Below are positions 1 through 64,000 of a stretch of DNA of 64,000 nucleotides, in pieces. Source of the DNA: Beijerinckiaceae bacterium (GTDB taxonomy: Bacteria; Pseudomonadota; Alphaproteobacteria; Rhizobiales; Beijerinckiaceae); NCBI GenBank assembly GCA_027533425.1, contig JAPZUD010000001.1, positions 310,001-374,000 of the forward strand. Direction: 5' to 3'. A program made the translations under genes and the position numbers. The notes beneath the pieces are model-generated. The model made no database searches, was not told where the DNA came from, and saw nothing but the letters and a program-made list of their open reading frames with translations. Each line of letters starts with the position of its first letter. The stretch's first letter is position 1.

Positions 1-1
1 T

Positions 2-1603
<1,602 letters not shown>

Positions 1604-1729
1604 CCCTGTCCGGTCAAGAGCCGGGGCGATCACGAAAATGTGGGCAGCTGCGGCCTCACAACCGCGTGACAACCGGCCCTTCTCGGATAGTCTCGAACCA
1701 TTCCAGAAAAAGCTTCCGGGGAGGTCTCG
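1604..1729. other. Intergenic region before the hydroxylase-sox operon
   Basis: These 126 bases separate the ABC ATPase stop from the first gene of the iorAB-sox operon. The last part is a good ribosome binding site, GGGGAGG, about six bases before the ATG at 1730. A weak promoter-like pair is visible, GTGACA at 1666-1671 and TAGTCT at 1688-1693 with 16 bases between. It matches sigma-70 poorly and I would not rely on it. No clear terminator is seen after the ATPase gene, so some read-through is possible. Confidence 0.3.
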
Positions 1730-2179
1730 ATGGCCAGCTTGAATGTCAACGGACGCGTGGTCGAGATCGACGCGCATCCGGATACGCCGCTGCTCTGGGC
1801 TTTGCGCGAGCAGGCCGGGTTGACGGGCACGAAATACGGCTGCGGCATCGCCCAATGCGGCGCCTGCACCGTCCATATCGATGGCGAGCCGGTCCGGTCC
1901 TGCTCGATCACGCTCGGTTCGTTGAAGGCCAACCAGAAGATCGTTACGATCGAGGGGCTTTCCCCGGATATCAGCCATCCGATCCAGAAGGCCTGGCTGC
2001 AGCTCGACGTGCCGCAATGCGGCTATTGCCAGTCCGGCATGATCATGGCGGCAGCGGCGCTTCTCGCGAAGAAGCCCAAGCCGACCGACGCCGACATCGA
2101 CGAGGCGATGACCAATATCTGTCGCTGCGGCACCTATAATCGCGTGCGGGCGGGCATCAAGCTCGCTGCCGGCATCTGA
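1730..2179 (+). CDS. 2Fe-2S subunit of a xanthine-dehydrogenase-family molybdenum hydroxylase (IorA type)
   Basis: This 149-residue protein is the small iron-sulfur subunit of a two-subunit molybdenum hydroxylase, as in isoquinoline 1-oxidoreductase and periplasmic aldehyde oxidases. The N-terminal plant-type ferredoxin cluster is CGIAQCGAC plus a later Cys (VRSC). The C-terminal four-helix cluster has CGYCQSGM and CRCGTYNR. All eight cluster cysteines appear present, so two 2Fe-2S centres are expected to pass electrons from the molybdenum subunit. It has no signal peptide and would be carried across the membrane with its Tat-signalled partner, which starts 12 bases downstream. There is no FAD subunit gene, as is usual where a cytochrome c is the acceptor. 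Family assignment is firm; the substrate is unknown. Confidence 0.9.
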
Positions 2180-2191
2180 GGGGAGGCGATC

Positions 2192-4363
2192 ATGGCTGAC
2201 AATGCTGTTCTTTCCCGCCGCTCGCTCCTGAAGGGCTCCGCCGCGGCGGCCGGCGCCTTCACATTGGGCTTCTCCATCCCGTTCACCGAGGCGCAGGCCC
2301 AGGCCGCGACGCCGGAAGTCAACGCCTGGGTGGTGATCCACCCGGATGACCGGATCGTCGTGCGCATCGCCCGCTCGGAAATGGGGCAGGGCACGTTGAC
2401 TGGCCTCGCCCAGCTGGTGGCCGAGGAACTCGAGGCCGATTGGTCGAAGGTGAGCTGGGAATACCCGACCCCGGGCGAGAACCTGCGCCGCAACCGCGTC
2501 TGGCGCAATTTCTCGACCGGCGGTTCGCGCGGGATCCGCGAGAGCCATCAATATGTCCGCGAGGGTGGTGCGGCGGCCCGGATCATGCTTGTCCAAGCGG
2601 CGGCAAAGGAATGGGGCGTTCCCGAGGGCGAATGCCGCGCGGCGAAGAGCGTCATCACCCACACGCCGACCGGCCGCACGGTCACCTATGGCAAGGTGGC
2701 GGCTGCTGCCGCGAAGCTGGAAGTGCCGAAGGACGTCAAGCTCAAGCCCGCGAGCGAATGGACCATCGCCGGCAAGTCGGTGAAGCGGCTCGATACGGTC
2801 GACAAGCTCAACGGCAAGCAGGTCTATGGCGCCGATATCCGGCTGCCGGGCATGCTCAACGCCGCGATCAGGGCCTGCCCTGTTTTCGGCGGAACGCTGG
2901 TCAGCTTCGATGCGGCCAAGGTAACCGGCATGCCGGGTGTGAAGAAGGTCGTTCAGGTCGACCGGCGCACCGTGGCTGTGATTGCCGACCATTGGTGGCA
3001 GGCCAAGACCGCTCTCGAAGCGCTGCCCATCACCTGGGATAACGGCCCGCATGCCTCGGCCTCGTCCGAGACGATTGCTGCCACCCTGCGCGAAGGGCTC
3101 GATGCCGAGCAGGCGTTCGAGGGCAACAAGGCGGGGGATGCGAAAGGCGCCATCGCGTCGGCAGCCAAGCGGGTGGAAGCGACCTATTCCTACCCGTTCC
3201 AGAACCATGCCTGCATGGAGCCGATGAATGCCACCGCGCTCTGGACGCCGGAGAAATGCGAGGTCTGGTGCCCGACGCAGAACGGGGAATCGGCGCTGGC
3301 TGCCGCCATCGAGGCCTCCGGCCATCCGGCCGCGAAATGCGATGTGCACAAGGTCCATCTCGGCGGCGGCTTCGGCCGGCGCGGTCGATCGGATTATGTC
3401 ACCCAGGCCGTCCTGATCGCGAAGCAGATGCCCGGCACGCCGGTCAAGCTGCTCTGGAGCCGCGAGGAGGACATGCTGCAGGGCACCTACCACCCGATCA
3501 CCATGGCGCGGATGGTCGGCGGGCTCGACAAGGACGGCAATCTTGTCGGCCTCCACATGCGGATTTCCGGCCAGTCGATCCTGTCGGGCGTCAATCCGCA
3601 GGGCTTGCAGAACGGCCGCGATCCGGTGGTCTTCCAGGGGCTGAATCCGGGCGGGCAAGAAGGCCCCTTCGGCTATGGCATCCCGAACCTGCTGATCGAC
3701 CATGCCATGCGCAACCCGCATGTGCCGCCGGGCTTCTGGCGCGGCGTGAACCTCAACCAGAACGCCATCTATGTCGAATGCTTCATGGATGAACTGGCTC
3801 ACGCGGCCGGGGTCGATCCGCTCGAGTTCCGCCGCAGGCTGATGAAGAACACGCCGAAGCATCTCGCCGTGCTCGAGGCCGTGGCCAAGGGCATCGGATG
3901 GGGTTCGCCCTCGGCGCCGGGCACGGCGAAAGGCCTCGCCCAGATCATGGGCTTCGGCTCCTACGTCGCGGCGGCGGCCGAGGTTTCGGTGTCGAATGCC
4001 GGCGAGATCAAGGTCCACCGCATCGTCGCGGCCACCAATCCGGGCCATGTGGTCAATCCGGACCAGGTGGCAGCCCAGGTCGAGGGGTCCTTCGTCTATG
4101 GCCTCTCGGCGGCCTTCCATCAGGAATGCACGGTGAAGAACGGCCGGATCGTCGAGGAAAATTTCGACACCTATCCCGCCATGCGGATCAACGAGATGCC
4201 GAAGGTCGAGAGCATTCTCGTCCCGTCGGGCGATTTCTGGGGCGGCGTCGGCGAGCCGACCATCGCAGTCGCAGCTCCGGCGGTGATGAACGCGATCTTC
4301 GCCGCCACGGGCAAGCGCGTTCGCTCGCTGCCGCTCAAGAACGCGGATCTGCGCCGGGCGTGA
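2192..4363 (+). CDS. Molybdopterin-binding catalytic subunit, IorB-type hydroxylase
   Basis: This 723-residue protein is the large catalytic subunit of a xanthine-dehydrogenase-family enzyme. It begins with a Tat signal, SRRSLLKGSAAAAGAF, followed by AQAQA, a likely cleavage region, so it works in the periplasm. Family motifs include the repeat EMGQGT and the glycine-rich GGGFGRRG near residue 390, which contacts the molybdopterin cofactor. Near the C-terminus, GGVGEPTIAVAAPAV contains the Glu that acts as base in this family. The ATG follows GGGGAGG. Its stop overlaps the soxX GTG by four bases, so the two are probably translationally coupled. Relatives hydroxylate N-heterocycles or oxidise aldehydes. 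Coupling to sox genes here may point to a sulfur-containing substrate, but that is inference. Confidence 0.9.
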   Translation: MADNAVLSRRSLLKGSAAAAGAFTLGFSIPFTEAQAQAATPEVNAWVVIHPDDRIVVRIARSEMGQGTLTGLAQLVAEELEADWSKVSWEYPTPGENLRRNRVWRNFSTGGSRGIRESHQYVREGGAAARIMLVQAAAKEWGVPEGECRAAKSVITHTPTGRTVTYGKVAAAAAKLEVPKDVKLKPASEWTIAGKSVKRLDTVDKLNGKQVYGADIRLPGMLNAAIRACPVFGGTLVSFDAAKVTGMPGVKKVVQVDRRTVAVIADHWWQAKTALEALPITWDNGPHASASSETIAATLREGLDAEQAFEGNKAGDAKGAIASAAKRVEATYSYPFQNHACMEPMNATALWTPEKCEVWCPTQNGESALAAAIEASGHPAAKCDVHKVHLGGGFGRRGRSDYVTQAVLIAKQMPGTPVKLLWSREEDMLQGTYHPITMARMVGGLDKDGNLVGLHMRISGQSILSGVNPQGLQNGRDPVVFQGLNPGGQEGPFGYGIPNLLIDHAMRNPHVPPGFWRGVNLNQNAIYVECFMDELAHAAGVDPLEFRRRLMKNTPKHLAVLEAVAKGIGWGSPSAPGTAKGLAQIMGFGSYVAAAAEVSVSNAGEIKVHRIVAATNPGHVVNPDQVAAQVEGSFVYGLSAAFHQECTVKNGRIVEENFDTYPAMRINEMPKVESILVPSGDFWGGVGEPTIAVAAPAVMNAIFAATGKRVRSLPLKNADLRRA

Positions 4364-4818
4364 GCGAGCAGGCCGGACATGCCGGAACGAGGAGGCTGCC
4401 GTGGCTTGCCATCGCGGCCTTCTTCGCAGTCCTCGCCATGCCGGCCCGGGCCCAGCCGGCCGTGCCGGAGGCAGGCCCCCTGCCGGTCTCCCGGCCACCG
4501 GATGCCGAGAATGGCCGTCGGATCGTTGCCGACCGGCGCAAGGGGCTGTGCCTGCTCTGCCATTCCGGGCCGTTCCCGGAGGTTCGGTTCCAGGGTGATC
4601 TCGCCCCTTCACTGGCGGGTGCCGGAAGCCGGTGGACGCCGGCCCAATTGCGGGCCCGGCTGATCGACAGCCGGCAGGTCAATGGCGAAACGATCATGCC
4701 GCCCTATTTCCGGGCGGAGGGTCAGACACGGATGGCCCGGGCCTTTGCGGGCCGGACCATCCTCACAGCCGAGGAGATCGAGGATGTCACGGCGTTTCTC
4801 GCCACCCTTCGCGAGTGA
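4360..4818 (+). CDS. soxX: SoxX, monohaem cytochrome c of the SoxAX complex
   Basis: SoxX passes electrons from SoxA when SoxAX joins a sulfur compound to the SoxY cysteine in the periplasm. The 152-residue product has a Sec signal (LAIAAFFAVLAMPARAQ), a haem site CLLCH and a downstream MPPY that should supply the axial Met. The segments GDLAPSLAGAG and RARLIDSR are typical of SoxX. The only start before the signal is GTG at 4360, which overlaps the upstream stop as GTGA; the in-frame ATG at 4438 lies inside the signal. The 3' end overlaps soxY by 35 bases in another frame. I considered a generic acceptor cytochrome for the hydroxylase, but adjacent soxY, soxZ and soxA favour SoxX. One cytochrome could serve both roles. 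Confidence 0.88.
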   Translation: MSEQAGHAGTRRLPWLAIAAFFAVLAMPARAQPAVPEAGPLPVSRPPDAENGRRIVADRRKGLCLLCHSGPFPEVRFQGDLAPSLAGAGSRWTPAQLRARLIDSRQVNGETIMPPYFRAEGQTRMARAFAGRTILTAEEIEDVTAFLATLRE

Positions 4819-5260
4819 GGCCAGCCGGCGCGCCGTTCTGGCCGGCGGCTTGGCGGCCATCGGCCTCGTGACCTTGCGGCCGGTCCGTGCGGAACCGGAG
4901 GACATGGCCCGCGCGATCCGGGACTTTACCGGCGGGATCGAACCCCGCACCGGGAAGGTGACGCTCGATATCGCGCCGCTGGTCGAGAACGGCAATGCCG
5001 TTTCCTTCGAGGTGGTGGTCGATCACCCGATGAAGCCGGAGGATCATGTCCGCGAGATTGCGCTCTTCACCGACAAGAACCCGTTGCCCGATGTCGCTGT
5101 CTTCCGCCTGACGCCGCATATGGGCAAGGCCCATGTCGTCAGCCGGATGCGGCTTGCCACGACACAGCATGTCACCGCCGTGGCCCGTCTCTCGGATGGC
5201 TCCTTCTGGGCAGACCGGCGGGAGGTTATCGTCACCATTGCCGCCTGTACGGAGGAATAG
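4784..5260 (+). CDS. soxY: SoxY, sulfur-carrier subunit with atypical C-terminus
   Basis: SoxY carries the sulfur substrate covalently on a cysteine at its flexible C-terminus. The product has 158 residues, a Tat signal (ASRRAVLAGGLAAIGL) and the SoxY fold segments LDIAPLVENGNAV, FEVVVDHPM and HMGKAHV. The ATG at 4784 lies inside the end of soxX and follows GAGGAG; longer in-frame starts would place the Tat motif far from the N-terminus. The protein ends in IAACTEE instead of the canonical GGCGG. The only cysteine is four residues from the end, so a carrier Cys is kept but its glycine swinging arm is not. SoxZ follows after two bases. Confidence 0.88.
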   Translation: MSRRFSPPFASEASRRAVLAGGLAAIGLVTLRPVRAEPEDMARAIRDFTGGIEPRTGKVTLDIAPLVENGNAVSFEVVVDHPMKPEDHVREIALFTDKNPLPDVAVFRLTPHMGKAHVVSRMRLATTQHVTAVARLSDGSFWADRREVIVTIAACTEE

Positions 5261-5262
5261 CC

Positions 5263-5592
5263 ATGGCCACGGCAATGATCCTGCTGCCGCGCACCACGAT
5301 CCGCGCCGGGGACGTGGTCATGGTCAAGGCGATGATCTCGCATCCGATGGAGACCGGCTTCCGCCGGACCGAGACCGGAGGCGAGATCCCGAGGAACATC
5401 ATCCGGCAGTTTTCCTGCCGCTATGCGGGCGAGATCGTCTTCTCCTGCGATTTCCACCCCGCCATCGCGGCCAATCCCTTCCTGTCCTTCCCGGTCCGTG
5501 CAGCCCGGAGCGGGTCGCTCGAATTTGTCTGGCGCGGCGACAATGGCTTTCTCCATCGCGAGCAGGCCATGTTGCAGGTCGTGGCTTCGTGA
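5263..5592 (+). CDS. soxZ: SoxZ, partner of the sulfur carrier
   Basis: SoxZ forms a heterodimer with SoxY and helps dock it to the Sox enzymes. The 109-residue product has the family pattern of an immunoglobulin-like sandwich: AGDVVMVKAMISHPMETGFR near the start, then PRNIIRQFSCRYAGE and FSCDFHPAIAANPFLSF. Length matches the family. It has no signal peptide, so it is expected to cross the membrane with Tat-exported SoxY. The ATG at 5263 follows CGGAGGAATAGCC, which contains a ribosome binding site running into the soxY stop. The last codons overlap the soxA GTG by four bases. Confidence 0.92.
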   Translation: MATAMILLPRTTIRAGDVVMVKAMISHPMETGFRRTETGGEIPRNIIRQFSCRYAGEIVFSCDFHPAIAANPFLSFPVRAARSGSLEFVWRGDNGFLHREQAMLQVVAS

Positions 5593-6368
5593 CGGGTCGG
5601 ACGGGGCGCACCGTCGCGCTGCTCATGCTGCTGCTCGCCGCCGTCCGGGCGGACGAGATCCCGGCAAGCCAGCGCCTTTCCGGTTACGATATGATGGGCG
5701 CCGAGGCCCAGGCCATGCAGCGCGATGATTTCGCCAATCCCGCAATGCTCGCCGTGAAGGAGGGCGAGGCGCTCTGGAAGGCCGCGCCGGGAGAGGGGCG
5801 ACCATCCTGCCAGTCCTGCCATGGCGAGGCTGCCGCCACGATGGGCGGGGTCGCCGCCCGCTTTCCTGCCCGCGAGGGCACGACCGGCCGCCTTCTGGAT
5901 CTGCCAGGTCAGATCCAGGCCTGCCAGACGGAACGGCAGGGCCTTCCCCCGGCCACACGGGAAAGCGCCGCGCTGCTGGCCCTCGAGGCCTATCTGGCCG
6001 TGCAGTCGCGCGGCCAGCCGCTGGCCTCGCCCCGGGCGCGCGGGCTTGGGGATGCGGTTTCGCGCGGGGAGGCGCTGTACCGCCAGCGCTTTGGCCAGCT
6101 CGATCTCTCCTGCGCGCAATGCCATAGCCAGAACTGGGGCCGCTCCCTCGGCGGCACGCGCATCCCGCAGGCCCATCCGACCGGATATCCTCTGTTCCGG
6201 ATGGAATGGCAGGCGATCGGTTCGCTGCAGCGCCGCTTCCGCAACTGCATGACCGGCATCCGTGCCGAACCGTTTCCGCCCGGCGCACCGGAATGGATCG
6301 ATCTCGAGATCTATCTGAAAGAGCGCGCGGCCGGCATGGCGATAGACGCACCGGCCGTGCGACCCTGA
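5589..6368 (+). CDS. soxA: SoxA, dihaem cytochrome c with catalytic cysteine
   Basis: SoxA is the catalytic subunit of SoxAX, which oxidatively joins a thio compound to SoxY. The 259-residue product has a Sec signal (TVALLMLLLAAVRA). It has two haem sites, CQSCH and CAQCH, so it is the dihaem form. The distal active-site cysteine lies in RFRNCMTGIRAEPF, the segment that supplies the persulfide haem ligand. The motif GNTR-like region is present as GGTRIPQAHPTGYP. The GTG start overlaps the soxZ stop (GTGA) and directly precedes the signal. This is the last gene of the operon; a convergent gene begins four bases downstream and no terminator hairpin separates them. Confidence 0.92.
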   Translation: MTGRTGRTVALLMLLLAAVRADEIPASQRLSGYDMMGAEAQAMQRDDFANPAMLAVKEGEALWKAAPGEGRPSCQSCHGEAAATMGGVAARFPAREGTTGRLLDLPGQIQACQTERQGLPPATRESAALLALEAYLAVQSRGQPLASPRARGLGDAVSRGEALYRQRFGQLDLSCAQCHSQNWGRSLGGTRIPQAHPTGYPLFRMEWQAIGSLQRRFRNCMTGIRAEPFPPGAPEWIDLEIYLKERAAGMAIDAPAVRP

Positions 6369-6372
6369 TCAC

Positions 6373-7110
6373 CTACTGCCCGGTTTCGGGCACGCGCACG
6401 ATGTTCCAGTCTCCGTCCCAGAGGCCACGCCGGGCGGCCAAGGCGGCATCACGCGCCGCCAGCATCGCGCGGTCCTGAAGCGCCCGCGCCGGCCGGGCCC
6501 AGCCCCCCTCGACCAGCAACAGCGCGAGGTCGCGCCCGTCCACGAGGCAGGTCCAGCGTGCCGTCCCGGGGTCGCGCGGGGAGCGGATCGGCTGGCCGGA
6601 TTGCAATGTGCAGAGCAGGTCCTTGCCTCGAACATGCCCGACAAGCGCCGCTCGGGCCTGTAGGCCGCACGCCCAGAGGCGCTTGTCGCCGCCGAGGCAG
6701 ATGGCCGAGGCAGGCGGGCTGTCGAGCCCGTCCAGCGCGATGGTGATTTCCTCGTTGGTCAGGATGTCGCCCCTGAGCGGCTCGAACGGGCCGGCAATCC
6801 GGACCGGCCGGGCAAAGCGCGAGCGATGGCCGAAATCGCGTGGCATGAAGGGCGAAAGCCGGTCATCGCCGGCATCCTCCTGCGGGCCGGCCGTTGCCAC
6901 CGGGCGCGGTGCCTGCGCCACGCCGACAAGGATATCCGGCGGCTGGGGGCGCAACTCGGGGATGAAGCGATAGGCCGCGAGGCCGATCGCCACGACAACG
7001 AGGCTGCCGAGAGCGGTCAGCGTCAGGCTGCCGAGACGCAGCCTCGGCTGTCGGGGATCGTTTCCTTCACTGGGCCCCGTCTGCGGGGCCTCGCTCGATC
7101 GTGGCGGCAT
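6373..7110 (-). CDS. Membrane-anchored staphylococcal-nuclease-fold protein, probably inactive
   Basis: The 245-residue product has a short basic N-terminus and one membrane segment (LTALGSLVVVAIGLAAYRF). A proline-rich linker follows, then a C-terminal domain that resembles SNase-like proteins: IALDGLDSPP, ACGLQARAALVGHVRGKDLLC, LVEGGWARP and RRGLWDG. In active SNase homologues the first of these reads G-[IL]-D-[AT]-P-E, with a catalytic Glu, and a DRYGR-type segment follows. Here the Glu position is Pro and the DRYGR segment is not recognisable, so nuclease activity is doubtful. The ATG at 7110 is preferred; an upstream TTG at 7149 would add 13 residues. Neither has a strong ribosome binding site. 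Confidence 0.6.
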   Translation of the reverse strand: MPPRSSEAPQTGPSEGNDPRQPRLRLGSLTLTALGSLVVVAIGLAAYRFIPELRPQPPDILVGVAQAPRPVATAGPQEDAGDDRLSPFMPRDFGHRSRFARPVRIAGPFEPLRGDILTNEEITIALDGLDSPPASAICLGGDKRLWACGLQARAALVGHVRGKDLLCTLQSGQPIRSPRDPGTARWTCLVDGRDLALLLVEGGWARPARALQDRAMLAARDAALAARRGLWDGDWNIVRVPETGQ

Positions 7111-7281
7111 TCGGGCCCCGGATGCATGTCTGCCCGACGATAAGCCCAAACCCGGGCCGGGTGTCCAGCCTCCGCGTCACCCATCGGGCAGCAGATCGCG
7201 GATTGCCAGGGATCTCCCCTTGCACATGCAGGCAGGCTGGAGAACATTCGGACCAACTTGATCATCACCGGAACCCCGACC

Positions 7282-8676
7282 ATGCCCCACGCCGATCGAC
7301 GCGCCGCCCTTTCCCGTGCGGCCGAATCCTTCACATCCGGAGCCTTCCGGGCGAAGCTCGCGCGCCGGATCGCCCTGCCGACCGAGAGCCAGAACCCCGA
7401 CCGGTCGGACGCGCTGGTCGCCTACCTGACCGACGAGATGGTGCCGGATTTCCAGGCGATGGGCTTTTCCACCGAGATCCTGCCCAATCCCCGCGGCGGC
7501 GGACCCTTCCTCCTTGCCTCTCGGATCGAGGATCCTGCCCTGCCGACTGTGCTGGGCTATGGCCATGGCGATGTCATCCGCGGCATGGATGCGGAATGGT
7601 CGGAAGGCCTCTCGCCCTGGCAGCTCGTCGAGCGTGGCGATCGCTGGTATGGCCGCGGCGTTGTCGACAACAAGGGCCAGCACCAGATCAATATGGAGGC
7701 CCTGCGCGCCGTGCTGGAAACGCGCGGCACGCTCGGGTTCAACGCGAAATACATTATCGAGATGGGCGAGGAGATGGGCTCGCCCGGCCTGCGCGAGATC
7801 TGCGAGCAGAACCGCGAAAAGCTGGCAGCCGACCTGCTCGTCGCCTCGGATGGCCCGCGCCTCTCGGCGGCCCGGCCAACCATTTTCCTCGGTGCGCGTG
7901 GTGGGTTCACCTTCGACATGTGGATCGATGCGCGGGAAGGCGGCCATCATTCGGGCAATTGGGGCGGGCTGATCTCCAATCCCGGGATCGAACTGGCCCA
8001 TGCCATCGCCTCGCTGGTTGGCCCGACCGGGCAGATCCGCGTGCCTGAATTCGTCCCGCGGGAGATTCCGGCCTCTGTCCGCCGGGTGCTGGCGGATATC
8101 GAGGTGACCTCGAACGAGGGCGGGCCCGCGCTGGAGCCGCATTGGGGCGAGCCCGGCCTGACCCTGGCCGAGAAGGTGTTCGGCTGGTGCAACCTTGAAG
8201 TGCTGGCCTTCGAATGCGGCAATCCGAAAGCCCCGGTCAATGCCATTCCGCCCCGGGCCTGGGCGCGGATGCAGCTGCGCTTCGTCGTCGGGATCGATAC
8301 CGACAACCTGATGGCCAACCTGCGTCGCTTCCTCGACCGGCAGGGCTTTGCCCATGTGAAGATCGGCCCGTCGCGGGATTCCATGTTCATCGCGACGCGC
8401 ATGGACCCGGATCACCCGCAGGTGCAATTCGCCATCCGCAGCCTCACCGCGACCCATGGCACGGCGCCGGCCATCCTGCCCAATCTCGGCGGGTCCTTGC
8501 CCAATGACATCTTCACCGATGTGCTGGGCCTGACGACGATCTGGGTGCCGCATTCCTACCCGGCCTGTTCGCAGCACGCGCCGAACGAGCATGTGCCGGT
8601 CGAGATCATCCGGCAGGGCCTTCAGCTGATGGCCGGCCTGTATTGGGATATCGGCGAGGGCATTCCGCGAGGATAA
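7282..8676 (+). CDS. M20-family metallopeptidase
   Basis: The product is a cytoplasmic zinc amidohydrolase of the ArgE/DapE/carboxypeptidase G2 family, 464 residues from the ATG at 7282. Expected metal ligands are visible: His in GYGHGDV, the bridging Asp in RGVVDNKGQ, the general-base and ligand Glu pair in EMGEEMGSPG, Asp in VASDGPR and the late His in CSQHAPNEHVP. The dimerisation segment contains HSGNWGG. An in-frame TTG at 7258 would add eight residues and has GGAGAA upstream, so the exact start is uncertain. The gene ends six bases from a convergent penicillin-acylase gene and lies close to a peptide importer. A role in cleaving imported peptides or acylated amino acids is inferred from this setting. 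Confidence 0.85.
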   Translation: MPHADRRAALSRAAESFTSGAFRAKLARRIALPTESQNPDRSDALVAYLTDEMVPDFQAMGFSTEILPNPRGGGPFLLASRIEDPALPTVLGYGHGDVIRGMDAEWSEGLSPWQLVERGDRWYGRGVVDNKGQHQINMEALRAVLETRGTLGFNAKYIIEMGEEMGSPGLREICEQNREKLAADLLVASDGPRLSAARPTIFLGARGGFTFDMWIDAREGGHHSGNWGGLISNPGIELAHAIASLVGPTGQIRVPEFVPREIPASVRRVLADIEVTSNEGGPALEPHWGEPGLTLAEKVFGWCNLEVLAFECGNPKAPVNAIPPRAWARMQLRFVVGIDTDNLMANLRRFLDRQGFAHVKIGPSRDSMFIATRMDPDHPQVQFAIRSLTATHGTAPAILPNLGGSLPNDIFTDVLGLTTIWVPHSYPACSQHAPNEHVPVEIIRQGLQLMAGLYWDIGEGIPRG

Positions 8677-8682
8677 TGGCCC

Positions 8683-11067
8683 TCAGCCAGGCAGCAAACG
8701 CCAGGTGAAATGCGTGGCCTGCGTGATGGCGGCGTCGGAATAGAGCATCGGCACATAGGCGCCCTCGGCCCAGAGCGGCGCGAGATCGGCGTAATGCGCC
8801 GAGCGCGGATCGCCCGATTGCCCCGGCGCATTGATCGTGACGGAACGATCCAGATCCGCGAGATCCACCACCATCCGGAAGCTCGCGCCATGCGTGACGC
8901 GGAAATCCGACGGTCGGTATCCCGCATGCATCGGCGAGGAGGCCGATCCACCCTTCGGCAACGGGCCGATATCAAGGCTGCGCTCCGGGTTCCGCTGCAG
9001 CGGCGGCGAGAGAGGGTGGTCGAACTGGCCGTGATGAAGCTGCCCCCAGGCCCAGCGCGCCGGGTCATTGCCGAGCCGTTCGGTGGCATCGGCCCAGGCG
9101 GCGGTGAGGGTTTCCGCCAAAAGCCTGTCCCGGGCGGCCTCGGGCGAGGCGCCCCAGCGCGAATCCGGATACTCCAAAGCCCGGCAGATCCCCTCGACAT
9201 CGCCCGGAAGGAGCAGCTTCCGCACCGCTTCCGGCGCCAGCCTCGCCATCACCGCATGGCGGAGATGGCGGGTATACCAAAGCTCGAACAGGGCGGCCGC
9301 ACCGCTCCCCGCCGCCAGCACATGATCCCAGCCTTCCAGCAACGCGAGCGCCGGAGCGAGCGATGCCGGCGGTTCGGCCATGGCGTGCAGCAGGCTGCAG
9401 AGCCTCCGCGCCGGCACAGAGAAAGCGTCGGTCTGGAGGGCCTGGCTTTCCGTCACCCCGACTAGGTGGTTGCCGGCCAGCACCTCATGGATGCGCGTCG
9501 CCCGGCTGGCCTCGGTCCATTCGAAGCCGATCGGTATCGCCTCATGCGGCCAGTCCGCCGGCAGGTTCATTTCGTTCGCCGTCGCCACGAAGCCGGCCTC
9601 GGGATTGCGCAGGAAGGGCAGGCGCCCGGCATCGAGAAATCCGTCCCATTCATGGCTTCCATCGCCCGGAACGGGGGTCAGGCCCTTCCAGTTCCGCCTC
9701 GCCGGCATGAACCCGCCGGGCGACCAGGCGATCTCGCCCTGCCGGTCGGCATAGACGAGGTTGACCGAGGGCGAGCCCCAGCGTTCCGCACTGGCCCGGA
9801 ACGCCTCGGGCGAACGCGTCCGCAGCATGGTCAGGCTCTGGAGATAGGGCGCCGAGCCCGGCTCGAGCCAGACCGAGCGCAGGGCCACCGCGCGCGTTCC
9901 CGCCGCATTCCGCCACAGGATCGGGCCGTGATGCGAGAAGACAAGGCGGGCCTCCTGATCCGGATGGCCTTTGACAGGGATGGCCTCCTCGAGGATCGTC
10001 ATGGCCCGCCAGCTGCCGTCGAAACGGTAATGGTCCGGCCGGGCGGGGTCAGTTTCGAGGAGATAGACATCCTCCTGGTCGGCGCCGAAAATCGTCAGCC
10101 CGAACGCCGCATCGCCATTATGCCCGATCGAGAGGCCCGGGACGCAGGGCTCGCCGCCGCCGATCGCGTCGAAACCCGGTGCCTTGAGGTGCTGGATATA
10201 GCGCAGGCTGGGCAGTGAATGGGCACGATGCGGATCCGAGGCGAGGATCGGCAGCCCGGTCGGGCTGCGCGCACCGGCAATCACCCAGTTATTCGAGCCC
10301 GATGCCTCGGCATCGAACAAGACGTCGTTGAGATCATTGACCTGCCGCCAGCGCGGCGCCTCGTCGAGCCCTGCCGCCAGCCGCTCGGGCGAGAAAGTGA
10401 CATTGGCCTGCGCCAGCCGGAAGGGGAGCAACGCCTCGATCGGACAATGCTCGGCCCGGACTCCCTCGGGCAACACGGTCTCGACCGGGGGATACAGATA
10501 TTTGCGCAGCAGATCGGTCCGGACATCGGCCCCGGCAAGCACATGCAGGCGCTGAACTTCCCAGAGGGCATTGCGCGTGAGGCCATGGCTGCGGATGCGG
10601 ACGACATCCGCAGCGTCCCAACGGGCCGGGCGCGTGCCGAGCTGGGCGAATTCCGGCGGCATCAGCGTGGAATCGGCCTCGGCCAGAGTGATATAGGCGT
10701 TGATTCCTGCCGCGAAGCGCGTGCAGATCACCTCGGCATCGGGCGCATAGGCGGCCCATTCCGCCGCCATCTCGCCGCGATAGAGGAACATCCGCGCCGC
10801 CCGGTCCTGTTCGAGGAAGCCGGGCCCGAAATCCGCCGCGAGCAGGCCAAGGCCGCGCTTGCGCCAGAGATCGATCTGGAACAGCCGGTCCCGCGCCGCG
10901 TTGAACCCTTGCACAAACCAGAGATCATCGAGGCTCTCCGCCTCCAGATGCGGAATCCCCCAGCGATCGACGCGGATCCGCCCCGGCGCGGCGAGGCCGG
11001 GCACGGAGAAGGCGAGGTCGCGTTCAAGCGGCGAGGGCGGGAAAGGGCGGGTTTTCGGCGAGGACAT
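8683..11067 (-). CDS. Penicillin-acylase-family Ntn hydrolase
   Basis: The 794-residue product belongs to the penicillin amidase/acyl-homoserine-lactone acylase superfamily. These precursors cut themselves before a Ser that then becomes the N-terminal nucleophile of the beta chain. The site is clear: Gly257-Ser258 followed by Asn-Asn-Trp, with VIAGARSPTG after it. The alpha part keeps VDRWGIPHLEAESLDDLWFVQGF-like family text, of which IPHLEA and QGFNAARDRLFQ are diagnostic. The usual Sec signal is absent; the N-terminus is polar and proline-rich, so the enzyme is probably cytoplasmic. It diverges from the peptide importer that begins at 11258 and converges with the M20 peptidase. Substrates may be amides, N-acyl peptides or quorum signals. 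Confidence 0.88.
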   Translation of the reverse strand: MSSPKTRPFPPSPLERDLAFSVPGLAAPGRIRVDRWGIPHLEAESLDDLWFVQGFNAARDRLFQIDLWRKRGLGLLAADFGPGFLEQDRAARMFLYRGEMAAEWAAYAPDAEVICTRFAAGINAYITLAEADSTLMPPEFAQLGTRPARWDAADVVRIRSHGLTRNALWEVQRLHVLAGADVRTDLLRKYLYPPVETVLPEGVRAEHCPIEALLPFRLAQANVTFSPERLAAGLDEAPRWRQVNDLNDVLFDAEASGSNNWVIAGARSPTGLPILASDPHRAHSLPSLRYIQHLKAPGFDAIGGGEPCVPGLSIGHNGDAAFGLTIFGADQEDVYLLETDPARPDHYRFDGSWRAMTILEEAIPVKGHPDQEARLVFSHHGPILWRNAAGTRAVALRSVWLEPGSAPYLQSLTMLRTRSPEAFRASAERWGSPSVNLVYADRQGEIAWSPGGFMPARRNWKGLTPVPGDGSHEWDGFLDAGRLPFLRNPEAGFVATANEMNLPADWPHEAIPIGFEWTEASRATRIHEVLAGNHLVGVTESQALQTDAFSVPARRLCSLLHAMAEPPASLAPALALLEGWDHVLAAGSGAAALFELWYTRHLRHAVMARLAPEAVRKLLLPGDVEGICRALEYPDSRWGASPEAARDRLLAETLTAAWADATERLGNDPARWAWGQLHHGQFDHPLSPPLQRNPERSLDIGPLPKGGSASSPMHAGYRPSDFRVTHGASFRMVVDLADLDRSVTINAPGQSGDPRSAHYADLAPLWAEGAYVPMLYSDAAITQATHFTWRLLPG

Positions 11068-11257
11068 GGTCGGGGGAATCCGGCGAGGGGAGCTCCATCA
11101 AACCACCCCCGCCTGCGCCGCGCCACCCCCGGCACGGGGCTTGCTGGGTGTGACCCGTCTTGGTTGTTGACTCGTCAGGCTTCGCCCGCCGACACTGCGA
11201 CCAAAGTCAAAGACCGGGCCGCGTCCTGCGGTCGGGCTGTATCCGGGAGAATGTCGC
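11068..11257. other. Divergent promoter region of acylase and peptide importer genes
   Basis: This 190-base region must hold promoters for the leftward acylase gene and the rightward importer operon. A TTGACT at 11167-11172 could be a rightward -35 box, but no convincing -10 lies at the right distance. A GGGAGA ribosome binding site precedes the ATG at 11258. I see no strong palindrome. Confidence 0.3.
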
Positions 11258-12772
11258 ATGCGTCTCGTCACCCTTGCCACACTCGCGCTGGCGGCCAGCG
11301 CCAGCTTCACGCCGGTTCTGGCGCAGAAAGCGCAGAATGCCGTGCGCTTCGGCTATGATCAGGTTCCGGAAAACATCGATCCGTATTTCAACAATGTCCG
11401 GATCGGCGTCATCCTCGGCCAGCATGTCTGGGACACGCTGATCTACCGCGATCCGAACACCAACGAATACAAGGGCCAGCTGGCCAAGGCCTGGAAATGG
11501 GTCGATGACAAGACGCTCGAATTCAGCCTCCGCGAAGGCGTGAAGTTCCATAACGGCGAAGAATTCGACGCGGATGACGTCGTCTACACGCTGAATTTCG
11601 TCTCCAAGCCGGAAAACAAGGTTGTTACCCAGACCAACGTGAACTGGATCGACACCGCCGAGAAGATCGACAAATACACCGTCCGCCTGAAGCTGAAGCG
11701 GACGTTCCCCGCGGCGATCGAATATCTCGCCGGTCCGGTAGTGATCCATCCGAACGAATATTACGCGAAGGTTGGCCCGGCCGGCATGAACACCGCCGCC
11801 ATCGGCTCCGGCCCCTACAAGGTCGTCGAGCATGTCGTCGGCAAGTCGGTGCGCCTCCAGCGCAATCCGGATTACTTCAGGGACAGCCCGAAGCCGCAGC
11901 CGAAGCTGGAGCGGATCGAGGTCCGCTTCATCCCGGACCGCCAGACCCAGATGGCGGAAATGCTCGCCGGCGGGCTCGATTTCATCATGAATGTCCCGCC
12001 GGATCAGGCGGACCAGCTGAAAGCCGTGCCGCATCTCGCCGTGACCAGCGGCGAGACGATGCGGATCGTCTTCCTCAACCTCAACACCCTGCCGGATGGT
12101 CCGGCGCCGGCCTTGCGGGACATCCGAGTCCGGCAGGCGATCCAGCATGCGATCGACCGGCCGACCATGGTGAAACAGCTGGTGGGCGAGGGCGCCCGCG
12201 TTCTCAACGTGATCTGCTATCCCTCGCAATTCGGCTGCTCGGACGAGAAGGCGAAGACATTCGACTACAACCCCGCCCGCGCGAAGCAATTGCTGGCCGA
12301 AGCCGGATTCGCCAATGGCCTCGAGATGGATCTCTATGCCTATCGCGAGCGCCCGCAATCGGAAGCGATGATCAACTATCTCCGGGCCGTCGGCATCAAG
12401 GTCAACCTGCGCTTCATGCAATATGCGGCCATGCGCGAGCAGGTGCGGGGCAACAAGGCGGCGATGGCGCACCAGACCTGGGGCTCGTTCTCGGTCAACG
12501 ATACCTCCGCTTCCACGCCCGTCTATTTCGGCGGCGGTCCGGATGACATCAACAAGGATCCGCAGGTGATCGAACTGCTCAAGAAGGGCGATAACTCGGT
12601 GGATCCGGCTGTCCGAAAGGCGGCCTATGCCGATGCGCTCGGGCTGATCGCCGAGCGGGCGATGGGCGTCCCGCTCTACGCGCTCGTTACCTTCTATGTC
12701 AGCGGCAAGGGCCTCGACTACAAAACCTATGCCGACGAGATCCCCCGCTTCTGGGAAATGAGCTGGAAGTAA
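11258..12772 (+). CDS. Peptide-type ABC importer, periplasmic binding protein
   Basis: The 504-residue product is a family 5 extracellular solute-binding protein (DppA/OppA class). It has a Sec signal (MRLVTLATLALAASASFTPVLAQ). It shows the family segment WKWVDDKTLEFSLREGVKFHNGEEFDADDVVYTLN, of which VKFHNGEEFDADDV is the classic signature. Length is normal. GGGAGA precedes the ATG. It is the first gene of a complete operon with two permeases and two ATPases and captures the substrate in the periplasm. Family 5 proteins bind peptides, opines, nickel or oligosaccharides, so the ligand is open. The adjoining peptidase and acylase favour a peptide or amide. Confidence 0.92.
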   Translation: MRLVTLATLALAASASFTPVLAQKAQNAVRFGYDQVPENIDPYFNNVRIGVILGQHVWDTLIYRDPNTNEYKGQLAKAWKWVDDKTLEFSLREGVKFHNGEEFDADDVVYTLNFVSKPENKVVTQTNVNWIDTAEKIDKYTVRLKLKRTFPAAIEYLAGPVVIHPNEYYAKVGPAGMNTAAIGSGPYKVVEHVVGKSVRLQRNPDYFRDSPKPQPKLERIEVRFIPDRQTQMAEMLAGGLDFIMNVPPDQADQLKAVPHLAVTSGETMRIVFLNLNTLPDGPAPALRDIRVRQAIQHAIDRPTMVKQLVGEGARVLNVICYPSQFGCSDEKAKTFDYNPARAKQLLAEAGFANGLEMDLYAYRERPQSEAMINYLRAVGIKVNLRFMQYAAMREQVRGNKAAMAHQTWGSFSVNDTSASTPVYFGGGPDDINKDPQVIELLKKGDNSVDPAVRKAAYADALGLIAERAMGVPLYALVTFYVSGKGLDYKTYADEIPRFWEMSWK

Positions 12773-12776
12773 CGGG

Positions 12777-13694
12777 GTGCTCGGCTACGCCCTCAAGCGT
12801 CTCGGGCTGGCCCTGCTGGTCGCGCTCGCGGTTTCGGCCGCGAGCTTCGTCCTGCTGCGTCTGTCCGGCGATGTCGCGCTGGCCATTGCCGGCGAGGGCG
12901 CCCGCGCCGAGGATATCGATCTCGTCCGCAAGACCTATGGGCTCGATCGGCCCCTGTTGATTCAGTATGGCGACTGGCTTTTCCGCACGCTGTCGGGCGA
13001 TTTCGGCCAGTCGCTCTATTTCAAGACCGGCGTGACCGGCCTGATCCGCGAGAAGATCGGCGTGACGCTGGTCCTCGCCTTCGCCTCGCTGGCTTTGGCC
13101 CTCGCCATGGCGATTCCGCTGGGCGTACTGGCGGCACTCTTCCCCAATACCTGGATCGACCGGCTCAGCCTGGCCCTGGCTGTCGCGGGGCAGGCCCTGC
13201 CGAATTTCTTCTTCGCGCTGGTTCTGGTGATGATCTTCTCGATCAAGCTGCGCTGGCTGCCCGTTTCCGGCTCCGACACCTGGGCGCATTTCGTCCTGCC
13301 GACCCTCTCGCTGGGTCTCTATATCACGCCGCCTTTCATGCGGCTGATCCGCGCCGGGATGATCGAGGTTCTGGCGGCAGATTACATCCGCACCGCGCGG
13401 GCCAAGGGGCTTTCGCCCCGCAGCGTCGTGCTCAAGCATGCCCTGCGCAATGCGCTTGTGCCGGTCGTGGCGCTCGCCGCCGTGCAGCTCGGCTTCCTGC
13501 TGGGCGGTTCGATCGTGATCGAGACGATCTTCGCCCTCGATGGCCTCGGCTATCTCGCCTACCAGTCGATCACCCACAAGGATTTCCCGGTCACGCAGGC
13601 GGTTCTGCTCATCCTCTCGGTAGCCTATGTGCTGCTGACGCTCTGTGCCGATCTGGTCAATGCCTGGATCGATCCCCGCCTGAGGGTGGCGTGA
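12777..13694 (+). CDS. Peptide-type ABC importer permease (DppB type)
   Basis: The 305-residue inner-membrane protein forms half of the translocation channel. It begins with the DppB-type N-terminal helix (LGYALKRLGLALLVALAV). It has the inner-membrane coupling segment EVLAADYIRTARAKGLSPRSVVLKHALRNAL, whose ARAKGL core docks onto the ATPase. About six membrane helices are visible. The start is GTG at 12777, four bases after the binding-protein stop. The 3' end overlaps the next permease gene by four bases (ATGA), so the pair is co-translated. Confidence 0.92.
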   Translation: MLGYALKRLGLALLVALAVSAASFVLLRLSGDVALAIAGEGARAEDIDLVRKTYGLDRPLLIQYGDWLFRTLSGDFGQSLYFKTGVTGLIREKIGVTLVLAFASLALALAMAIPLGVLAALFPNTWIDRLSLALAVAGQALPNFFFALVLVMIFSIKLRWLPVSGSDTWAHFVLPTLSLGLYITPPFMRLIRAGMIEVLAADYIRTARAKGLSPRSVVLKHALRNALVPVVALAAVQLGFLLGGSIVIETIFALDGLGYLAYQSITHKDFPVTQAVLLILSVAYVLLTLCADLVNAWIDPRLRVA

Positions 13695-14592
13695 TGGCCG
13701 GGCTCGCGGGAACAGGCGCCGTGGCTGCGCCGCCGGAACTCTCGCAGCGGGCCTTGCTCTGGCGCCGCATGCGCGGGCACAAGGGCTTCCTCGCCGGGGC
13801 CATCCTGCTGGCGATCATCGTCCTGGCCTCCGTGCTGGCCCCCTGGCTCGCCCCGCATGATCCCTATGCGCAGGACCTGACGAAGCGGATGATCCCGCCG
13901 ATCTGGGAAGCGCGCGGCCAATGGGTCCATCCGCTCGGCACCGACAATCTCGGCCGCGATTATCTCTCCCGCGTGCTCTGGGGCGGACAGATCTCGCTGC
14001 TGATCGGCCTGTCGGTCATGGTGATTTCGGGTCTGATCGGCGCCGGGCTCGGCCTGGCCGCCGGCTATTTCGGCGGCCGGATCGACCTTGCCATCACCTT
14101 CATCATCACCACGCGCCTCGCCTTGCCGGTTGTGCTGGTGGCGCTTGCCGTGGTCGCGATGATCTCCGGCTCGCTGCTGGTCGTGATCCTGATCCTCGGC
14201 CTGCTGAAATGGGATCGCTTCGCCGTGGTCATGCGCTCGGCCACGCAGCAGGTGAGGGGGCTCGACTATGTCGCGGCCGCCGAGGCTGCCGGCGCCTCGA
14301 CACCGCGGATCATCCTGCGCGAAGTGCTGCCGAACGTGGCCCCGCAGCTGATCGTCGTCGCGACGGTGGAAGCCGCCAGCGCCATCCTGCTGGAAGCGGC
14401 CCTGTCCTTCCTCGGCCTCGGCGTGCAGCCGCCCCTGCCAAGCTGGGGGCTGATGATCTCCGAGGCCAAGGCCTATATGTTCTTCTCGTTCTGGTTGATC
14501 GCCATCCCCGGCTCCGCGCTTGCCCTGCTGGTCCTGGCGATCAACCTCGTCGGCGACGGCCTGCGCGACGTGCTTGCCCCGGATGGCCGCGC

Positions 14593-14596
<4 letters not shown>
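13691..14596 (+). CDS. Peptide-type ABC importer permease (DppC type)
   Basis: The 301-residue partner permease has an N-terminal cytoplasmic stretch, a first helix (GAILLAIIVLASVLAPWLA) and the DppC-type motif HPLGTDNLGRDYLSRVLWG. The ATPase-docking segment is DYVAAAEAAGASTPRIILREVLPN, and the typical SFLGLGVQPPLPSWGLMI follows. These features place it firmly in the DppC/OppC family. It overlaps both neighbours by four bases and is expected to pair with the permease encoded just upstream. Confidence 0.93.
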
Positions 14597-15554
<958 letters not shown>

Positions 15555-15558
<4 letters not shown>

Positions 15559-16535
15559 CAATCCTGCTCGAAGCCCGGAATGTCACGCGTAGCTTCACGG
15601 TCAGCCGGGGACTCTTCGCGCCGAAGCGCCGGCTCAACGCGGTCAACGGGGTGTCTCTTGCCGTTGAGGAAGGCGAGATCCTCGCCATTGTGGGCGAAAG
15701 CGGCTGCGGCAAATCCACCCTCGCGCGGATGCTGCTGGGCCTGCTGCCGGCCAGTTCCGGCGAGATCCGGCTCGGCGGGCAGGACATGCGCAGCATGGGC
15801 CGGCTCGATATCGCCCGCCGTGTCCAGCCCGTTTTCCAGGATCCGTATTCCTCGCTCAATCCGCGACGCCGCATTGCCGAGATCGTGGCCCTGCCGATGG
15901 AAGTTCAGGGCACGGCCGATGCCGCCACCTGCCGCCGGGCGGCGCTCGAGATGCTGGAACGCGTCGGCCTGCCGGAACGCTTCGCCCAGGCCTATCCGGC
16001 CCAGCTTTCCGGCGGGCAGCGCCAGCGCGTCGCCATCGCCCGCGCACTGGTCATGCGGCCGGAACTGGTGATCTGCGACGAACCAACCTCGGCGCTCGAC
16101 GTCTCGGTGCAATCGCAGATCCTGAACCTGCTGATGGATCTCCGGCACGATTTTGGCATAACCTTCGTCTTCATCAGCCATAATCTCGCGGTGGTCGAGC
16201 ATATCGCCAGCCGCGTCGCGGTGATGTATCTCGGGCAGGTGGTGGAACAGGCGGAGACGGCGGCCCTGTTCGAGCGCCCGCGCCATCCCTACACGCAAGC
16301 CTTGCTCGCCTCGGCCCTGACGCCGGAGCCCGGCCTCGGCATTCCGGATACGGGGCTCGGCCTCGCCTTTCCCGATCCGCTCGCGCCGCCGCCGGGCTGC
16401 CCGTTCCATCCGCGCTGCCCGCAGCGCCTCGCCCGATGTGACAAGGTTGTGCCGCCTGTCTTCGAGGACGAGGAGGGAGGCCGCGTGGCCTGCCACCTCG
16501 TCGCTCAGCCGCCGGGCACCAGCGTCACGCCGTAA
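15555..16535 (+). CDS. Peptide-type ABC importer ATPase (DppF type)
   Basis: The 326-residue second ATPase has Walker [11 protein letters not shown]-loop PVFQDPYSSLNPRRRI, signature [15 protein letters not shown], Walker B LVICDEPTSALDVS and the C-terminal cysteine segment CPFHPRCPQRLARC common in DppF/OppF. The ATG at 15555 overlaps the DppD stop by four bases. Its last 31 bases overlap, on the opposite strand, the end of the leftward importer ATPase gene at 16505. The two operons therefore converge with no space for a separate terminator. Confidence 0.93.
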
Positions 16536-17581
16536 TCGGCAAAAGCCAGCAAGACCGGCTGCCCTTCCGGCATGATCTCGCGCGTGCCATGGCGCGTCAC
16601 GTAGAATTCCCCTGCCTCGGTGGCGATCTCGAGATCGAGGTGATTACCGAGATAGGCGCATTTCCGGATGGTGCCGGGCAGCAGGTTGGGGCCACCGGGC
16701 TCGACGATCAGCAACGATTCCGGCCGGATCGCCATCTTCGCCTTGCCCGGCTTCATGCCGCGGGCCGGCAGCGACAGCGTGACCGGGCCCAGCCGCACCT
16801 CGGCACGGTCGCCGGTGACCGTGACGATCTCCACATCGACAAGGTTCGCATCGCCGATGAAATCGGCCACGAACACATCTGCCGGCTCCTCGTAGAGCTG
16901 CCGGGGTGCGCCTTCCTGCGCGATCACGGCATTCGACATCACGATGATCCGGTCGGACACGGCCAGAGCCTCTTCCTGATCATGCGTCACATAGGCGACC
17001 GTCAGGTTCAGCTTCCGCTGCAGGTCGCGGATCTCCTCGCGCATGCGGCGGCGCAGCTTGGCATCGAGGTTCGACAGCGGCTCGTCGAAAAGCAGCACCT
17101 GCGGTTCCAGCACCAGTGCCCGCGCCACGGCGACACGTTGCTGCTGGCCGCCCGACAATTCGGAGGGGAGGCGTTCCTCGTAGCCCTTCATGCCGACGAC
17201 GGCCAGCTTCTCGCGCGCCATTTCGTGCGCCTGCGCCTTGGGCAGGCGTTTCACGGTCGGGCCATAGGCAACGTTTTCCAGCACGGTCATGTGCGGGAAC
17301 AGCGCATAGGACTGGAACACCATGCTGACATCGCGATCCGCTGCCGAGAGCCGCGTCACATCCTTGCCGCCGATCAGGATCTGGCCCTCGCTGGCCATTT
17401 CCAGCCCGGCGATCATGCGCAGGGTCGTCGTCTTGCCGCAGCCCGAGGGGCCGAGCAGCGTGACAAGCGAACCCGCCTCGATGGTGAAGCTTATATCGTT
17501 GACCGCCGTGACGCTGCCATAACGCTTGGTCACGTTGCGGAATTCCACCGATGCCGGTCCTGCCTTCTGCATCACACCCAT
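16505..17581 (-). CDS. ABC importer ATPase, ferric/AfuC-PotA type
   Basis: The 358-residue ATPase has Walker A GPSGCGKTT, Q-loop MVFQSYALFPHMTV, signature LSGGQQQRVAVARAL, Walker [16 protein letters not shown] and switch VTHDQEEALAVSD. A C-terminal TOBE-like domain follows from about residue 240. This set fits the FbpC/AfuC/PotA group. It is the last gene of a leftward run that starts with the SDR at 23543 and contains iolG and an inositol monophosphatase gene. The permease gene ends one base upstream. It would energise the importer formed with the products of 17583-19781 and 19806-20843. Confidence 0.9.
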   Translation of the reverse strand: MGVMQKAGPASVEFRNVTKRYGSVTAVNDISFTIEAGSLVTLLGPSGCGKTTTLRMIAGLEMASEGQILIGGKDVTRLSAADRDVSMVFQSYALFPHMTVLENVAYGPTVKRLPKAQAHEMAREKLAVVGMKGYEERLPSELSGGQQQRVAVARALVLEPQVLLFDEPLSNLDAKLRRRMREEIRDLQRKLNLTVAYVTHDQEEALAVSDRIIVMSNAVIAQEGAPRQLYEEPADVFVADFIGDANLVDVEIVTVTGDRAEVRLGPVTLSLPARGMKPGKAKMAIRPESLLIVEPGGPNLLPGTIRKCAYLGNHLDLEIATEAGEFYVTRHGTREIMPEGQPVLLAFADYGVTLVPGG

Positions 17582-17582
17582 C

Positions 17583-19781
17583 CTAAGCGCCTGCCACGAC
17601 CGGCGCAGGGCCGGATTCGGTTGTCCGCCGTCCGAGCCTGCGCTCGCCGACGCCGAACTGGATAATCGCGATCCCCAGCGCCATCACCACGATGAGCACG
17701 GAGGAATAGGCGATGGCCAGCCCGAATTCGCCGGCCTCGACCCGGCCGACAATATAGGCCGTGGCGAGGTTGTATTCGGCGGAGACAAGGAAGATCACCG
17801 CGCTGACCGCCGTCATCGCCCGCACGAAGGAATAGACCAGGGCCGCCACGAGGGCCGGCCGCAGCAGTGGCAGAAGCACGCGCCAGAGCGTCGTTGCCGA
17901 GCGGGCGCTCAGCGTGGCCGAGGCCTCGTCAAGACTCTTGTCGATCTGCGACAGGCCCGCAATGCCCGACCGCACGCCAACCGGCATGTTGCGGAAAATG
18001 AAGGCGATCACGAGGATCAAACCCGTGCCGGTCATCTCGATAGGCGGGACGTTGAAGGCGAGGATATAGGCCACGCCGATCACGGTGCCGGGAATGGCGA
18101 AGGACAGCATGGTCGAGAACTCGAGGGCCGCGCGCCCCTGGAAGGTCTGGCGCTTGAGGAGATAGGCCGCCAGCAGCCCGACAATGGCTGTCAGCGGCGC
18201 CGAGACGGCGGCCAGCTTCACCGTGGTGAAGAAGGAATCCCAGGCGGCACCCTCGAAATAGAGCCCGCGGCTGAAATCAATCCGGAAGCCGGTCAGGAAA
18301 TGCTCCAGCGTGGGCGTGTAGTCCCGCCCCATCGACTTCACGAAGCCGCCGGTCAGGATGATGACATAGATCACCACCGTCAGGATCACCCAGGGGATGA
18401 CGGTGGCCGAGGCCAGCCAGCTCACCCGGCGGGGCAGGGGTGTCGGCAGGCCGGCATCGCCCTTGCCGGTCAGGGTTGTGTAGGATTTCTTGCCGAGCCA
18501 GCGCTGCTGCAACCAGAAGGCGCCAAGCGTGAAGGACAGCAGCACGAGCGCAAGCACCGCGGCCTGCCCCTCGTTATGGGCGGCCCCGACCACGGCGAAG
18601 AAGATCTTGGTCGAAAGCACCTCGAAATTCCCGCCCAGCACCAGCGGATTGCCGAAATCGGCCATGCTCTCGACGAAGCCGATCAGGAACGCATTGGCGA
18701 TGCCCGGCCGCAGCAGGGGCCAGGTCACCGTCGAGAAGGTTTCCCAGCGCCGGGCGCCAAGTGTCTGCGACGCTTCCTCGAGGCTTGGCGAGATCCCCTG
18801 AACCACGCCGATCAGCACTAGGAAGGCGATCGGCGCGAAGGCGAGGACCTGGGCCAGCAATACGCCCGGCAGGCCATAGATCCAGCGCGTGCGCGGCACG
18901 TCGAACCATTCGTAGAGGAAATTCGAGACAAGCCCGGTCCGGCCGAAGAGCAGGATCAGCGCCAGCCCGATAACGAAGGGCGGCGTGATGATCGGCAGCA
19001 CGGTCAGGGCCCGGAGCAGCCATTTTGCCGGCATGCCCGTCCGCAGGATCAGCAGCGCCGAGGCAAGGCCGAGCAGCGTGGTGATTGCCCCGCAGAGAAC
19101 GGCCAGAAGAAGCGTGTTCCAGGCCACGCCGCAGCTGACATCCCGCGTCAGGCAGCCCAGCCCCCAGATGGAGGAATCGAGGAACCGGTCGAGGAAGGCA
19201 CCGGGATCGACCCTGCCGGCTTCGCCGATCAGCGCGCCTTTCAGCACCGTCACGACCGGAAAGAAGATGAAGAGGCCGATCATCAGGATCAGCAGCCCGA
19301 TCATCGAGCACGTGAAGACATCGCCCCGGCAGAAGCCGCGATAGGCGAGGCCATGGCAGAAGAGCAGCAACATCCCGACAATCGTGACGAGCGCACCCGG
19401 CCCCATCCCCGCTTGCGCGGCGCCTTGGCCCCCGAACAGCGCCGCGAGCCACGGAATGCCCTGTCCGCGCAGGGTGATCGCGAAACCCTGCATGAAGAAC
19501 AGGAGAAAGCCCGCCGCCCCGGCAAGCAGGAGGATCGAGGCCGCCCGCTGCTCGTCCTGCTTCGGCCAGGCCAGGCCAGCCATCAGGAGCATCGCCCCGC
19601 CGGGCAGCAGCCAGGGGGCGGCGCCGGAAAGCCCGAGCGCCAGCGCGCTGCCGCCCTTGCCGAACGGGTAGCCTGACAGCCAGCCAAGCGACGCCAGGCC
19701 CATCCCCTCGGTGAAATACCAGGGGAGGAGCCCGAAGCCACACCAGGCCAGCAGATACAGCAGGCGGGTCGAGGGCCGCAT
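17583..19781 (-). CDS. ABC importer permease with two channel domains (FbpB/AfuB type)
   Basis: The 732-residue membrane protein carries both channel halves in one chain. ATPase-docking segments are visible in each half: EEASQTLGARRWETFSTVTWPLLRPG near the middle and DEASATLSARSATTLWRVLLPLLRPALV near the C-terminus. Extra hydrophobic helices precede the first half (residues 1-150), making it longer than a minimal FbpB. Such fused permeases occur with ferric-iron, phosphonate and hexose-phosphate (AfuABC) importers. Its operon partners are inositol genes, which favours an organic phosphate over iron; that is inference. Confidence 0.9.
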   Translation of the reverse strand: MRPSTRLLYLLAWCGFGLLPWYFTEGMGLASLGWLSGYPFGKGGSALALGLSGAAPWLLPGGAMLLMAGLAWPKQDEQRAASILLLAGAAGFLLFFMQGFAITLRGQGIPWLAALFGGQGAAQAGMGPGALVTIVGMLLLFCHGLAYRGFCRGDVFTCSMIGLLILMIGLFIFFPVVTVLKGALIGEAGRVDPGAFLDRFLDSSIWGLGCLTRDVSCGVAWNTLLLAVLCGAITTLLGLASALLILRTGMPAKWLLRALTVLPIITPPFVIGLALILLFGRTGLVSNFLYEWFDVPRTRWIYGLPGVLLAQVLAFAPIAFLVLIGVVQGISPSLEEASQTLGARRWETFSTVTWPLLRPGIANAFLIGFVESMADFGNPLVLGGNFEVLSTKIFFAVVGAAHNEGQAAVLALVLLSFTLGAFWLQQRWLGKKSYTTLTGKGDAGLPTPLPRRVSWLASATVIPWVILTVVIYVIILTGGFVKSMGRDYTPTLEHFLTGFRIDFSRGLYFEGAAWDSFFTTVKLAAVSAPLTAIVGLLAAYLLKRQTFQGRAALEFSTMLSFAIPGTVIGVAYILAFNVPPIEMTGTGLILVIAFIFRNMPVGVRSGIAGLSQIDKSLDEASATLSARSATTLWRVLLPLLRPALVAALVYSFVRAMTAVSAVIFLVSAEYNLATAYIVGRVEAGEFGLAIAYSSVLIVVMALGIAIIQFGVGERRLGRRTTESGPAPVVAGA

Positions 19782-19805
19782 CGCAACCTTCCGGACAGGG
19801 CCGGG

Positions 19806-20843
19806 TTATTTCGGCAGCTTCTTGACCTCGTTGTCCCATTTGCTCAGCAGCCGCTTGCGCTCGGCCGAGGAGCCGTATTTCGCAAAGTCATAGTCGATGA
19901 GCTTCACATCGGCGAGCTTCGGCGATTGCGGCGGCGGGATGACGTTCTTGTTCGACGGGACCTGATAGGATTTCGCCTCCTCGGCCAGCTTCTGTGCGGC
20001 CGGGGTGAGGGCCCAGTCATAGAATTTCTTGGCATTGTCGAGGTTGCGCGCGCCCTTGACGATCGACATCGACCCGATCTCGTAGCCCGTGCCCTCGCAC
20101 GGGGCGACAACTTTCACCGGGCCGCCATTGACCACCATCGTGACCATGTCATGCATGAAGGTGATGCCGACAGTCGTTTCGCCGAGGCTGGTTGCCTTGG
20201 CCGGTGCCGCGCCGGATTTGGTGTACTGGTTGATGTTCTTGTGCAGGGCCTTGAGGTAGTCGAAGGCCTTGTCCTCCCCCATCAGCTGCACGAGCGTCGC
20301 CAGCATGGTGTAGGACGTGCCCGAGGAGTTCGGATCGGCAACCTGAACCTCGTCCTTGAGCTTGGGATTGATCAGGTCGGCCCAGCATTTCGGTTCCGGA
20401 ATCCCGCGCGAGGCCACCTGCTTGGTGTTGAAGCCGAAGCCCAGCGCGCCGGCATAGATCCCGACCGTGCGACCTTGCGAGCCCTTCCATTGCCGCAACG
20501 CCCAATCATGAAGTTCGGCCATTTTCGGGCTTTCATAGGCTTCGGTCAGCCCTTCCTCTGCGGCCTGCAGATGCGGATCGCCCGTGCCGCCCCACCAGAC
20601 ATCGCCCCGCGGATTCGAGGCTTCCGCCTTGATCTGCGCATAGGTCTCGCCCGAGCTCTTGCGCGTCATCGAGACCTTGATGCCGGTTTCCTTCTCGAAG
20701 GCGTTGGCCATCGGCCGGCACCATTCTTCCTGCACCGAGCAATAGAGCACCAGCGCGCCTTGTGCCTTGGCGGCCGAGACCATCATGAGGGCCGTGCCGG
20801 CCAACGCGAGTGTGAGAGCCTTGCGGCGAGCATTTTGGACCAT
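19806..20843 (-). CDS. Periplasmic binding protein, AfuA/ferric-type; possible sugar- or inositol-phosphate binder
   Basis: The 345-residue product has a signal peptide (ALTLALAGTALMMVSAAKAQG) and belongs to the family usually named iron(III) binding proteins. The ATG at 20843 has an ideal GGGAGGAAACC upstream; a GTG 33 bases earlier has none. The segments MTRKSSGETYAQIKAEASNP and WWGGTGDPHLQAAEEGL fit AfuA, which binds hexose phosphates. From memory of the AfuA structure, ligand contacts are His205, Asp206 and Glu229. Here His231, Asp232 and Glu255 have the same 24-residue spacing. The gene follows an inositol monophosphatase-family gene by 65 bases in the same direction. A ligand such as inositol phosphate is inferred. 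Confidence 0.8.
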   Translation of the reverse strand: MVQNARRKALTLALAGTALMMVSAAKAQGALVLYCSVQEEWCRPMANAFEKETGIKVSMTRKSSGETYAQIKAEASNPRGDVWWGGTGDPHLQAAEEGLTEAYESPKMAELHDWALRQWKGSQGRTVGIYAGALGFGFNTKQVASRGIPEPKCWADLINPKLKDEVQVADPNSSGTSYTMLATLVQLMGEDKAFDYLKALHKNINQYTKSGAAPAKATSLGETTVGITFMHDMVTMVVNGGPVKVVAPCEGTGYEIGSMSIVKGARNLDNAKKFYDWALTPAAQKLAEEAKSYQVPSNKNVIPPPQSPKLADVKLIDYDFAKYGSSAERKRLLSKWDNEVKKLPK

Positions 20844-20870
20844 GGTTTCCTCCCGTCTTGTCGGTTTTCT

Positions 20871-20896
20871 TTTCACTGTGCTGCCTTTCGGTGAAA
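20871..20896. promoter_or_regulatory. Inverted repeat upstream of the importer binding-protein gene
   Basis: TTTCAC at 20871-20876 and GTGAAA at 20891-20896 form a perfect 6-base inverted repeat with 14 bases between. It lies in the 65-base gap between the inositol monophosphatase stop and the binding-protein start. The arms sit 28 to 53 bases before the ATG, where an operator could act on an internal promoter. Six-base arms can occur by chance, so this is only a candidate. Confidence 0.3.
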
Positions 20897-20908
20897 GATC
20901 AACACGAA

Positions 20909-21700
20909 TTAGCTTTGGCTAACGATGCCTGTGAGGGTTTCCAGAACTGCGGCCAGCCCCGGGGTCACGCAGAGGATCGGATTCCCCTTGGCGATGCCCT
21001 CGCCGGCGAAGAAATCATTCATCACCGCCCCCGCCTCGGCCGCGATCACCATGCCGGCGGCCACATCCCATGCGTTGATATGCCGCTCCGCATAGGCATC
21101 CGTCCGGCCATTGGCGACATGGCAGAGGCCCAAAGCGCCGCTTGCCGAGCGCTTGACCGAGGCACCGGCCTCGAAGGCGCGCCGGACCATGGCGAGATAA
21201 TCGTCGAGCGGCACCCGCTTGGACCAGCCCATCTCGATCGAGGCGCGGCGGATATCGGTGCCGTCGGAAACGCGGATCGGCACCCCGTTCAGCGTCGCGC
21301 CCCGGCCGCGCCGGCCGAGATAGGTCTCGCCCAGCGACGGCGCAGCGACGATTCCGATTTCCGGCACCCCTTCCACCAGCAGCCCGACCGAGATGCACCA
21401 GTTCCGGTCGCCCCGGGCGAAATTCGCCGTCCCGTCGATCGGATCGATGATCCAGGTGGCCTGCGAGACCGCACCGCCGCCTTCCTCGCCGATCACCGTA
21501 TCCTCCGGGAAGAGAATGGCGATCCGCTCGCGCAGGAAAGCCTCCACGGCGCCATCGGCCACAGTCAGCCAGTCCTGGTCGCCCTTCATCGTGACGCCGA
21601 GGCTGTCCTTGCGCAGGAAGTAGTCCAGCGCCATCACCGAAACCTCGGCAACGAGGCCCTGGATGGCATAGTGGCGGCGGTCGAGTTCGGCAGGGCTCAT
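20909..21700 (-). CDS. Inositol monophosphatase-family phosphatase
   Basis: The 263-residue cytoplasmic product is a Mg-dependent phosphatase of the SuhB/IMPase/HisN family. The metal site is clear: GEEGGG, with its conserved Glu, then WIIDPIDGTANFARG, and WDVAAGMVIAAEAGAV near the C-terminus, with the third Asp. IMPase proteins usually read DPLDGTTNF, so the match is close. Family members hydrolyse inositol phosphate, histidinol phosphate, fructose bisphosphate or PAP. Here the gene lies three bases after iolG and before a phosphate-sugar-type importer. That makes an inositol or related sugar phosphate the best guess. Confidence 0.87.
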   Translation of the reverse strand: MSPAELDRRHYAIQGLVAEVSVMALDYFLRKDSLGVTMKGDQDWLTVADGAVEAFLRERIAILFPEDTVIGEEGGGAVSQATWIIDPIDGTANFARGDRNWCISVGLLVEGVPEIGIVAAPSLGETYLGRRGRGATLNGVPIRVSDGTDIRRASIEMGWSKRVPLDDYLAMVRRAFEAGASVKRSASGALGLCHVANGRTDAYAERHINAWDVAAGMVIAAEAGAVMNDFFAGEGIAKGNPILCVTPGLAAVLETLTGIVSQS

Positions 21701-21703
21701 GGC

Positions 21704-22699
21704 TCAGTCCAGCGTGACGGCAACCGGCTTGCCGGTCTTCCAGGAATTGGTGGCGGCATCGGCGAGGATCTGCGCCTTCAGCCCGTCGAGGCCGGACGGG
21801 GAGGGCGCATGCCCGCTCTGGATCGCGGCGATGAAGGTTTCGAGCTCGATCCGGTAGGCGGCGGCATAGCGCTCGAGGAAGAAGTTCTGCACCGGATCGG
21901 CGCGGAAGCCCTGGCCGGTGGCGCTCTCGACGCTGGTCTCGTGGATATTGCCGGCCCGCAGCATGCCGCCAGAGCCATGAACCTCGATCCGCTGGTCATA
22001 GCCATAGGTGGCGCGGCGCGAATTCGAGATCTGCGCGATCTTGCCCGAGCGCGTCTTCATCAGCACGGCGGCCGTGTCGACATCGCCCGCCTCGCCGATG
22101 GCCGGGTCGACCAGCGACGAGCCCAGCGCATAAACCTCGACCGGCTCCTCGCCGAGCAGGAAGCGCGCCATGTCGAAATCATGGATCATCATGTCGCGGA
22201 ACAGCCCGCCCGAGCGTTTCACATAGTCGACAGGCGGCGGGCCGGGATCCCGGGAGATGACCGAGACAATCTCGACCGCGCCGATCTCGCCCGCATGGAG
22301 CCGGCGGTGCAGGGCGGCAAAATTCGGGTCGAACCGCCGGTTGAAGCCGATCATCAGCGGCTTGCCGCTGGCCGACACCACCTCGAGGCAACGGCGGATC
22401 CGCCCCGCATCGAGATCGACCGGCTTCTCGCAGAACACCGCCTTGCCGGCCCGGCTCGCGGCCTCGATCAGGTCGGCATGCATATCGGTGGGTGTGCAGA
22501 TCAGCACCGCATCGATGCCGGAATCGCCGAGGATCGCCTCGATGGTCGAGACGCCGGCCCCGGCGGCGCGGGCCAGATTGCGCGCGGCCTCCTCTGAGGC
22601 ATCCGCCACCGAAACAAGCCGGGCATCGCTGCGTGCCGCCACGTTCAGCCCGTGAATGCGCCCGATCCGGCCGGCGCCGAGCAACCCGAACCGGATCAT
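21704..22699 (-). CDS. iolG: Inositol 2-dehydrogenase
   Basis: The 331-residue Gfo/Idh/MocA-family enzyme oxidises myo-inositol to 2-keto-myo-inositol (scyllo-inosose) with NAD. The N-terminal Rossmann motif is GLLGAGRIGRIHG. The catalytic Lys lies in AVFCEKPVDLD, and MIGFNRRFDPNF is typical of IolG/IdhA. Length fits the family. The start ATG lies 43 bases after the SDR stop, and inositol monophosphatase follows after three bases. The product feeds IolE, which is encoded on the opposite arm of the same locus. Other inositol isomers are possible substrates. Confidence 0.9.
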   Translation of the reverse strand: MIRFGLLGAGRIGRIHGLNVAARSDARLVSVADASEEAARNLARAAGAGVSTIEAILGDSGIDAVLICTPTDMHADLIEAASRAGKAVFCEKPVDLDAGRIRRCLEVVSASGKPLMIGFNRRFDPNFAALHRRLHAGEIGAVEIVSVISRDPGPPPVDYVKRSGGLFRDMMIHDFDMARFLLGEEPVEVYALGSSLVDPAIGEAGDVDTAAVLMKTRSGKIAQISNSRRATYGYDQRIEVHGSGGMLRAGNIHETSVESATGQGFRADPVQNFFLERYAAAYRIELETFIAAIQSGHAPSPSGLDGLKAQILADAATNSWKTGKPVAVTLD

Positions 22700-22742
22700 C
22701 GTGCAGGCCTTCCGGCCGGAAGGAGGAGGTCAGGGCGCGGCA

Positions 22743-23543
22743 TCAATCATGGGCTCCAAGGATGGTCTGATCGAAATCGATATTGCTGCCGGTCATCAGA
22801 CCGGATTCGCCGGAAGCAAGATAGGCCACGGCCTTGGCCACTTCGCGCGGGTCGATCAGCCGGCCGAAAGGACGGCCCTTCGCCGCCTCATCCAGCCAGC
22901 CATCCTGCGCCTGATGGTGCCGCCGCATGATCGCATCCTCGCCCGGCGTCGCCATCCAGCCGATATTCAGCCCGTTGACGCGGATCCGGTCCGCCAGCAA
23001 GGCATAGGCAACATTGCGCGTCAGCATCGCCAGCGCGCCTTTCGACACGGAATAGGGGGTCAGGAACGGCTGACCGCCATGCGCCGACATCGACTGGATG
23101 TTGATGATCGCGCCGGCAACGCCCTGCCGCTTCATGAGATTGACGGCATCCTGGATCAGGAAGAACGGCGCCCGCAGGTTCACCGCCATGATCCGTTCGT
23201 AGAGTTCGGGCGAGGTATCGCAGATCGTGCCGCGATCGGTATCGCCTGCGGCATTGACGAGGATGTCGAGCCGCCCGAAGGCCGCCTCGGCCGCAGGAAC
23301 CAGCTGGCGGACGGCGTCGAGATCGGCCAGATCGGCCGCATGGAAAACGATCCGGCAGCCCGCTCGCTGCAGCGTATCCACCACCCTTGCGCCCCGTTCG
23401 GCATTCCGGCCGGTCAGCAGCAGGCCGGAAGCGCCGCGTTCGACGAATTCGCGCGCAATGGCCTCGCCGAGGCCCTGCGTCGCACCGGTGACCAGCGCCA
23501 CCTTGCCGGTGAGATCGCGGCTGAAATCGACGGTTCCGGTCAC
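22743..23543 (-). CDS. Short-chain dehydrogenase/reductase of the inositol locus
   Basis: The 266-residue NAD(P)-dependent oxidoreductase has the classical SDR motifs. The cofactor loop is TGATQGLGEA, NAA appears in LDILVNAAGD, and the catalytic Ser and Tyr-X3-Lys occur in INIQSMSAHGGQPFLTPYSVSKGAL. The start is GTG at 23543, with GAGGA seven bases before it; longer frames run through the divergent promoter and are unlikely. It is the first gene of the leftward inositol arm and lies directly beside the IolR-type operator. It may oxidise another inositol isomer or a sugar alcohol, but no substrate can be read from sequence. Confidence 0.85.
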   Translation of the reverse strand: MTGTVDFSRDLTGKVALVTGATQGLGEAIAREFVERGASGLLLTGRNAERGARVVDTLQRAGCRIVFHAADLADLDAVRQLVPAAEAAFGRLDILVNAAGDTDRGTICDTSPELYERIMAVNLRAPFFLIQDAVNLMKRQGVAGAIINIQSMSAHGGQPFLTPYSVSKGALAMLTRNVAYALLADRIRVNGLNIGWMATPGEDAIMRRHHQAQDGWLDEAAKGRPFGRLIDPREVAKAVAYLASGESGLMTGSNIDFDQTILGAHD

Positions 23544-23560
23544 GGGGTCCTCGCCTTGAT

Positions 23561-23578
23561 GATACGTTTGTTTCGTAT
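23561..23578. promoter_or_regulatory. Second candidate IolR site, inverted repeat
   Basis: ATACG at 23562-23566 and CGTAT at 23574-23578 form an inverted repeat with seven bases between. Read on the minus strand, bases 23574-23561 match the neighbouring GGAA-N6-TTCC site at 10 of 14 positions, including the whole AACAAAC core. This could be a weaker regulator half of the same control region and lies just upstream of the SDR start. It is a candidate only. Confidence 0.35.
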
Positions 23579-23590
23579 TTCTTGACTGTT

Positions 23591-23604
23591 GGAACAAACA
23601 TTCC
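23591..23604. promoter_or_regulatory. IolR-type operator, GGAA-N6-TTCC
   Basis: GGAA at 23591 and TTCC at 23601 flank six bases (CAAACA). This is the palindrome reported as the IolR recognition sequence in Sinorhizobium meliloti. It lies in the 113-base region between the divergent SDR and rpiR-type genes, where it could control both arms. One such match is expected by chance in about 64 kb, so its position next to an RpiR regulator of inositol genes carries the argument. Confidence 0.65.
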
Positions 23605-23656
23605 ATATTGCCGTCGCGCCCGTCAAGCGGATTGCGCCATCGGTTACGGGGAATCC

Positions 23657-24508
23657 ATGCCGCCCAAAGTCGCCGCCCTGCCAGCGCCGCCCGGCGACTA
23701 TGCGGAGCTGGTCTACCGGCTCCGGACAGAGGGCGCGCGCCTGCCGCCGCGCCTGCGGCAGGTGGCTGAACACATGCTGGCCCACCCGGAGGATATGGCC
23801 TTCGAAACCACAGCGGGCATCGCCGCCCGGGCAGGGGTCCAGCCCTCGACCCTCGTGCGGTTCGCGCAGGCACTGGACTATCCCGGCTTTTCCGATCTCC
23901 AGCAGGTTTTCCGCAACCGCCTCCGGCGCGAACATTCCGATCACCGTGCCCGGCTTGCGGCCTTGCGGGACGAGGTGCCCGGTGAAAACGGCATGGCGCG
24001 CACCCTGCTCGACGGCTTCATCCGCGCCAGCCAGGCCTCGCTGGAAACCCTCTCCGCCCGGACAGAGCCGGCGACGATTGAGGCCGCCGCCGGAATCCTT
24101 GCCAGCGCCGGTACAGTCTATCTCGTCGGCGCGCGCCGCATGTTTCCGGTCGTGTCCTATCTCGCCTATGCCTTTGGCAAGCTTGGCATCCGCGCGGTGC
24201 TGGTCGACAATGTCGGGGGCCTCGGTGCCGAGCAGGCCGCCATGGCCAGCCGCGCGGATGCGATGATCGCCGTCAGCTTTTCGCCCTACACCCCCCAAAC
24301 CATCGAGATGGCGCGCGAGGCCCATCGCAACGGCGTGCCGGTCATCGCGCTGACCGATGGGGCCCTCAGCCCGCTGGCCGGCAATTGCCGCCTGTTGCTG
24401 GAGGTCGTCGAAGCCGATTTCGGCGCCTTCCGCTCCATGGCCGCCACCTTCGCCCTCGCCATGACCCTGTCTGTCGCCACTGCCGAGAAGATCCGCGCCG
24501 ATGCCTGA
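23657..24508 (+). CDS. iolR: RpiR-family regulator of inositol catabolism (IolR type)
   Basis: The 283-residue regulator has an N-terminal helix-turn-helix (about residues 15-85; GIAARAGVQPSTLVRFAQALDYPGFSDLQ). A C-terminal sugar-isomerase-like SIS domain follows (VYLVGARRMFPVVSYLAYAF, ... IAVSFSPYTPQTIEMAREA). RpiR proteins sense phosphorylated sugars through the SIS domain. GGGGAA precedes the ATG at 23657; an upstream in-frame ATG at 23582 would run across the operator and is rejected. It overlaps iolC by eight bases. As in rhizobia it probably represses the locus until an inositol intermediate appears. Confidence 0.88.
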   Translation: MPPKVAALPAPPGDYAELVYRLRTEGARLPPRLRQVAEHMLAHPEDMAFETTAGIAARAGVQPSTLVRFAQALDYPGFSDLQQVFRNRLRREHSDHRARLAALRDEVPGENGMARTLLDGFIRASQASLETLSARTEPATIEAAAGILASAGTVYLVGARRMFPVVSYLAYAFGKLGIRAVLVDNVGGLGAEQAAMASRADAMIAVSFSPYTPQTIEMAREAHRNGVPVIALTDGALSPLAGNCRLLLEVVEADFGAFRSMAATFALAMTLSVATAEKIRADA

Positions 24509-26414
24509 TCCCGTCCTCGATCTCATCACGATCGGCCGTTCCTCAGTCGACCTTTATGGCCAGCAGATCGGCGGCCGGCTGGAGGATATGGGCACCTTCG
24601 TCAAGGCTGTCGGCGGCTGTCCGGCCAATATCGCGATCGGTACGGCGCGGCTCGGCCTGAAATCGGCCCTGGTCAGCCGGGTTGGCAACGAGCAGATGGG
24701 CCGCTTCATCCTCGAGCAGCTGGCCCGCGAGGGCGTCGTGACCGGGGGCGTTGCCATCGACCCGAAGCGGCTCACTGCCCTCGTCATTCTCGGCGTGCGC
24801 GACGAGACGACCTTCCCGCTGATCTTCTACCGGACCGATTGCGCCGATGCCGCCCTGGCACCGGAGGATATCAATCCGGATTTCATCGCCTCAGCGCGGG
24901 CCATCGTGGTCACCGGCACGCATTTTGCCGCGCCTTCGCCCGCCGAGGCGCAGAAAAAGGCGATCCGCATCGCCCGCGAGAATGGCCGCAAGGTCGTGTT
25001 CGACATCGATTACCGGCCCAATCTCTGGGGGCTGGCCGGCCATGCGGACGGGGAATCGCGCTATATCCGCTCCGACCGCGTGACCCAGCATCTGCAGGCC
25101 ATCCTTCCTGATTGCGACCTGATCGTCGGGACCGAGGAGGAACTGCATATTGCCGGCGGCTCCGAAAACACGCTGGAGGCGATCCGGACGATCCGCAGCC
25201 TCAGCGCGGCGACCATCGTCTGCAAGCGCGGGCCGATGGGATGCGTCGTCTTCCCCGATGCCATTCCCGAGAGCCTTGATGAGGGAATTCGCGGCCCCGG
25301 CTTTCCGGTCGAGGTCTATAACGTCCTTGGCGCGGGCGATGCGTTCCTGTCCGGCTTCCTGCGCGGCTGGCTTGGCGGCGAGCCGCTGGAAACCGCCTGC
25401 GCCTGGGCCAATGCGTGCGGCGCCTTCGCCGTCTCGCGGCTGCTTTGCTCGCCGGAAAACCCGACCTTTCCGGAGCTTCAGTTCTTCCTGAAGAACGGGT
25501 CGCCGCATCGGGCCCTGCGACGCGACGAGGCGATCAACCATATCCATTGGGCCACAACCCGTCGCGCCGTGGCCCTGCCCATGCTGGCTTTCGCCATCGA
25601 TCATCGCGTCCAGCTGGAGGAGATGGCGGATGCGGCCGGCGTCCCGCACAGCCGGATCGCGCGCTTCAAGACGCTCGCCGTCACCGCGGCGGCGCGCGTT
25701 GCCGACGGCAGGCCCGGATTCGGCATGCTGCTCGACGGCAGCTATGGCCGCGAGGCCTTGTTCCGCGCCCGTGATCACGGATTCTGGGTAGCCCGCCCGC
25801 TGGAAAAGCCCGGGTCCCGCCCGCTGGCCCTCGAATGCGAGGAGGCCGGCGCGCTGGGGACCGAACTGGCGGAATGGCCCGTCGATCATATCGCGAAAGT
25901 CCTGTGCTTCTACCACCCGGAGGATCCGGAGCCGCTTCGCGCGGCGCAGGAAGCGATGCTGCTGCGCGTCGCCCGGACCTGCCGGCAGGTTGGCCGGGAA
26001 ATGCTGGTCGAGATCATCGCCTCCCGCCATGGCCCGGTCGGACCGGATACCGTCGCCGCGATCCTCGAACGGCTCTATGCCCTCGGCATCCGGCCGGATT
26101 GGTGGAAACTCGAGCCGCAGGCCGATCCTGCCGCCTGGGCCGCGATCGACGCTGTGATCGCCCGCGAGGATCCCTGGTGCCGCGGCGTGCTGCTGCTGGG
26201 CCTCGAGGCCCCGGAAGCCGCGCTCGCCGCGAGCTTTCGGCTGGGCCGTTGCGCGAAATCCGTGCAGGGGTTTGCGGTCGGGCGAACAATCTTTGCGCAG
26301 CCGGCGCGGGACTGGCTTTCGGGCGCCATCGACGACGAGGGAGCGATCATGGCCATGGCGGCAGGGTTCGCCCGGCTGGTGACAGCCTGGGAAGAGGCGG
26401 AGGAGCAAGCATGA
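24501..26414 (+). CDS. iolC: IolC fused to a DUF2090 aldolase-like domain
   Basis: The 637-residue protein joins two domains. Residues 1 to about 330 form a PfkB-family sugar kinase (GGCPANIAIGTARLG near the start; catalytic GAGDAF in VYNVLGAGDAFLSGF). This is 5-dehydro-2-deoxygluconokinase. Residues from about 335 to 637 form DUF2090, related to class I-type barrels and thought to serve as the 5-dehydro-2-deoxyphosphogluconate aldolase step. It begins near HWATTRRAVALPMLAFAIDHR. This fusion is common in proteobacterial iol clusters. The ATG lies inside the last codons of iolR. IolD follows with a four-base overlap. Confidence 0.9.
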   Translation: MPDPVLDLITIGRSSVDLYGQQIGGRLEDMGTFVKAVGGCPANIAIGTARLGLKSALVSRVGNEQMGRFILEQLAREGVVTGGVAIDPKRLTALVILGVRDETTFPLIFYRTDCADAALAPEDINPDFIASARAIVVTGTHFAAPSPAEAQKKAIRIARENGRKVVFDIDYRPNLWGLAGHADGESRYIRSDRVTQHLQAILPDCDLIVGTEEELHIAGGSENTLEAIRTIRSLSAATIVCKRGPMGCVVFPDAIPESLDEGIRGPGFPVEVYNVLGAGDAFLSGFLRGWLGGEPLETACAWANACGAFAVSRLLCSPENPTFPELQFFLKNGSPHRALRRDEAINHIHWATTRRAVALPMLAFAIDHRVQLEEMADAAGVPHSRIARFKTLAVTAAARVADGRPGFGMLLDGSYGREALFRARDHGFWVARPLEKPGSRPLALECEEAGALGTELAEWPVDHIAKVLCFYHPEDPEPLRAAQEAMLLRVARTCRQVGREMLVEIIASRHGPVGPDTVAAILERLYALGIRPDWWKLEPQADPAAWAAIDAVIAREDPWCRGVLLLGLEAPEAALAASFRLGRCAKSVQGFAVGRTIFAQPARDWLSGAIDDEGAIMAMAAGFARLVTAWEEAEEQA

Positions 26415-28255
26415 CCACCATTCGTCTTACCGCCGCACAGGCGATGGTCCGCTATCTGGCGGCACAGCGCACGCGGATCGACGGCCATGACGTGCCGCTT
26501 TTCGCCGGGATCTGGGCGATTTTCGGCCATGGCAACGTGGCCGGCATGGGTGAGGCGCTCGCCGAAAGCACCGAGGCCCTGCCCACCTTCCGCGCCCATA
26601 ACGAACAGGCCATGGCCCATGCCGCCATTGCCTATGCCAAGCAGAGCCGCCGCCGCCGGATGATGGCCTGCACCTCCTCGATCGGGCCCGGCGCCACCAA
26701 CATGGTCACCGCGGCTGCCTTGGCCCATGTGAACCGCCTGCCGGTCCTGCTGATCCCCGGTGATGTCTATGCCAGCCGGCGGCCTGACCCGGTTCTGCAG
26801 CAGGTGGAGAGCTTCGCCGACGCCACTGTCTCGGCCAATGATTGCTTCCGTCCGGTCTCGCGCTTCTTCGACCGGATCACCCGGCCGGAGCAGCTTTTGG
26901 CCAGCCTGCCGCGCGCGCTCGATGTGCTGACGGATCCGGCCGAATGTGGCCCGGTCACGCTGGCTTTCTGCCAGGATGTGCAGGCCGAAGCCTATGACTG
27001 GCCCGAAAGCTTTTTCGCGCCGCGCCTGCGCGAACCGCGCCGGCCCCGCCCGGCCCGCAGCGAGCTTCAGGCCGCGCTGGATGCCCTGAAGTCGGCGAAG
27101 GCGCCGCTGATCATCGCCGGCGGCGGCGTTCTCTATTCCGGCGCCGAGGGGCGTCTGGCCCGTTTCGCGGCGAAGGCGGGTATTCCCGTTGCCGAGACGC
27201 AGGCCGGAAAAGGCGCGATGCCGCGCGATCACGCGATGGTCTTGGGGGCGATCGGTGTCACCGGCACCACGGCCGCCAACCATCTCGCCCGGCAGGCGGA
27301 TTGCATCCTCGCCATTGGCACGCGGCTGCAGGATTTCACGACCGGTTCGCGCAGCCTGTTCGAAAACCCGGCCATGCGGTTGATCGGACTCAATGTTCAG
27401 CCCTTCGATGCCGCCAAGCACGGTGCCCTGCCGCTGGTCGGCGATGCGGAGGAGGGGCTGGCGGAACTTTCGGCCGGGCTTGCGGGCTGGTCCGCCCCGG
27501 TCGGCTGGGGCGAGGCGGCCCGCGCCGCCCGGACGGCATGGAATGCCGAAGCCGCGGCCAGCCTGGCGCCCGTCGCGGCCACGCGGCCCCGGGATCCGGC
27601 GGTGATCGGCGCCGTTTTGCGCCAGAGCCGCAAGAGCGATGTGGTGGTCTGCGCGGCCGGCGGCCTTCCGGGCGAGCTGCACAAGCTCTGGGAAGCCGGC
27701 GCGCCCGGCGGCTACCATCTCGAATATGGCTTCTCGACCATGGGCTACGAGATTGCCGGCGGGCTTGGTGTCAAGATGGCCGAGCCGGACCGCGAGGTCT
27801 TCGTCATGGTCGGCGACGGGTCCTATCTGATGATGAATTCCGAGATCGCTACCTCGGTCATGCTGGGGCTCAAGCTCACGCTGGTCGTGCTGGACAATGG
27901 CGGCTATGGCTGCATCGACCGGCTCCAGCGTGCCACCGGTTCAGCCAGCTTCAACAATCTTCTCAGCACCGCCCGCCATGTGACTCTGCCCGCGATCGAT
28001 TTCGTCGCCCATGCCCGCAGCCTCGGCGCAAAGGCCAGCAAGGTCAGCAGCCTTTCGGGGCTGGAGACGGCGCTGAAAAAGGCCCGTCGCTCGCGCCAGA
28101 CCGAGGTCATTGTCATCGAGACCGATCCGTCCGAAGGCTCGGGGATTGGCGGCCATTGGTGGGATGTCGCCGTACCGGAAGTCTCGGCCCGGCCGGCGGT
28201 GAAGGCGGCGCGCACGGCCTATGAGGCCGCGCGCCGGGCCCAGAAGCTTGCATGA
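26411..28255 (+). CDS. iolD: 3D-(3,5/4)-trihydroxycyclohexane-1,2-dione hydrolase
   Basis: The 614-residue thiamine-diphosphate enzyme opens the ring of the diketone made by IolE, giving 5-deoxy-glucuronate. Visible features are the N-terminal Glu for cofactor activation (FRAHNEQAMAHAA), the motif TSSIGPGATNMVT, and the C-terminal metal/ThDP motif GDGSYLMMNSEIATSVMLGLKLTLVVLDN, which starts with GDG. Domain order is the usual PYR, central and PP arrangement. The ATG at 26411 overlaps the iolC stop by four bases. Length matches IolD. Confidence 0.92.
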   Translation: MTTIRLTAAQAMVRYLAAQRTRIDGHDVPLFAGIWAIFGHGNVAGMGEALAESTEALPTFRAHNEQAMAHAAIAYAKQSRRRRMMACTSSIGPGATNMVTAAALAHVNRLPVLLIPGDVYASRRPDPVLQQVESFADATVSANDCFRPVSRFFDRITRPEQLLASLPRALDVLTDPAECGPVTLAFCQDVQAEAYDWPESFFAPRLREPRRPRPARSELQAALDALKSAKAPLIIAGGGVLYSGAEGRLARFAAKAGIPVAETQAGKGAMPRDHAMVLGAIGVTGTTAANHLARQADCILAIGTRLQDFTTGSRSLFENPAMRLIGLNVQPFDAAKHGALPLVGDAEEGLAELSAGLAGWSAPVGWGEAARAARTAWNAEAAASLAPVAATRPRDPAVIGAVLRQSRKSDVVVCAAGGLPGELHKLWEAGAPGGYHLEYGFSTMGYEIAGGLGVKMAEPDREVFVMVGDGSYLMMNSEIATSVMLGLKLTLVVLDNGGYGCIDRLQRATGSASFNNLLSTARHVTLPAIDFVAHARSLGAKASKVSSLSGLETALKKARRSRQTEVIVIETDPSEGSGIGGHWWDVAVPEVSARPAVKAARTAYEAARRAQKLA

Positions 28256-28274
28256 CACAACAGGGAATCCCCGG

Positions 28275-29171
28275 ATGATCCGCATCGGCGCCAATCCTAT
28301 CGGCTGGTCGAATGACGACCTCCAGCATATCGGCGGGGCGACTCCGCTCGAAACGTGCCTCGCCGAAGCCCGCGAGGCCGGGTTCGAGGGCATGGAACTG
28401 GGCCATAAATTCCCGCGTCAGGCGGATGCGCTACAAGCCGCCCTCGCGCCCTATCGCATGGCCTGCATCTCTGGCTGGTATTCCGCCGAACTGCTCCGCC
28501 GCGATGCCGCGGAGGAATTGCGCCACCTCCGCCCGCATCTCGACCTGCTGAAGGCGATGGGCTCGGATGTGCTCGTTTTCGCGGAAACCTCGAACGCGAT
28601 CCATGGCAACCGCGCCCTGCCGCTCTCGCGCCGGCCGAAGCTCGGAGCCGGGGATTGGGCGCAATGGGGCGCGCGCCTGACCGCTGTCGCCGAGGCCACC
28701 CTGCGGGAAGGTGTCCGTCTGGTCTACCATCACCATATGGGCACGATCGTCGAGGATGCCGCCGATATTGCCGCGCTGATGGCCCATACCGGCGAGGCCG
28801 TTCATCTGCTGCTCGATACCGGCCATGCGACATGGGGCGGGGCCGATCCGGCCGAACTGGCGCGAAGCTACCGGCACCGCATCAGCCATGTCCATGCGAA
28901 GGATGTCCGGCGCGCGGTGATGGAGCGCGCCCGCCGCGAGGATTGGAGCTTCCTCGACGCCATTCTTGGCCCGGGCGCCGAACTCGGGGTCTATACCGTG
29001 CCGGGCGACGGGATGGTCGATTACGAGGCCGTTTTCCGCGCCCTGCCGGGCTATGCCGGCTGGGTGGTGGTCGAGGCGGAGCAGGATCCGGAAAAGGCCC
29101 ATCCACTGACCTATGCGAAAAAGGGTGTCGCGCATCTCCGCGCCGCCCTGAAGGCCGCCGGCCTCGCCTGA
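28275..29171 (+). CDS. iolE: Inosose dehydratase
   Basis: The 298-residue xylose-isomerase-like TIM barrel removes water from 2-keto-myo-inositol. It starts with the typical IGANPIGWSNDDLQHIGG. Metal-binding segments are visible in VYHHHMGTIVED, LLDTGHATWGGADP and RISHVHAKDVRR, and the end of the barrel reads VVVEAEQDPEKAHPLTYAKKG. These are strong IolE marks. The ATG at 28275 lies 19 bases after the iolD stop. The gene acts between iolG and iolD in the pathway. Confidence 0.93.
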   Translation: MIRIGANPIGWSNDDLQHIGGATPLETCLAEAREAGFEGMELGHKFPRQADALQAALAPYRMACISGWYSAELLRRDAAEELRHLRPHLDLLKAMGSDVLVFAETSNAIHGNRALPLSRRPKLGAGDWAQWGARLTAVAEATLREGVRLVYHHHMGTIVEDAADIAALMAHTGEAVHLLLDTGHATWGGADPAELARSYRHRISHVHAKDVRRAVMERARREDWSFLDAILGPGAELGVYTVPGDGMVDYEAVFRALPGYAGWVVVEAEQDPEKAHPLTYAKKGVAHLRAALKAAGLA

Positions 29172-29182
29172 AGGAGAACGCC

Positions 29183-29983
29183 ATGTCGTCGCTGCTCCTC
29201 AAGGCCGGTCCCGCCAATGACAACGGGCATCGCCACCGGGTCACCCCCGCTTCGGCCGGCTGGACGCATGTCGGCTTCGAAACCGCCCGGCTGGTCTCCG
29301 GCGAGGCCCTGTCCCGGCAGGAACCCGGCCGCGAGACCTGCCTCGTGCTGCTGGCGGGCAAGGCCCGTGTGAACGCGGGAGGCAGGGATTTCGGCGTGAT
29401 CGGCGGCCGTTCATCACCATTCGAGCCTGATGTCTGGTCTGTCTACATCCCGGCGGGAATGCCGTGGCAGGCGGTCGGCGAGGGCCCCTGCGAAGTCGCG
29501 CTTTGCACGGCGCCGGGCGGGCCCGGCCTGCCGGCCCGGGTAATTTCACCGTCCGAGGTCGGCATGCTGACCCGCGGCACCGGCACGAATACCCGCCATG
29601 TCCGGAACATCCTGCCGGAAACCGAGCCGGCGGAATCCCTGCTGGTGGTCGAGGTGATCACCCCGTCGGGCAATTGGTCGAGCTATCCGCCCCACAAGCA
29701 CGATACCGACAATCTTCCCGCGGAATCCCTGCTGGAGGAGACCTATTACCACCGGTTAAACCCGCCGCAGGGTTTCGGCTTCCAGCGCGTCTACACGGAT
29801 GACCGCAGCCTCGACGAGACCATGGCCATCGGTGATCGCGATGTCGTGCTCGTGCCGCGCGGCTATCACCCGGTCGGCGCCGCCCATGGCTATGATCTCT
29901 ATTATCTCAACGTGATGGCGGGGCCGAAGCGGATCTGGAAATTCCACAACGATCCCGCCCATGAATGGATGCTGGGGCGCTGA
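29183..29983 (+). CDS. iolB: 5-deoxy-glucuronate isomerase
   Basis: The 266-residue double cupin converts 5-deoxy-glucuronate to 5-dehydro-2-deoxygluconate, the substrate of IolC. The metal-binding cupin text is clear: SSYPPHKHDTDN, with the His residues and the Glu in ESLLEETYYHRLNPPQGFGFQRVY. The C-terminal GYHPVGAAHGYDLYYLNVMAG is highly typical. AAGGAG precedes the ATG at 29183, eleven bases after the iolE stop. It is the last gene of the rightward arm. A convergent gene ends 12 bases away. Confidence 0.93.
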   Translation: MSSLLLKAGPANDNGHRHRVTPASAGWTHVGFETARLVSGEALSRQEPGRETCLVLLAGKARVNAGGRDFGVIGGRSSPFEPDVWSVYIPAGMPWQAVGEGPCEVALCTAPGGPGLPARVISPSEVGMLTRGTGTNTRHVRNILPETEPAESLLVVEVITPSGNWSSYPPHKHDTDNLPAESLLEETYYHRLNPPQGFGFQRVYTDDRSLDETMAIGDRDVVLVPRGYHPVGAAHGYDLYYLNVMAGPKRIWKFHNDPAHEWMLGR

Positions 29984-29995
29984 GCGGCGCTGGCC

Positions 29996-30670
29996 TCACC
30001 GCTCCACGCGGAACTGGCAGCCCTTCACGACGCCCGGCAGCGGATCGCCGAAGGTACGGTTCGAGCAATCGACATTGCCGGGGCGGTTGAACCGCCTTTG
30101 CGTCCAGACCCCGTTGGCGCCATACGCAACCGTGGTCGGGTAGGGAATGAAGCAGGGCTCGTTCTCGCCGGCGCAGCGCGACCATTGGTTCCGCGGCGGT
30201 GGCGGGGCCACGGGCGGAGCATTTCGCAGCACCTGGAAATGGCAGGACTTGCCAACCCCGACCAGCGGATCGCCGAAGGTCCGGTTCGAGCAATCGATGT
30301 TCCCCGGCCGTGTGAAGCGTTTGCGCGCCCAGACGCCGTTCGCGCCATAGGCGACAGTTGTCGCATAGGGAATGAAGCAGGGCTCGTTTTCGCTCGCGCA
30401 ACGCGACCATTGCCCAGAACCCTGTCCGGAACTGCTGTTCGCCATCTGGCAATTGCAGACCGACATCTGGCCGAACTGGGTTGTGCGCCAATGTCCTGTC
30501 CATTGTCCGCCGGCCTGACCGCAGATGCGGGGGCATTTCTGCTGCGCGTCGGGCTGGTTCCAGATCGGGCCGGCATTGATATCGCGCGCGCCCTGCGCAA
30601 AGGCCGGCAGGGCAAGGGCAAAGAGGACGACAAGACCGGTGATCAGGCGCCGGAAGGGAGAAGCGGGCAT
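29996..30670 (-). CDS. Secreted lectin-like protein with a tandemly repeated 60-residue domain
   Basis: The 224-residue product has a signal peptide (LITGLVVLFALALPAFAQG). Residues 28-76 resemble a mannan-binding (MVL-type) unit: INAGPIWNQPDAQQKCP and a Trp-rich GGQWTGHW, ending in CNC. Two near-identical units follow, residues 88-147 and 163-222, about 80% identical, joined by a proline-rich linker. Each has the pattern WSRCA-ENEPCFIPY-TTVAYGANGVW and CSNRTFGDPL, with three spaced cysteines that probably pair. Similar domains occur in carbohydrate-active extracellular proteins. A periplasmic or surface sugar-binding role is inferred; I cannot name the domain with certainty. Confidence 0.7.
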   Translation of the reverse strand: MPASPFRRLITGLVVLFALALPAFAQGARDINAGPIWNQPDAQQKCPRICGQAGGQWTGHWRTTQFGQMSVCNCQMANSSSGQGSGQWSRCASENEPCFIPYATTVAYGANGVWARKRFTRPGNIDCSNRTFGDPLVGVGKSCHFQVLRNAPPVAPPPPRNQWSRCAGENEPCFIPYPTTVAYGANGVWTQRRFNRPGNVDCSNRTFGDPLPGVVKGCQFRVER

Positions 30671-30905
30671 GGGGTTCGAATCCCGGACTGGTGAAGCTGA
30701 ACCGGATTGGATCAGGCGGGAAGACGGGGATCAAGGCAGGGTGATCCCGTAGTCGCCGCCTCATTGGACTAGTCTGCTCCGCCTGCTGCATGGGAGCAGA
30801 ACGAGGCTGCCGGGCCCCGCCATGTCGTGATGGCTGAAGGGGCCATAAGGCTTGACTTGGCTGCCCGCACCGGAAACGCTCGACGCCAGGTCAAGGAGAA
30901 TCCCT
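30671..30905. other. Intergenic region before the formaldehyde dehydrogenase gene
   Basis: This 235-base region separates the divergent lectin-like and dehydrogenase genes. It contains an imperfect hairpin with arms CTGCTCC and GGAGCAG near 30774-30799. A TTGACT near 30854 could be a -35 box for the dehydrogenase, but the -10 is weak. AAGGAGA precedes the ATG at 30906. No gene is visible. Confidence 0.3.
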
Positions 30906-32033
30906 ATGAAAACCCGCGCCGCTGTTGCCTGGGAGGCCAAGGCGCCTCTCACTATCGAAACCATCGACATTGCTGGCCCGAAACCCGGCGAGGTTCTCGT
31001 GGAGATCATGGCGACGGGCATCTGCCATACAGATGCCTACACCTTGTCCGGCCTTGATTCGGAGGGGAAATTCCCGGCAATCCTCGGCCATGAAGGGGCA
31101 GGCATCGTCCGCGATGTCGGCGCCGGGGTGACAAGCGTCCGCCCGGGCGACCACGTGATTCCGCTCTATACGCCGGAATGCCGCGGCTGCAAGACCTGCC
31201 TCTCGCAGCGCTCGAACCTCTGCACGGCCATCCGGGCCACCCAGGGTCAGGGGGTGATGCCGGATGGAAGCTCGCGCTTCTCATGCGAGCCGGTTGGGGC
31301 CCGGCAGGGCGAGATTTTCCATTACATGGGCTGCTCGACCTTCTCCAACTTCACCATCCTGCCCGAGATCGCCCTCGCCAAAGTCCGTGAGGACGCGCCC
31401 TTCGACAAGATCTGTTACATTGGCTGCGGTGTGACCACAGGCATCGGCGCGGTGATCTACACGGCGAAGGTCTGGCCGGGGGCAAATGTCGTCGTCTTCG
31501 GGCTCGGCGGGATCGGCCTGAATGTTATCCAGGCTGCGCGAATGGTCGGAGCCGACAGGATTATCGGCGTCGATCTCAATCCGGCCAAGGCGGGGATGGC
31601 GCGCAAGTTCGGCATGACCGACTTTGTGAATCCCGACGAGGTCGGCCGCGACAAGGTCGTTCAGGCCATCATCGACCTGACGGGCGGCGGCGCGGATTTC
31701 TCGTTCGAATGTATCGGCAACACCACCACGATGCGGCAGGCGCTGGAATGCTGCCATCGCGGCTGGGGCGAGAGCATCATTATCGGCGTCGCGCCCTCGG
31801 GAGCCGAAATTGCCACGCGGCCCTTCCAGCTTGTGACCGGAAGGGTCTGGAAAGGCTCGGCTTTCGGCGGAGCGCGGGGCCGGACCGACGTACCGAAAAT
31901 CGTCGACTGGTATATGGAGGGGAAGATCAACATCGATGATCTGATCACCCACACCATGCCGCTGGAGGAGATCAACACCGCTTTCGACCTGATGCATGAG
32001 GGCAAGAGCATCCGGTCGGTTGTGGTATTCTGA
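30906..32033 (+). CDS. frmA: S-(hydroxymethyl)glutathione dehydrogenase (class III alcohol dehydrogenase)
   Basis: The 375-residue zinc enzyme oxidises the glutathione adduct of formaldehyde, and class III enzymes also reduce S-nitrosoglutathione. Catalytic zinc ligands are Cys in [12 protein letters not shown] and His in GHEGAGIV. The structural zinc lobe has four spaced cysteines in [17 protein letters not shown]. The NAD site is [32 protein letters not shown] is diagnostic for class III. AAGGAGA precedes the ATG. The gene stands alone, and its end is five bases from the convergent dinB stop. Confidence 0.95.
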
Positions 32034-32038
32034 ACCGC

Positions 32039-33166
32039 TCAGGTTCCGCCGCTGAACAGGTCGAACTGGCCGGACTGGGGGTCTTCCGCTGCGTCGAAGG
32101 AGGACAGGGTCACCCCCAGCAGGCGGATATCCTTGGCCAGCGGAAAGAGCGGGCCGAGCAGATGAACGACAGCCTCTTCAACGGCGACAAGCGATGGAAC
32201 CGGCCGGGCGAAGGTCCGGCTGCGTGTGATCAACTGGAAATCGGTGAACTTCACCTTTAGCGTGACCGTCCGCGCCTTCAATCCGTGCCGCTCGCAATGC
32301 GTCCAGACCTTCGCCATCAGCGGCCGGAGCCCCTCATGCGCGCCATCGAAGTCACGGATATCGTTGGAGAAGGTATCCTCTGCGCCGACAGATTTGCGCA
32401 CCCTTTCCGGCCGGACGGGGCGGTGATCGACGCCCCGCGACAGCCAGTAGTAATAGGGGCCGGCCTTTCCGAAATTATCCTGCAGGAAGGCCAGAGACCG
32501 GCCCTTCATATCTGCGCCGGTATGAATGCCGAGCCTGTTCATCTTCGCCTCGGTCGCCGGACCGATGCCATGGAACTTGCCGACAGGCAGGTTTTCCACG
32601 AAGGCCGGCCCGGCCTGTGGCGGAATAACGAACTGGCCGTCCGGCTTGCGCTGGCCTGAAGCCATTTTCGCGAGGAATTTGTTGTAGCTGACGCCCGCCG
32701 AGGCAGTCAGCGCAGTCTCCTCGCGGATCCGGGCGCGGATCCGGCTGGCCACTTCGGTAGCGAGGGTGATCCCGGCGAGATTTTCGGTCACGTCGAGATA
32801 GGCCTCATCCAGCGAAAGGGGTTCGATCAATGGCGTAAAGGCCGAAAATATCTCGTGGATCTGGTTGGAGACGGCGCGGTAGGTCTCGAAGCGAGGACGC
32901 ACGAAAACAAGCTCCGGGCATTTCCGCAAGGCCGTCACCGAGGGCATGGCTGAATGAACGCCGAACCGTCGGGCCTCGTAGCTCGCGGCGGCGACCACGC
33001 CGCGCTTGGCCCCGAAGCCCACGGCCACCGGTTTGCCCCGCAATTCAGGATTGTCCCGCTGCTCGACCGACGCATAGAACGCATCCATGTCGACATGGAT
33101 GATCTTGCGGATATCCTTGAAGGAATCCGTTCCGGTCATGGCTGCGGATAGGGGCTCTTCGCTCAT
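32039..33166 (-). CDS. dinB: DNA polymerase IV
   Basis: The Y-family translesion polymerase has the catalytic motifs HVDMDAFYASVEQRDNPELRG near the N-terminus and LSLDEAYLDVTE in the palm. TASAGVSYNKFLAKMAS and the C-terminal little-finger region follow. The chosen ATG at 33166 gives 375 residues. An ATG at 33139 or a TTG at 33193 is also possible, and none has a convincing ribosome binding site. It would copy past damaged bases at the cost of accuracy. No LexA box is evident upstream. Confidence 0.92.
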   Translation of the reverse strand: MSEEPLSAAMTGTDSFKDIRKIIHVDMDAFYASVEQRDNPELRGKPVAVGFGAKRGVVAAASYEARRFGVHSAMPSVTALRKCPELVFVRPRFETYRAVSNQIHEIFSAFTPLIEPLSLDEAYLDVTENLAGITLATEVASRIRARIREETALTASAGVSYNKFLAKMASGQRKPDGQFVIPPQAGPAFVENLPVGKFHGIGPATEAKMNRLGIHTGADMKGRSLAFLQDNFGKAGPYYYWLSRGVDHRPVRPERVRKSVGAEDTFSNDIRDFDGAHEGLRPLMAKVWTHCERHGLKARTVTLKVKFTDFQLITRSRTFARPVPSLVAVEEAVVHLLGPLFPLAKDIRLLGVTLSSFDAAEDPQSGQFDLFSGGT

Positions 33167-33253
33167 GCCCAAGGCAATGCCGTCTTCCTGCAACGACAGC
33201 GAATCCTAGCACGGATACCGTTCATGAACGAGCCTCGGCGGTCGTGCCAGGGG

Positions 33254-33282
33254 GCGCTCCTGCCAGAATCCGGCAGGAGCGC
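33254..33282 (-). terminator. Hairpin after the monooxygenase gene
   Basis: A perfect 11-base stem (GCGCTCCTGCC at 33254-33264 and GGCAGGAGCGC at 33272-33282) with a 7-base loop begins four bases beyond the monooxygenase stop codon. No T-tract follows in the direction of transcription, so it may end transcripts weakly or protect the mRNA 3' end. Confidence 0.5.
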
Positions 33283-33285
33283 TCC

Positions 33286-35229
33286 TCAGGCCTGCGGCAG
33301 CAGGATCTGGTCGAAGAAGGCGCCGATTTCCGCATAGGCATCAAGCGGAAAAAGCGCCGAAACGAACTGGTCAGGACGCAAAATGACCACACAACCGCGA
33401 GCGGAATCGATGCCTCGATTGACAAAAATATTTTGACGATCATCCGGATCGTTGCAAAAAATTTTCTCATAATCCCGGAGCCGGAGGCGGCCGGTCAGCG
33501 GCAGGAGAAAAGCCGGCATCCGCTCGATCGCGAGGGCGCGATGCGGCTTCCGGAAGATCGCCCGGACATCGATCACCGCATCGGCATCCGCGCCCGGCGG
33601 GGTGACCCGGTGGATCGGGGAGTCCGGGCTGTCGAGGAAGCGGCAGAGCCGGGCGATCCCGCCTTCCGGCTCGCCGTCATCCCCTGCACCGCCAAAGGCG
33701 AAGAGCCGCCAGCGCCCGTCTGCCTTCGCGACATGGCCGAGATGCATCGGCTTGGCATCGGCCAGCCGGATCACCGGCGCGGAATGGAACCGCGTGCCGA
33801 TCGTGAAGCCCGTTGCCAGCGCCTGGTACCGGGCATCTGCCGTCAGCAGCGACGGCCGGTATTGCGTGGCGGTGCCGGCCGTGTAGCGGCCATGTTGCAC
33901 GAAGTAGCGCTGCGTCTCGGAAGGATCATAGGGCAGGCCGGCAGCGGCGGCCTCTTTCGCCTTGCCGAGAATGCCGGCCCATTCCTTGTCGAACTCGATC
34001 AGCTCCCGCGCAATGGCTTGGCGCTCCTCGGAATAGGTGGCCAGCAGCGCGGGCCGGCCGGTGCCGCGCAGTACCTGCGCCAGTTTCCAGCCCAGGTTGA
34101 AACTGTCCTGCATGGACACGTTCATCCCCTGGCCGGCTTTGGGGCTGTGGGTATGGCAGGCATCGCCGGCGATGAAGATGCGCGGCAGGCGGCTGGCCGG
34201 CGCGCCCTCGGGCCGGTCGTCGAAACGCGGGCAGAGCCGCTGGCCGATCTCGTAGACCGACCACCACGGAATATCTTTCACCTCCAGCGTGTAGGGGTGG
34301 AGGATGCGCCGGGCCGTGGCGACAAGATCCTCGGCCGTGATCGCGCGCTGGCTGACCCGCTCGCCCTCGGCCAGCTTGTCGAGCTCGACATACAGCCGGA
34401 CCATATGGCCGCCCTCGCGCGGGATCAGGACCATCGAGCCGTCACGGGCGGACTGGATCAGCGCTTTCATCCGGATGTCGGGAAAATCCGTGACGGCGAG
34501 GAGATCCATCACGCCCCAGGCCTGATTGGCGGAATCGCCTTCCAGCGCGAGGCCCATCGCCCGGCGCACGGCGCTGCGCGCGCCGTCGCAGCCGACCACG
34601 AACCGGGCGCGGATCGTCTCCGTCCTTCCCTCATGCGAGGGGTCGAGCCGTTCAAGGACGGCCGTGACGGGACCGGCCGCGACGACCGGGCCATCTGCGG
34701 CCCGGTCGTCGACGGTGAGCGAAACCAGCCGCCGGCTGTAATGCGGCGCCAGCCGGGCAGGGGCCTTGCGCATCACGTCGAGGTAGAAATCCTGCACGCG
34801 GGCCTGATTGAGAATGACATGCGGGAACTCCGACAGGCCATCCTCCGTGTCCTGCACCCGCCCGGACCGGGCGATGCGGTCAGGCCGGGCCTCGTCCGGC
34901 TTCCAGAACGTGGTCTCGAGGATCCAGCAGGCCTCGCGGGCCACGCGCTCGGCGAAGCCGAACGCCTCGAACATCTCCATGGTTCGGCAGGCAATGCCAT
35001 CCGCCTGCCCGCGATAGAGGCGGGTAGGGCGCTGCTCGACAATGCAGGTCCGGATGTCGGGGAAGGCAGCCAGCTGGGCCGCCAGCGTCAGCCCGGCTGG
35101 CCCGGTGCCGACGATCAGCACATCCACTTCCTCAGGAACCGGACCGGCCGCCCCGCCATGGCGATAGCGCTCGGCCGGGTCATGGTTCTCGGGATCACCG
35201 GGCTCGTAGCCATTCTGGTGGAACTGCAT
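33286..35229 (-). CDS. FAD-dependent aromatic monooxygenase (phenol 2-monooxygenase type)
   Basis: The 647-residue flavoprotein hydroxylates an aromatic ring using NAD(P)H and oxygen. It shows the FAD Rossmann motif VDVLIVGTGPAGLTLAAQL. The DG motif is in VGCDGARSAVRRAMG, and the GD motif is GDACHTHSPKAGQGMN. The C-terminal thioredoxin-like dimerisation domain is from about residue 470 to 640, typical of phenol and 3-hydroxybenzoate hydroxylases. The ATG at 35229 follows GGGAGG; a longer frame extends into the operator and repeats. It diverges from a MarR gene, and a palindrome lies directly downstream of its -35 box. Induction by its aromatic substrate through that MarR protein is likely. 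Confidence 0.88.
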   Translation of the reverse strand: MQFHQNGYEPGDPENHDPAERYRHGGAAGPVPEEVDVLIVGTGPAGLTLAAQLAAFPDIRTCIVEQRPTRLYRGQADGIACRTMEMFEAFGFAERVAREACWILETTFWKPDEARPDRIARSGRVQDTEDGLSEFPHVILNQARVQDFYLDVMRKAPARLAPHYSRRLVSLTVDDRAADGPVVAAGPVTAVLERLDPSHEGRTETIRARFVVGCDGARSAVRRAMGLALEGDSANQAWGVMDLLAVTDFPDIRMKALIQSARDGSMVLIPREGGHMVRLYVELDKLAEGERVSQRAITAEDLVATARRILHPYTLEVKDIPWWSVYEIGQRLCPRFDDRPEGAPASRLPRIFIAGDACHTHSPKAGQGMNVSMQDSFNLGWKLAQVLRGTGRPALLATYSEERQAIARELIEFDKEWAGILGKAKEAAAAGLPYDPSETQRYFVQHGRYTAGTATQYRPSLLTADARYQALATGFTIGTRFHSAPVIRLADAKPMHLGHVAKADGRWRLFAFGGAGDDGEPEGGIARLCRFLDSPDSPIHRVTPPGADADAVIDVRAIFRKPHRALAIERMPAFLLPLTGRLRLRDYEKIFCNDPDDRQNIFVNRGIDSARGCVVILRPDQFVSALFPLDAYAEIGAFFDQILLPQA

Positions 35230-35318
35230 GATGCCGCGCCTCCCGCGCGATTGAGGATCGGCGCTGTTCCGCGCCCTTCGATCCGCTCCGGCTGGATGCC
35301 CGGGCAGTTTAATGATAG

Positions 35319-35345
35319 GCATACTGATTATCAGTATGCTGTCAA
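35319..35345 (-). promoter_or_regulatory. Monooxygenase promoter with overlapping MarR-type operator
   Basis: A perfect palindrome, GCATACTGA-TTA-TCAGTATGC, occupies 35319-35339. On the minus strand a consensus -35 box TTGACA lies directly before it (35345-35340). Thus the palindrome fills the space where a -10 box must lie, and TATGCC is a possible -10 at 16 bases. A bound repressor would block the monooxygenase promoter. The MarR gene reading the other way is the natural candidate. Confidence 0.75.
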
Positions 35346-35356
35346 TTAGCATGTCG

Positions 35357-35569
35357 CCCGGCGGCGTTGCGAGGAACCAGAACGAAACCTGCCCATGGCC
35401 GGCCTCCCGGGCGTGGGCTAGGCGCGAAGGCGCCGCCGAGCAGCCGCCCCCGGCGGCGTTGCGAGGGACCGGAAGGAAACCTGCCCTTGGCCGATTTTCG
35501 GGCATGGGCTAGGCGCGAAGGCGCCGCCGAGCAGCCGCCCCCGGCGGCGTTGCGAGGGACCAGAAGGAA
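35357..35569 (+). repeat. Tandem repeat, 2.3 copies of a 91/92-base unit with hairpins
   Basis: Units begin at 35357, 35449 and 35540 (CCCGGCGGCGTTGCGAGG...), giving periods of 92 and 91 bases; the third copy is partial. Each full unit ends with a perfect 8-base stem, CGCCGCCG and CGGCGGCG (35431-35438 with 35451-35458; 35522-35529 with 35542-35549). A smaller GGCGC-GAAG-GCGCC hairpin lies next to it. The last copy supplies the purine-rich AAGGAAA just before the MarR start codon. The array therefore forms the 5' leader of that gene. Confidence 0.85.
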
Positions 35570-35574
35570 AGACA

Positions 35575-36036
35575 ATGACCGATCATTTCGACATGCCCGG
35601 CCATCTGGCGCGCCGCTTCCAGCAGATTGCGGTGGCGATCTTCCATGCCGAGGTCGAGGCCGCGGGCTTTGACCTGACGCCGGTCCAGTATGTGGCCCTG
35701 GCCGTGCTGCGGCAGCATCCCGGCATCGACCAGGCGACGCTCGCCGGCCTGATCGCCTATGACCGCACGACCATCGGCGGGGTGATCGACCGGCTGTTCC
35801 AGAAGGGGCTGATCATCCGCGCCGTCAGCCCGCGGGACCGTCGCGCCCATGTTCTGCATCTGACAGAGGCGGGACTGACCACGCTGGAGGGTATCCAGCC
35901 GGCGGTGGAGGCCGCGCAGCGCGAGATGGTCGCCGGGCTCGAACCGGCGGAAGTGACGGAATTCATCCGGCTGTTCCGGAAGGCCATCACCGCCGCGAAT
36001 GACCGCAGCCGCGCGCCGATGAAGCCCGCGCCCTGA
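35575..36036 (+). CDS. MarR-family transcriptional regulator
   Basis: The 153-residue protein has the MarR winged-helix layout. The recognition region is QATLAGLIAYDRTTIGGVIDRL, and the wing is GLIIRAVSPRDRRAHVLHLTEAG, which contains the conserved Asp-Arg pair. Helices at both ends form the dimer. The ATG at 35575 follows AAGGAAA from the tandem repeat. It is divergent from the aromatic monooxygenase gene and probably represses it, releasing DNA when the aromatic ligand binds. Confidence 0.9.
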   Translation: MTDHFDMPGHLARRFQQIAVAIFHAEVEAAGFDLTPVQYVALAVLRQHPGIDQATLAGLIAYDRTTIGGVIDRLFQKGLIIRAVSPRDRRAHVLHLTEAGLTTLEGIQPAVEAAQREMVAGLEPAEVTEFIRLFRKAITAANDRSRAPMKPAP

Positions 36037-36046
36037 AGGACGCGTA

Positions 36047-36925
36047 TCAGCCGACGGGGATCACATCTACCGTATGATGGCCGGTCTGGCCGCCCGCCGT
36101 GCGGCTGACGCCCCGGATCGGCGCGACATCGGCATAATCGCGGCCATAGCCGACAAGGATATGGTCATCCGCGACCGCCATGGCATTGGTCGGGTCATAT
36201 TCCAGCCAGCCGACGCTGTTTCCGCACCAGACGCGCACCCAGGCATGCATGGCATCGGCGCCCGGCAGGCGCTCCTGCCCCGGCGGGGGAAGGGTGCGCA
36301 GGAACCCGCTGACATAGCCGGCGGGAATGCCGATCGCGCGAAGGCTGGCGATCATGATCTGGCTGTAATCCTGGCAGACCCCGCGCCCGGCCTCGAAGGC
36401 GGCGAGCGGCGTTGTGTCGACATCGGTGGCGGTATCGTCGAATTCCATATGCGTCGAGAGCGCAGCACCGATCGCCCGCATCGCCTCGACCGGGCTCATG
36501 CCCGGCGCGATGGCGGCCATGGCGAAATCGCGGAAGGGCACGAAGTCAGGGATGCGCGGCGAAGGGCCGAGGAAATGGAGCGGTGAATCCGGGCCGAGTT
36601 CGTTGAGATTGGCCAGTTCGAGGCGCATCCGGTCGATCGGCGGGGCGACATCGAGAACCGGCAGCGCGCTTTGCCGGTCGACATAGGCGAGGAGGCGGAG
36701 ATCGATCTCGGCATGGTCCTCGTGGAAATGCAGCGCATGGACGATGTTGCCGAAGAAATCCGTCCGGACAGCGCGCTCCGGATTGCCGTGCTCGATATCA
36801 AGCCGCGCGGCCACCAGCCGCTGCATGCCGGGCACGGTGCGCGGCTGCAGGCGCAGCAGGTGCCGGGCCTGCGCCACGGGGTGGGCATAGGCATAGCCGA
36901 GCCGGAAGGTGATCTCGTATTGCAT
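36047..36925 (-). CDS. Transglutaminase-like protein of the ATP-grasp cluster
   Basis: The 292-residue protein has an N-terminal beta domain (MQYEITFRLGYAYAHPVAQ) found in bacterial transglutaminase-like proteins. The catalytic core has the triad Cys in GRGVCQDYSQIMIASLRA, His in AMHAWVRVWC and Asp in GWLEYDPTNA. All three residues are present. Such proteins act as peptidases or transpeptidases. The ATG at 36925 lies eight bases after the stop of the ATP-grasp/alpha-E gene. It is the third gene of a leftward trio. Confidence 0.88.
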   Translation of the reverse strand: MQYEITFRLGYAYAHPVAQARHLLRLQPRTVPGMQRLVAARLDIEHGNPERAVRTDFFGNIVHALHFHEDHAEIDLRLLAYVDRQSALPVLDVAPPIDRMRLELANLNELGPDSPLHFLGPSPRIPDFVPFRDFAMAAIAPGMSPVEAMRAIGAALSTHMEFDDTATDVDTTPLAAFEAGRGVCQDYSQIMIASLRAIGIPAGYVSGFLRTLPPPGQERLPGADAMHAWVRVWCGNSVGWLEYDPTNAMAVADDHILVGYGRDYADVAPIRGVSRTAGGQTGHHTVDVIPVG

Positions 36926-36933
36926 CGGCGCGC

Positions 36934-39318
36934 TCAGGCGAAATAGCTGTCGGTCAGGGCGTCCGAGAGCCCCGCAATCCGCCATTTCAGTTCAACCAGC
37001 CATTCCGGCGTGATCGCCTCGACCGGCATGGTCGCCACATCGGCCCGCAGCTTGAGCAAGGCCTGCCCGAGCGGCGAGAGGCGGTTTTCGCGGCGCGAAC
37101 CGGGCAGCAGGTCTATATGGGCCTGCATCCGCTCGAGTTCGAACAGGATCGAGCGCGGATTCAGCGAGTCGAGGACGAGCAGGTCGCAGATGCTCTCCGG
37201 CACCGCCATCGCATAGCGCCGGCGATGCGTCATGACGCTGTCGCCCACCTCGATCATCAGGTCGAGCGCGCCATCCGGCGCATCGGCCGGGATCATCACG
37301 GCCAGCCAGTCGGCCATGGCGATCGCGCGTTCGATCGACTGCCCGATCGTCAGGAAGCGCCAGCCCATGGCGCGATACATGTTCTCGTGCACCAACCCGG
37401 AAAAGCCGGTGAGCTTCCGGATCAGGACGCTGATCGCGCGGGCGGCATCATCGCCCGGATGAACCTGCCGCCCGATCTGCTCGGCGGAACTGGCGAGATC
37501 GACAAGCGCCGACCAGCCATCCAGCGAGAACCGGTCACGGATCTTGCCGGCGCTGGTGACGGCAGACTGGATGCAGGCGCTGATTTCCGACGGCAGCGGC
37601 TGGGCAAGGTCCATCCCGTAGGTTTCGAGCAGCCCGGCCACGCGCCGGAGCAGCGGGGCATCTGTATCCGCGCTCTCGGCGAGGCGGCCGTGATAGGCCC
37701 GAAGCAGGCGCAGCATGCCTTCGGTCCGCTCGACATAGCGGCCGAGCCAGAAGAGGTTATCCGCCGCGCGCGCGGGCAGGGTGCCCGGCTGCTTGCGCAT
37801 GAAGGCGGCGCCGTCCTTGCGCAGCAGGCTCGGTTCCGGCACCGGCTTGTCGGCAACGATCCAGACATCGGCGACAGTCGAGCCATGCCGCATGGCGATG
37901 CTGCCGGGCTCAAGCGTCTGCCCGACGCGGGCAAAGCCGCCGGGCATGGCCTGCCAGCCATCGGGTGTCCGGGCGAGGAAGACGCGCAGGGTCATCGGGC
38001 GGGGCGCGAGAACGCCATCCTTCCAGGCGGGCGTGGTCGAGAGGCGCACGGCTTCCTGGCCGACAAGCGCGTGCCGCTCTTCGTCGAGCCAGCTTTCAAG
38101 CGTCATCGCCTCGGGCACGGTGCTGCCCTGCGGGTCGAGTTCGATCGGCAGGCGATTGGCATTGGCGCGGGAAATGACCAGTCTGTGCCGGTTCTCGCGC
38201 ACATATTGATACTCCGCCTCCTGCCCGCACCACCAGGTCGCGACATTCGGGATGGCGAGGCTCTCGCCGCGCAGCCTTTCGCAGAGGCGCGGCAGGAAGG
38301 CGAGAAAGGCCTGCGTTTCCAGCGCGCCGGCGCCGAGCGCATTCGCCATCGTCACGCGGCCGGCGCGGATTGTCTCGAGCAGGCCCGGCGTGCCGAGGCG
38401 CGAGCGCTCGTCAAGCTCGAGCGGATCGCACCAGGCGCTTTCCAGCCGCCGCCAGAGCACGCTGATCGGCTGCGGGCCGTCAATGGTCCGGACCTTGAGA
38501 TCCTGCCCCTCGACGATGAGATCCTCGCCCTCGAGCAGCGACAGGCCGAGATAGCGGGCAATATAGGCCTGCTCGTAATAGGTTTCGTTGAAAAGCCCCG
38601 AGGTCAGCAGCCCGACGCTGCCGGTGCCCGGTGCGCGGAGCCGGTCCAGCATGTCGCGGAAGGCGCCGAAGAACCCGGCGAGCCGGTGCACATTGGATTG
38701 CCGGTAGATCTCCGCGAAAACGCGCGAGGTCGCCACCCGGGTTTCGAGCGCGAAGCCCGCGCCGGAGGGCGCTTCCGTCCGGTCGCCCAGCACCCACCAG
38801 CGGCCATCCTCGCCGCGGCCGAGATCCATGGCGATGAAATGCAGGAAATGCCCCGAAGCCGGCTTCACCCCGACCAGCGGGCGCAGCCAATGCGGGTTGG
38901 AGGCGAGCAGGGTGCCCGGCAGGTCGCCGCTGCCGAGCAGGCGGTTCTCGCCATAGATATCGGCCATGACCGCCTCAAGCAACTCGGCGCGCTGCGCCAG
39001 GCCGGCGGCCAGCTCCTGCCACTCGCTTTCCGCGAGGATGACCGGCACATGGCTGAGCGGCCAGTCACGGCTGGCGACATCGCCCTTGCCGTAATGGCGG
39101 TAATAGACGCCGGCATCCCGCAGATACTGGTCGCCACGGCCGAACCGGGCCGCGATCTCCGCCGGCGACAGCGCGGAAAGATGCGCCAGCAGCGGCAGCC
39201 ACGGCGCGCGGATGCCTCCATCGGGGCCGATCATCTCGTCCGGGATGCCCTCCAGCGGCCGGTAGCCGGCCACCAGGGGCGGCAGGCCTTCCGCCAACTC
39301 TCGCGAGACCGCGCTCAT
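36934..39318 (-). CDS. Circularly permuted ATP-grasp fused to an alpha-E domain
   Basis: The 794-residue protein joins two domains that are separate genes in many genomes. The first half (about residues 60-460) is the circularly permuted ATP-grasp (DUF404/407) with [39 protein letters not shown] and [12 protein letters not shown]. The second half (about 480-790) is alpha-E (DUF403), starting [32 protein letters not shown]-grasp enzymes of this type are proposed to make peptide-like amide bonds. The ATG overlaps the stop of the upstream transglutaminase by four bases. The biological product is not known. Confidence 0.88.
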
Positions 39319-42300
39319 GAGACAGGGCCCGGAGGCATCCGGAGGTCGAGTGTCATCGGGAATTCGGGATGCGGTTGGGTGCGTGCCGGGACATAGGAGC
39401 CGGCAGAATGGCCGTAAGGCTCGAACCGGGCAAGACGGCGCGCCTGCGCCTCGTTCGAATTCACGGGAAAGGTCTCGTAATTGCGCCCGCCGGGATGGGC
39501 GACATGGTAGACGCATCCCCCGAGGGCGCGGCCGGAATGCGTGTCGAACACGTCGAAAGTGAGCGGCGTATCCACCGGCAGCACCGGGTGAAGCCCGTTC
39601 GGCGGTTGCCACGCCTTGAAGCGGACGCCGCCGACGCCGATTCCGCTCGAACCGACCCGCGTCAGCGGCACCAGCCGGCGGTTGCAGGCGACATGATAGC
39701 GCGCTGGATCGCCTGTCATCAGCTTGACCTGCAGCCGTTCGACCGAGGAATCGACGAAGCGCACAGTGCCGCCGACAGCTCCTGTCTCGCCGAGCACGTG
39801 CCAGGGCTCCAGAGCCTGCCGGACCTCCAGCTTCACGCCCTCGAACTCCACCTCGCCGCAGGTCGGGAAGCGGAACTCGAACTGCGCCTGGTACCATTCC
39901 GGCAGAAGCGGGAAGCCATGTCGGCCGAGATCGTCCAGCACCTCGAGGAAATCGGTCCAGATCATATGCGGCAGCATGAACCGGTCATGCAGCTGCGTGC
40001 CCCAGCGGGTCAGCGGGCCGTCGAGCGGCTTCTGCCAGAGCCGGGCGATCAGCGCCCGGATCAGCACCTGTTGCGCCAGGCTCATCCGCGCATTGGGCGG
40101 CATCTCGAAGCCGCGGAACTCGACAAGCCCCAGTCGCCCGGTCGGGCCATCGGGCGAGAACAGCTTGTCGATGCAGATCTCGGCGCGATGGGTGTTGCCG
40201 GTCACATCAACCAGCATGTTGCGGAGCAGCCGGTCCACCAGCCAGGGCGGCGGCGCCTGCCCCTCGCCGGGGCGGGGGATCTGCCGCATGGCGATTTCCA
40301 GCTCGTAGAGGGCGTCATGCCGGGCTTCGTCGATCCGCGGCGCCTGGCTGGTCGGACCGATGAAGAGGCCCGAGAACAGGTAGGACAGGCTGGGATGGCG
40401 GTTCCAGTGCAGGATCAGGCTGCGCAGCAGGTCGGGCCGGCGCAGGAACGGGCTGTCGAGGGGTGTCGCCCCGCCGACGACGACATGGTTGCCGCCGCCC
40501 GTGCCGCAATGGCGGCCATCGATCATGAACTTGTCGGCGCCAAGCCGGCAGAGCCGCGCTTCCTCGTAGATCGCCTCGGTCGTGGCAACACAATCCCGCC
40601 AGCTCGAGGCGGGATGGATGTTGACCTCGATCACGCCCGGATCGGGCGCCACGCGGATGACATTGAGGCGCGGGTCATTCGGCGGAGAATAGCCCTCGAT
40701 ATGCACCGCGAGGCCGCGCCCGGCGACCTTCTCCTCGATGATCGCCAGCAATTCAAGATAATCCTCGGCCCGTTCCACCGGCGGCATGAAGATGCAGATC
40801 CGCCCGTCGCGCACCTCGATCGACATGGCGGTGCGCACGGCCGGTCCGTCGCTGACCAGCTGCTGCTCGGCCCGCTCCTGGCCCGGCGCGCTGCTTTCCA
40901 CCGAAACAAAGGCCTGTCCCGCAGGGTCCGGCGACTGGCGCCGGTCGAAGACCGGCAATTCGCCGGAAATCGCCGTCGGATCGATCGGGTAGGTGTAGGG
41001 GTAATGCGCGGCGGGCACATGCGGCAGCGCTTTCAGCGGCAGGCGGAACCCCGCCGGGCTGTCCCCGGGGATGAGGGTGAGTTTGCCCCGCCGTGTCTGC
41101 CATTTCTCGCTCCGCCATGGCCGGTGCTGCGCCTGCGCCCGCTGGACCGGCAGGACGTAGGCGACGGGGTTCACGAGGCCCCGTTCGAAGACACGCGCAA
41201 TGCGCGAGCGCTCCTCCGGGTCGTCGAGCTTGGAATCGCCCGGCGTCACGTTGACGGGCAGGTTGGCTTCCTGGTTCACCCAGACCGCCGGATCCTCATA
41301 GACAGGCTGGACGAACTCGTTCTCGATTCCGAGCCCCTCGGCGATATCGGCGAGCAGGGCGCCGGCATTCTCGACCGTCGCATCCGCGCGCGGGGCCTCA
41401 CCGGCAATCCGCGCCGCATCCTTCCAGACCGGCTGTCCATCGCGCCGCCAGTAGAGCGAGAAGGTCCAGCGCGGCAGGCTCTCGCCGGGATACCACTTGC
41501 CCTGGCCGTAATGCAGGAAGCCGGACGGGGCGAACCGGTCCCGCAGGCGGCGGATCAACGTATCGGCGAGATCGCGCTTGGTCGGGCCAACCGCATCGGT
41601 ATTCCACTCGGCGGACTGGAAATCGTCGATGGAAATGAAGGTCGGCTCGCCGCCCATGGTGAGCCGCACATCCTCGGCCTTGAGAACGCCGTCGACCTTC
41701 TCGCCCAGAGTGTCGAGCGCGTCCCAGGCCTCATCCGAGAACGGCTTGGTGATGCGCGGCCGCTCGGCGAAACGCGTTACCTTCATGTCGAACTCGAAAT
41801 CGACATTGGCGAAACTGGCCATGCCGGCAATCGGCGCGGCATTCCGGTAATGCGGCGTCGCCGCGAGCGGGATATGGCTTTCGCCAGCCAGAAGGCCGGA
41901 CGTCGGGTCAAGCCCGACCCAGCCCGCGCCGGGCAGGTAAACCTCGGCCCAGGCATGGAGATCGGTGAAATCGACCTCGGTTCCCGCCGGACCGTCGAGG
42001 GCCTTCAGATCCGGCTTGAGCTGGATCAGGTAGCCCGAGACGAAGCGTGCGGCGAAGCCGAGATGGCGCAGCGCATGGACGAGCAGCCAGCTGGAATCGC
42101 GGCAGGAGCCGAGGGCCGCGTTCAGCGTTTCCTCGGGCGTCTGGACGCCGGGCTCCATCCGGATTGTGTAATTGACCTCCCGGGCAATCCGCGCATTGAG
42201 CGCGACGACGAAATCCACCGTCGACGGGGCCTCGCGCGGGACATCCTGCAGGAAACGGGCGAGGAGGGGTCCAGCCGGCTCTACGGCCCGGTACACGGCG

Positions 42301-42641
42301 AGATCGTCGCGGATATCTGCGGGATAATGGAACGGATACCGGACCGCCTCTTCCTCGACGAAAAAGTCGAAGGGGTTGTAGACGGTCATGTCCGCGACGA
42401 GATCCACCTCGATCCGGAATTCCGTCACCGGTTCCGGGAAGACGTAGCGCGCCTGCCAGTTGCCGTACACATCCTGCTGGTGGTTCACGAAATGCCCGCC
42501 GGGCGAAACCTTGATCGAATGCGACAGCACCCGCGTGCGGCTGTGCGGCGCGGGCCGCAGCCGGACGATCTGCGGTCCGAGCGTGACCGGGCGGTCATAG
42601 CGGTAATGGGTGAGGTGGTGCAGGCCGGCAAGGATGGTCAT
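39315..42641 (-). CDS. Large transglutaminase/DUF2126 protein
   Basis: The 1108-residue protein starts with a transglutaminase N-domain ([19 protein letters not shown]). The catalytic core has Cys in [19 protein letters not shown], His in [12 protein letters not shown] and Asp in [10 protein letters not shown]. From about residue 300 to the end it is DUF2126, with its usual [12 protein letters not shown] and [10 protein letters not shown]. The ATG at 42641 was chosen because the N-domain begins there; longer starts add a poorly conserved 19 residues. It is the first gene of the trio. Partner enzymes suggest peptide ligation and peptide cleavage or exchange in one pathway. Confidence 0.88.
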
Positions 42642-42663
42642 GGGCTTCCAGATTTCGGGACAG

Positions 42664-42679
42664 GCGCCCATGTGGGCGC
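42664..42679. promoter_or_regulatory. Inverted repeat upstream of the transglutaminase trio
   Basis: GCGCCCA and TGGGCGC form a perfect 7-base inverted repeat with two bases between, 23 bases upstream of the large transglutaminase start. It could be an operator or a leader hairpin. Statistical support is modest in GC-rich DNA. Confidence 0.3.
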
Positions 42680-42758
42680 ATGTCTCGCCACGAAGCAAGC
42701 TTATTGCCGGACTTGTCCCGGCTCCATGCGGCGGCCCCGGACGGAAAAACCGGAAAGG

Positions 42759-42779
42759 CCTGCCTGTTTTCCGGGCAGG
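42759..42779 (-). terminator. Probable terminator after the ankyrin gene
   Basis: Downstream of the ankyrin stop, read leftward, CCTGCC and GGCAGG form a 6-base stem with a 9-base loop, followed by a T-rich stretch (CCTTTCCGGTTTTT). It lies between the ankyrin gene and the transglutaminase operon. This suggests the latter has its own promoter in 42642-42758. Confidence 0.45.
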
Positions 42780-42798
42780 ATGACAAGGGGCGCAGCAT

Positions 42799-43482
42799 CT
42801 ATTTTGACAGCAGGGTCACCATCGCGGCATAGCCCCGGCTCCTTGCATGGTCGAGCGGGGTCCGCCCCTCCCGGTCCGTCAGGTCGCGCCGGGCGCCGGC
42901 CTCGACCAGCAGCCGCACCGTCTCGACATGCCGCGGGCCGCCATTGCCGAGGATCACGGCCTCGATCAGGGCCGTCCAGTGCAGATTGTTCACATGGTCG
43001 AGCGGCGCGCGGGCCTTGATCAGCGTTTTCACAACGCCGTCATGGCCGAGATGCGCCGCAGCGATCAGCGCCGTGCCCTGATAGGGGCTGGTGATCTGGC
43101 GGGGATCGCCGCCGATGGCGATGGCGGTCTCCAGCGTCGGCACATCATCGGCCACAGCGGCGATGGTGATGCAATCGTAGTTCTGCGTATCGACAGCCTT
43201 CGGATCCGCCTTGCCGGCGACCAGCGCCCGCATCGCCTCGCGCTGGCGGGCATGGCAGGCGACAAGAAGCGGCGTGCGCTGGCGGCCGTCCCGCGAATCC
43301 GGTGCGGCGCCGGAGGCGATGAGGCGGCGGATCTCGGCGACATCGCCGGCATGGGCTGCCCGGTGCAGCCCCTGATAGGCGGCGATTTCGTCCGGCCCGG
43401 GCGGCACCTGCGCCCGGGCGATGCTGGCGAAACCGAGCAGGGCCAGCACAAGGCCGGCCCCGAGGGCGTGTCGAAGGTCCAT
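42799..43482 (-). CDS. Secreted ankyrin-repeat protein
   Basis: The 227-residue product has a Sec signal ([19 protein letters not shown]), then four to five ankyrin repeats from about residue 38 to the end. Repeat text includes [62 protein letters not shown] and [20 protein letters not shown]. It is expected in the periplasm as a protein-binding scaffold. GGGAG precedes the ATG at 43482. No partner is evident. Confidence 0.85.
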
Positions 43483-43566
43483 GGCGTCATCTCCCGATCC
43501 GGGCAGGTGCCTCCCGCCTCTTGATTGCACCATCGGAGCGCAGAACGCCGCCTGCGGCAAGGCCCG

Positions 43567-43938
43567 CTAGGGTTGTTCCCATTGCGCGATCGGCCAGATC
43601 TCGATCGCGCCTTCGAACATGCCACCGAGATGGGCGCCGGGATGCATCCGCGCAATCTCGACCGCCTGCTCCATGCTGCTGGCCTCGATCATGAAAAACG
43701 CGCCGGGCGGTTCCGTTGTCGGCTCGTAGAGGCCTTCGCCTGCTGTGACGCCGGAAGCCGTCGCCTTGAGCCAGCGCGCCTCCTCGGGGAGGCCGAGGGA
43801 CCCGGTGATCCGCACATGCCCGCTCGCCTTGAACGCCGCATCCAGCGGTGCGCACATCTCGCCGATCCGGTCGAACTGCGCCGAATCCAGTCCGGCAAAG
43901 TCATCCGCATTGTATCGGCAGAGGCAGAGGAACAGCAT
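43567..43938 (-). CDS. YCII-related (DGPF) domain protein
   Basis: The 123-residue protein has the ferredoxin-like fold pattern of YCII/DGPF proteins: MLFLCLCRYN at the start, GHVRITGSLGLPEEA in the middle and GAFFMIEASSMEQAVEIARMHPGAHLGG near the end, then IEIWPIAQW. These small proteins are often linked to regulators or polyketide-like chemistry, but their roles are unclear. GGGAG lies six bases before the ATG at 43938; an ATG two codons earlier directly touches it. The gene ends 84 bases before the ankyrin gene starts. Confidence 0.78.
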   Translation of the reverse strand: MLFLCLCRYNADDFAGLDSAQFDRIGEMCAPLDAAFKASGHVRITGSLGLPEEARWLKATASGVTAGEGLYEPTTEPPGAFFMIEASSMEQAVEIARMHPGAHLGGMFEGAIEIWPIAQWEQP

Positions 43939-44179
43939 CGTCATCTCCCGGAAGGGCAGGGGGTGCAAGGCAATCCACAGGCCGGAACCATGTCGTATTC
44001 TGCAACGCCCGGGCCTGCGTTCCAACCCGGGGAGCCCGGTTTTCCAGCCCCGATCCGCCCGGGGCCGGCGCCCGGGCTGCAAGATCGGCCTTGCGCCTTT
44101 CGTCGGAGATTGCAAACATCGACCCCAGCGGCGGGAGGCATCGGTGCCCACCGCCTTTGATCATGAAGCGGAGTGTTCC
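43939..44179. other. Divergent intergenic region before the TRAP genes
   Basis: This 241-base region holds the promoters for the leftward YCII gene and the rightward TRAP genes. Several GC-rich inverted repeats are visible (for example around 44030-44090), but none is a distinct operator. GGAG lies seven bases before the TRAP binding-protein ATG. No gene is seen. Confidence 0.3.
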
Positions 44180-45148
44180 ATGTTTCTTTCCCGTCGTGAC
44201 GCCCTGAAGGGCGCTGCCGCCCTTGCGGCCCTGTCTGCCACTGGCGGTTCAGCCCTGGCGCAGGCCAAGTTCTTCCGCATCGGCACCGGCGGTACCGGCG
44301 GCACCTATTATCCGATCGGCGGCATCATCGCGAACGCCATCTCGGGCGACAAGCTCAACGCGTCGGCGGTGGCTTCGAACGGTTCGGTCGCCAATGTCAA
44401 CGCGATTGTCGGCGACGCGTCCGAATCCGGTTTCAGCCAGGCGGATGTCGCCACCTGGGCCTATACCGGCACGGGCATCTACGAGGGCAAGCCGAAGGTC
44501 GATGAACTGCGCGCCATCGCCAATCTCTATCCCGAGACGGTGCATATCGTTGTCAAGAAGGGCCTCGGTGTGAAATCGCCGGCCGATATCAAGGGCAAGC
44601 GCTTCTCGGTGGATGAGCCGGGCTCGGGCTCGCTCGTCAATGCGCGCGCCATCCTCGCCGCCTATGGCGTGACCGACCGGGACTACAAGCCGGAATTCAT
44701 CAAGCCGGGCCCGGCCATCGAGAAGATGAAGGACGGCTCGCTCGACGGCTTCTTCTTCACCGGCGGCTATCCGTTCGGCGCGCTGACCGAACTCGGGGCC
44801 ACGCATGGCTTCGAGCTGGTGCCGGTCGATGGTCCGCAGGCGGCGGAGCTGAAGAAGAAGTTCACCTTCTTCGCCGACGACATCATCCCGGACAATGCCT
44901 ACAAGGACACGAAAGGCGTGAAGTCGCTCGCTGTCGGCGCGCAATGGGTCACCACCGCCAAGATCGACGCGGATACCGTGTACGAGGTCACCAAGGGCCT
45001 CTGGTCTGACAAGGCCCGCGCCGCGCTGGATGCCGGCCATGCCAAGGGCAAGGCCATCGTGAAGGCGAATGCCCTGGCCGGGCTCGGGATTCCGCTGCAT
45101 CCGGGTGCCGAGCGCTTCTACAAGGAAGCCGGCCTCCTGAAGGGCTGA
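44180..45148 (+). CDS. TAXI-family TRAP transporter binding protein
   Basis: The 322-residue periplasmic protein has a Tat-like signal (SRRDALKGAAALAALSA). Hallmarks of the TAXI group are FRIGTGGTGGTYYPIGGIIANAI, SQADVATWAYTG and the ligand-site stretch VKSPADIKGKRFSVDEPGSGS. TAXI proteins bind small dicarboxylates or amino acids such as glutamate and deliver them to a fused TRAP permease. That permease is encoded next, after 122 bases that contain a terminator. GGAG seven bases before the ATG supports the start. Confidence 0.92.
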   Translation: MFLSRRDALKGAAALAALSATGGSALAQAKFFRIGTGGTGGTYYPIGGIIANAISGDKLNASAVASNGSVANVNAIVGDASESGFSQADVATWAYTGTGIYEGKPKVDELRAIANLYPETVHIVVKKGLGVKSPADIKGKRFSVDEPGSGSLVNARAILAAYGVTDRDYKPEFIKPGPAIEKMKDGSLDGFFFTGGYPFGALTELGATHGFELVPVDGPQAAELKKKFTFFADDIIPDNAYKDTKGVKSLAVGAQWVTTAKIDADTVYEVTKGLWSDKARAALDAGHAKGKAIVKANALAGLGIPLHPGAERFYKEAGLLKG

Positions 45149-45174
45149 ATCCGCAGGTTGAAGACGGGTTGATC

Positions 45175-45207
45175 GCCCGCGCGGCAGGCAATGCCGTGCG
45201 GGCTTTT
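45175..45207 (+). terminator. Terminator between TRAP binding protein and permease genes
   Basis: A 12-base stem with one G-U pair (GCCCGCGCGGCA and TGCCGTGCGGGC), a 5-base loop (GGCAA) and a following TTTT form a strong rho-independent terminator. It lies 26 bases after the binding-protein stop. Partial read-through would give more binding protein than permease. Confidence 0.85.
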
Positions 45208-45270
45208 CCATGGAAATACGGGGAGGGGCCGGCTTGATGCCGGGTCCGTTCGGGCTTTCGGGGGGCACGA

Positions 45271-47454
45271 ATGTCGACAGCCAATTCACCGATCGGGGAT
45301 CTCGATCTCAAGAAAGCACAGGAGCTCGAGGAAAGTCTCGACCACGAGATCCGCTTCCGGCCCCTTCTGCCGCTGACCGGTTGGCTTGTCGCCGCCATGC
45401 TGCTGGCGCTGTCGCTGTTCCATTACTACACGGCGGGTTTCGGCCTGCTGCCGGAAGTCACCCATCGCGGCATCCATCTCGCTTTCGTGCTGGGGCTGAT
45501 CTTCCTCGTCTTCTCGGCCCGCAAGGCGCATAACAGCCGCGCGCCCAAGGCTTCATTGTTCCGCCCGCTCGGCATCAACCTGATCGACTGGGCGCTTTTC
45601 CTCGCGGCGGTGGTTTCAAGCCTTTATGTACCGTGGATCTTCCATGATCTCGTCTTCCGCGTTGGCAACCCGATGCCGATGGACGTCTTCATGGGCTCAC
45701 TGGCCATCCTCGTGCTGATCGAGGCGACGCGGCGCGCCATTGGCTGGCCGCTGCCGATCATTGCCATCGTGCTGATGCTCTATGCCATGGCGGGGCCGTC
45801 GCTTCCCGGCATCTTTGCTCATCCCGGCAACAGCTGGAAGGCGATCGTCAACCACCTCTACCTGACCTCGCAGGGCGTCTATGGCATCGCGCTCGGCGTC
45901 GTGGCCACCTATGTGTTCCACTATGTCCTGTTCGGCGTTCTGGCGACGCGGGTCGGCCTCGGGAAGCTCTTCATCGATCTCGCCATGGCGCTGGCGGGCC
46001 GATTCTCCGGCGGGCCGGCCAAGGTGTCGATCTTCGCCTCCGGCCTGTTCGGCATGATTTCGGGCTCCTCCATCGCCAATACCGTGACGGTCGGCTCACT
46101 CACCATCCCCATGATGATCCGCACCGGCTATCCCCGCCATTTCGCCGGGGCGGTCGAATCCACCGCCGCCACGGGCGGGCAGATCACCCCGCCGATCATG
46201 GGCGCGGCGGCCTTCCTGATGGTCGAATTCCTCAATCTGCCGTACCAGACGATCATCATCGCGGCGATCGTGCCGGCGGCGATGCATTTCTTCGGCGTGT
46301 TCTGCCAGGTCCATTTCGAGGCGAAGAAGCTCGGCCTCAAGGGTGTGCCGAAGGCTGATCTGCCGCGCGCGATGGATGTGCTGGCCGAGGGGTGGCCGTC
46401 CATCACGCCTCTGGTGGTCCTGCTGGCCGTTCTCCTCTCCGGATATACGCCCTATCTCGCTGCCTTCTGGGGCATCACCGCCTGCATGGTCGTAGGGCTG
46501 ACCGGACGGAACAAGGTCATTTCCGTAGCCCTGTTGCTGATCATGGTCGCGCTGATTGCCACCGGTGCGGTCGTCACCGTCTGGGGCCTCGCCATCGCTT
46601 TCGGCTTCTCGGCCATTGCCTCCGTCGCTTTCGTGGCCAAAGACTGGGCGAAAGGCGGCATGGCCCGGGTGATCGATGTCTCCGACGCCTTCGTCACCGG
46701 CGCGAAATATGCAATCGGTGTCGGCGCGGCCGCTGCAACCGTGGGCATCATTATCGGCATCGTCACGCTGACGGGTGTCGGGTTCAAGCTGTCGGATATC
46801 GTGATCGGCTTCGCCCGCGACCTGACAGGCCTGGTCACGGCGGTCATGCCGGCGGCCTGGTTCACCCCGAGCACGCTGACCTTGTTCTTCACGCTCGTCA
46901 TGACCGGCATCGTCTGCATCCTGCTGGGCTGCGGCATTCCGACGACGGCGAGCTATATCATCATGGTCACCATCGCCCAGCCCGCCCTCGGCAAGCTGGG
47001 GGTAGAGCCCATCGTCTCGCATTTCTTCGTTTTCTATTACGGCTTGCTGGCAGATATCACCCCGCCGGTGGCTCTGGCGGCCTATGCCGGGGCCAGCATG
47101 GCCGGGGCGGATCCGTTCAAGACCGGGAACACGGCCTTCCGCCTCGGCCTCGCCAAGGTGCTGGTGCCGTTTGTCTTCGTCTTCTCTCCGGCCATGTTGA
47201 TCATGACGAAAGGCTTCACCTGGGGAGATTTCTTCTTCACGACCGGCGGCTGCATTGTCGGTATCGTGATGCTGGCTGCTGCGGTGACGGGCTATGGCCT
47301 CGCGCCGATGCGCCGCTGGGAGCAGCTCCTGCTCTTCGTCGGCTCGGTGCTGGTGATTTCCCCCAACCTCACCGCCACCGCGATCGGCATAGCTCTGGCT
47401 GTGCCGGTTGTTCTCCGGCAGGTGGCTGCATCGCGGAATCCCGCTCCAGCCTGA
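45271..47454 (+). CDS. Fused TRAP transporter permease (DctQ-DctM type)
   Basis: The 727-residue inner-membrane protein joins the small and large TRAP permease subunits, the usual form in TAXI systems. It has an N-terminal group of about four helices, then a large domain with GMISGSSIANTVTVGSLTIPMMIRTG and GGQITPPIMGAAAFLM, both typical of TRAP large subunits. GIPTTASYIIMVTIAQPAL repeats the theme in the second half. GGGGGG precedes the ATG. It uses a sodium or proton gradient to import the solute captured by the TAXI protein. Confidence 0.92.
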   Translation: MSTANSPIGDLDLKKAQELEESLDHEIRFRPLLPLTGWLVAAMLLALSLFHYYTAGFGLLPEVTHRGIHLAFVLGLIFLVFSARKAHNSRAPKASLFRPLGINLIDWALFLAAVVSSLYVPWIFHDLVFRVGNPMPMDVFMGSLAILVLIEATRRAIGWPLPIIAIVLMLYAMAGPSLPGIFAHPGNSWKAIVNHLYLTSQGVYGIALGVVATYVFHYVLFGVLATRVGLGKLFIDLAMALAGRFSGGPAKVSIFASGLFGMISGSSIANTVTVGSLTIPMMIRTGYPRHFAGAVESTAATGGQITPPIMGAAAFLMVEFLNLPYQTIIIAAIVPAAMHFFGVFCQVHFEAKKLGLKGVPKADLPRAMDVLAEGWPSITPLVVLLAVLLSGYTPYLAAFWGITACMVVGLTGRNKVISVALLLIMVALIATGAVVTVWGLAIAFGFSAIASVAFVAKDWAKGGMARVIDVSDAFVTGAKYAIGVGAAAATVGIIIGIVTLTGVGFKLSDIVIGFARDLTGLVTAVMPAAWFTPSTLTLFFTLVMTGIVCILLGCGIPTTASYIIMVTIAQPALGKLGVEPIVSHFFVFYYGLLADITPPVALAAYAGASMAGADPFKTGNTAFRLGLAKVLVPFVFVFSPAMLIMTKGFTWGDFFFTTGGCIVGIVMLAAAVTGYGLAPMRRWEQLLLFVGSVLVISPNLTATAIGIALAVPVVLRQVAASRNPAPA

Positions 47455-47618
47455 GGCGGCATCGGCCGGGCTGTCATCCACAGAAGTATGACGGCGCCAT
47501 GTCGGTACAAGCAGGCGGGGAATGGCAAACCTGCCGGGCTTGCGCCGGATTGATGCCTGAAATGGCCCGTTTTGGCGCCAGAACCGCCTTGAACGGGTGC
47601 GGAACGCGGATGTCCGTC

Positions 47619-47647
47619 CTGTCGCGGCATTGTCACACACTTGTCAT
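47619..47647 (+). promoter_or_regulatory. Pho box upstream of ugpB
   Basis: Three 7-base direct repeats occur at exact 11-base spacing: CTGTCGC (47619), TTGTCAC (47630) and TTGTCAT (47641), each separated by four bases. The last two match the PhoB recognition pattern closely. They lie about 100 bases upstream of ugpB. Control of glycerol-3-phosphate uptake by phosphate starvation is well known for ugp genes, so the position fits. Confidence 0.75.
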
Positions 47648-47672
47648 CCGACGCTGATTAGCCTTTCATAAG

Positions 47673-47692
47673 CCATTCGAAAATTCGAATGG
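47673..47692. promoter_or_regulatory. Perfect 20-base palindrome near the ugp transcription start
   Basis: CCATTCGAA and TTCGAATGG are perfect 9-base arms around two A residues. The palindrome lies 25 bases downstream of the Pho box and 51 bases upstream of ugpB, about where transcription should start. This suggests a second, probably negative, regulator of the operon. Confidence 0.65.
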
Positions 47693-47743
47693 AAGCCATC
47701 CGCATCCTGCTTCCCAACAAGAAGTTCGCCAGGGAGAATTCTC

Positions 47744-49066
47744 ATGAAATTTGATCGTCGTTCACTGCTCGGCGCCGCGGTGCTGGCCGCATCGCTTGGC
47801 GCTGCGCCCGCGCAGGCGCAGACCGAGATCCAGTGGTGGCATGCCATGACCGGCGCCAACAACGATGTCATCGTCAGGCTCGCCGAGGAATTCAACGCCA
47901 GCCAGAAAGACTACAAGGTCGTCCCGGCCTACAAGGGGTCCTATGCGGACACGCTCAATGCCGGCATCGCGGCCTTCCGCGCCGGCAACGCGCCGCATAT
48001 CATGCAGGTGTTTGAAGTCGGCACCGCGACGATGATGGGTGCCCGCGGCGCCATCAAGCCGGTGCAGGACCTGATGAAGGAAGCCGGCGAGAGCTTCGAT
48101 CCGAAGTCGTATCTCCCGGCGATCACCGGCTATTACTCGACCACCAAGGGCGAGATGCTGTCCTTCCCGTTCAACTCGTCCTCGGCGGTGATGTGGTTCA
48201 ACAAGGACAAGTTCCGGCAGGCTGGCCTGAACCCTGACCAGCCGCCGAAGACCTGGCCGGAAGTATTCGAAGCTGCGAAGAAGCTGAAGGCCGTGAGCCC
48301 GACCTGCGGCTTCTCGACGGCATGGATCACCTGGGTGAATATCGAGCAGCTCGGCGCCTGGCACAACACGCCGCTCGGCACCAAGGCGAACGGCATGGAC
48401 GGCTTCGACACGCAGTTCCAGATCAACGCGCCGCTTTTCGTCCGCCATCTGCAGAACCTGATGGACCTCCAGAAGGACAAGACCTTCGATTATTCCGGCC
48501 GCACCAATACCGGGGAAGGCCGCTTCACCAGCGGTGAATGCCCGATCTTCATGACCTCGTCCGCCTTCTTCGGCAATGTGCGCGCCAATGCGAAGTTCGA
48601 ATGGGGCAACACCGTGCTCCCCTATTATCCGGATGTCGCCGGCGCGCCGCAGAACTCGATCATCGGCGGGGCTTCGCTCTGGGTGATGGGCGGCAAGAAG
48701 GCCGAGGAATACAAGGGTGTCGCCAAGTTCTTCACCTTCCTGTCGAATGTCGACCGCCAGGTGAAGCTGCACACGGAATCGGGCTATCTGCCGATCACCA
48801 AGGCTGCCTATGAAAAGGTGAAGGCCTCGGGCTTCTACAAGCAGAACCCGCATCTCGAGACGCCGCTGCTCCAGCTCAACAACAAGGAGCCGACGGAAAA
48901 TTCCCGGGGCCTGCGCTTCGGCAGCCTTGTCCAGATCCGCGATATCTGGGCCGAGGAATACGAGGCGGCGCTGACGGGCAAGAAGTCGGCGAAGGAAGCG
49001 CTGGATGCTGCCGTCAGCCGCGGCAACGACATGCTGCGCCAGTTCGAGCGGACCGTCTCGCGCTGA
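47744..49066 (+). CDS. ugpB: Glycerol-3-phosphate binding protein
   Basis: The 440-residue periplasmic protein has a Tat-like signal (DRRSLLGAAVLAASLG). It matches UgpB along its length: IQWWHAMTG at the start, YKGSYADTLNAGIAAFRAGNAP, QVFEVGTATMMGA, AITGYYSTTKG and the C-terminal SIIGGASLWVMGGK. It captures sn-glycerol-3-phosphate or glycerophosphodiesters, providing phosphate and carbon. It is the first gene of the ugpBAEC operon. AGGGAG lies before the ATG. Confidence 0.93.
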   Translation: MKFDRRSLLGAAVLAASLGAAPAQAQTEIQWWHAMTGANNDVIVRLAEEFNASQKDYKVVPAYKGSYADTLNAGIAAFRAGNAPHIMQVFEVGTATMMGARGAIKPVQDLMKEAGESFDPKSYLPAITGYYSTTKGEMLSFPFNSSSAVMWFNKDKFRQAGLNPDQPPKTWPEVFEAAKKLKAVSPTCGFSTAWITWVNIEQLGAWHNTPLGTKANGMDGFDTQFQINAPLFVRHLQNLMDLQKDKTFDYSGRTNTGEGRFTSGECPIFMTSSAFFGNVRANAKFEWGNTVLPYYPDVAGAPQNSIIGGASLWVMGGKKAEEYKGVAKFFTFLSNVDRQVKLHTESGYLPITKAAYEKVKASGFYKQNPHLETPLLQLNNKEPTENSRGLRFGSLVQIRDIWAEEYEAALTGKKSAKEALDAAVSRGNDMLRQFERTVSR

Positions 49067-49144
49067 CATCTCGGGGGCAGCGGGCCCGCGCGGAAGGTTC
49101 CGGAAGTGAACCTCGCGTCGGGTCCGGCACGCAACCAGCCGGTC

Positions 49145-49178
49145 GGCCTGACCCTGTGACAGGGCAGGCCGGCCTTTC
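49145..49178 (+). terminator. Terminator-like hairpin between ugpB and ugpA
   Basis: GGCCTG plus CCCTG pair with CAGGG plus CAGGCC around a TGA loop, with one bulged A; a CTTTCT tract follows. It lies 78 bases after the ugpB stop. It should reduce transcription into ugpA and raise the ratio of binding protein to membrane parts. A second small hairpin (TTCCGC and GCGGAA) follows. Confidence 0.65.
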
Positions 49179-49217
49179 TGTTCCGCAAGGCGCGGAACCC
49201 GGGTGGGGAAGGGGCTC

Positions 49218-50099
49218 ATGGAGAAACGTGTCGTCTTCAACGGCAGGCTGCTGCCGTATCTGCTGCTGGCGCCGCAGCTTCTGATCACGCTCGTCTTCTT
49301 CTACTGGCCGGCCGGGCAGGCCGTCATCCAGAGCTTCCTCGTGCAGGATGCGTTCGGGCTCTCGACTGAATTCGTCTGGTTCGAGAATTACCAGGTCCTG
49401 TTCTCCAAGCCGGACTATTACAAGTCGATGCTCACCACGGCGATCTTTTCGTCGCTGGTGGCGTTCTTCTCGCTATCCATCGCGCTGCTGCTCGCGGTGC
49501 AGGCGGACCGGCACATCAAATTCGCCGCGGGCTACAAGACGCTGCTGATCTGGCCCTATGCCGTCGCGCCGGCTGTGGCGGGCGTGCTCTGGCTCTTCAT
49601 GTTCCAGCCATCCCTCGGCATCATCAGCCAGGCGGTACGCGTCGCCGGCTTCGAATGGAACCCGCTGCTCCGGCAGGACCATGCCATGACGCTTGTTGTC
49701 ATGTCGGCCACGTGGAAGCAGATTTCGTATAATTTCCTGTTTTTCCTGGCCGGTTTGCAGGCGATTCCGAAATCGGTGATCGAGGCGGCGGCGATCGACG
49801 GCGCGCGGCCAGCGCGCCGTTTCTGGACGATCATCTTCCCACTGCTCTCGCCGACGACCTTCTTCCTGCTGGTGGTCAACATCGTCTATGTCTTCTTCGA
49901 TACATTCGGCATCATCGATGCCGCCACGCAGGGCGGGCCCGCCAAGGGGACCGAGACCATGGTCTACAAGGTCTATTCCGACGGCCGTTCCGGCGGCGAC
50001 CTGGGCGGCTCCGCGGCCCAGAGCGTGGTGCTGATGGTGATCGTCATCGTCCTGACGGCCATCCAGTTCCGGTATGTCGAGCGCAAGGTACAATACTGA
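49218..50099 (+). CDS. ugpA: Glycerol-3-phosphate importer permease
   Basis: The 293-residue membrane protein has six helices and the ATPase-docking segment [27 protein letters not shown]. The N-terminus ([26 protein letters not shown]) is typical of UgpA. GGAAGGGG precedes the ATG at 49218; a GTG 15 bases earlier is less likely. Its stop overlaps the ugpE ATG. Confidence 0.92.
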
Positions 50100-50947
50100 T
50101 GGTCCAACGCCGCCGCCTGCTCGATTTCCTGCCGCACCTGATCCTGATGATCGGCGTCGCGATCGTGGCCTTTCCGGTCTATGTCGCCTTCATCGCCTCG
50201 ACCTGGGACGCGGCGACCATTTCCAATGGCTCGATGCCGCTGAGGCCCGGGCCGCATTTCGCCGAGAACTATTACCGCACCATCTTCATCGGCACCTCGT
50301 CCTCGACGCGAGAACCGGTGGGCACGATGATGCTCAACTCGCTGATCATGGCGCTGACCATCGCGATCGGGAAAATCGCGATCTCGCTGATCTCGGCCTT
50401 CGCGGTGGTCTATTTCCGCTTCCCGTTCCGGATGACGGCGTTCTGGATCATCTTCGTCACGCTGATGCTGCCGGTCGAGGTGCGCATCTTCCCGACCTAC
50501 AAGATCGTCGCCGATCTCAACATGCTCGACACCTTCGCCGGCCTGACCATCCCGCTGATCGCCTCGGCCACCGCAACCTTGCTGTTCCGCCAGTTCTTCA
50601 TGACCGTGCCGGACGAGCTGGTCGAGGCCTCGAAAATCGATGGCGCCGGGCCGATGAAATTCTTCTTCGATACGCTGCTGCCGCTCTCGATCACCTCGGT
50701 TGCGGCAATGTTCGTGATCCAGTTCATCTATGGCTGGAACCAGTATCTCTGGCCCTTGCTGATCACGACGAAAGACAACATGCAGACCATCGTCATCGCC
50801 ATCAAGAAGATGATCGTCACGCAGGATGCTCTGACCGAATGGCAACTCGCCATGGCCACCGCCATCCTGGCGATGCTGCCGCCGGTCTTCGTGGTGGTGG
50901 TGATGCAGCGACTGTTCGTGAAGGGCCTCGTGGAGACCGAGAAATGA
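50099..50947 (+). CDS. ugpE: Glycerol-3-phosphate importer permease
   Basis: The 282-residue partner of UgpA has the docking segment [26 protein letters not shown] and the UgpE-like motif [13 protein letters not shown] followed by [19 protein letters not shown] at 50099 shares a base with the ugpA stop. The 3' end overlaps ugpC by four bases. It forms half of the channel. Confidence 0.92.
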
Positions 50948-51987
50948 GTGAAGTTCGCCTCCAGTCTGTCCGCAAGGTCTATCCCGGCGGCGTCGAGGCC
51001 GTGAAGGGCGTGAGCCTCGAGATCGCGGACGGGCAATTCTGCGTGCTGGTCGGGCCGTCAGGCTGCGGCAAATCCACCCTGCTGCGCATGGTGGCCGGGC
51101 TGGAGACCATTTCCGGCGGCACCTGTTCGATCGGCGATCGCGAGGTCAACGAGGTCGAGCCGGCGGATCGCGATATCGCCATGGTGTTCCAGAACTACGC
51201 GCTCTATCCGCATATGTCGGTCTACGACAACATGGCCTATGGCCTGCGCAATCGCGGCACGCCGAAGGACGAGATCGACCGTCGCGTCCGGGAGGCGGCG
51301 CGCATCCTTGAAGTCGAGCCCTTCCTTGAACGCAAGCCGCGCGCGCTGTCGGGCGGCCAGCGCCAGCGCGTCGCCATGGGCCGGGCCATCGTGCGCAAGC
51401 CGAAGGTCTTCCTGTTCGACGAGCCGCTCTCCAACCTCGATGCCAAGCTGCGCATCCAGATGCGCGTCGAGATCAAGAAGTTGCAGCGCGCGCTCGCCAC
51501 TACCTCGATCTATGTCACGCATGACCAGCTCGAGGCGATGACGCTGGCGGACCAGCTCGTCGTCATGAACAAGGGCCAGGTCGAGCAGGCCGGGGCACCG
51601 ATCACGCTCTACGAGCGGCCGATGACCATCTTTGTCGCCGGATTTATCGGCGCGCCTCCGATGAACCTGCTCGACATGCCCGCGACGGGCGTTCCCGGGC
51701 TGAGCCTCGCTACGCCTGTCGCCGGCCCGGTGACGCTGGGTGTCCGGCCCGAGCATCTCGAACTCTCGGCCGAGGCCGGCGCCCTGGCGATCGATCTCAC
51801 GGTCACCGCCGTCGAGGCTGTCGGCGCGGAGAGCTACATCTACGGCGCGCTGGGCGGGCAGGGGCCCGAGATCATCGTGCGGATTCCTGGCCGGGACCTA
51901 CCGGCGATCGGCACTTCGCTCCGGGCGGTCGCGCGGTCGGAGAACCTGCATTTCTTCTCGCGGGAGACGGGAATCCGGCTGAACTGA
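50944..51987 (+). CDS. ugpC: Glycerol-3-phosphate importer ATPase
   Basis: The 347-residue ATPase has Walker [10 protein letters not shown], signature [15 protein letters not shown], Walker [15 protein letters not shown] and switch [15 protein letters not shown]-terminal regulatory TOBE domain contains [12 protein letters not shown]. This matches the UgpC/MalK group. In E. coli the C-terminal domain of UgpC takes part in inhibition by phosphate. It is the last transporter gene; a histidine kinase gene starts 36 bases downstream with no terminator seen. Confidence 0.93.
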
Positions 51988-52023
51988 GGCGGCAGGGGCA
52001 AGGGCAGAGAGGAGCAGGCGCGG

Positions 52024-53613
52024 GTGAAAGCCGCAGGAGACCGAACCGACTGGCAGGCCTGGGTCAGGCGCATCGGGCCGAGCCTTGCCTATTTCGTGCT
52101 GTTTGTCCTGCTCGACAACCTCGCTTATCGCCGCGCCGGAGTTGCCGACGACACGGCCATTGTCTCGCTGAATTCCGGGCTGTCCTACATCCTGGTGCTC
52201 AATTTCGGCAAGATCTACCTGCCGGCGGTCATTCTGGCGCCCGTGCTGGCCGAGCATATGCTCGACCATTCGCGCCTGCCCTTCATGGTCGAATTGCTCC
52301 GTGATCTGGCTTCGGGCGCCACGACAGCCCTTGCCCTGCTGGTCCTGACCAGCCGGCGCCTGCGCTTCGACCCCGCGCTCGCTTCGCTCAGGGATCTTGC
52401 GACATTGCTGGTCATCGCCGCATTGGAGGCTGCGGCCGCCACCGGGCTGGCCAGCCTGGCGCAGGCCTTCGCGACGGAACGGGGCGACCCGGCCTCCGTG
52501 CGCGATATCGTTGATCTGTGGGTCGCGCATTTCCTCGGTGTCGTGATGGTCGCACCTCTCGGGATCGTCGCGATCCGGAACCGCTGGCACATCCTGCGAC
52601 CGCGCGACTGGCTGCTCCATCTCTCGGCCATTCTCGCCGTCTTTCTCACTCTGGGCTTTCTCGACAAGTCGCAGCCCTTCCAGTCCTTCTATGTCTTCTC
52701 GCTGCCAATCATCTGGATGGCCGCGCGCGGCGGGATCGAGGCGGCGAGCGTCGGGCTGGCCGTCACGCAGGTCGGCTTGATCGTCGCTTCGCAGACATTG
52801 CCCAATGCCCGGGTCGATATTCCCGAATTGCAGGCACGGCTCCTGGTCCTCACGGTGACCGGGCTTGTCATCGGCGCGCTCGTGGTCGAGCGGCTTCGTT
52901 TCGAGCGCCAGCTCCGGCAGCATCAGGAAGCGGTGGAGCGCATGGCCCGCATCGCCAGCATGGGGCAGCTTGCCTCCTCGATCGCGCATGAGATCAACCA
53001 GCCCCTGATGGCGGCCGGCACCTATTCCCGGCTGGTGACAAGTGCACTCGCGGAAAGCGCGCTCAATATAGAGGATGCCCGACGGGCGGCGGAAAAATCG
53101 AGCGGGCAGATCACGCGGGCGGGCGAGGTGGTCCGGCGGCTTCGCGCCCTGTTCAAGCTCGACAAGACCCTGCAACGGCCGCATGACCTTGGTGAGATCA
53201 TCACGAGTGCCCGCACGCTTTGTCAGGGAGACCTCACGGCGAGAGGCATTGCCTGCAAGCTTCATCTGCCAAACCCGGTTCCGCTGGTCATGGCCGACCA
53301 GCTCCAGATCGAGCAGGTCTTCGTGAACCTGATCCAGAATGCAGCGCAAGCCATGGAATCGGGCGGGCATATCGGCATCGAGGTGCTGCCGCCGCGCGAT
53401 GGCCTGGTCGACACCATCGTCTCGGATAGCGGGCCCGGCCTTCCCCTGGAACTGATCAACGGCGTGCCGATCCCGTTCTTCTCGACCAAGGAGGCGGGAA
53501 TCGGCGTCGGGCTTGCATTGAGCCGTACAATTGTCGAGGCTCACGACGGTTTGCTGCGACTCGGCAATGGGCCGGCAGGCGCCCGGATCGTCGTTTCGCT
53601 GCCGTCCGGATGA
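52024..53613 (+). CDS. MASE1-type membrane sensor histidine kinase
   Basis: The 529-residue protein has about eight membrane helices in residues 20-290 resembling MASE1, an integral-membrane sensor. A short coiled linker follows, then the kinase core. The phosphorylated His is in SSIAHEINQPLMAAGTYSRL. The N box is NLIQNAAQAM, and the nucleotide site includes DSGPGLPLE and GIGVGLALSRTIVEAHDG. The start is GTG at 52024 with GAGGAG upstream. The signal is unknown. A response regulator gene follows, and ugpC ends 36 bases before. Confidence 0.88.
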   Translation: MKAAGDRTDWQAWVRRIGPSLAYFVLFVLLDNLAYRRAGVADDTAIVSLNSGLSYILVLNFGKIYLPAVILAPVLAEHMLDHSRLPFMVELLRDLASGATTALALLVLTSRRLRFDPALASLRDLATLLVIAALEAAAATGLASLAQAFATERGDPASVRDIVDLWVAHFLGVVMVAPLGIVAIRNRWHILRPRDWLLHLSAILAVFLTLGFLDKSQPFQSFYVFSLPIIWMAARGGIEAASVGLAVTQVGLIVASQTLPNARVDIPELQARLLVLTVTGLVIGALVVERLRFERQLRQHQEAVERMARIASMGQLASSIAHEINQPLMAAGTYSRLVTSALAESALNIEDARRAAEKSSGQITRAGEVVRRLRALFKLDKTLQRPHDLGEIITSARTLCQGDLTARGIACKLHLPNPVPLVMADQLQIEQVFVNLIQNAAQAMESGGHIGIEVLPPRDGLVDTIVSDSGPGLPLELINGVPIPFFSTKEAGIGVGLALSRTIVEAHDGLLRLGNGPAGARIVVSLPSG

Positions 53614-53630
53614 AAAGAAGGAGAGAGAGG

Positions 53631-54242
53631 ATGGAAAAGGCACGCCTCGCCTTGCTGGATGATGATCCCGCCGTTCTGGATTCCCTGTCGATGTTCTTTG
53701 CGCAGGGGGGGATGGAGACAATGTGCTTCGTCGATGCCGAGACATTTCTCTACCGCTTCGACAGGGGGCTTGAACTCGACTGCATCGTGACCGACGTTCG
53801 GATGCCGGGCCAGTCCGGCCTCGATGTTGTCCGCCATGTCGCCGCGCGCCCGGCTGCGCCGCCGGTCATCGTCATCACCGGCCATGGTGATGTGGCGATG
53901 GCGGTTTCCGCGCTGAAGCTCGGCGCCCATGACTTTCTCGAGAAGCCGTTCAACGAGGCGGGCCTTCTGGCCCTCATTCAGGATGTAATCGCCACCACTC
54001 AGGATCGCCGTGCGACCGAACGGGCCCGTTTGGCCATGCGCGAACAATTCGAGGCATTACCGCCCCGCCAGAGGCAGGTTCTCGTTCTGGCTGCCGAGGG
54101 ATACAGCACAAAGGAAATCGCGCTGAAGATCCAGATCAGCCCGCGGACGGTCGAGGGGCACCGCGCCTGGGGCATGCAGAAGCTCAAGGCGCGCAATCTC
54201 GCCGATGTCGTGCGGATCGTGCAGGGCTATGCCTTTTCCTGA
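53631..54242 (+). CDS. FixJ-type response regulator
   Basis: The 203-residue protein has a receiver domain with acidic residues in LALLDDDPAV, the phospho-acceptor Asp in DCIVTDVRMPGQSG and Lys in DFLEKPFNE. A LuxR-type helix-turn-helix follows in LPPRQRQVLVLAAEGYSTKEIALKIQISPRTVEGHR. The ATG at 53631 lies directly after a GGAGAGAGAGG stretch; an ATG 21 bases earlier overlaps the kinase stop. It lacks an AAA+ domain, so it would act with ordinary sigma-70-type promoters. Targets are unknown. Confidence 0.9.
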   Translation: MEKARLALLDDDPAVLDSLSMFFAQGGMETMCFVDAETFLYRFDRGLELDCIVTDVRMPGQSGLDVVRHVAARPAAPPVIVITGHGDVAMAVSALKLGAHDFLEKPFNEAGLLALIQDVIATTQDRRATERARLAMREQFEALPPRQRQVLVLAAEGYSTKEIALKIQISPRTVEGHRAWGMQKLKARNLADVVRIVQGYAFS

Positions 54243-54260
54243 ACGGGGTGTCGGGCGGGG

Positions 54261-54276
54261 TGGCACGGCCATTGCC
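54261..54276 (+). promoter_or_regulatory. Consensus sigma-54 promoter
   Basis: TGGCACG at 54261-54267, four bases, then TTGC at 54272-54275 exactly match the -24/-12 consensus, with GG and GC ten bases apart. Transcription should start near 54287, 24 bases before the hpxZ-like ATG. An inverted repeat, CTGTCCT and AGGACAG (54281-54300), spans the predicted start. Sigma-54 control of a nitrogen-scavenging gene fits NtrC-type regulation. Confidence 0.75.
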
Positions 54277-54310
54277 TGTGCTGTCCTGACAGGAGGACAG
54301 GAAAAGGATC

Positions 54311-54697
54311 ATGGAAATCAACATCCCCGACGTGGTCGCCGAAGTTGAGGCCGTCTTCGCGCGGTATGAAACCGCCCTGGTGACGAATGATGTCGAAACG
54401 CTTGATGCGCTGTTTCTCGACAGGGATACGACCATCCGCTATGGCGCCACGGAGAACCTCTATGGCTTCGGAGAGATCGCGGCCTTCCGCGCGGCGCGCC
54501 CATCCGTGGGGCTGGCGCGGCGGCTGGACCGCACAGTGATCACCACCTATGGCCGGGATTGCGCCACGGCCTGGACGCTCTTCTACCGAGACAATCAGCC
54601 CGGCAAGGTCGGGCGGCAAAGCCAGGTCTGGGTCCGCACTTCGGAAGGCTGGAAAGTGGCTGCGGCGCATGTCAGCGTCATCGCCGAAGCACCCTGA
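54311..54697 (+). CDS. hpxZ: HpxZ/AtzH-like SnoaL-fold protein
   Basis: The 128-residue protein matches the DUF3225 family that includes HpxZ of oxalurate catabolism and AtzH. Typical text is NIPDVVAEVEAVFARYETALVTNDVETLDALF, of which FARYETALVTND is diagnostic, then YGFGEIAAFRAARP and GRQSQVWVRTSEGWKVAAAHVS. AtzH-type proteins have a SnoaL-like fold and act with amidases on small urea-derived compounds. AGGA lies seven bases before the ATG. It converges with the hydantoinase gene ten bases away, and an amidase is in that operon. Confidence 0.85.
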   Translation: MEINIPDVVAEVEAVFARYETALVTNDVETLDALFLDRDTTIRYGATENLYGFGEIAAFRAARPSVGLARRLDRTVITTYGRDCATAWTLFYRDNQPGKVGRQSQVWVRTSEGWKVAAAHVSVIAEAP

Positions 54698-54706
54698 GAT
54701 GCGGGT

Positions 54707-56122
54707 TCAGCGGCTGGTCCTTGCATAGGGCGAGATATCGCGGTGCAGGAAGCCACCATCCCCCGGTTTCCCGAGCACCTTGCCGTCCTCCACCACGACG
54801 CGGCCCCCGGCAATGGTCATTACGGGCCAGCCGGTCACGGCGAACCCTTCCCAGGGCGTGTAATCCGAGCCGTGATGCAGGGCGTCCTGCCGGATGGTTT
54901 CCTTGCGCTTCGGATCCCACAGAACGAGATCGGCATCCGACCCGACCGCGATCGTGCCCTTGCGCGGGTAGAGGCCATAGATCTTTGCGTGGTTGGTCGC
55001 CGTCAGCGCCACGAATTCGTTCGGCGTGATGCGCCCCTTGGCCACCCCCTCCGACCAGAGGATCATCATCCGCGTCTCGATGCCGGGAATGCCGTTCGGG
55101 ACATAGCGGAAGGATTCGGCCGAGCGCGGATGCAGCTTGCCGGCCGGGCTGTCATAGAAGAACGGGCAATGATCCGAGGAGAAAACCTGGAAAGTCCCGT
55201 CTTTCAGCCCCTCCCAGATCGCGTTCCAGCTGTCATGGTCGCGCGGCGGCGGAGAACAGACATATTTGCCGCCCTCAAGTTGTTCCCCCTTCAGATCATC
55301 GGCGGTGAGGGAGATGTATTGCGGGCAGGTCTCGGCATAAACCTTGAGCCCGCGCTGGCGCGCCCAGCGGATCTGCTCCATCGGTTCGCGCCCGGAGACA
55401 TGGACAATCATGATCGGCACATCGATCAGCTCGGCATGGCTGATCGCGCGGTGTGTCGCCTCGCGCTCGATCAGCTGTGGCCGGGAGACCGCATGGTAAT
55501 AGGGCGCGGTCTTGCCCTCGCTTTCCAGCTTCTCGGTGAGATACTTGATCGTGTCATAGCCCTCGGCATGCACCATCACCAAAGCCTGCTCGCGGCGCGC
55601 GACGGCGAACACATCCAGAAGCTGGCGATCATTGAGCACGAGGTCGTCGTAGGTCATGAAGACCTTGAACGAGGTGCAGCCATCGCCGAACAGGGCCGGC
55701 AATTCCTGATTGAGTACGCTCGGCGTGGGATCGGAAACGATCAGATGGAAGCCGTAGTCGATCAGCGCCTTGCCGGCGGCCTTCTGGTGATAGGCCTCCA
55801 CGCAGGCGCGCAGGGACGTGCCTTTTTCCTGCTTGGCAAATGCGATGACCGTGGTCGTGCCACCGGCGGCTGCGGCACGGGTGCCGCTCTCGAAACCATC
55901 CGCCATCCGGATTTCCGGCCCGGATTCCTGGTCAAGATGGACATGGCTGTCGATTCCGCCCGGCAGCACCGTCAGCCCCGTCGCATCGATTTCGCGCGTG
56001 GCGCCGGTGATCGCTTCCGACAGCTGGACGATGCGACCGCCACGCACGCCGATATCACATCGGATCGTGTCCGACGCGGTCACCACGGTGCCATTGCGGA
56101 TGGCAAGGTCGAAATCGGCCAT
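54707..56122 (-). CDS. hydA: Dihydropyrimidinase/D-hydantoinase
   Basis: The 471-residue cyclic amidohydrolase opens dihydropyrimidine or hydantoin rings. Zinc ligands are visible in DSHVHLDQ, the carboxylated Lys in TSFKVFMTYDD, His in MVHAEGYD, His in MIVHVSGRE and Asp in FSSDHCPF. The C-terminal composite domain includes IAVGSDADLVLWDP. Length is normal. It is the last gene of the eight-gene leftward operon, 18 bases after the Asp/Glu racemase-family gene. Substrates could be hydantoins, dihydrouracil or other cyclic ureides. Confidence 0.9.
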   Translation of the reverse strand: MADFDLAIRNGTVVTASDTIRCDIGVRGGRIVQLSEAITGATREIDATGLTVLPGGIDSHVHLDQESGPEIRMADGFESGTRAAAAGGTTTVIAFAKQEKGTSLRACVEAYHQKAAGKALIDYGFHLIVSDPTPSVLNQELPALFGDGCTSFKVFMTYDDLVLNDRQLLDVFAVARREQALVMVHAEGYDTIKYLTEKLESEGKTAPYYHAVSRPQLIEREATHRAISHAELIDVPIMIVHVSGREPMEQIRWARQRGLKVYAETCPQYISLTADDLKGEQLEGGKYVCSPPPRDHDSWNAIWEGLKDGTFQVFSSDHCPFFYDSPAGKLHPRSAESFRYVPNGIPGIETRMMILWSEGVAKGRITPNEFVALTATNHAKIYGLYPRKGTIAVGSDADLVLWDPKRKETIRQDALHHGSDYTPWEGFAVTGWPVMTIAGGRVVVEDGKVLGKPGDGGFLHRDISPYARTSR

Positions 56123-56140
56123 TCTATCCTCCTCGGTCCG

Positions 56141-56884
56141 TCAGTCGTTGTGCTCGAAGCGTGCCGCGAGAACCGGGCTGAGGCCGCTGGTCGCCTTTGC
56201 GCCGGGCCGGCGGAACCCGCCGGCGCATGCCTTGAGCGGCGCCAGCGCCACGAGCGTTTCGGCCTGTCGCACGGCCGCCTGCACCTGATCGACGACGGGC
56301 ACTGGAATCTGCGTGGCCACCTCGCGCGCCAACCCGGCAAGCGGCGCCCCGGCGAGGATGATCACATCCGCGCCCTTCGCCACGGCCTCGCCCGCCAGTG
56401 CGACCAGCGCCTCCTGCTTTTCGGCGGCGACATCGGTAATCGAGGTGAAGGCCTCCCGAAGACAGAAGACGCCGGCACAGCGCGGCATGAGCCCGTGGCT
56501 CTCGACACATTCCTCATACCAGGGCCCCATCTGGGCCGCGAAGCTGACAATGCCGAACCTTTTGCCGAGCATGCAGGCCGTGAGCATTGCCGCCTCGGAC
56601 ATGCCGATCACCGGCGCGTCGAACAATTCCCGCGCGCCGAACAGGCCGGGATCGCCGAAGGCGGCGATGATTGCCGCATCGAACTGGCCCTGCCGTTCGG
56701 CCAGCATTTCGAGCGCAATCGCCCCGGCGACCTGCGCTTCCGCCCGGCTGGAAATATACGGGAAGCCGCGCGTTGCCGTCGCCGTCTGAAGCTGCGTGCC
56801 GGGTGAGAGGACGAGCCGCGCCGCCCCGGACAGCCGCTCTGTCACAGCTTCGGTCATGTTCGGGTTGAGCAGCAGGATCCTCAT
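56141..56884 (-). CDS. Asp/Glu/hydantoin racemase-family protein lacking the usual cysteines
   Basis: The 247-residue protein starts MRILLLNPNMTEAVTERL and has FGDPGLFGARELFDAPVIG, both typical of hydantoin and allantoin racemases. Those enzymes use two cysteines, in ACFGDPG and LGCAGM. Here these segments read AAFGDPG and LAGAPLAG, so both are replaced. Other Cys residues exist (TACMLGK, EECVESHG, RCAGVFC) but not at those places. It may have another activity or be a binding protein. The ATG overlaps the amidase stop by four bases. Hydantoinase follows. Confidence 0.8.
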   Translation of the reverse strand: MRILLLNPNMTEAVTERLSGAARLVLSPGTQLQTATATRGFPYISSRAEAQVAGAIALEMLAERQGQFDAAIIAAFGDPGLFGARELFDAPVIGMSEAAMLTACMLGKRFGIVSFAAQMGPWYEECVESHGLMPRCAGVFCLREAFTSITDVAAEKQEALVALAGEAVAKGADVIILAGAPLAGLAREVATQIPVPVVDQVQAAVRQAETLVALAPLKACAGGFRRPGAKATSGLSPVLAARFEHND

Positions 56885-58266
56885 GTCAGCCCCGTCCAGA
56901 GCCCCGCTTCGGCGAGGATTCGCTCCGCTTCCGCCGCAAAGGCGAGGACGCGGTAATCCTCGCCCACGGCCCCGGCAATCTGCAGCCCGACGGGCAGGCC
57001 ATCGCGGCCCCGTCCGCAAGGGATGGAAATCGCCGGGTTCTGCCCGTGGTTGAAGAAGGGCGTGAAAGCCGCATGGCCGCGGGAATCGACCGGCCTGCCG
57101 CCGATTTCCGGTGGGCCGAGCTGCGCATGGGGCCACGCCACGCAGGGGGTGGTGGGGGAGAGCAGGAGGTCATGCTCCGTGAAGAAGGCGCCGAGCGCCC
57201 GCCGGATTTGCTGGCTCGCCTCAAGCCCGAGCGCGACATCCGTGCCCTTCGCGGCAAAGCCCTGCTCGATCTGGACTGCGACATCCGGGTCGGTCAGCTC
57301 CGGCGCCCGGCGATACGCCTCGCCATGCAAGGCGGCCAGACCGGCGAACTGGATCGCGGCAAGCGAGGCCCGCAGCGAAGGGGCTGGCCAGGCCGGTGCC
57401 GCGATGGCCAGGCGTAACCCTGCCTGCCTGAGCGCCGCAACCGCCCGTTCGCAGGCTTCCGCCACATCGGGGTCGACCGGCGCATCAAGGCCAAGGGTTG
57501 GGTGCCAGGCCAGCCGGAGGCTTTTGACGTCTTCGTGTCGCGGCGGCGCGATGATCCGGCTTTCAGGATCGCGCAGATCCGGCCCCGCCATCGCGGCATA
57601 GAGCAGGGTGGCATCGGCGACATCAAGCGTGATCGGCGAAATGGAGGTGATCCACCAGAAGGGCTCGGCGAAGCCGAACGGATGGGGGATGGCGCCGTAA
57701 CTCGGCTTGAACCCGACCAGCCCGCAATGGGCCGGTGGCCGCCGGCTTGATCCGCCGCCATCCGTGCCGATCGACATCGGCACCGCGCCCGCCGCCACGA
57801 TGGCGACATTGCCGCCGGAAGACCCGCCCGGCGTGAGGTCGGGATCCATCGGGTGATGCGTCACGCCGTGGAGGGGCGAGCGTGTATTGCCCTTGCAGGC
57901 AAATTCCGGGCAATGCCCGATCGCCACGACCACCGCGCCAGCCTTCCGGGCGCGCTCGACACAAAGGGCATCACGCGGGGCGACATGATCGCGGAAGGCC
58001 ATCGAGCCTTGTGTGATCTGCCAGCCGCCAACCCAGATATTGTCCTTCACGACGATCGGCACGCCGGCCAAAGGCATGGTTTCGCCCGCCGCCAACCGCG
58101 CCGGGATTGTCGCCGCTTCGGCTTCGGCCCGCAGGCCGTCGATCACTGTCAGCGCATTGAGCCGGTCCTGGCTGGCGATGCAGGCCGCCGCCGCCTCCCG
58201 GGCCAGCGCGACGGGGTCGAGCCTGCCCCCCTGCACGGCGGCGGCAATATCGCGTCCGCGCTTCAT
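56881..58266 (-). CDS. Amidase-signature amidohydrolase
   Basis: The 461-residue enzyme has the amidase signature triad: Lys in PIVVKDNIWVGG, then the cis-Ser and nucleophile Ser in LTPGGSSGGNVAIV with TDGGGSSRRP. The TGEHTH-free C-terminus ends in ISIPCGRGRDGLPVGLQIAG, typical of this family. It could release ammonia from an amide made by ring opening, as AtzE, biuret hydrolase or carbamoyl-amino-acid amidases do. The ATG at 58266 overlaps the deacetylase stop by four bases. The substrate is unknown. Confidence 0.88.
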   Translation of the reverse strand: MKRGRDIAAAVQGGRLDPVALAREAAAACIASQDRLNALTVIDGLRAEAEAATIPARLAAGETMPLAGVPIVVKDNIWVGGWQITQGSMAFRDHVAPRDALCVERARKAGAVVVAIGHCPEFACKGNTRSPLHGVTHHPMDPDLTPGGSSGGNVAIVAAGAVPMSIGTDGGGSSRRPPAHCGLVGFKPSYGAIPHPFGFAEPFWWITSISPITLDVADATLLYAAMAGPDLRDPESRIIAPPRHEDVKSLRLAWHPTLGLDAPVDPDVAEACERAVAALRQAGLRLAIAAPAWPAPSLRASLAAIQFAGLAALHGEAYRRAPELTDPDVAVQIEQGFAAKGTDVALGLEASQQIRRALGAFFTEHDLLLSPTTPCVAWPHAQLGPPEIGGRPVDSRGHAAFTPFFNHGQNPAISIPCGRGRDGLPVGLQIAGAVGEDYRVLAFAAEAERILAEAGLWTGLT

Positions 58267-59228
58267 GGCGTGGCCTCGAAGGCGGAGAGGGAAGGACGCG
58301 GCGACCAGGCGGGCAGGCCGAGCCCGGCCCGCCACGCCGTGGCGATCTCGTCACGCCGGGCGAACCAGACGCCTGGCTTGCTGGCCATATGCGCGAGCAG
58401 GCGCTCCAGTCCGCCGATCCGGGCCGGGCGCCCGATGATCCGGAGATGAAGCCCGATCGAGAGCATGCGCGGCGCGTCGGCGCCCTCGCGATACAAGCGG
58501 TCGAAGGCAGCGATGCAATAGGCGGCGAAATCATCGCCCTGCACGAAGGCCCCGCCGGGCTGGAACCGCATGTCATTTGTGTCGAACGCATAGGGCAGGA
58601 TCACGAGATCGCGCCCACCCGCATGGGCCATGAAGGGGCAATCGTCGTTATAGGCATTGGAATCATACAGGAATCCGCCATGCTCGATCAGCAGGCGGCG
58701 GGTATTCGGCGACGTGGCCGAGCGCGTGTGCCAGCCCCGGGGCGGGCTGCCCGCACTGGCCGAAATGGCGGCTACGGTCCGGGCAATCGCCCGGCGTTCC
58801 GTCGCCTCGTCCATATGGACATGCCGCTCCCAGCGCCAGCCATGGGCGGAAACCTCGTGCCCGTCAGCCACAGCCTCGGCGGCGATCCAGGGCGAATAGG
58901 CCAAGGCCCGCCCGCAGGCATTGAGTGTCGCGCGAACACCCTGGGCCTTCAGCGCCGCCCGGATCCGGGCCCAGCCCCGTCTCGTGCCGTATTCGTAATG
59001 GCTTTCCATGCAGAGATCGCGAACGCCGTCGGTCCGTTCATGCGCCTCGTAGATCGCCTCGTTAGCTTCGTCCCCGGCCGAGAGGGCAAGCTCCGCCCCT
59101 TCCTCGACATTGACGACCACGGAAACCGCGAGGCGCGCACCGTGGGGCCAGCGGATTGACGGTTCGCCAAGCCGGTAGCCTTCGAAATCGCGATCGGTGG
59201 GCGGAAGCCAGGGCAGGGAAGGCACCAT
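58263..59228 (-). CDS. Polysaccharide-deacetylase-fold hydrolase, PuuE (allantoinase) like
   Basis: The 321-residue protein has the NodB-type barrel in the version found in allantoinase PuuE: VVVNVEEGAELAL, MESHYEYGTRRGW, DGHEVSAHGWRWERH, GGFLYDSNAYNDDCPF, DTNDMRFQPGG and LSIGLHLRIIGRP. The metal-binding His residues of this group are present. PuuE opens allantoin without the classic amidohydrolase fold. Here it sits with a hydantoinase, so it probably attacks a related C-N bond. It lies three bases after the permease gene and overlaps the amidase by four. Confidence 0.82.
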   Translation of the reverse strand: MVPSLPWLPPTDRDFEGYRLGEPSIRWPHGARLAVSVVVNVEEGAELALSAGDEANEAIYEAHERTDGVRDLCMESHYEYGTRRGWARIRAALKAQGVRATLNACGRALAYSPWIAAEAVADGHEVSAHGWRWERHVHMDEATERRAIARTVAAISASAGSPPRGWHTRSATSPNTRRLLIEHGGFLYDSNAYNDDCPFMAHAGGRDLVILPYAFDTNDMRFQPGGAFVQGDDFAAYCIAAFDRLYREGADAPRMLSIGLHLRIIGRPARIGGLERLLAHMASKPGVWFARRDEIATAWRAGLGLPAWSPRPSLSAFEATP

Positions 59229-59231
59229 CGA

Positions 59232-60032
59232 TCAGAAATCCGCGAGCCGCTTCAGCCCGACCAGCCGGTCGCCGATGATCATGGCCAGGACGGCCAGCAG
59301 GATGAGCAGGGTCGAGACGGCGGCAATCATCGGATCGGGGCGTTCCTCCACCAGCTGCAGCATCTGGATCGGCAGGGTTTTTGTCCAGGCATCCGTAAAG
59401 AAGATCGAGATCGGATAATTGTCCATAGAGGCGAGGAAGGCGAACATGCCGGAAGTGAGGAAAGCGGGCGCAAGGGCGGGCACCAACACCTTGCGGATGG
59501 CCTGCAGATACGAGCAGCCCAGCGTGCGTGCCGCCTCGATCAGCGTGAAATCGAACAGGCTGAGCGCCGCGAGCACCGTCCGCACCACATAGGGCATGGT
59601 AATGACGACATGCGCCACCAGCAGGCTGGTCCAGGTATCGCGCAGACCGAAGGCGCGGAAGCCCTGCAGCATCGCGATGCCAACCACGAGGCCCGGCAGC
59701 ATCAGCGGCGAGATCAGGAAGGTGGTGATCGCCTCGCGCCCCGGGAATGTGCCGCGGACCAGCGCGATCGCGCAGAGCGTGCCGAGGATCAGCGCCAGCA
59801 GCGTCGAAAGGGCGGCAATCTGCACCGAGGTCCAGAGCGAGGCCGCGAGGCCGCGCGTGTTCGGCAGGCGCTCGTACCAGCGCAGCGACCAACCGGGCGG
59901 GGGCAGCGAGAACACGGTCGAATCGCCGAAGGACACCGCGACCGTGATCACAAGCGGCGCCATGAGGAAGATCACCGCCAGGCTGGCAATCGTCCAGATC
60001 AGCGCCGTGGCAAGCTTCTCGATCGCGGTCAT
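59232..60032 (-). CDS. ABC importer permease (PotC type)
   Basis: The 266-residue membrane protein has six helices and the docking segment FTLIEAARTLGCSYLQAIRKVLVPAL. It starts with a first helix (ALIWTIASLAVIFLMAPLVITVAVSF) followed by a short periplasmic stretch with FSLPPPGWSLRWYE, typical of PotC-like proteins. It overlaps the PotB-type gene by four bases and is followed after three bases by the PuuE-like gene. Together with its partner it imports a small cationic or nitrogen-rich compound. Confidence 0.9.
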   Translation of the reverse strand: MTAIEKLATALIWTIASLAVIFLMAPLVITVAVSFGDSTVFSLPPPGWSLRWYERLPNTRGLAASLWTSVQIAALSTLLALILGTLCAIALVRGTFPGREAITTFLISPLMLPGLVVGIAMLQGFRAFGLRDTWTSLLVAHVVITMPYVVRTVLAALSLFDFTLIEAARTLGCSYLQAIRKVLVPALAPAFLTSGMFAFLASMDNYPISIFFTDAWTKTLPIQMLQLVEERPDPMIAAVSTLLILLAVLAMIIGDRLVGLKRLADF

Positions 60033-60865
60033 GCCGTTCTCCCGATCCGGCGTGACAGGATCGTCGAGCCGACAACGATCGACACGGCGAGCACCAGCAG
60101 CACGACAGCCGTGGCCGAGCCGAGCGCTTCGTTCCGCATCAGCAGGAAGGAACGGCCGGTCAGCGTTGCCAGCGTCTGGAACCGGTCGCCCATCAGCAGG
60201 CTGGGAATGACGAACATCGAGACCGACATCGAGAAGACAAAGGCCATGCCGCTGATCAGGCCGGGCATGGTGAGCGGCAGGATGATCTTGCGGAAGCGGT
60301 AGAACGGGCTCGCCCCCAGCGTCGCCCCGGCCTCGGAGAGGCGCGGATCGATCAGCTTCACCACGGAATAGATCGGCAGGATCATGAAGGGCAGGAACAC
60401 ATTCGCGGCACCGATCACGAGGCCCGGCTCGGTGAAGAGCAGCCGTTGCGGCTCGTCCCAGATGCCGGTGGCAACGAGCAGCTTGGCAATGGCCCCGTCG
60501 CGCCGGAGCACGATCTGCCAGGCAAAGGCCTTCACGACCACACCGACCGACAGGGGCAGGATGATCGCCGTCAGCAGCAGGACCTGCGCCATCCCGCGTG
60601 CCCGGGCCAGCGCGAGCGCTACCGGATAGCCGATGATGAGGGAAACCAGCGTCACCAGCAGGGCGATCCGCAGTGTATTGCCGATAACCCGCCAGTTGTA
60701 GTCATCGGCGAAAAAGCCGGCAAACAGCGAAAGGGTCGGTCCGTTGGGCCCGATCACGCTGCGACCGAGCAGATAGACCAGCGGCATCGCATAGAAAAAC
60801 GCGAGATAGAGCAGCGCCGGCGCCGCCAGCCAGAGCATCCGGTCGCGGGGGAGCCAGCGCATCAT
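60029..60865 (-). CDS. ABC importer permease (PotB type)
   Basis: The 278-residue membrane protein starts with a short basic tail and helix LWLAAPALLYLAFFYAMPLVYLLG. The docking segment is RLSEAGATLGASPFYRFRKIILPLTMPG. It pairs with the PotC-type permease. The ATG at 60865 overlaps the ATPase stop by four bases. It belongs to the spermidine/putrescine family, whose members also move opines, amino acid derivatives and other small solutes. Confidence 0.9.
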   Translation of the reverse strand: MMRWLPRDRMLWLAAPALLYLAFFYAMPLVYLLGRSVIGPNGPTLSLFAGFFADDYNWRVIGNTLRIALLVTLVSLIIGYPVALALARARGMAQVLLLTAIILPLSVGVVVKAFAWQIVLRRDGAIAKLLVATGIWDEPQRLLFTEPGLVIGAANVFLPFMILPIYSVVKLIDPRLSEAGATLGASPFYRFRKIILPLTMPGLISGMAFVFSMSVSMFVIPSLLMGDRFQTLATLTGRSFLLMRNEALGSATAVVLLVLAVSIVVGSTILSRRIGRTA

Positions 60866-61938
60866 GCTGCGGCCAGCGGATAGGCGATCGTATCCTCGAC
60901 CGCGAAGGAAATCGTGACCGGCGATCCCGCCGTCAGCCCGGCGGGCAGCGCGCCGGAGGTCTCGATCATGACCGGGCGCTGGTCCGGGCTCGCGAAATGC
61001 GCCTGGATCCGCGCCCCCTGGAAGACGATATCCGACAGAACCGGCGCGACGACATTCTCGCCGCCTGCGGCGCCGAAGGCAATTCGCTCCGGCCGGACCC
61101 CCAGCAGGACCGGGCTTCCCACCTCGAAGCGGCCGCGGCTGCGCAGGCTCCCCAACGACGTCTCGACCGTGACCAGACCGGCCGGGTCATAGGCGGTGAC
61201 CGTGCCGGCAATCCGCGTCGAGAGCCCGACAAATTCGAGCGCGAACGGCGTCGCCGGGCGGGCATAGATCGCCTCCGGCGTATCGAGCTGCTCGATCCGG
61301 CCGCGATTCATCACTGCGATCCGGTCCGACATGATCAGCGCCTCGTCCTGATCATGGGTGACGAAAATTGCCGTGGTGCCAAGTTCGCGCAGCAGCCGGC
61401 GCAGGTCGATCTGCATCGTCTCGCGCAGCTTGCGGTCGAGCGCCGAGAACGGCTCATCGAGAAGCAGCAGCTTCGGTTTCGTGGCCAGCGCCCGCGCCAC
61501 GGCAACCCGCTGCTGCTGGCCGCCCGACAGGGCCCTGACGGAGCGGTCGGCAAAGGCGGCCATATGGATCAGCGTCAGGAATCGCTCGACCGTTGCCGTG
61601 ATCTCCGCTGCCGGCGCGCCCTTGGCCCGGAGGCCGAAGGCGATGTTCTCCGCCACGGTGAGATGCGGGAAGAGGGCGTAGTTCTGGAAGACCACGCCGA
61701 CATCGCGCCGATGCGGCGGCAGGCGCGAAATGTCCTGCCCGTCCAGCGTCACGCTGCCGCCATCGGCCGCCGCCAGGCCGGCAATGATCCGCAGCAGGGT
61801 GGTCTTCCCGCAGCCTGACGGCCCGAGCAGCGAGATGAACTCGCCGCGCGCGACCGCCAGGTCGACCCCGTCCAGGACGGGGCCGGCGCCGAAATCCTTG
61901 CTGGCCTTCCTGATATCGAGAAACGGGGCCGGGTTCAT
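60862..61938 (-). CDS. ABC importer ATPase (PotA type)
   Basis: The 358-residue ATPase has Walker A GPSGCGKTT, signature LSGGQQQRVAVARAL, Walker B LLLDEPFSALDRKLR and switch VTHDQDEALIMSD. A TOBE domain follows (SPVLLGVRPERIAFG). ATG at 61938 is chosen over an in-frame TTG two codons upstream. It follows the binding-protein gene by 48 bases and powers the two permeases downstream. Confidence 0.92.
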   Translation of the reverse strand: MNPAPFLDIRKASKDFGAGPVLDGVDLAVARGEFISLLGPSGCGKTTLLRIIAGLAAADGGSVTLDGQDISRLPPHRRDVGVVFQNYALFPHLTVAENIAFGLRAKGAPAAEITATVERFLTLIHMAAFADRSVRALSGGQQQRVAVARALATKPKLLLLDEPFSALDRKLRETMQIDLRRLLRELGTTAIFVTHDQDEALIMSDRIAVMNRGRIEQLDTPEAIYARPATPFALEFVGLSTRIAGTVTAYDPAGLVTVETSLGSLRSRGRFEVGSPVLLGVRPERIAFGAAGGENVVAPVLSDIVFQGARIQAHFASPDQRPVMIETSGALPAGLTAGSPVTISFAVEDTIAYPLAAA

Positions 61939-61986
61939 GCACAAGCCTGCAGAAAAGGAAAAGAAGGGAAGGGCGGAAGGCGAGCC

Positions 61987-63054
61987 TCAGCTCGCCATTT
62001 CACGATCCCAGCGCTTCACCCATTCATTGCGGTTCTCGGCCACGAAGGCCCAGTCGATCGTGTGGATCTTCGCATCGGTCGGCATGCCTGGCGGCACCGG
62101 CGCATCGAGATTGGTCGGCATGGCGAAGGTCGGCGGGGCGATCTTCGACTGCACTTCGGCGCCGAGCAGCTCGTTGATATAGGCGAAGGCCAGTTCCATG
62201 TTGGGGCCGCCCTTGACCACGGCAATGCCCGAGGGAACCGGGAAGATGCCTTCCTTCGGCGCCGCCATCGAGACCGGCGCCCCGTCGAGCCGGCGCTGCA
62301 TGCCGAACGAGGAGAGGGCGCCGAGGATCATGTGGGCCTCGCCCTGTTCCAGCAGAGAGAAAGCCTGCGGCATCTGGCTGTAGACAGTCAGCAGGTTCGG
62401 CTTGAGCTTCTTGAGTTCGCGGAAGGCCGCATCGATATCCTTGTAGGCCTCGGCCATCGGCTTGCCCGTGGCGAGATGCGCGAACATGAAGAGGTTCGGC
62501 AGGCCTTCGGTATTCTGCAGCGAGGGCACGATGATCCGGCCCTTGAATTTCGGATCCAGCGCCTCGGCCCAGGAAGCGGGCGGCGTCTTCAGGACATTGG
62601 TGTTGTAGGCGACCCCCTGCCAGGGCTGGAGGTAATTCGCCCACATCCCGTCCATATGCACCGTGCCGGGCTTGAGCTTGGCCATGTTCGGCACCTTGGC
62701 CGGGGTGATCGGCTCGAGCAGACCTTCCTTGACGGCGAGGATCATCACCGGATCGTCCATCTGCACGATGGAGAGATAGGGCTTGTCCTTGTTCTTCTGC
62801 ATCTTCTCGAGGTTCACAAGGCTGCGCGTGCCCTCGAAGGTGATCTTGGCATTGTACTTCTTCTCGAAGGCCGGCATCACATGGGTTTCCACCCAGGGCT
62901 TGTGGCTGGCCGCGCCGCCGATGACAATTTCGCGGACCTGCGCCCGGAGGATGCCCGGCATCGCAATTCCGGCCCCGATGGCCGCGCCGGTATGAAGCAA
63001 CGTCCTGCGGGTAAGGCGTGTTCCGGTCGGGTTGTGTGTCACGATCTTCGTCAT
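61987..63054 (-). CDS. Periplasmic binding protein of the PotD/iron-type importer
   Basis: The 355-residue protein has a Tat-like signal (RLTRRTLLHTGAAIGAGIAM). The mature part shows HKPWVETHVMPAFEKKYNAKITFEG, and later LLTVYSQMPQAFSLLEQGEAHMI, which fit family 1/PotD-like binding proteins. AGGAGA lies nine bases before the ATG. It is the first gene of an eight-gene leftward operon ending in hydantoinase, so it probably binds a ureide, hydantoin or related nitrogen compound. The ligand cannot be read from sequence. Confidence 0.88.
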   Translation of the reverse strand: MTKIVTHNPTGTRLTRRTLLHTGAAIGAGIAMPGILRAQVREIVIGGAASHKPWVETHVMPAFEKKYNAKITFEGTRSLVNLEKMQKNKDKPYLSIVQMDDPVMILAVKEGLLEPITPAKVPNMAKLKPGTVHMDGMWANYLQPWQGVAYNTNVLKTPPASWAEALDPKFKGRIIVPSLQNTEGLPNLFMFAHLATGKPMAEAYKDIDAAFRELKKLKPNLLTVYSQMPQAFSLLEQGEAHMILGALSSFGMQRRLDGAPVSMAAPKEGIFPVPSGIAVVKGGPNMELAFAYINELLGAEVQSKIAPPTFAMPTNLDAPVPPGMPTDAKIHTIDWAFVAENRNEWVKRWDREMAS

Positions 63055-63159
63055 GCCTGGGCTCTCCTGCTGCTGGTCCGGTTCGCAGATGCGATCCGGC
63101 TTCTTCTTCAGGATAAGCAAGGGACATGCCGGGCTGTTCTGTATGCTGTTCAGGTTCGG

Positions 63160-63188
63160 CCGCCTGAAAATGCCTAAAAAACAGGCGG
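63160..63188. promoter_or_regulatory. Inverted repeat in the promoter region of the ureide-type operon
   Basis: CCGCCTG and CAGGCGG form a perfect 7-base inverted repeat with a 15-base AT-rich spacer. It lies about 105-135 bases upstream of the binding-protein ATG, the only promoter-sized gap before eight linked genes. It is a candidate operator for a dimeric regulator. The rest of 63055-63254 shows no gene. Confidence 0.4.
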
Positions 63189-63254
63189 ATTGACTTAATT
63201 CAGCAGCAATGCCTGAGACCGGATCTGTCGCATCCCACTCTGAAACCGGGCCTG

Positions 63255-64000
63255 TCAGCCCTCGGCAGATCCCGGCGGATCCCTGGCCAGGCGCAAGCCG
63301 GTCATCTCGGCGCCGGACAACAGCACGAGCAGCAGCGGAAGCCATCCGACACGGCCCTGATAGCGGTGGTTCGGGTTTGATAACGCACCGCACACGATCG
63401 CATTGCCGGCGAGGGCGAGGAATACGAACAGGGCAGCCATGGCCGGCCAGCGACTTCCGGAGAGCCAGCGGCTGATCGCGAAAAACAGCATCGCGAAGAG
63501 CGATGTCCAGTAAAGGATCGTATCTCTCGCGGCATAGCTGTGAAAGTCGATCACACGCTGCTGGTGCGCGCCCAGGAAATCATCGACGAAATCAAGATAG
63601 AGCTTCCGGATCGATTTCTCGAGATGCCAATGCATCGGCCGGATGCCATCGCCAGTCTCGACCATCCCGAACTGCACCACTGCCGCCTTGCCCAGACGGC
63701 TGAAGGTCTCGCCCGGATAGCGGTTCAGGATTTCCCGGACAATGACCTTGGCTTCCTGCTTGTGGGGCTCGCTTCGCCAGCCGCCGAGCTCGTGGAACGG
63801 TCCGAATGTGTTCCAGAGATAGGCATTCGCATTGGTCGGCATCCTGTGCCTGTAGGGGCAGAGGAGAGAAGCTTTGTCATTGTCCGGGCAGACATCATCG
63901 AGATAGCGTTGCACGAGGCCGGTCTCGACGAAAAGGGCGAGCCTCAGGTTGGCGGGGTCGCGGAACAGGAAGATGCGTCCGGTCGCGGCATAATTCGCGG
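63255..64000 (-). CDS. Membrane protein of unknown function (5' end missing)
   Basis: The frame is open from base 64000 to the stop at 63255, so the start lies beyond the window; a GTG at 63914 is only an internal codon. About 248 residues are visible. The first half is soluble and contains cysteines (DDVCPDNDKASLLCPYR) and aromatic residues. The second half has three or four membrane helices (ILYWTSLFAMLFFAISRWL, PAMAALFVFLALAGNAIVCG and WLPLLLVLLSGAEM). I do not recognise the family. It is on the same strand as the operon to the left but separated by a 200-base gap. Confidence 0.6.
   Translation of the reverse strand, partial: ANYAATGRIFLFRDPANLRLALFVETGLVQRYLDDVCPDNDKASLLCPYRHRMPTNANAYLWNTFGPFHELGGWRSEPHKQEAKVIVREILNRYPGETFSRLGKAAVVQFGMVETGDGIRPMHWHLEKSIRKLYLDFVDDFLGAHQQRVIDFHSYAARDTILYWTSLFAMLFFAISRWLSGSRWPAMAALFVFLALAGNAIVCGALSNPNHRYQGRVGWLPLLLVLLSGAEMTGLRLARDPPGSAEG

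Follow-up and report, generated by a model that had tools for sequence, protein, structure and literature searches.

Genes for an AfuABC-type importer, an inositol monophosphatase-family enzyme and inositol catabolism in a Beijerinckiaceae bacterium: a probable module for phosphorylated inositol

The stretch of DNA analysed here, called the window, comprises 64,000 nucleotides (G000:C11:310001-374000) of the 3.75 Mb genome of a Beijerinckiaceae bacterium (G000) and carries a cluster of eleven genes in two divergent arms. The leftward arm has the order SDR-iolG-IMPase-afuA-afuB-afuC, with intergenic gaps of 1 to 65 bases as calculated from the gene coordinates, and the rightward arm has the order iolR-iolC/DUF2090-iolD-iolE-iolB. 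The features are as follows.

16505..17581, minus strand: afuC, ABC transporter ATPase (PF00005 and TOBE_2)
17583..19781, minus strand: afuB, fused permease of 732 aa with two BPD_transp_1 stretches
19806..20843, minus strand: afuA, periplasmic binding protein of the AfuA (sugar-phosphate) type
20909..21700, minus strand: inositol monophosphatase-family phosphatase, IMPase (PF00459, 185.5 bits)
21704..22699, minus strand: iolG, inositol 2-dehydrogenase (TIGR04380, 445 bits, cut-off 355)
22743..23543, minus strand: SDR-family oxidoreductase, PRK06198 subfamily (397.5 bits, cut-off 240); likely start GTG 23543
23591..23604, divergent promoter between the arms: IolR-type box GGAACAAACATTCC, a sequence match to the motif given in the accessible part of PMC2597717
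23657..24508, plus strand: iolR, RpiR-family regulator with HTH_6 and SIS domains; likely start ATG 23657
24501..26414, plus strand: iolC fused to DUF2090, kinase/aldolase (NF047869, 699 bits, cut-off 600; PF09863)
26411..28255, plus strand: iolD (TIGR04377, 931.5 bits, cut-off 715)
28275..29171, plus strand: iolE (TIGR04379, 374 bits, cut-off 290); likely start 28275
29183..29983, plus strand: iolB (TIGR04378, 332.7 bits, cut-off 205); likely start 29183

The genes of both arms are present, intact and oriented as the first-pass annotation had described them, and the phosphatase gene lies, as it had also pointed out, between importer and dehydrogenase, that is, between afuA and iolG. The starts of the SDR gene, iolR, iolE and iolB given above are corrected ones, and afuB was corrected to a single fused protein that carries both permease stretches. 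The products of iolB, iolC, iolD, iolE and iolG all exceed the curated NCBIfam cut-offs; AfuC exceeds the cut-off of none of the 25 NCBIfam models listed, its best scores being those of the ferric and PhnT2 types. The gene iolA, which was above the cut-off in 4 of 4 genomes in a profile search, is unlinked to the cluster and is found at G000:C8:189072.

Judging from its sequence, the binding protein belongs to the AfuA type and not to the ferric type. It gave E-values of 3e-99 against AfuA proteins and of 7e-13 or weaker against ferric proteins, and it is 46-50% identical to AfuA and to the glucose 6-phosphate (G6P)-binding VcA0625 and 42% identical to P5PA. The earlier label of an AfuABC/ferric-type importer is therefore kept in its AfuA part, and its ferric part is given up on the sequence and fold ranking; the structure model of AfuA made from the single sequence had a pLDDT of 34.7, and the aligned version was good. 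The sugar-coordinating triad of AfuA (H205, D206 and E229) and the phosphate contacts Ser37 and Thr150 are all kept in the window protein, and the residues near the pocket that differ are T11Q, N12E, N35K, G36S and S39E, the last of which is not specific, being found in unlinked AfuA proteins too. In the best AfuA copy of each locus the triad is present at all 35 iol-linked loci and all 27 IMPase-only loci, and it is also present in 27 of 30 AfuA proteins that have neither iol genes nor IMPase as neighbours, so the triad is no proof of an inositol ligand. Of the phosphate contacts, T150 is retained in 35 of 35 iol-linked copies, and position 37 is neither Ser nor Thr in 13 of these 35. By themselves, the pocket residues would fit a hexose phosphate equally well.

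The IMPase is, by its sequence motifs, a member of the inositol monophosphatase family and a predicted phosphatase. The GEE, DPIDGT and WD motifs are invariant across 10 aligned IMPase sequences, and E-E, DPIDGT and WD are the metal-site motifs of the family. The protein is below the NCBIfam equivalog cut-offs, with a histidinol-phosphatase as its best-scoring model and with 118.5 bits against a cut-off of 332 for PRK10757 (inositol-1-monophosphatase). No signal peptide was seen on it by eye.

When genomes were searched for this gene order, as the first-pass annotation had proposed, the set was found to recur in others, and therefore the cluster is more than a chance assembly. All eleven genes occur together in the window and at L021, L022, L023, L050, L066, L067, L070, L185, L186 and L187; L090, whose IMPase is 92% identical to that of the window and which comes from a metagenome-assembled genome (MAG) named Beijerinckiaceae, repeats L021, and L184 repeats L070. 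L181 has the complete set save iolR, which was not detected there, and L196 has the order IMPase-iolG // iolCDEB // afuCBA, SDR and iolR not being detected. Among the 199 genomes of the family, 137 gave a binding-protein match of some kind, IMPase was matched at E 1e-50 or better in 54, and iolD was above the cut-off in 45 of the 48 genomes with an AfuA of at least 63% identity as against 38 of the 151 others, relatedness being uncorrected in this comparison; G106, one of the three exceptions with AfuA and without iolD above the cut-off, has a partial iolD. The linkage also takes looser forms. In G148, G189, G163 and G110, which belong to one genus, iolC-D-E are on a different contig from IMPase, and L189, L190, L192 and L193 have IMPase and iolG without an adjoining AfuA. 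G030 and G141 have IMPase without an adjoining AfuA and have no iolD above the cut-off in either genome. In addition, iol genes are missing from the stretch fetched around many AfuABC-IMPase clusters, some of which carry a HAD phosphatase.

Among named relatives, a GTDB scan in which 80 of 585 loci were kept (from L087 on mostly distant IMPase only) showed the IMPase part accompanied by AfuABC in Bosea species, in Falsiroseomonas stagni and in two MAGs, one of Methylobacterium and one of Aquincola, the latter in the order SDR-iolG-iolG-IMPase-afuABC. In a Roseomonas MAG, IMPase occurs with iol genes, AfuA being missing from its stretch; two Sinorhizobium records bear no annotation there. A Roseomonas gilardii plasmid has iolB, iolE, iolC, an RpiR regulator and iolG facing afuABC-IMPase-histidine-type phosphatase. 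An AfuA at E 1e-110 or better was found in 29 of 385 genomes of the class, 27 of them outside the family, and the best AfuA locus of each of these 27, up to 20 kb apiece, was taken as a sample. Seven of the 27 loci (L205, L207, L209, L210, L213, L214 and L219), spanning five family codes, have iol genes nearby, where 0.19 would be expected by chance (P 6e-10, assuming one iol locus per genome); the other 20 have none nearby, and an IMPase of at least 35% identity is present at 14 of the 27. On the AfuA tree (FastTree, 117 rows, second copies of a locus being counted as rows, with long-branch warnings) iol linkage changes at least 15 times, so that it has been gained or lost repeatedly. As a separate observation, the histidine-type phosphatase of Roseomonas gilardii, which lies inside the same cluster as AfuABC-IMPase, matches the AppA-phytase and Agp models below the cut-off and may be of the AppA family.

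The Caulobacter inositol repressor IolR acts through the sequence GGAA-N6-TTCC, according to the accessible part of PMC2597717. The window has an exact match to it at 23591-23604, where it sits in the spacer of a promoter-like sequence belonging to the rightward arm, and another at 62241; with 0.8 chance matches expected over the length of the window, the lone site is weak evidence. Across relatives, however, the box stands before the SDR-iolG-IMPase-afuA operon at 14 of 15 non-duplicate loci, L187 being the one without, where 0.19 would be expected in the range searched, which ran from 300 bases ahead of the operon to 60 bases within it; some of these loci are closely related to each other. 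In three of the box-bearing loci (L036, L064 and L069) iolCDEB are outside the stretch, and therefore the box belongs to the SDR-iolG-IMPase-afuA operon; L068 ends at a contig end. Over all 95 non-duplicate AfuA loci the box was found in 16 (1.2 expected), and among the 32 loci whose stretch includes iolB-E genes it was found in 11. Beyond the SDR-iolG-IMPase-afuA form most AfuA loci are without it, L026 and L213 being exceptions, and the box of L219 is just beyond the 300-base range. The conservation of the IolR-type box, a predicted operator, is strong across relatives for one operon form.

As to other routes of inositol entry, the usual inositol importer had been said to be absent, which is right for the cluster; genome-wide, XylF is the sole clear sugar-type binding protein. 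Seven PF13407 matches were obtained in G000, the strongest being XylF, which is above the cut-off, and two of the six weaker ones were inspected and are both LacI-type regulators; G026, which has the full gene set, gave no PF13407 match. The PF00083 matches of G000 are modest (best 102.7 bits), none of them a strong candidate for an IolT-type sugar porter, and PF02653, with 27-31 permease matches per genome, does not discriminate; the negative finding thus covers PF13407 and PF00083. Phytases were searched for as the HAP and PTP-like types. With the HAP phytase model (PF00328), G000 yielded a single fragment below the cut-off and 7 other genomes yielded none, and PTP-like phytase (PF14566) gave two sub-cut-off fragments in 4 genomes, none of them in G000. 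With neither type above the cut-off in the genome of the window, the monophosphate may come from the phytases of neighbours or from phosphatidylinositol breakdown.

Taken together, the cluster is probably an IolR-controlled module for the uptake and catabolism of phosphorylated inositol. This interpretation, already offered in the first-pass annotation, gains support from the AfuA type of the binding protein, the kept metal-site motifs of IMPase, the conserved IolR-type box, the repeated AfuABC-IMPase-iol linkage and the finding of no usual importer in the families searched. Against it stand the same triad in AfuA proteins with neither iol genes nor IMPase as neighbours, the loci with IMPase and iolG but no adjoining AfuA, the AfuA loci and AfuABC-IMPase clusters without iol genes, the confinement of the box to one operon form, the IMPase scores below the equivalog cut-offs and the lack of a HAP or PTP-like phytase match above the cut-off, so that the support is indirect. 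It starts from gene content, order and conservation, the type and residues of AfuA, the box sequence and the location of iolA elsewhere. AfuA would bind inositol monophosphate in the periplasm, its His-Asp-Glu triad gripping the ring and Ser/Thr/Gly residues the phosphate, and AfuB and AfuC would carry the compound inward, where the predicted cytoplasmic IMPase-family enzyme would split the ester into phosphate and free inositol. IolG would then oxidise inositol, SDR perhaps serving for another stereoisomer, and IolE, IolD, IolB and IolC-DUF2090 would continue the breakdown, which unlinked IolA would complete, so that the ester would be used as a source of carbon and perhaps of phosphate. Through the shared operator, IolR would repress both arms until inositol or a catabolite appears. 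Acid phytases are reported to stop at inositol monophosphate. The importer would complete a route that leads from phytate or phosphatidylinositol into central metabolism: enzymes outside the cell would halt at the monophosphate, AfuABC would import it, IMPase would free the inositol and IolR would govern both arms. Going beyond the window, we lean towards the view that a widespread AfuABC subfamily, mostly named as "iron" transporters, is a dedicated inositol monophosphate importer.

Other substrates have to be weighed against this. AfuABC might import hexose or heptose phosphates such as G6P and fructose 6-phosphate, as in Actinobacillus, and only share an inositol operon, with IMPase acting elsewhere; the identity of about 50% to AfuA, the identical sugar-contact triad and the AfuA homologues located away from iol genes speak for it. 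We regard it as unlikely, because the use of G6P requires neither a phosphatase nor an inositol dehydrogenase, as is known from the pathway. The recurrent iol linkage under five outside family codes and on the Roseomonas plasmid, the conserved IolR-type box and the differing residues near the pocket, of which S39E is unspecific, also stand against it, as does the discrimination of G6P from G1P by AfuA (PMC4546632, in its accessible part).

Free inositol or one of its isomers as the cargo, with AfuABC standing in for a CUT2 importer and IMPase being incidental, would agree with the finding of no CUT2 inositol importer in G000, where some inositol route is needed, but it is improbable in view of the T150 phosphate contact in every iol-linked copy, of IMPase linkage being commoner than iol linkage (14 versus 7 of 27) and of AfuA not binding glucose (PMC4546632, Fig. 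1 legend). Glycerophosphoinositol or another phosphodiester as the substrate, or a system chiefly for phosphate supply, is suggested by those AfuABC-IMPase clusters that carry a HAD phosphatase and whose stretch is without iol genes; no phosphodiesterase is among the eleven cluster genes, however, and iol genes and the box indicate carbon use, so we give this little credence. Import of ferric iron, the function implied by the database names, is most improbable, iron transport being rejected on the sequence and fold ranking of AfuA. A phosphonate importer was also considered and rejected, since the PhnS2, PhnU2 and PhnT2 model matches were all below the cut-off.

In their accessible parts, PMC11065229, PMC9611204, PMC9927469 and PMC12262181 handle afuA as an iron gene. 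In Rhizobium etli, afuA (RHE_RS10880) and an IMPase gene (RHE_RS10865) have near-by tags, and a myo-inositol 1-phosphate transporter is mentioned for its bacteroids, not joined to afuA or IMPase in the accessible text (PMC9611204). The AfuABC transporter family, the iol pathway and, as a KEGG entry, an inositol-phosphate ABC system are already known; the literature searched, as far as its accessible text goes, contained no paper linking AfuABC with inositol phosphate. Phosphorylated inositol is a common organic phosphorus compound. According to the usual picture, phosphate is removed outside the cell and free inositol is taken up. If the inositol monophosphate reading is true, genome-based prediction of phytate use and inositol catabolism changes and the names of many "iron" transporters are corrected, and it supplies AfuA with a ligand open to immediate test.

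Nanomolar binding of hexose phosphate counts among the defining traits of AfuABC sugar-phosphate importers. The window system resembles AfuABC of Actinobacillus pleuropneumoniae and VcA0625 in fold and in H205/D206/E229, S37, T150, Y103 and Q269, and differs at residues 11, 12, 35, 36 and 39 and in an operon that adds IMPase, inositol dehydrogenase and the IolR-type box. With the pyridoxal-5'-phosphate importer P5PAB it shares the binding-protein family and Gln at position 11, but P5PA has Ala at both 206 and 229, where the window protein has Asp and Glu, and a pyridoxal phosphate importer is rejected on that ground. InoEFGK (KEGG M00599) is reportedly of the CUT1 type and known first from Thermotoga. 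Its annotated substrate is inositol phosphate, according to the accessible parts of PMC5237526, PMC12008989 and PMC8129789, and it has four units with two permease proteins, whereas the window has three genes with a fused permease. IbpA-IatA-IatP with the IolR regulon of Caulobacter and Sinorhizobium has in common with the window an RpiR-type regulator, the GGAA-N6-TTCC box, iolCDEB and inositol dehydrogenase; unlike the system proposed here it carries free inositol, no phosphatase is named for it in the accessible part of PMC2597717, and no IbpA-type binding protein besides the xylose protein was found in G000.

AfuABC-IMPase operons, in which the importer of AfuA (sugar-phosphate) type stands with an inositol monophosphatase-family phosphatase, are also borne on plasmids of S. 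meliloti, Pantoea (a gammaproteobacterium) and Neorhizobium (loci L240, L242 and L243), and their permeases carry an iron-transport annotation. On the Neorhizobium plasmid, iolB lies about 4 kb beyond the operon. In the window, iolB has as its neighbour a gene (29996-30670) whose small product contains the MVL mannan-binding domain PF12151.

AfuA itself occurs in two neighbouring copies at loci L032, L034, L048, L049 and L059, and the second copy has a different pocket, with Leu11 and Pro60 and with Gln269 lost, which suggests that two cargo proteins may serve one transporter at these loci. Further phosphatases and a distinct ABC system were found in other genomes as follows (locus-internal coordinates):

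L028 5113-5772, HAD-family phosphatase near AfuABC-IMPase
L029 14103-14765, HAD-family phosphatase near AfuABC-IMPase
L241 14204-15439, AppA/Agp-family histidine phosphatase, Roseomonas gilardii NZ_CP095555.1
L062 1558-10494, ferric-type ABC system, distinct from AfuABC, Devosia neptuniae NZ_CP104964.1
L061 9001-18741, ferric-type ABC system, distinct from AfuABC, S. meliloti 1021 pSymB

In the genus of L028 and L029 the iol genes are located elsewhere, away from AfuABC-IMPase. The histidine phosphatase of R. gilardii adjoins afuABC-IMPase directly downstream, with iol genes nearby, and tblastn gave no counterpart of it in the other loci compared.

In Devosia, two IMPase genes and one dual-specificity phosphatase (PF00782 match below cut-off) accompany the three binding proteins of the ABC system; in S. 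meliloti, a permease and an ATPase of distant similarity stand alongside an IMPase. An exactly matching IolR-like box precedes the permease in both (L062, 1398; L061, 15266). In rhizobia and their kin, this ferric-type ABC-IMPase system may be a second one for inositol phosphates.
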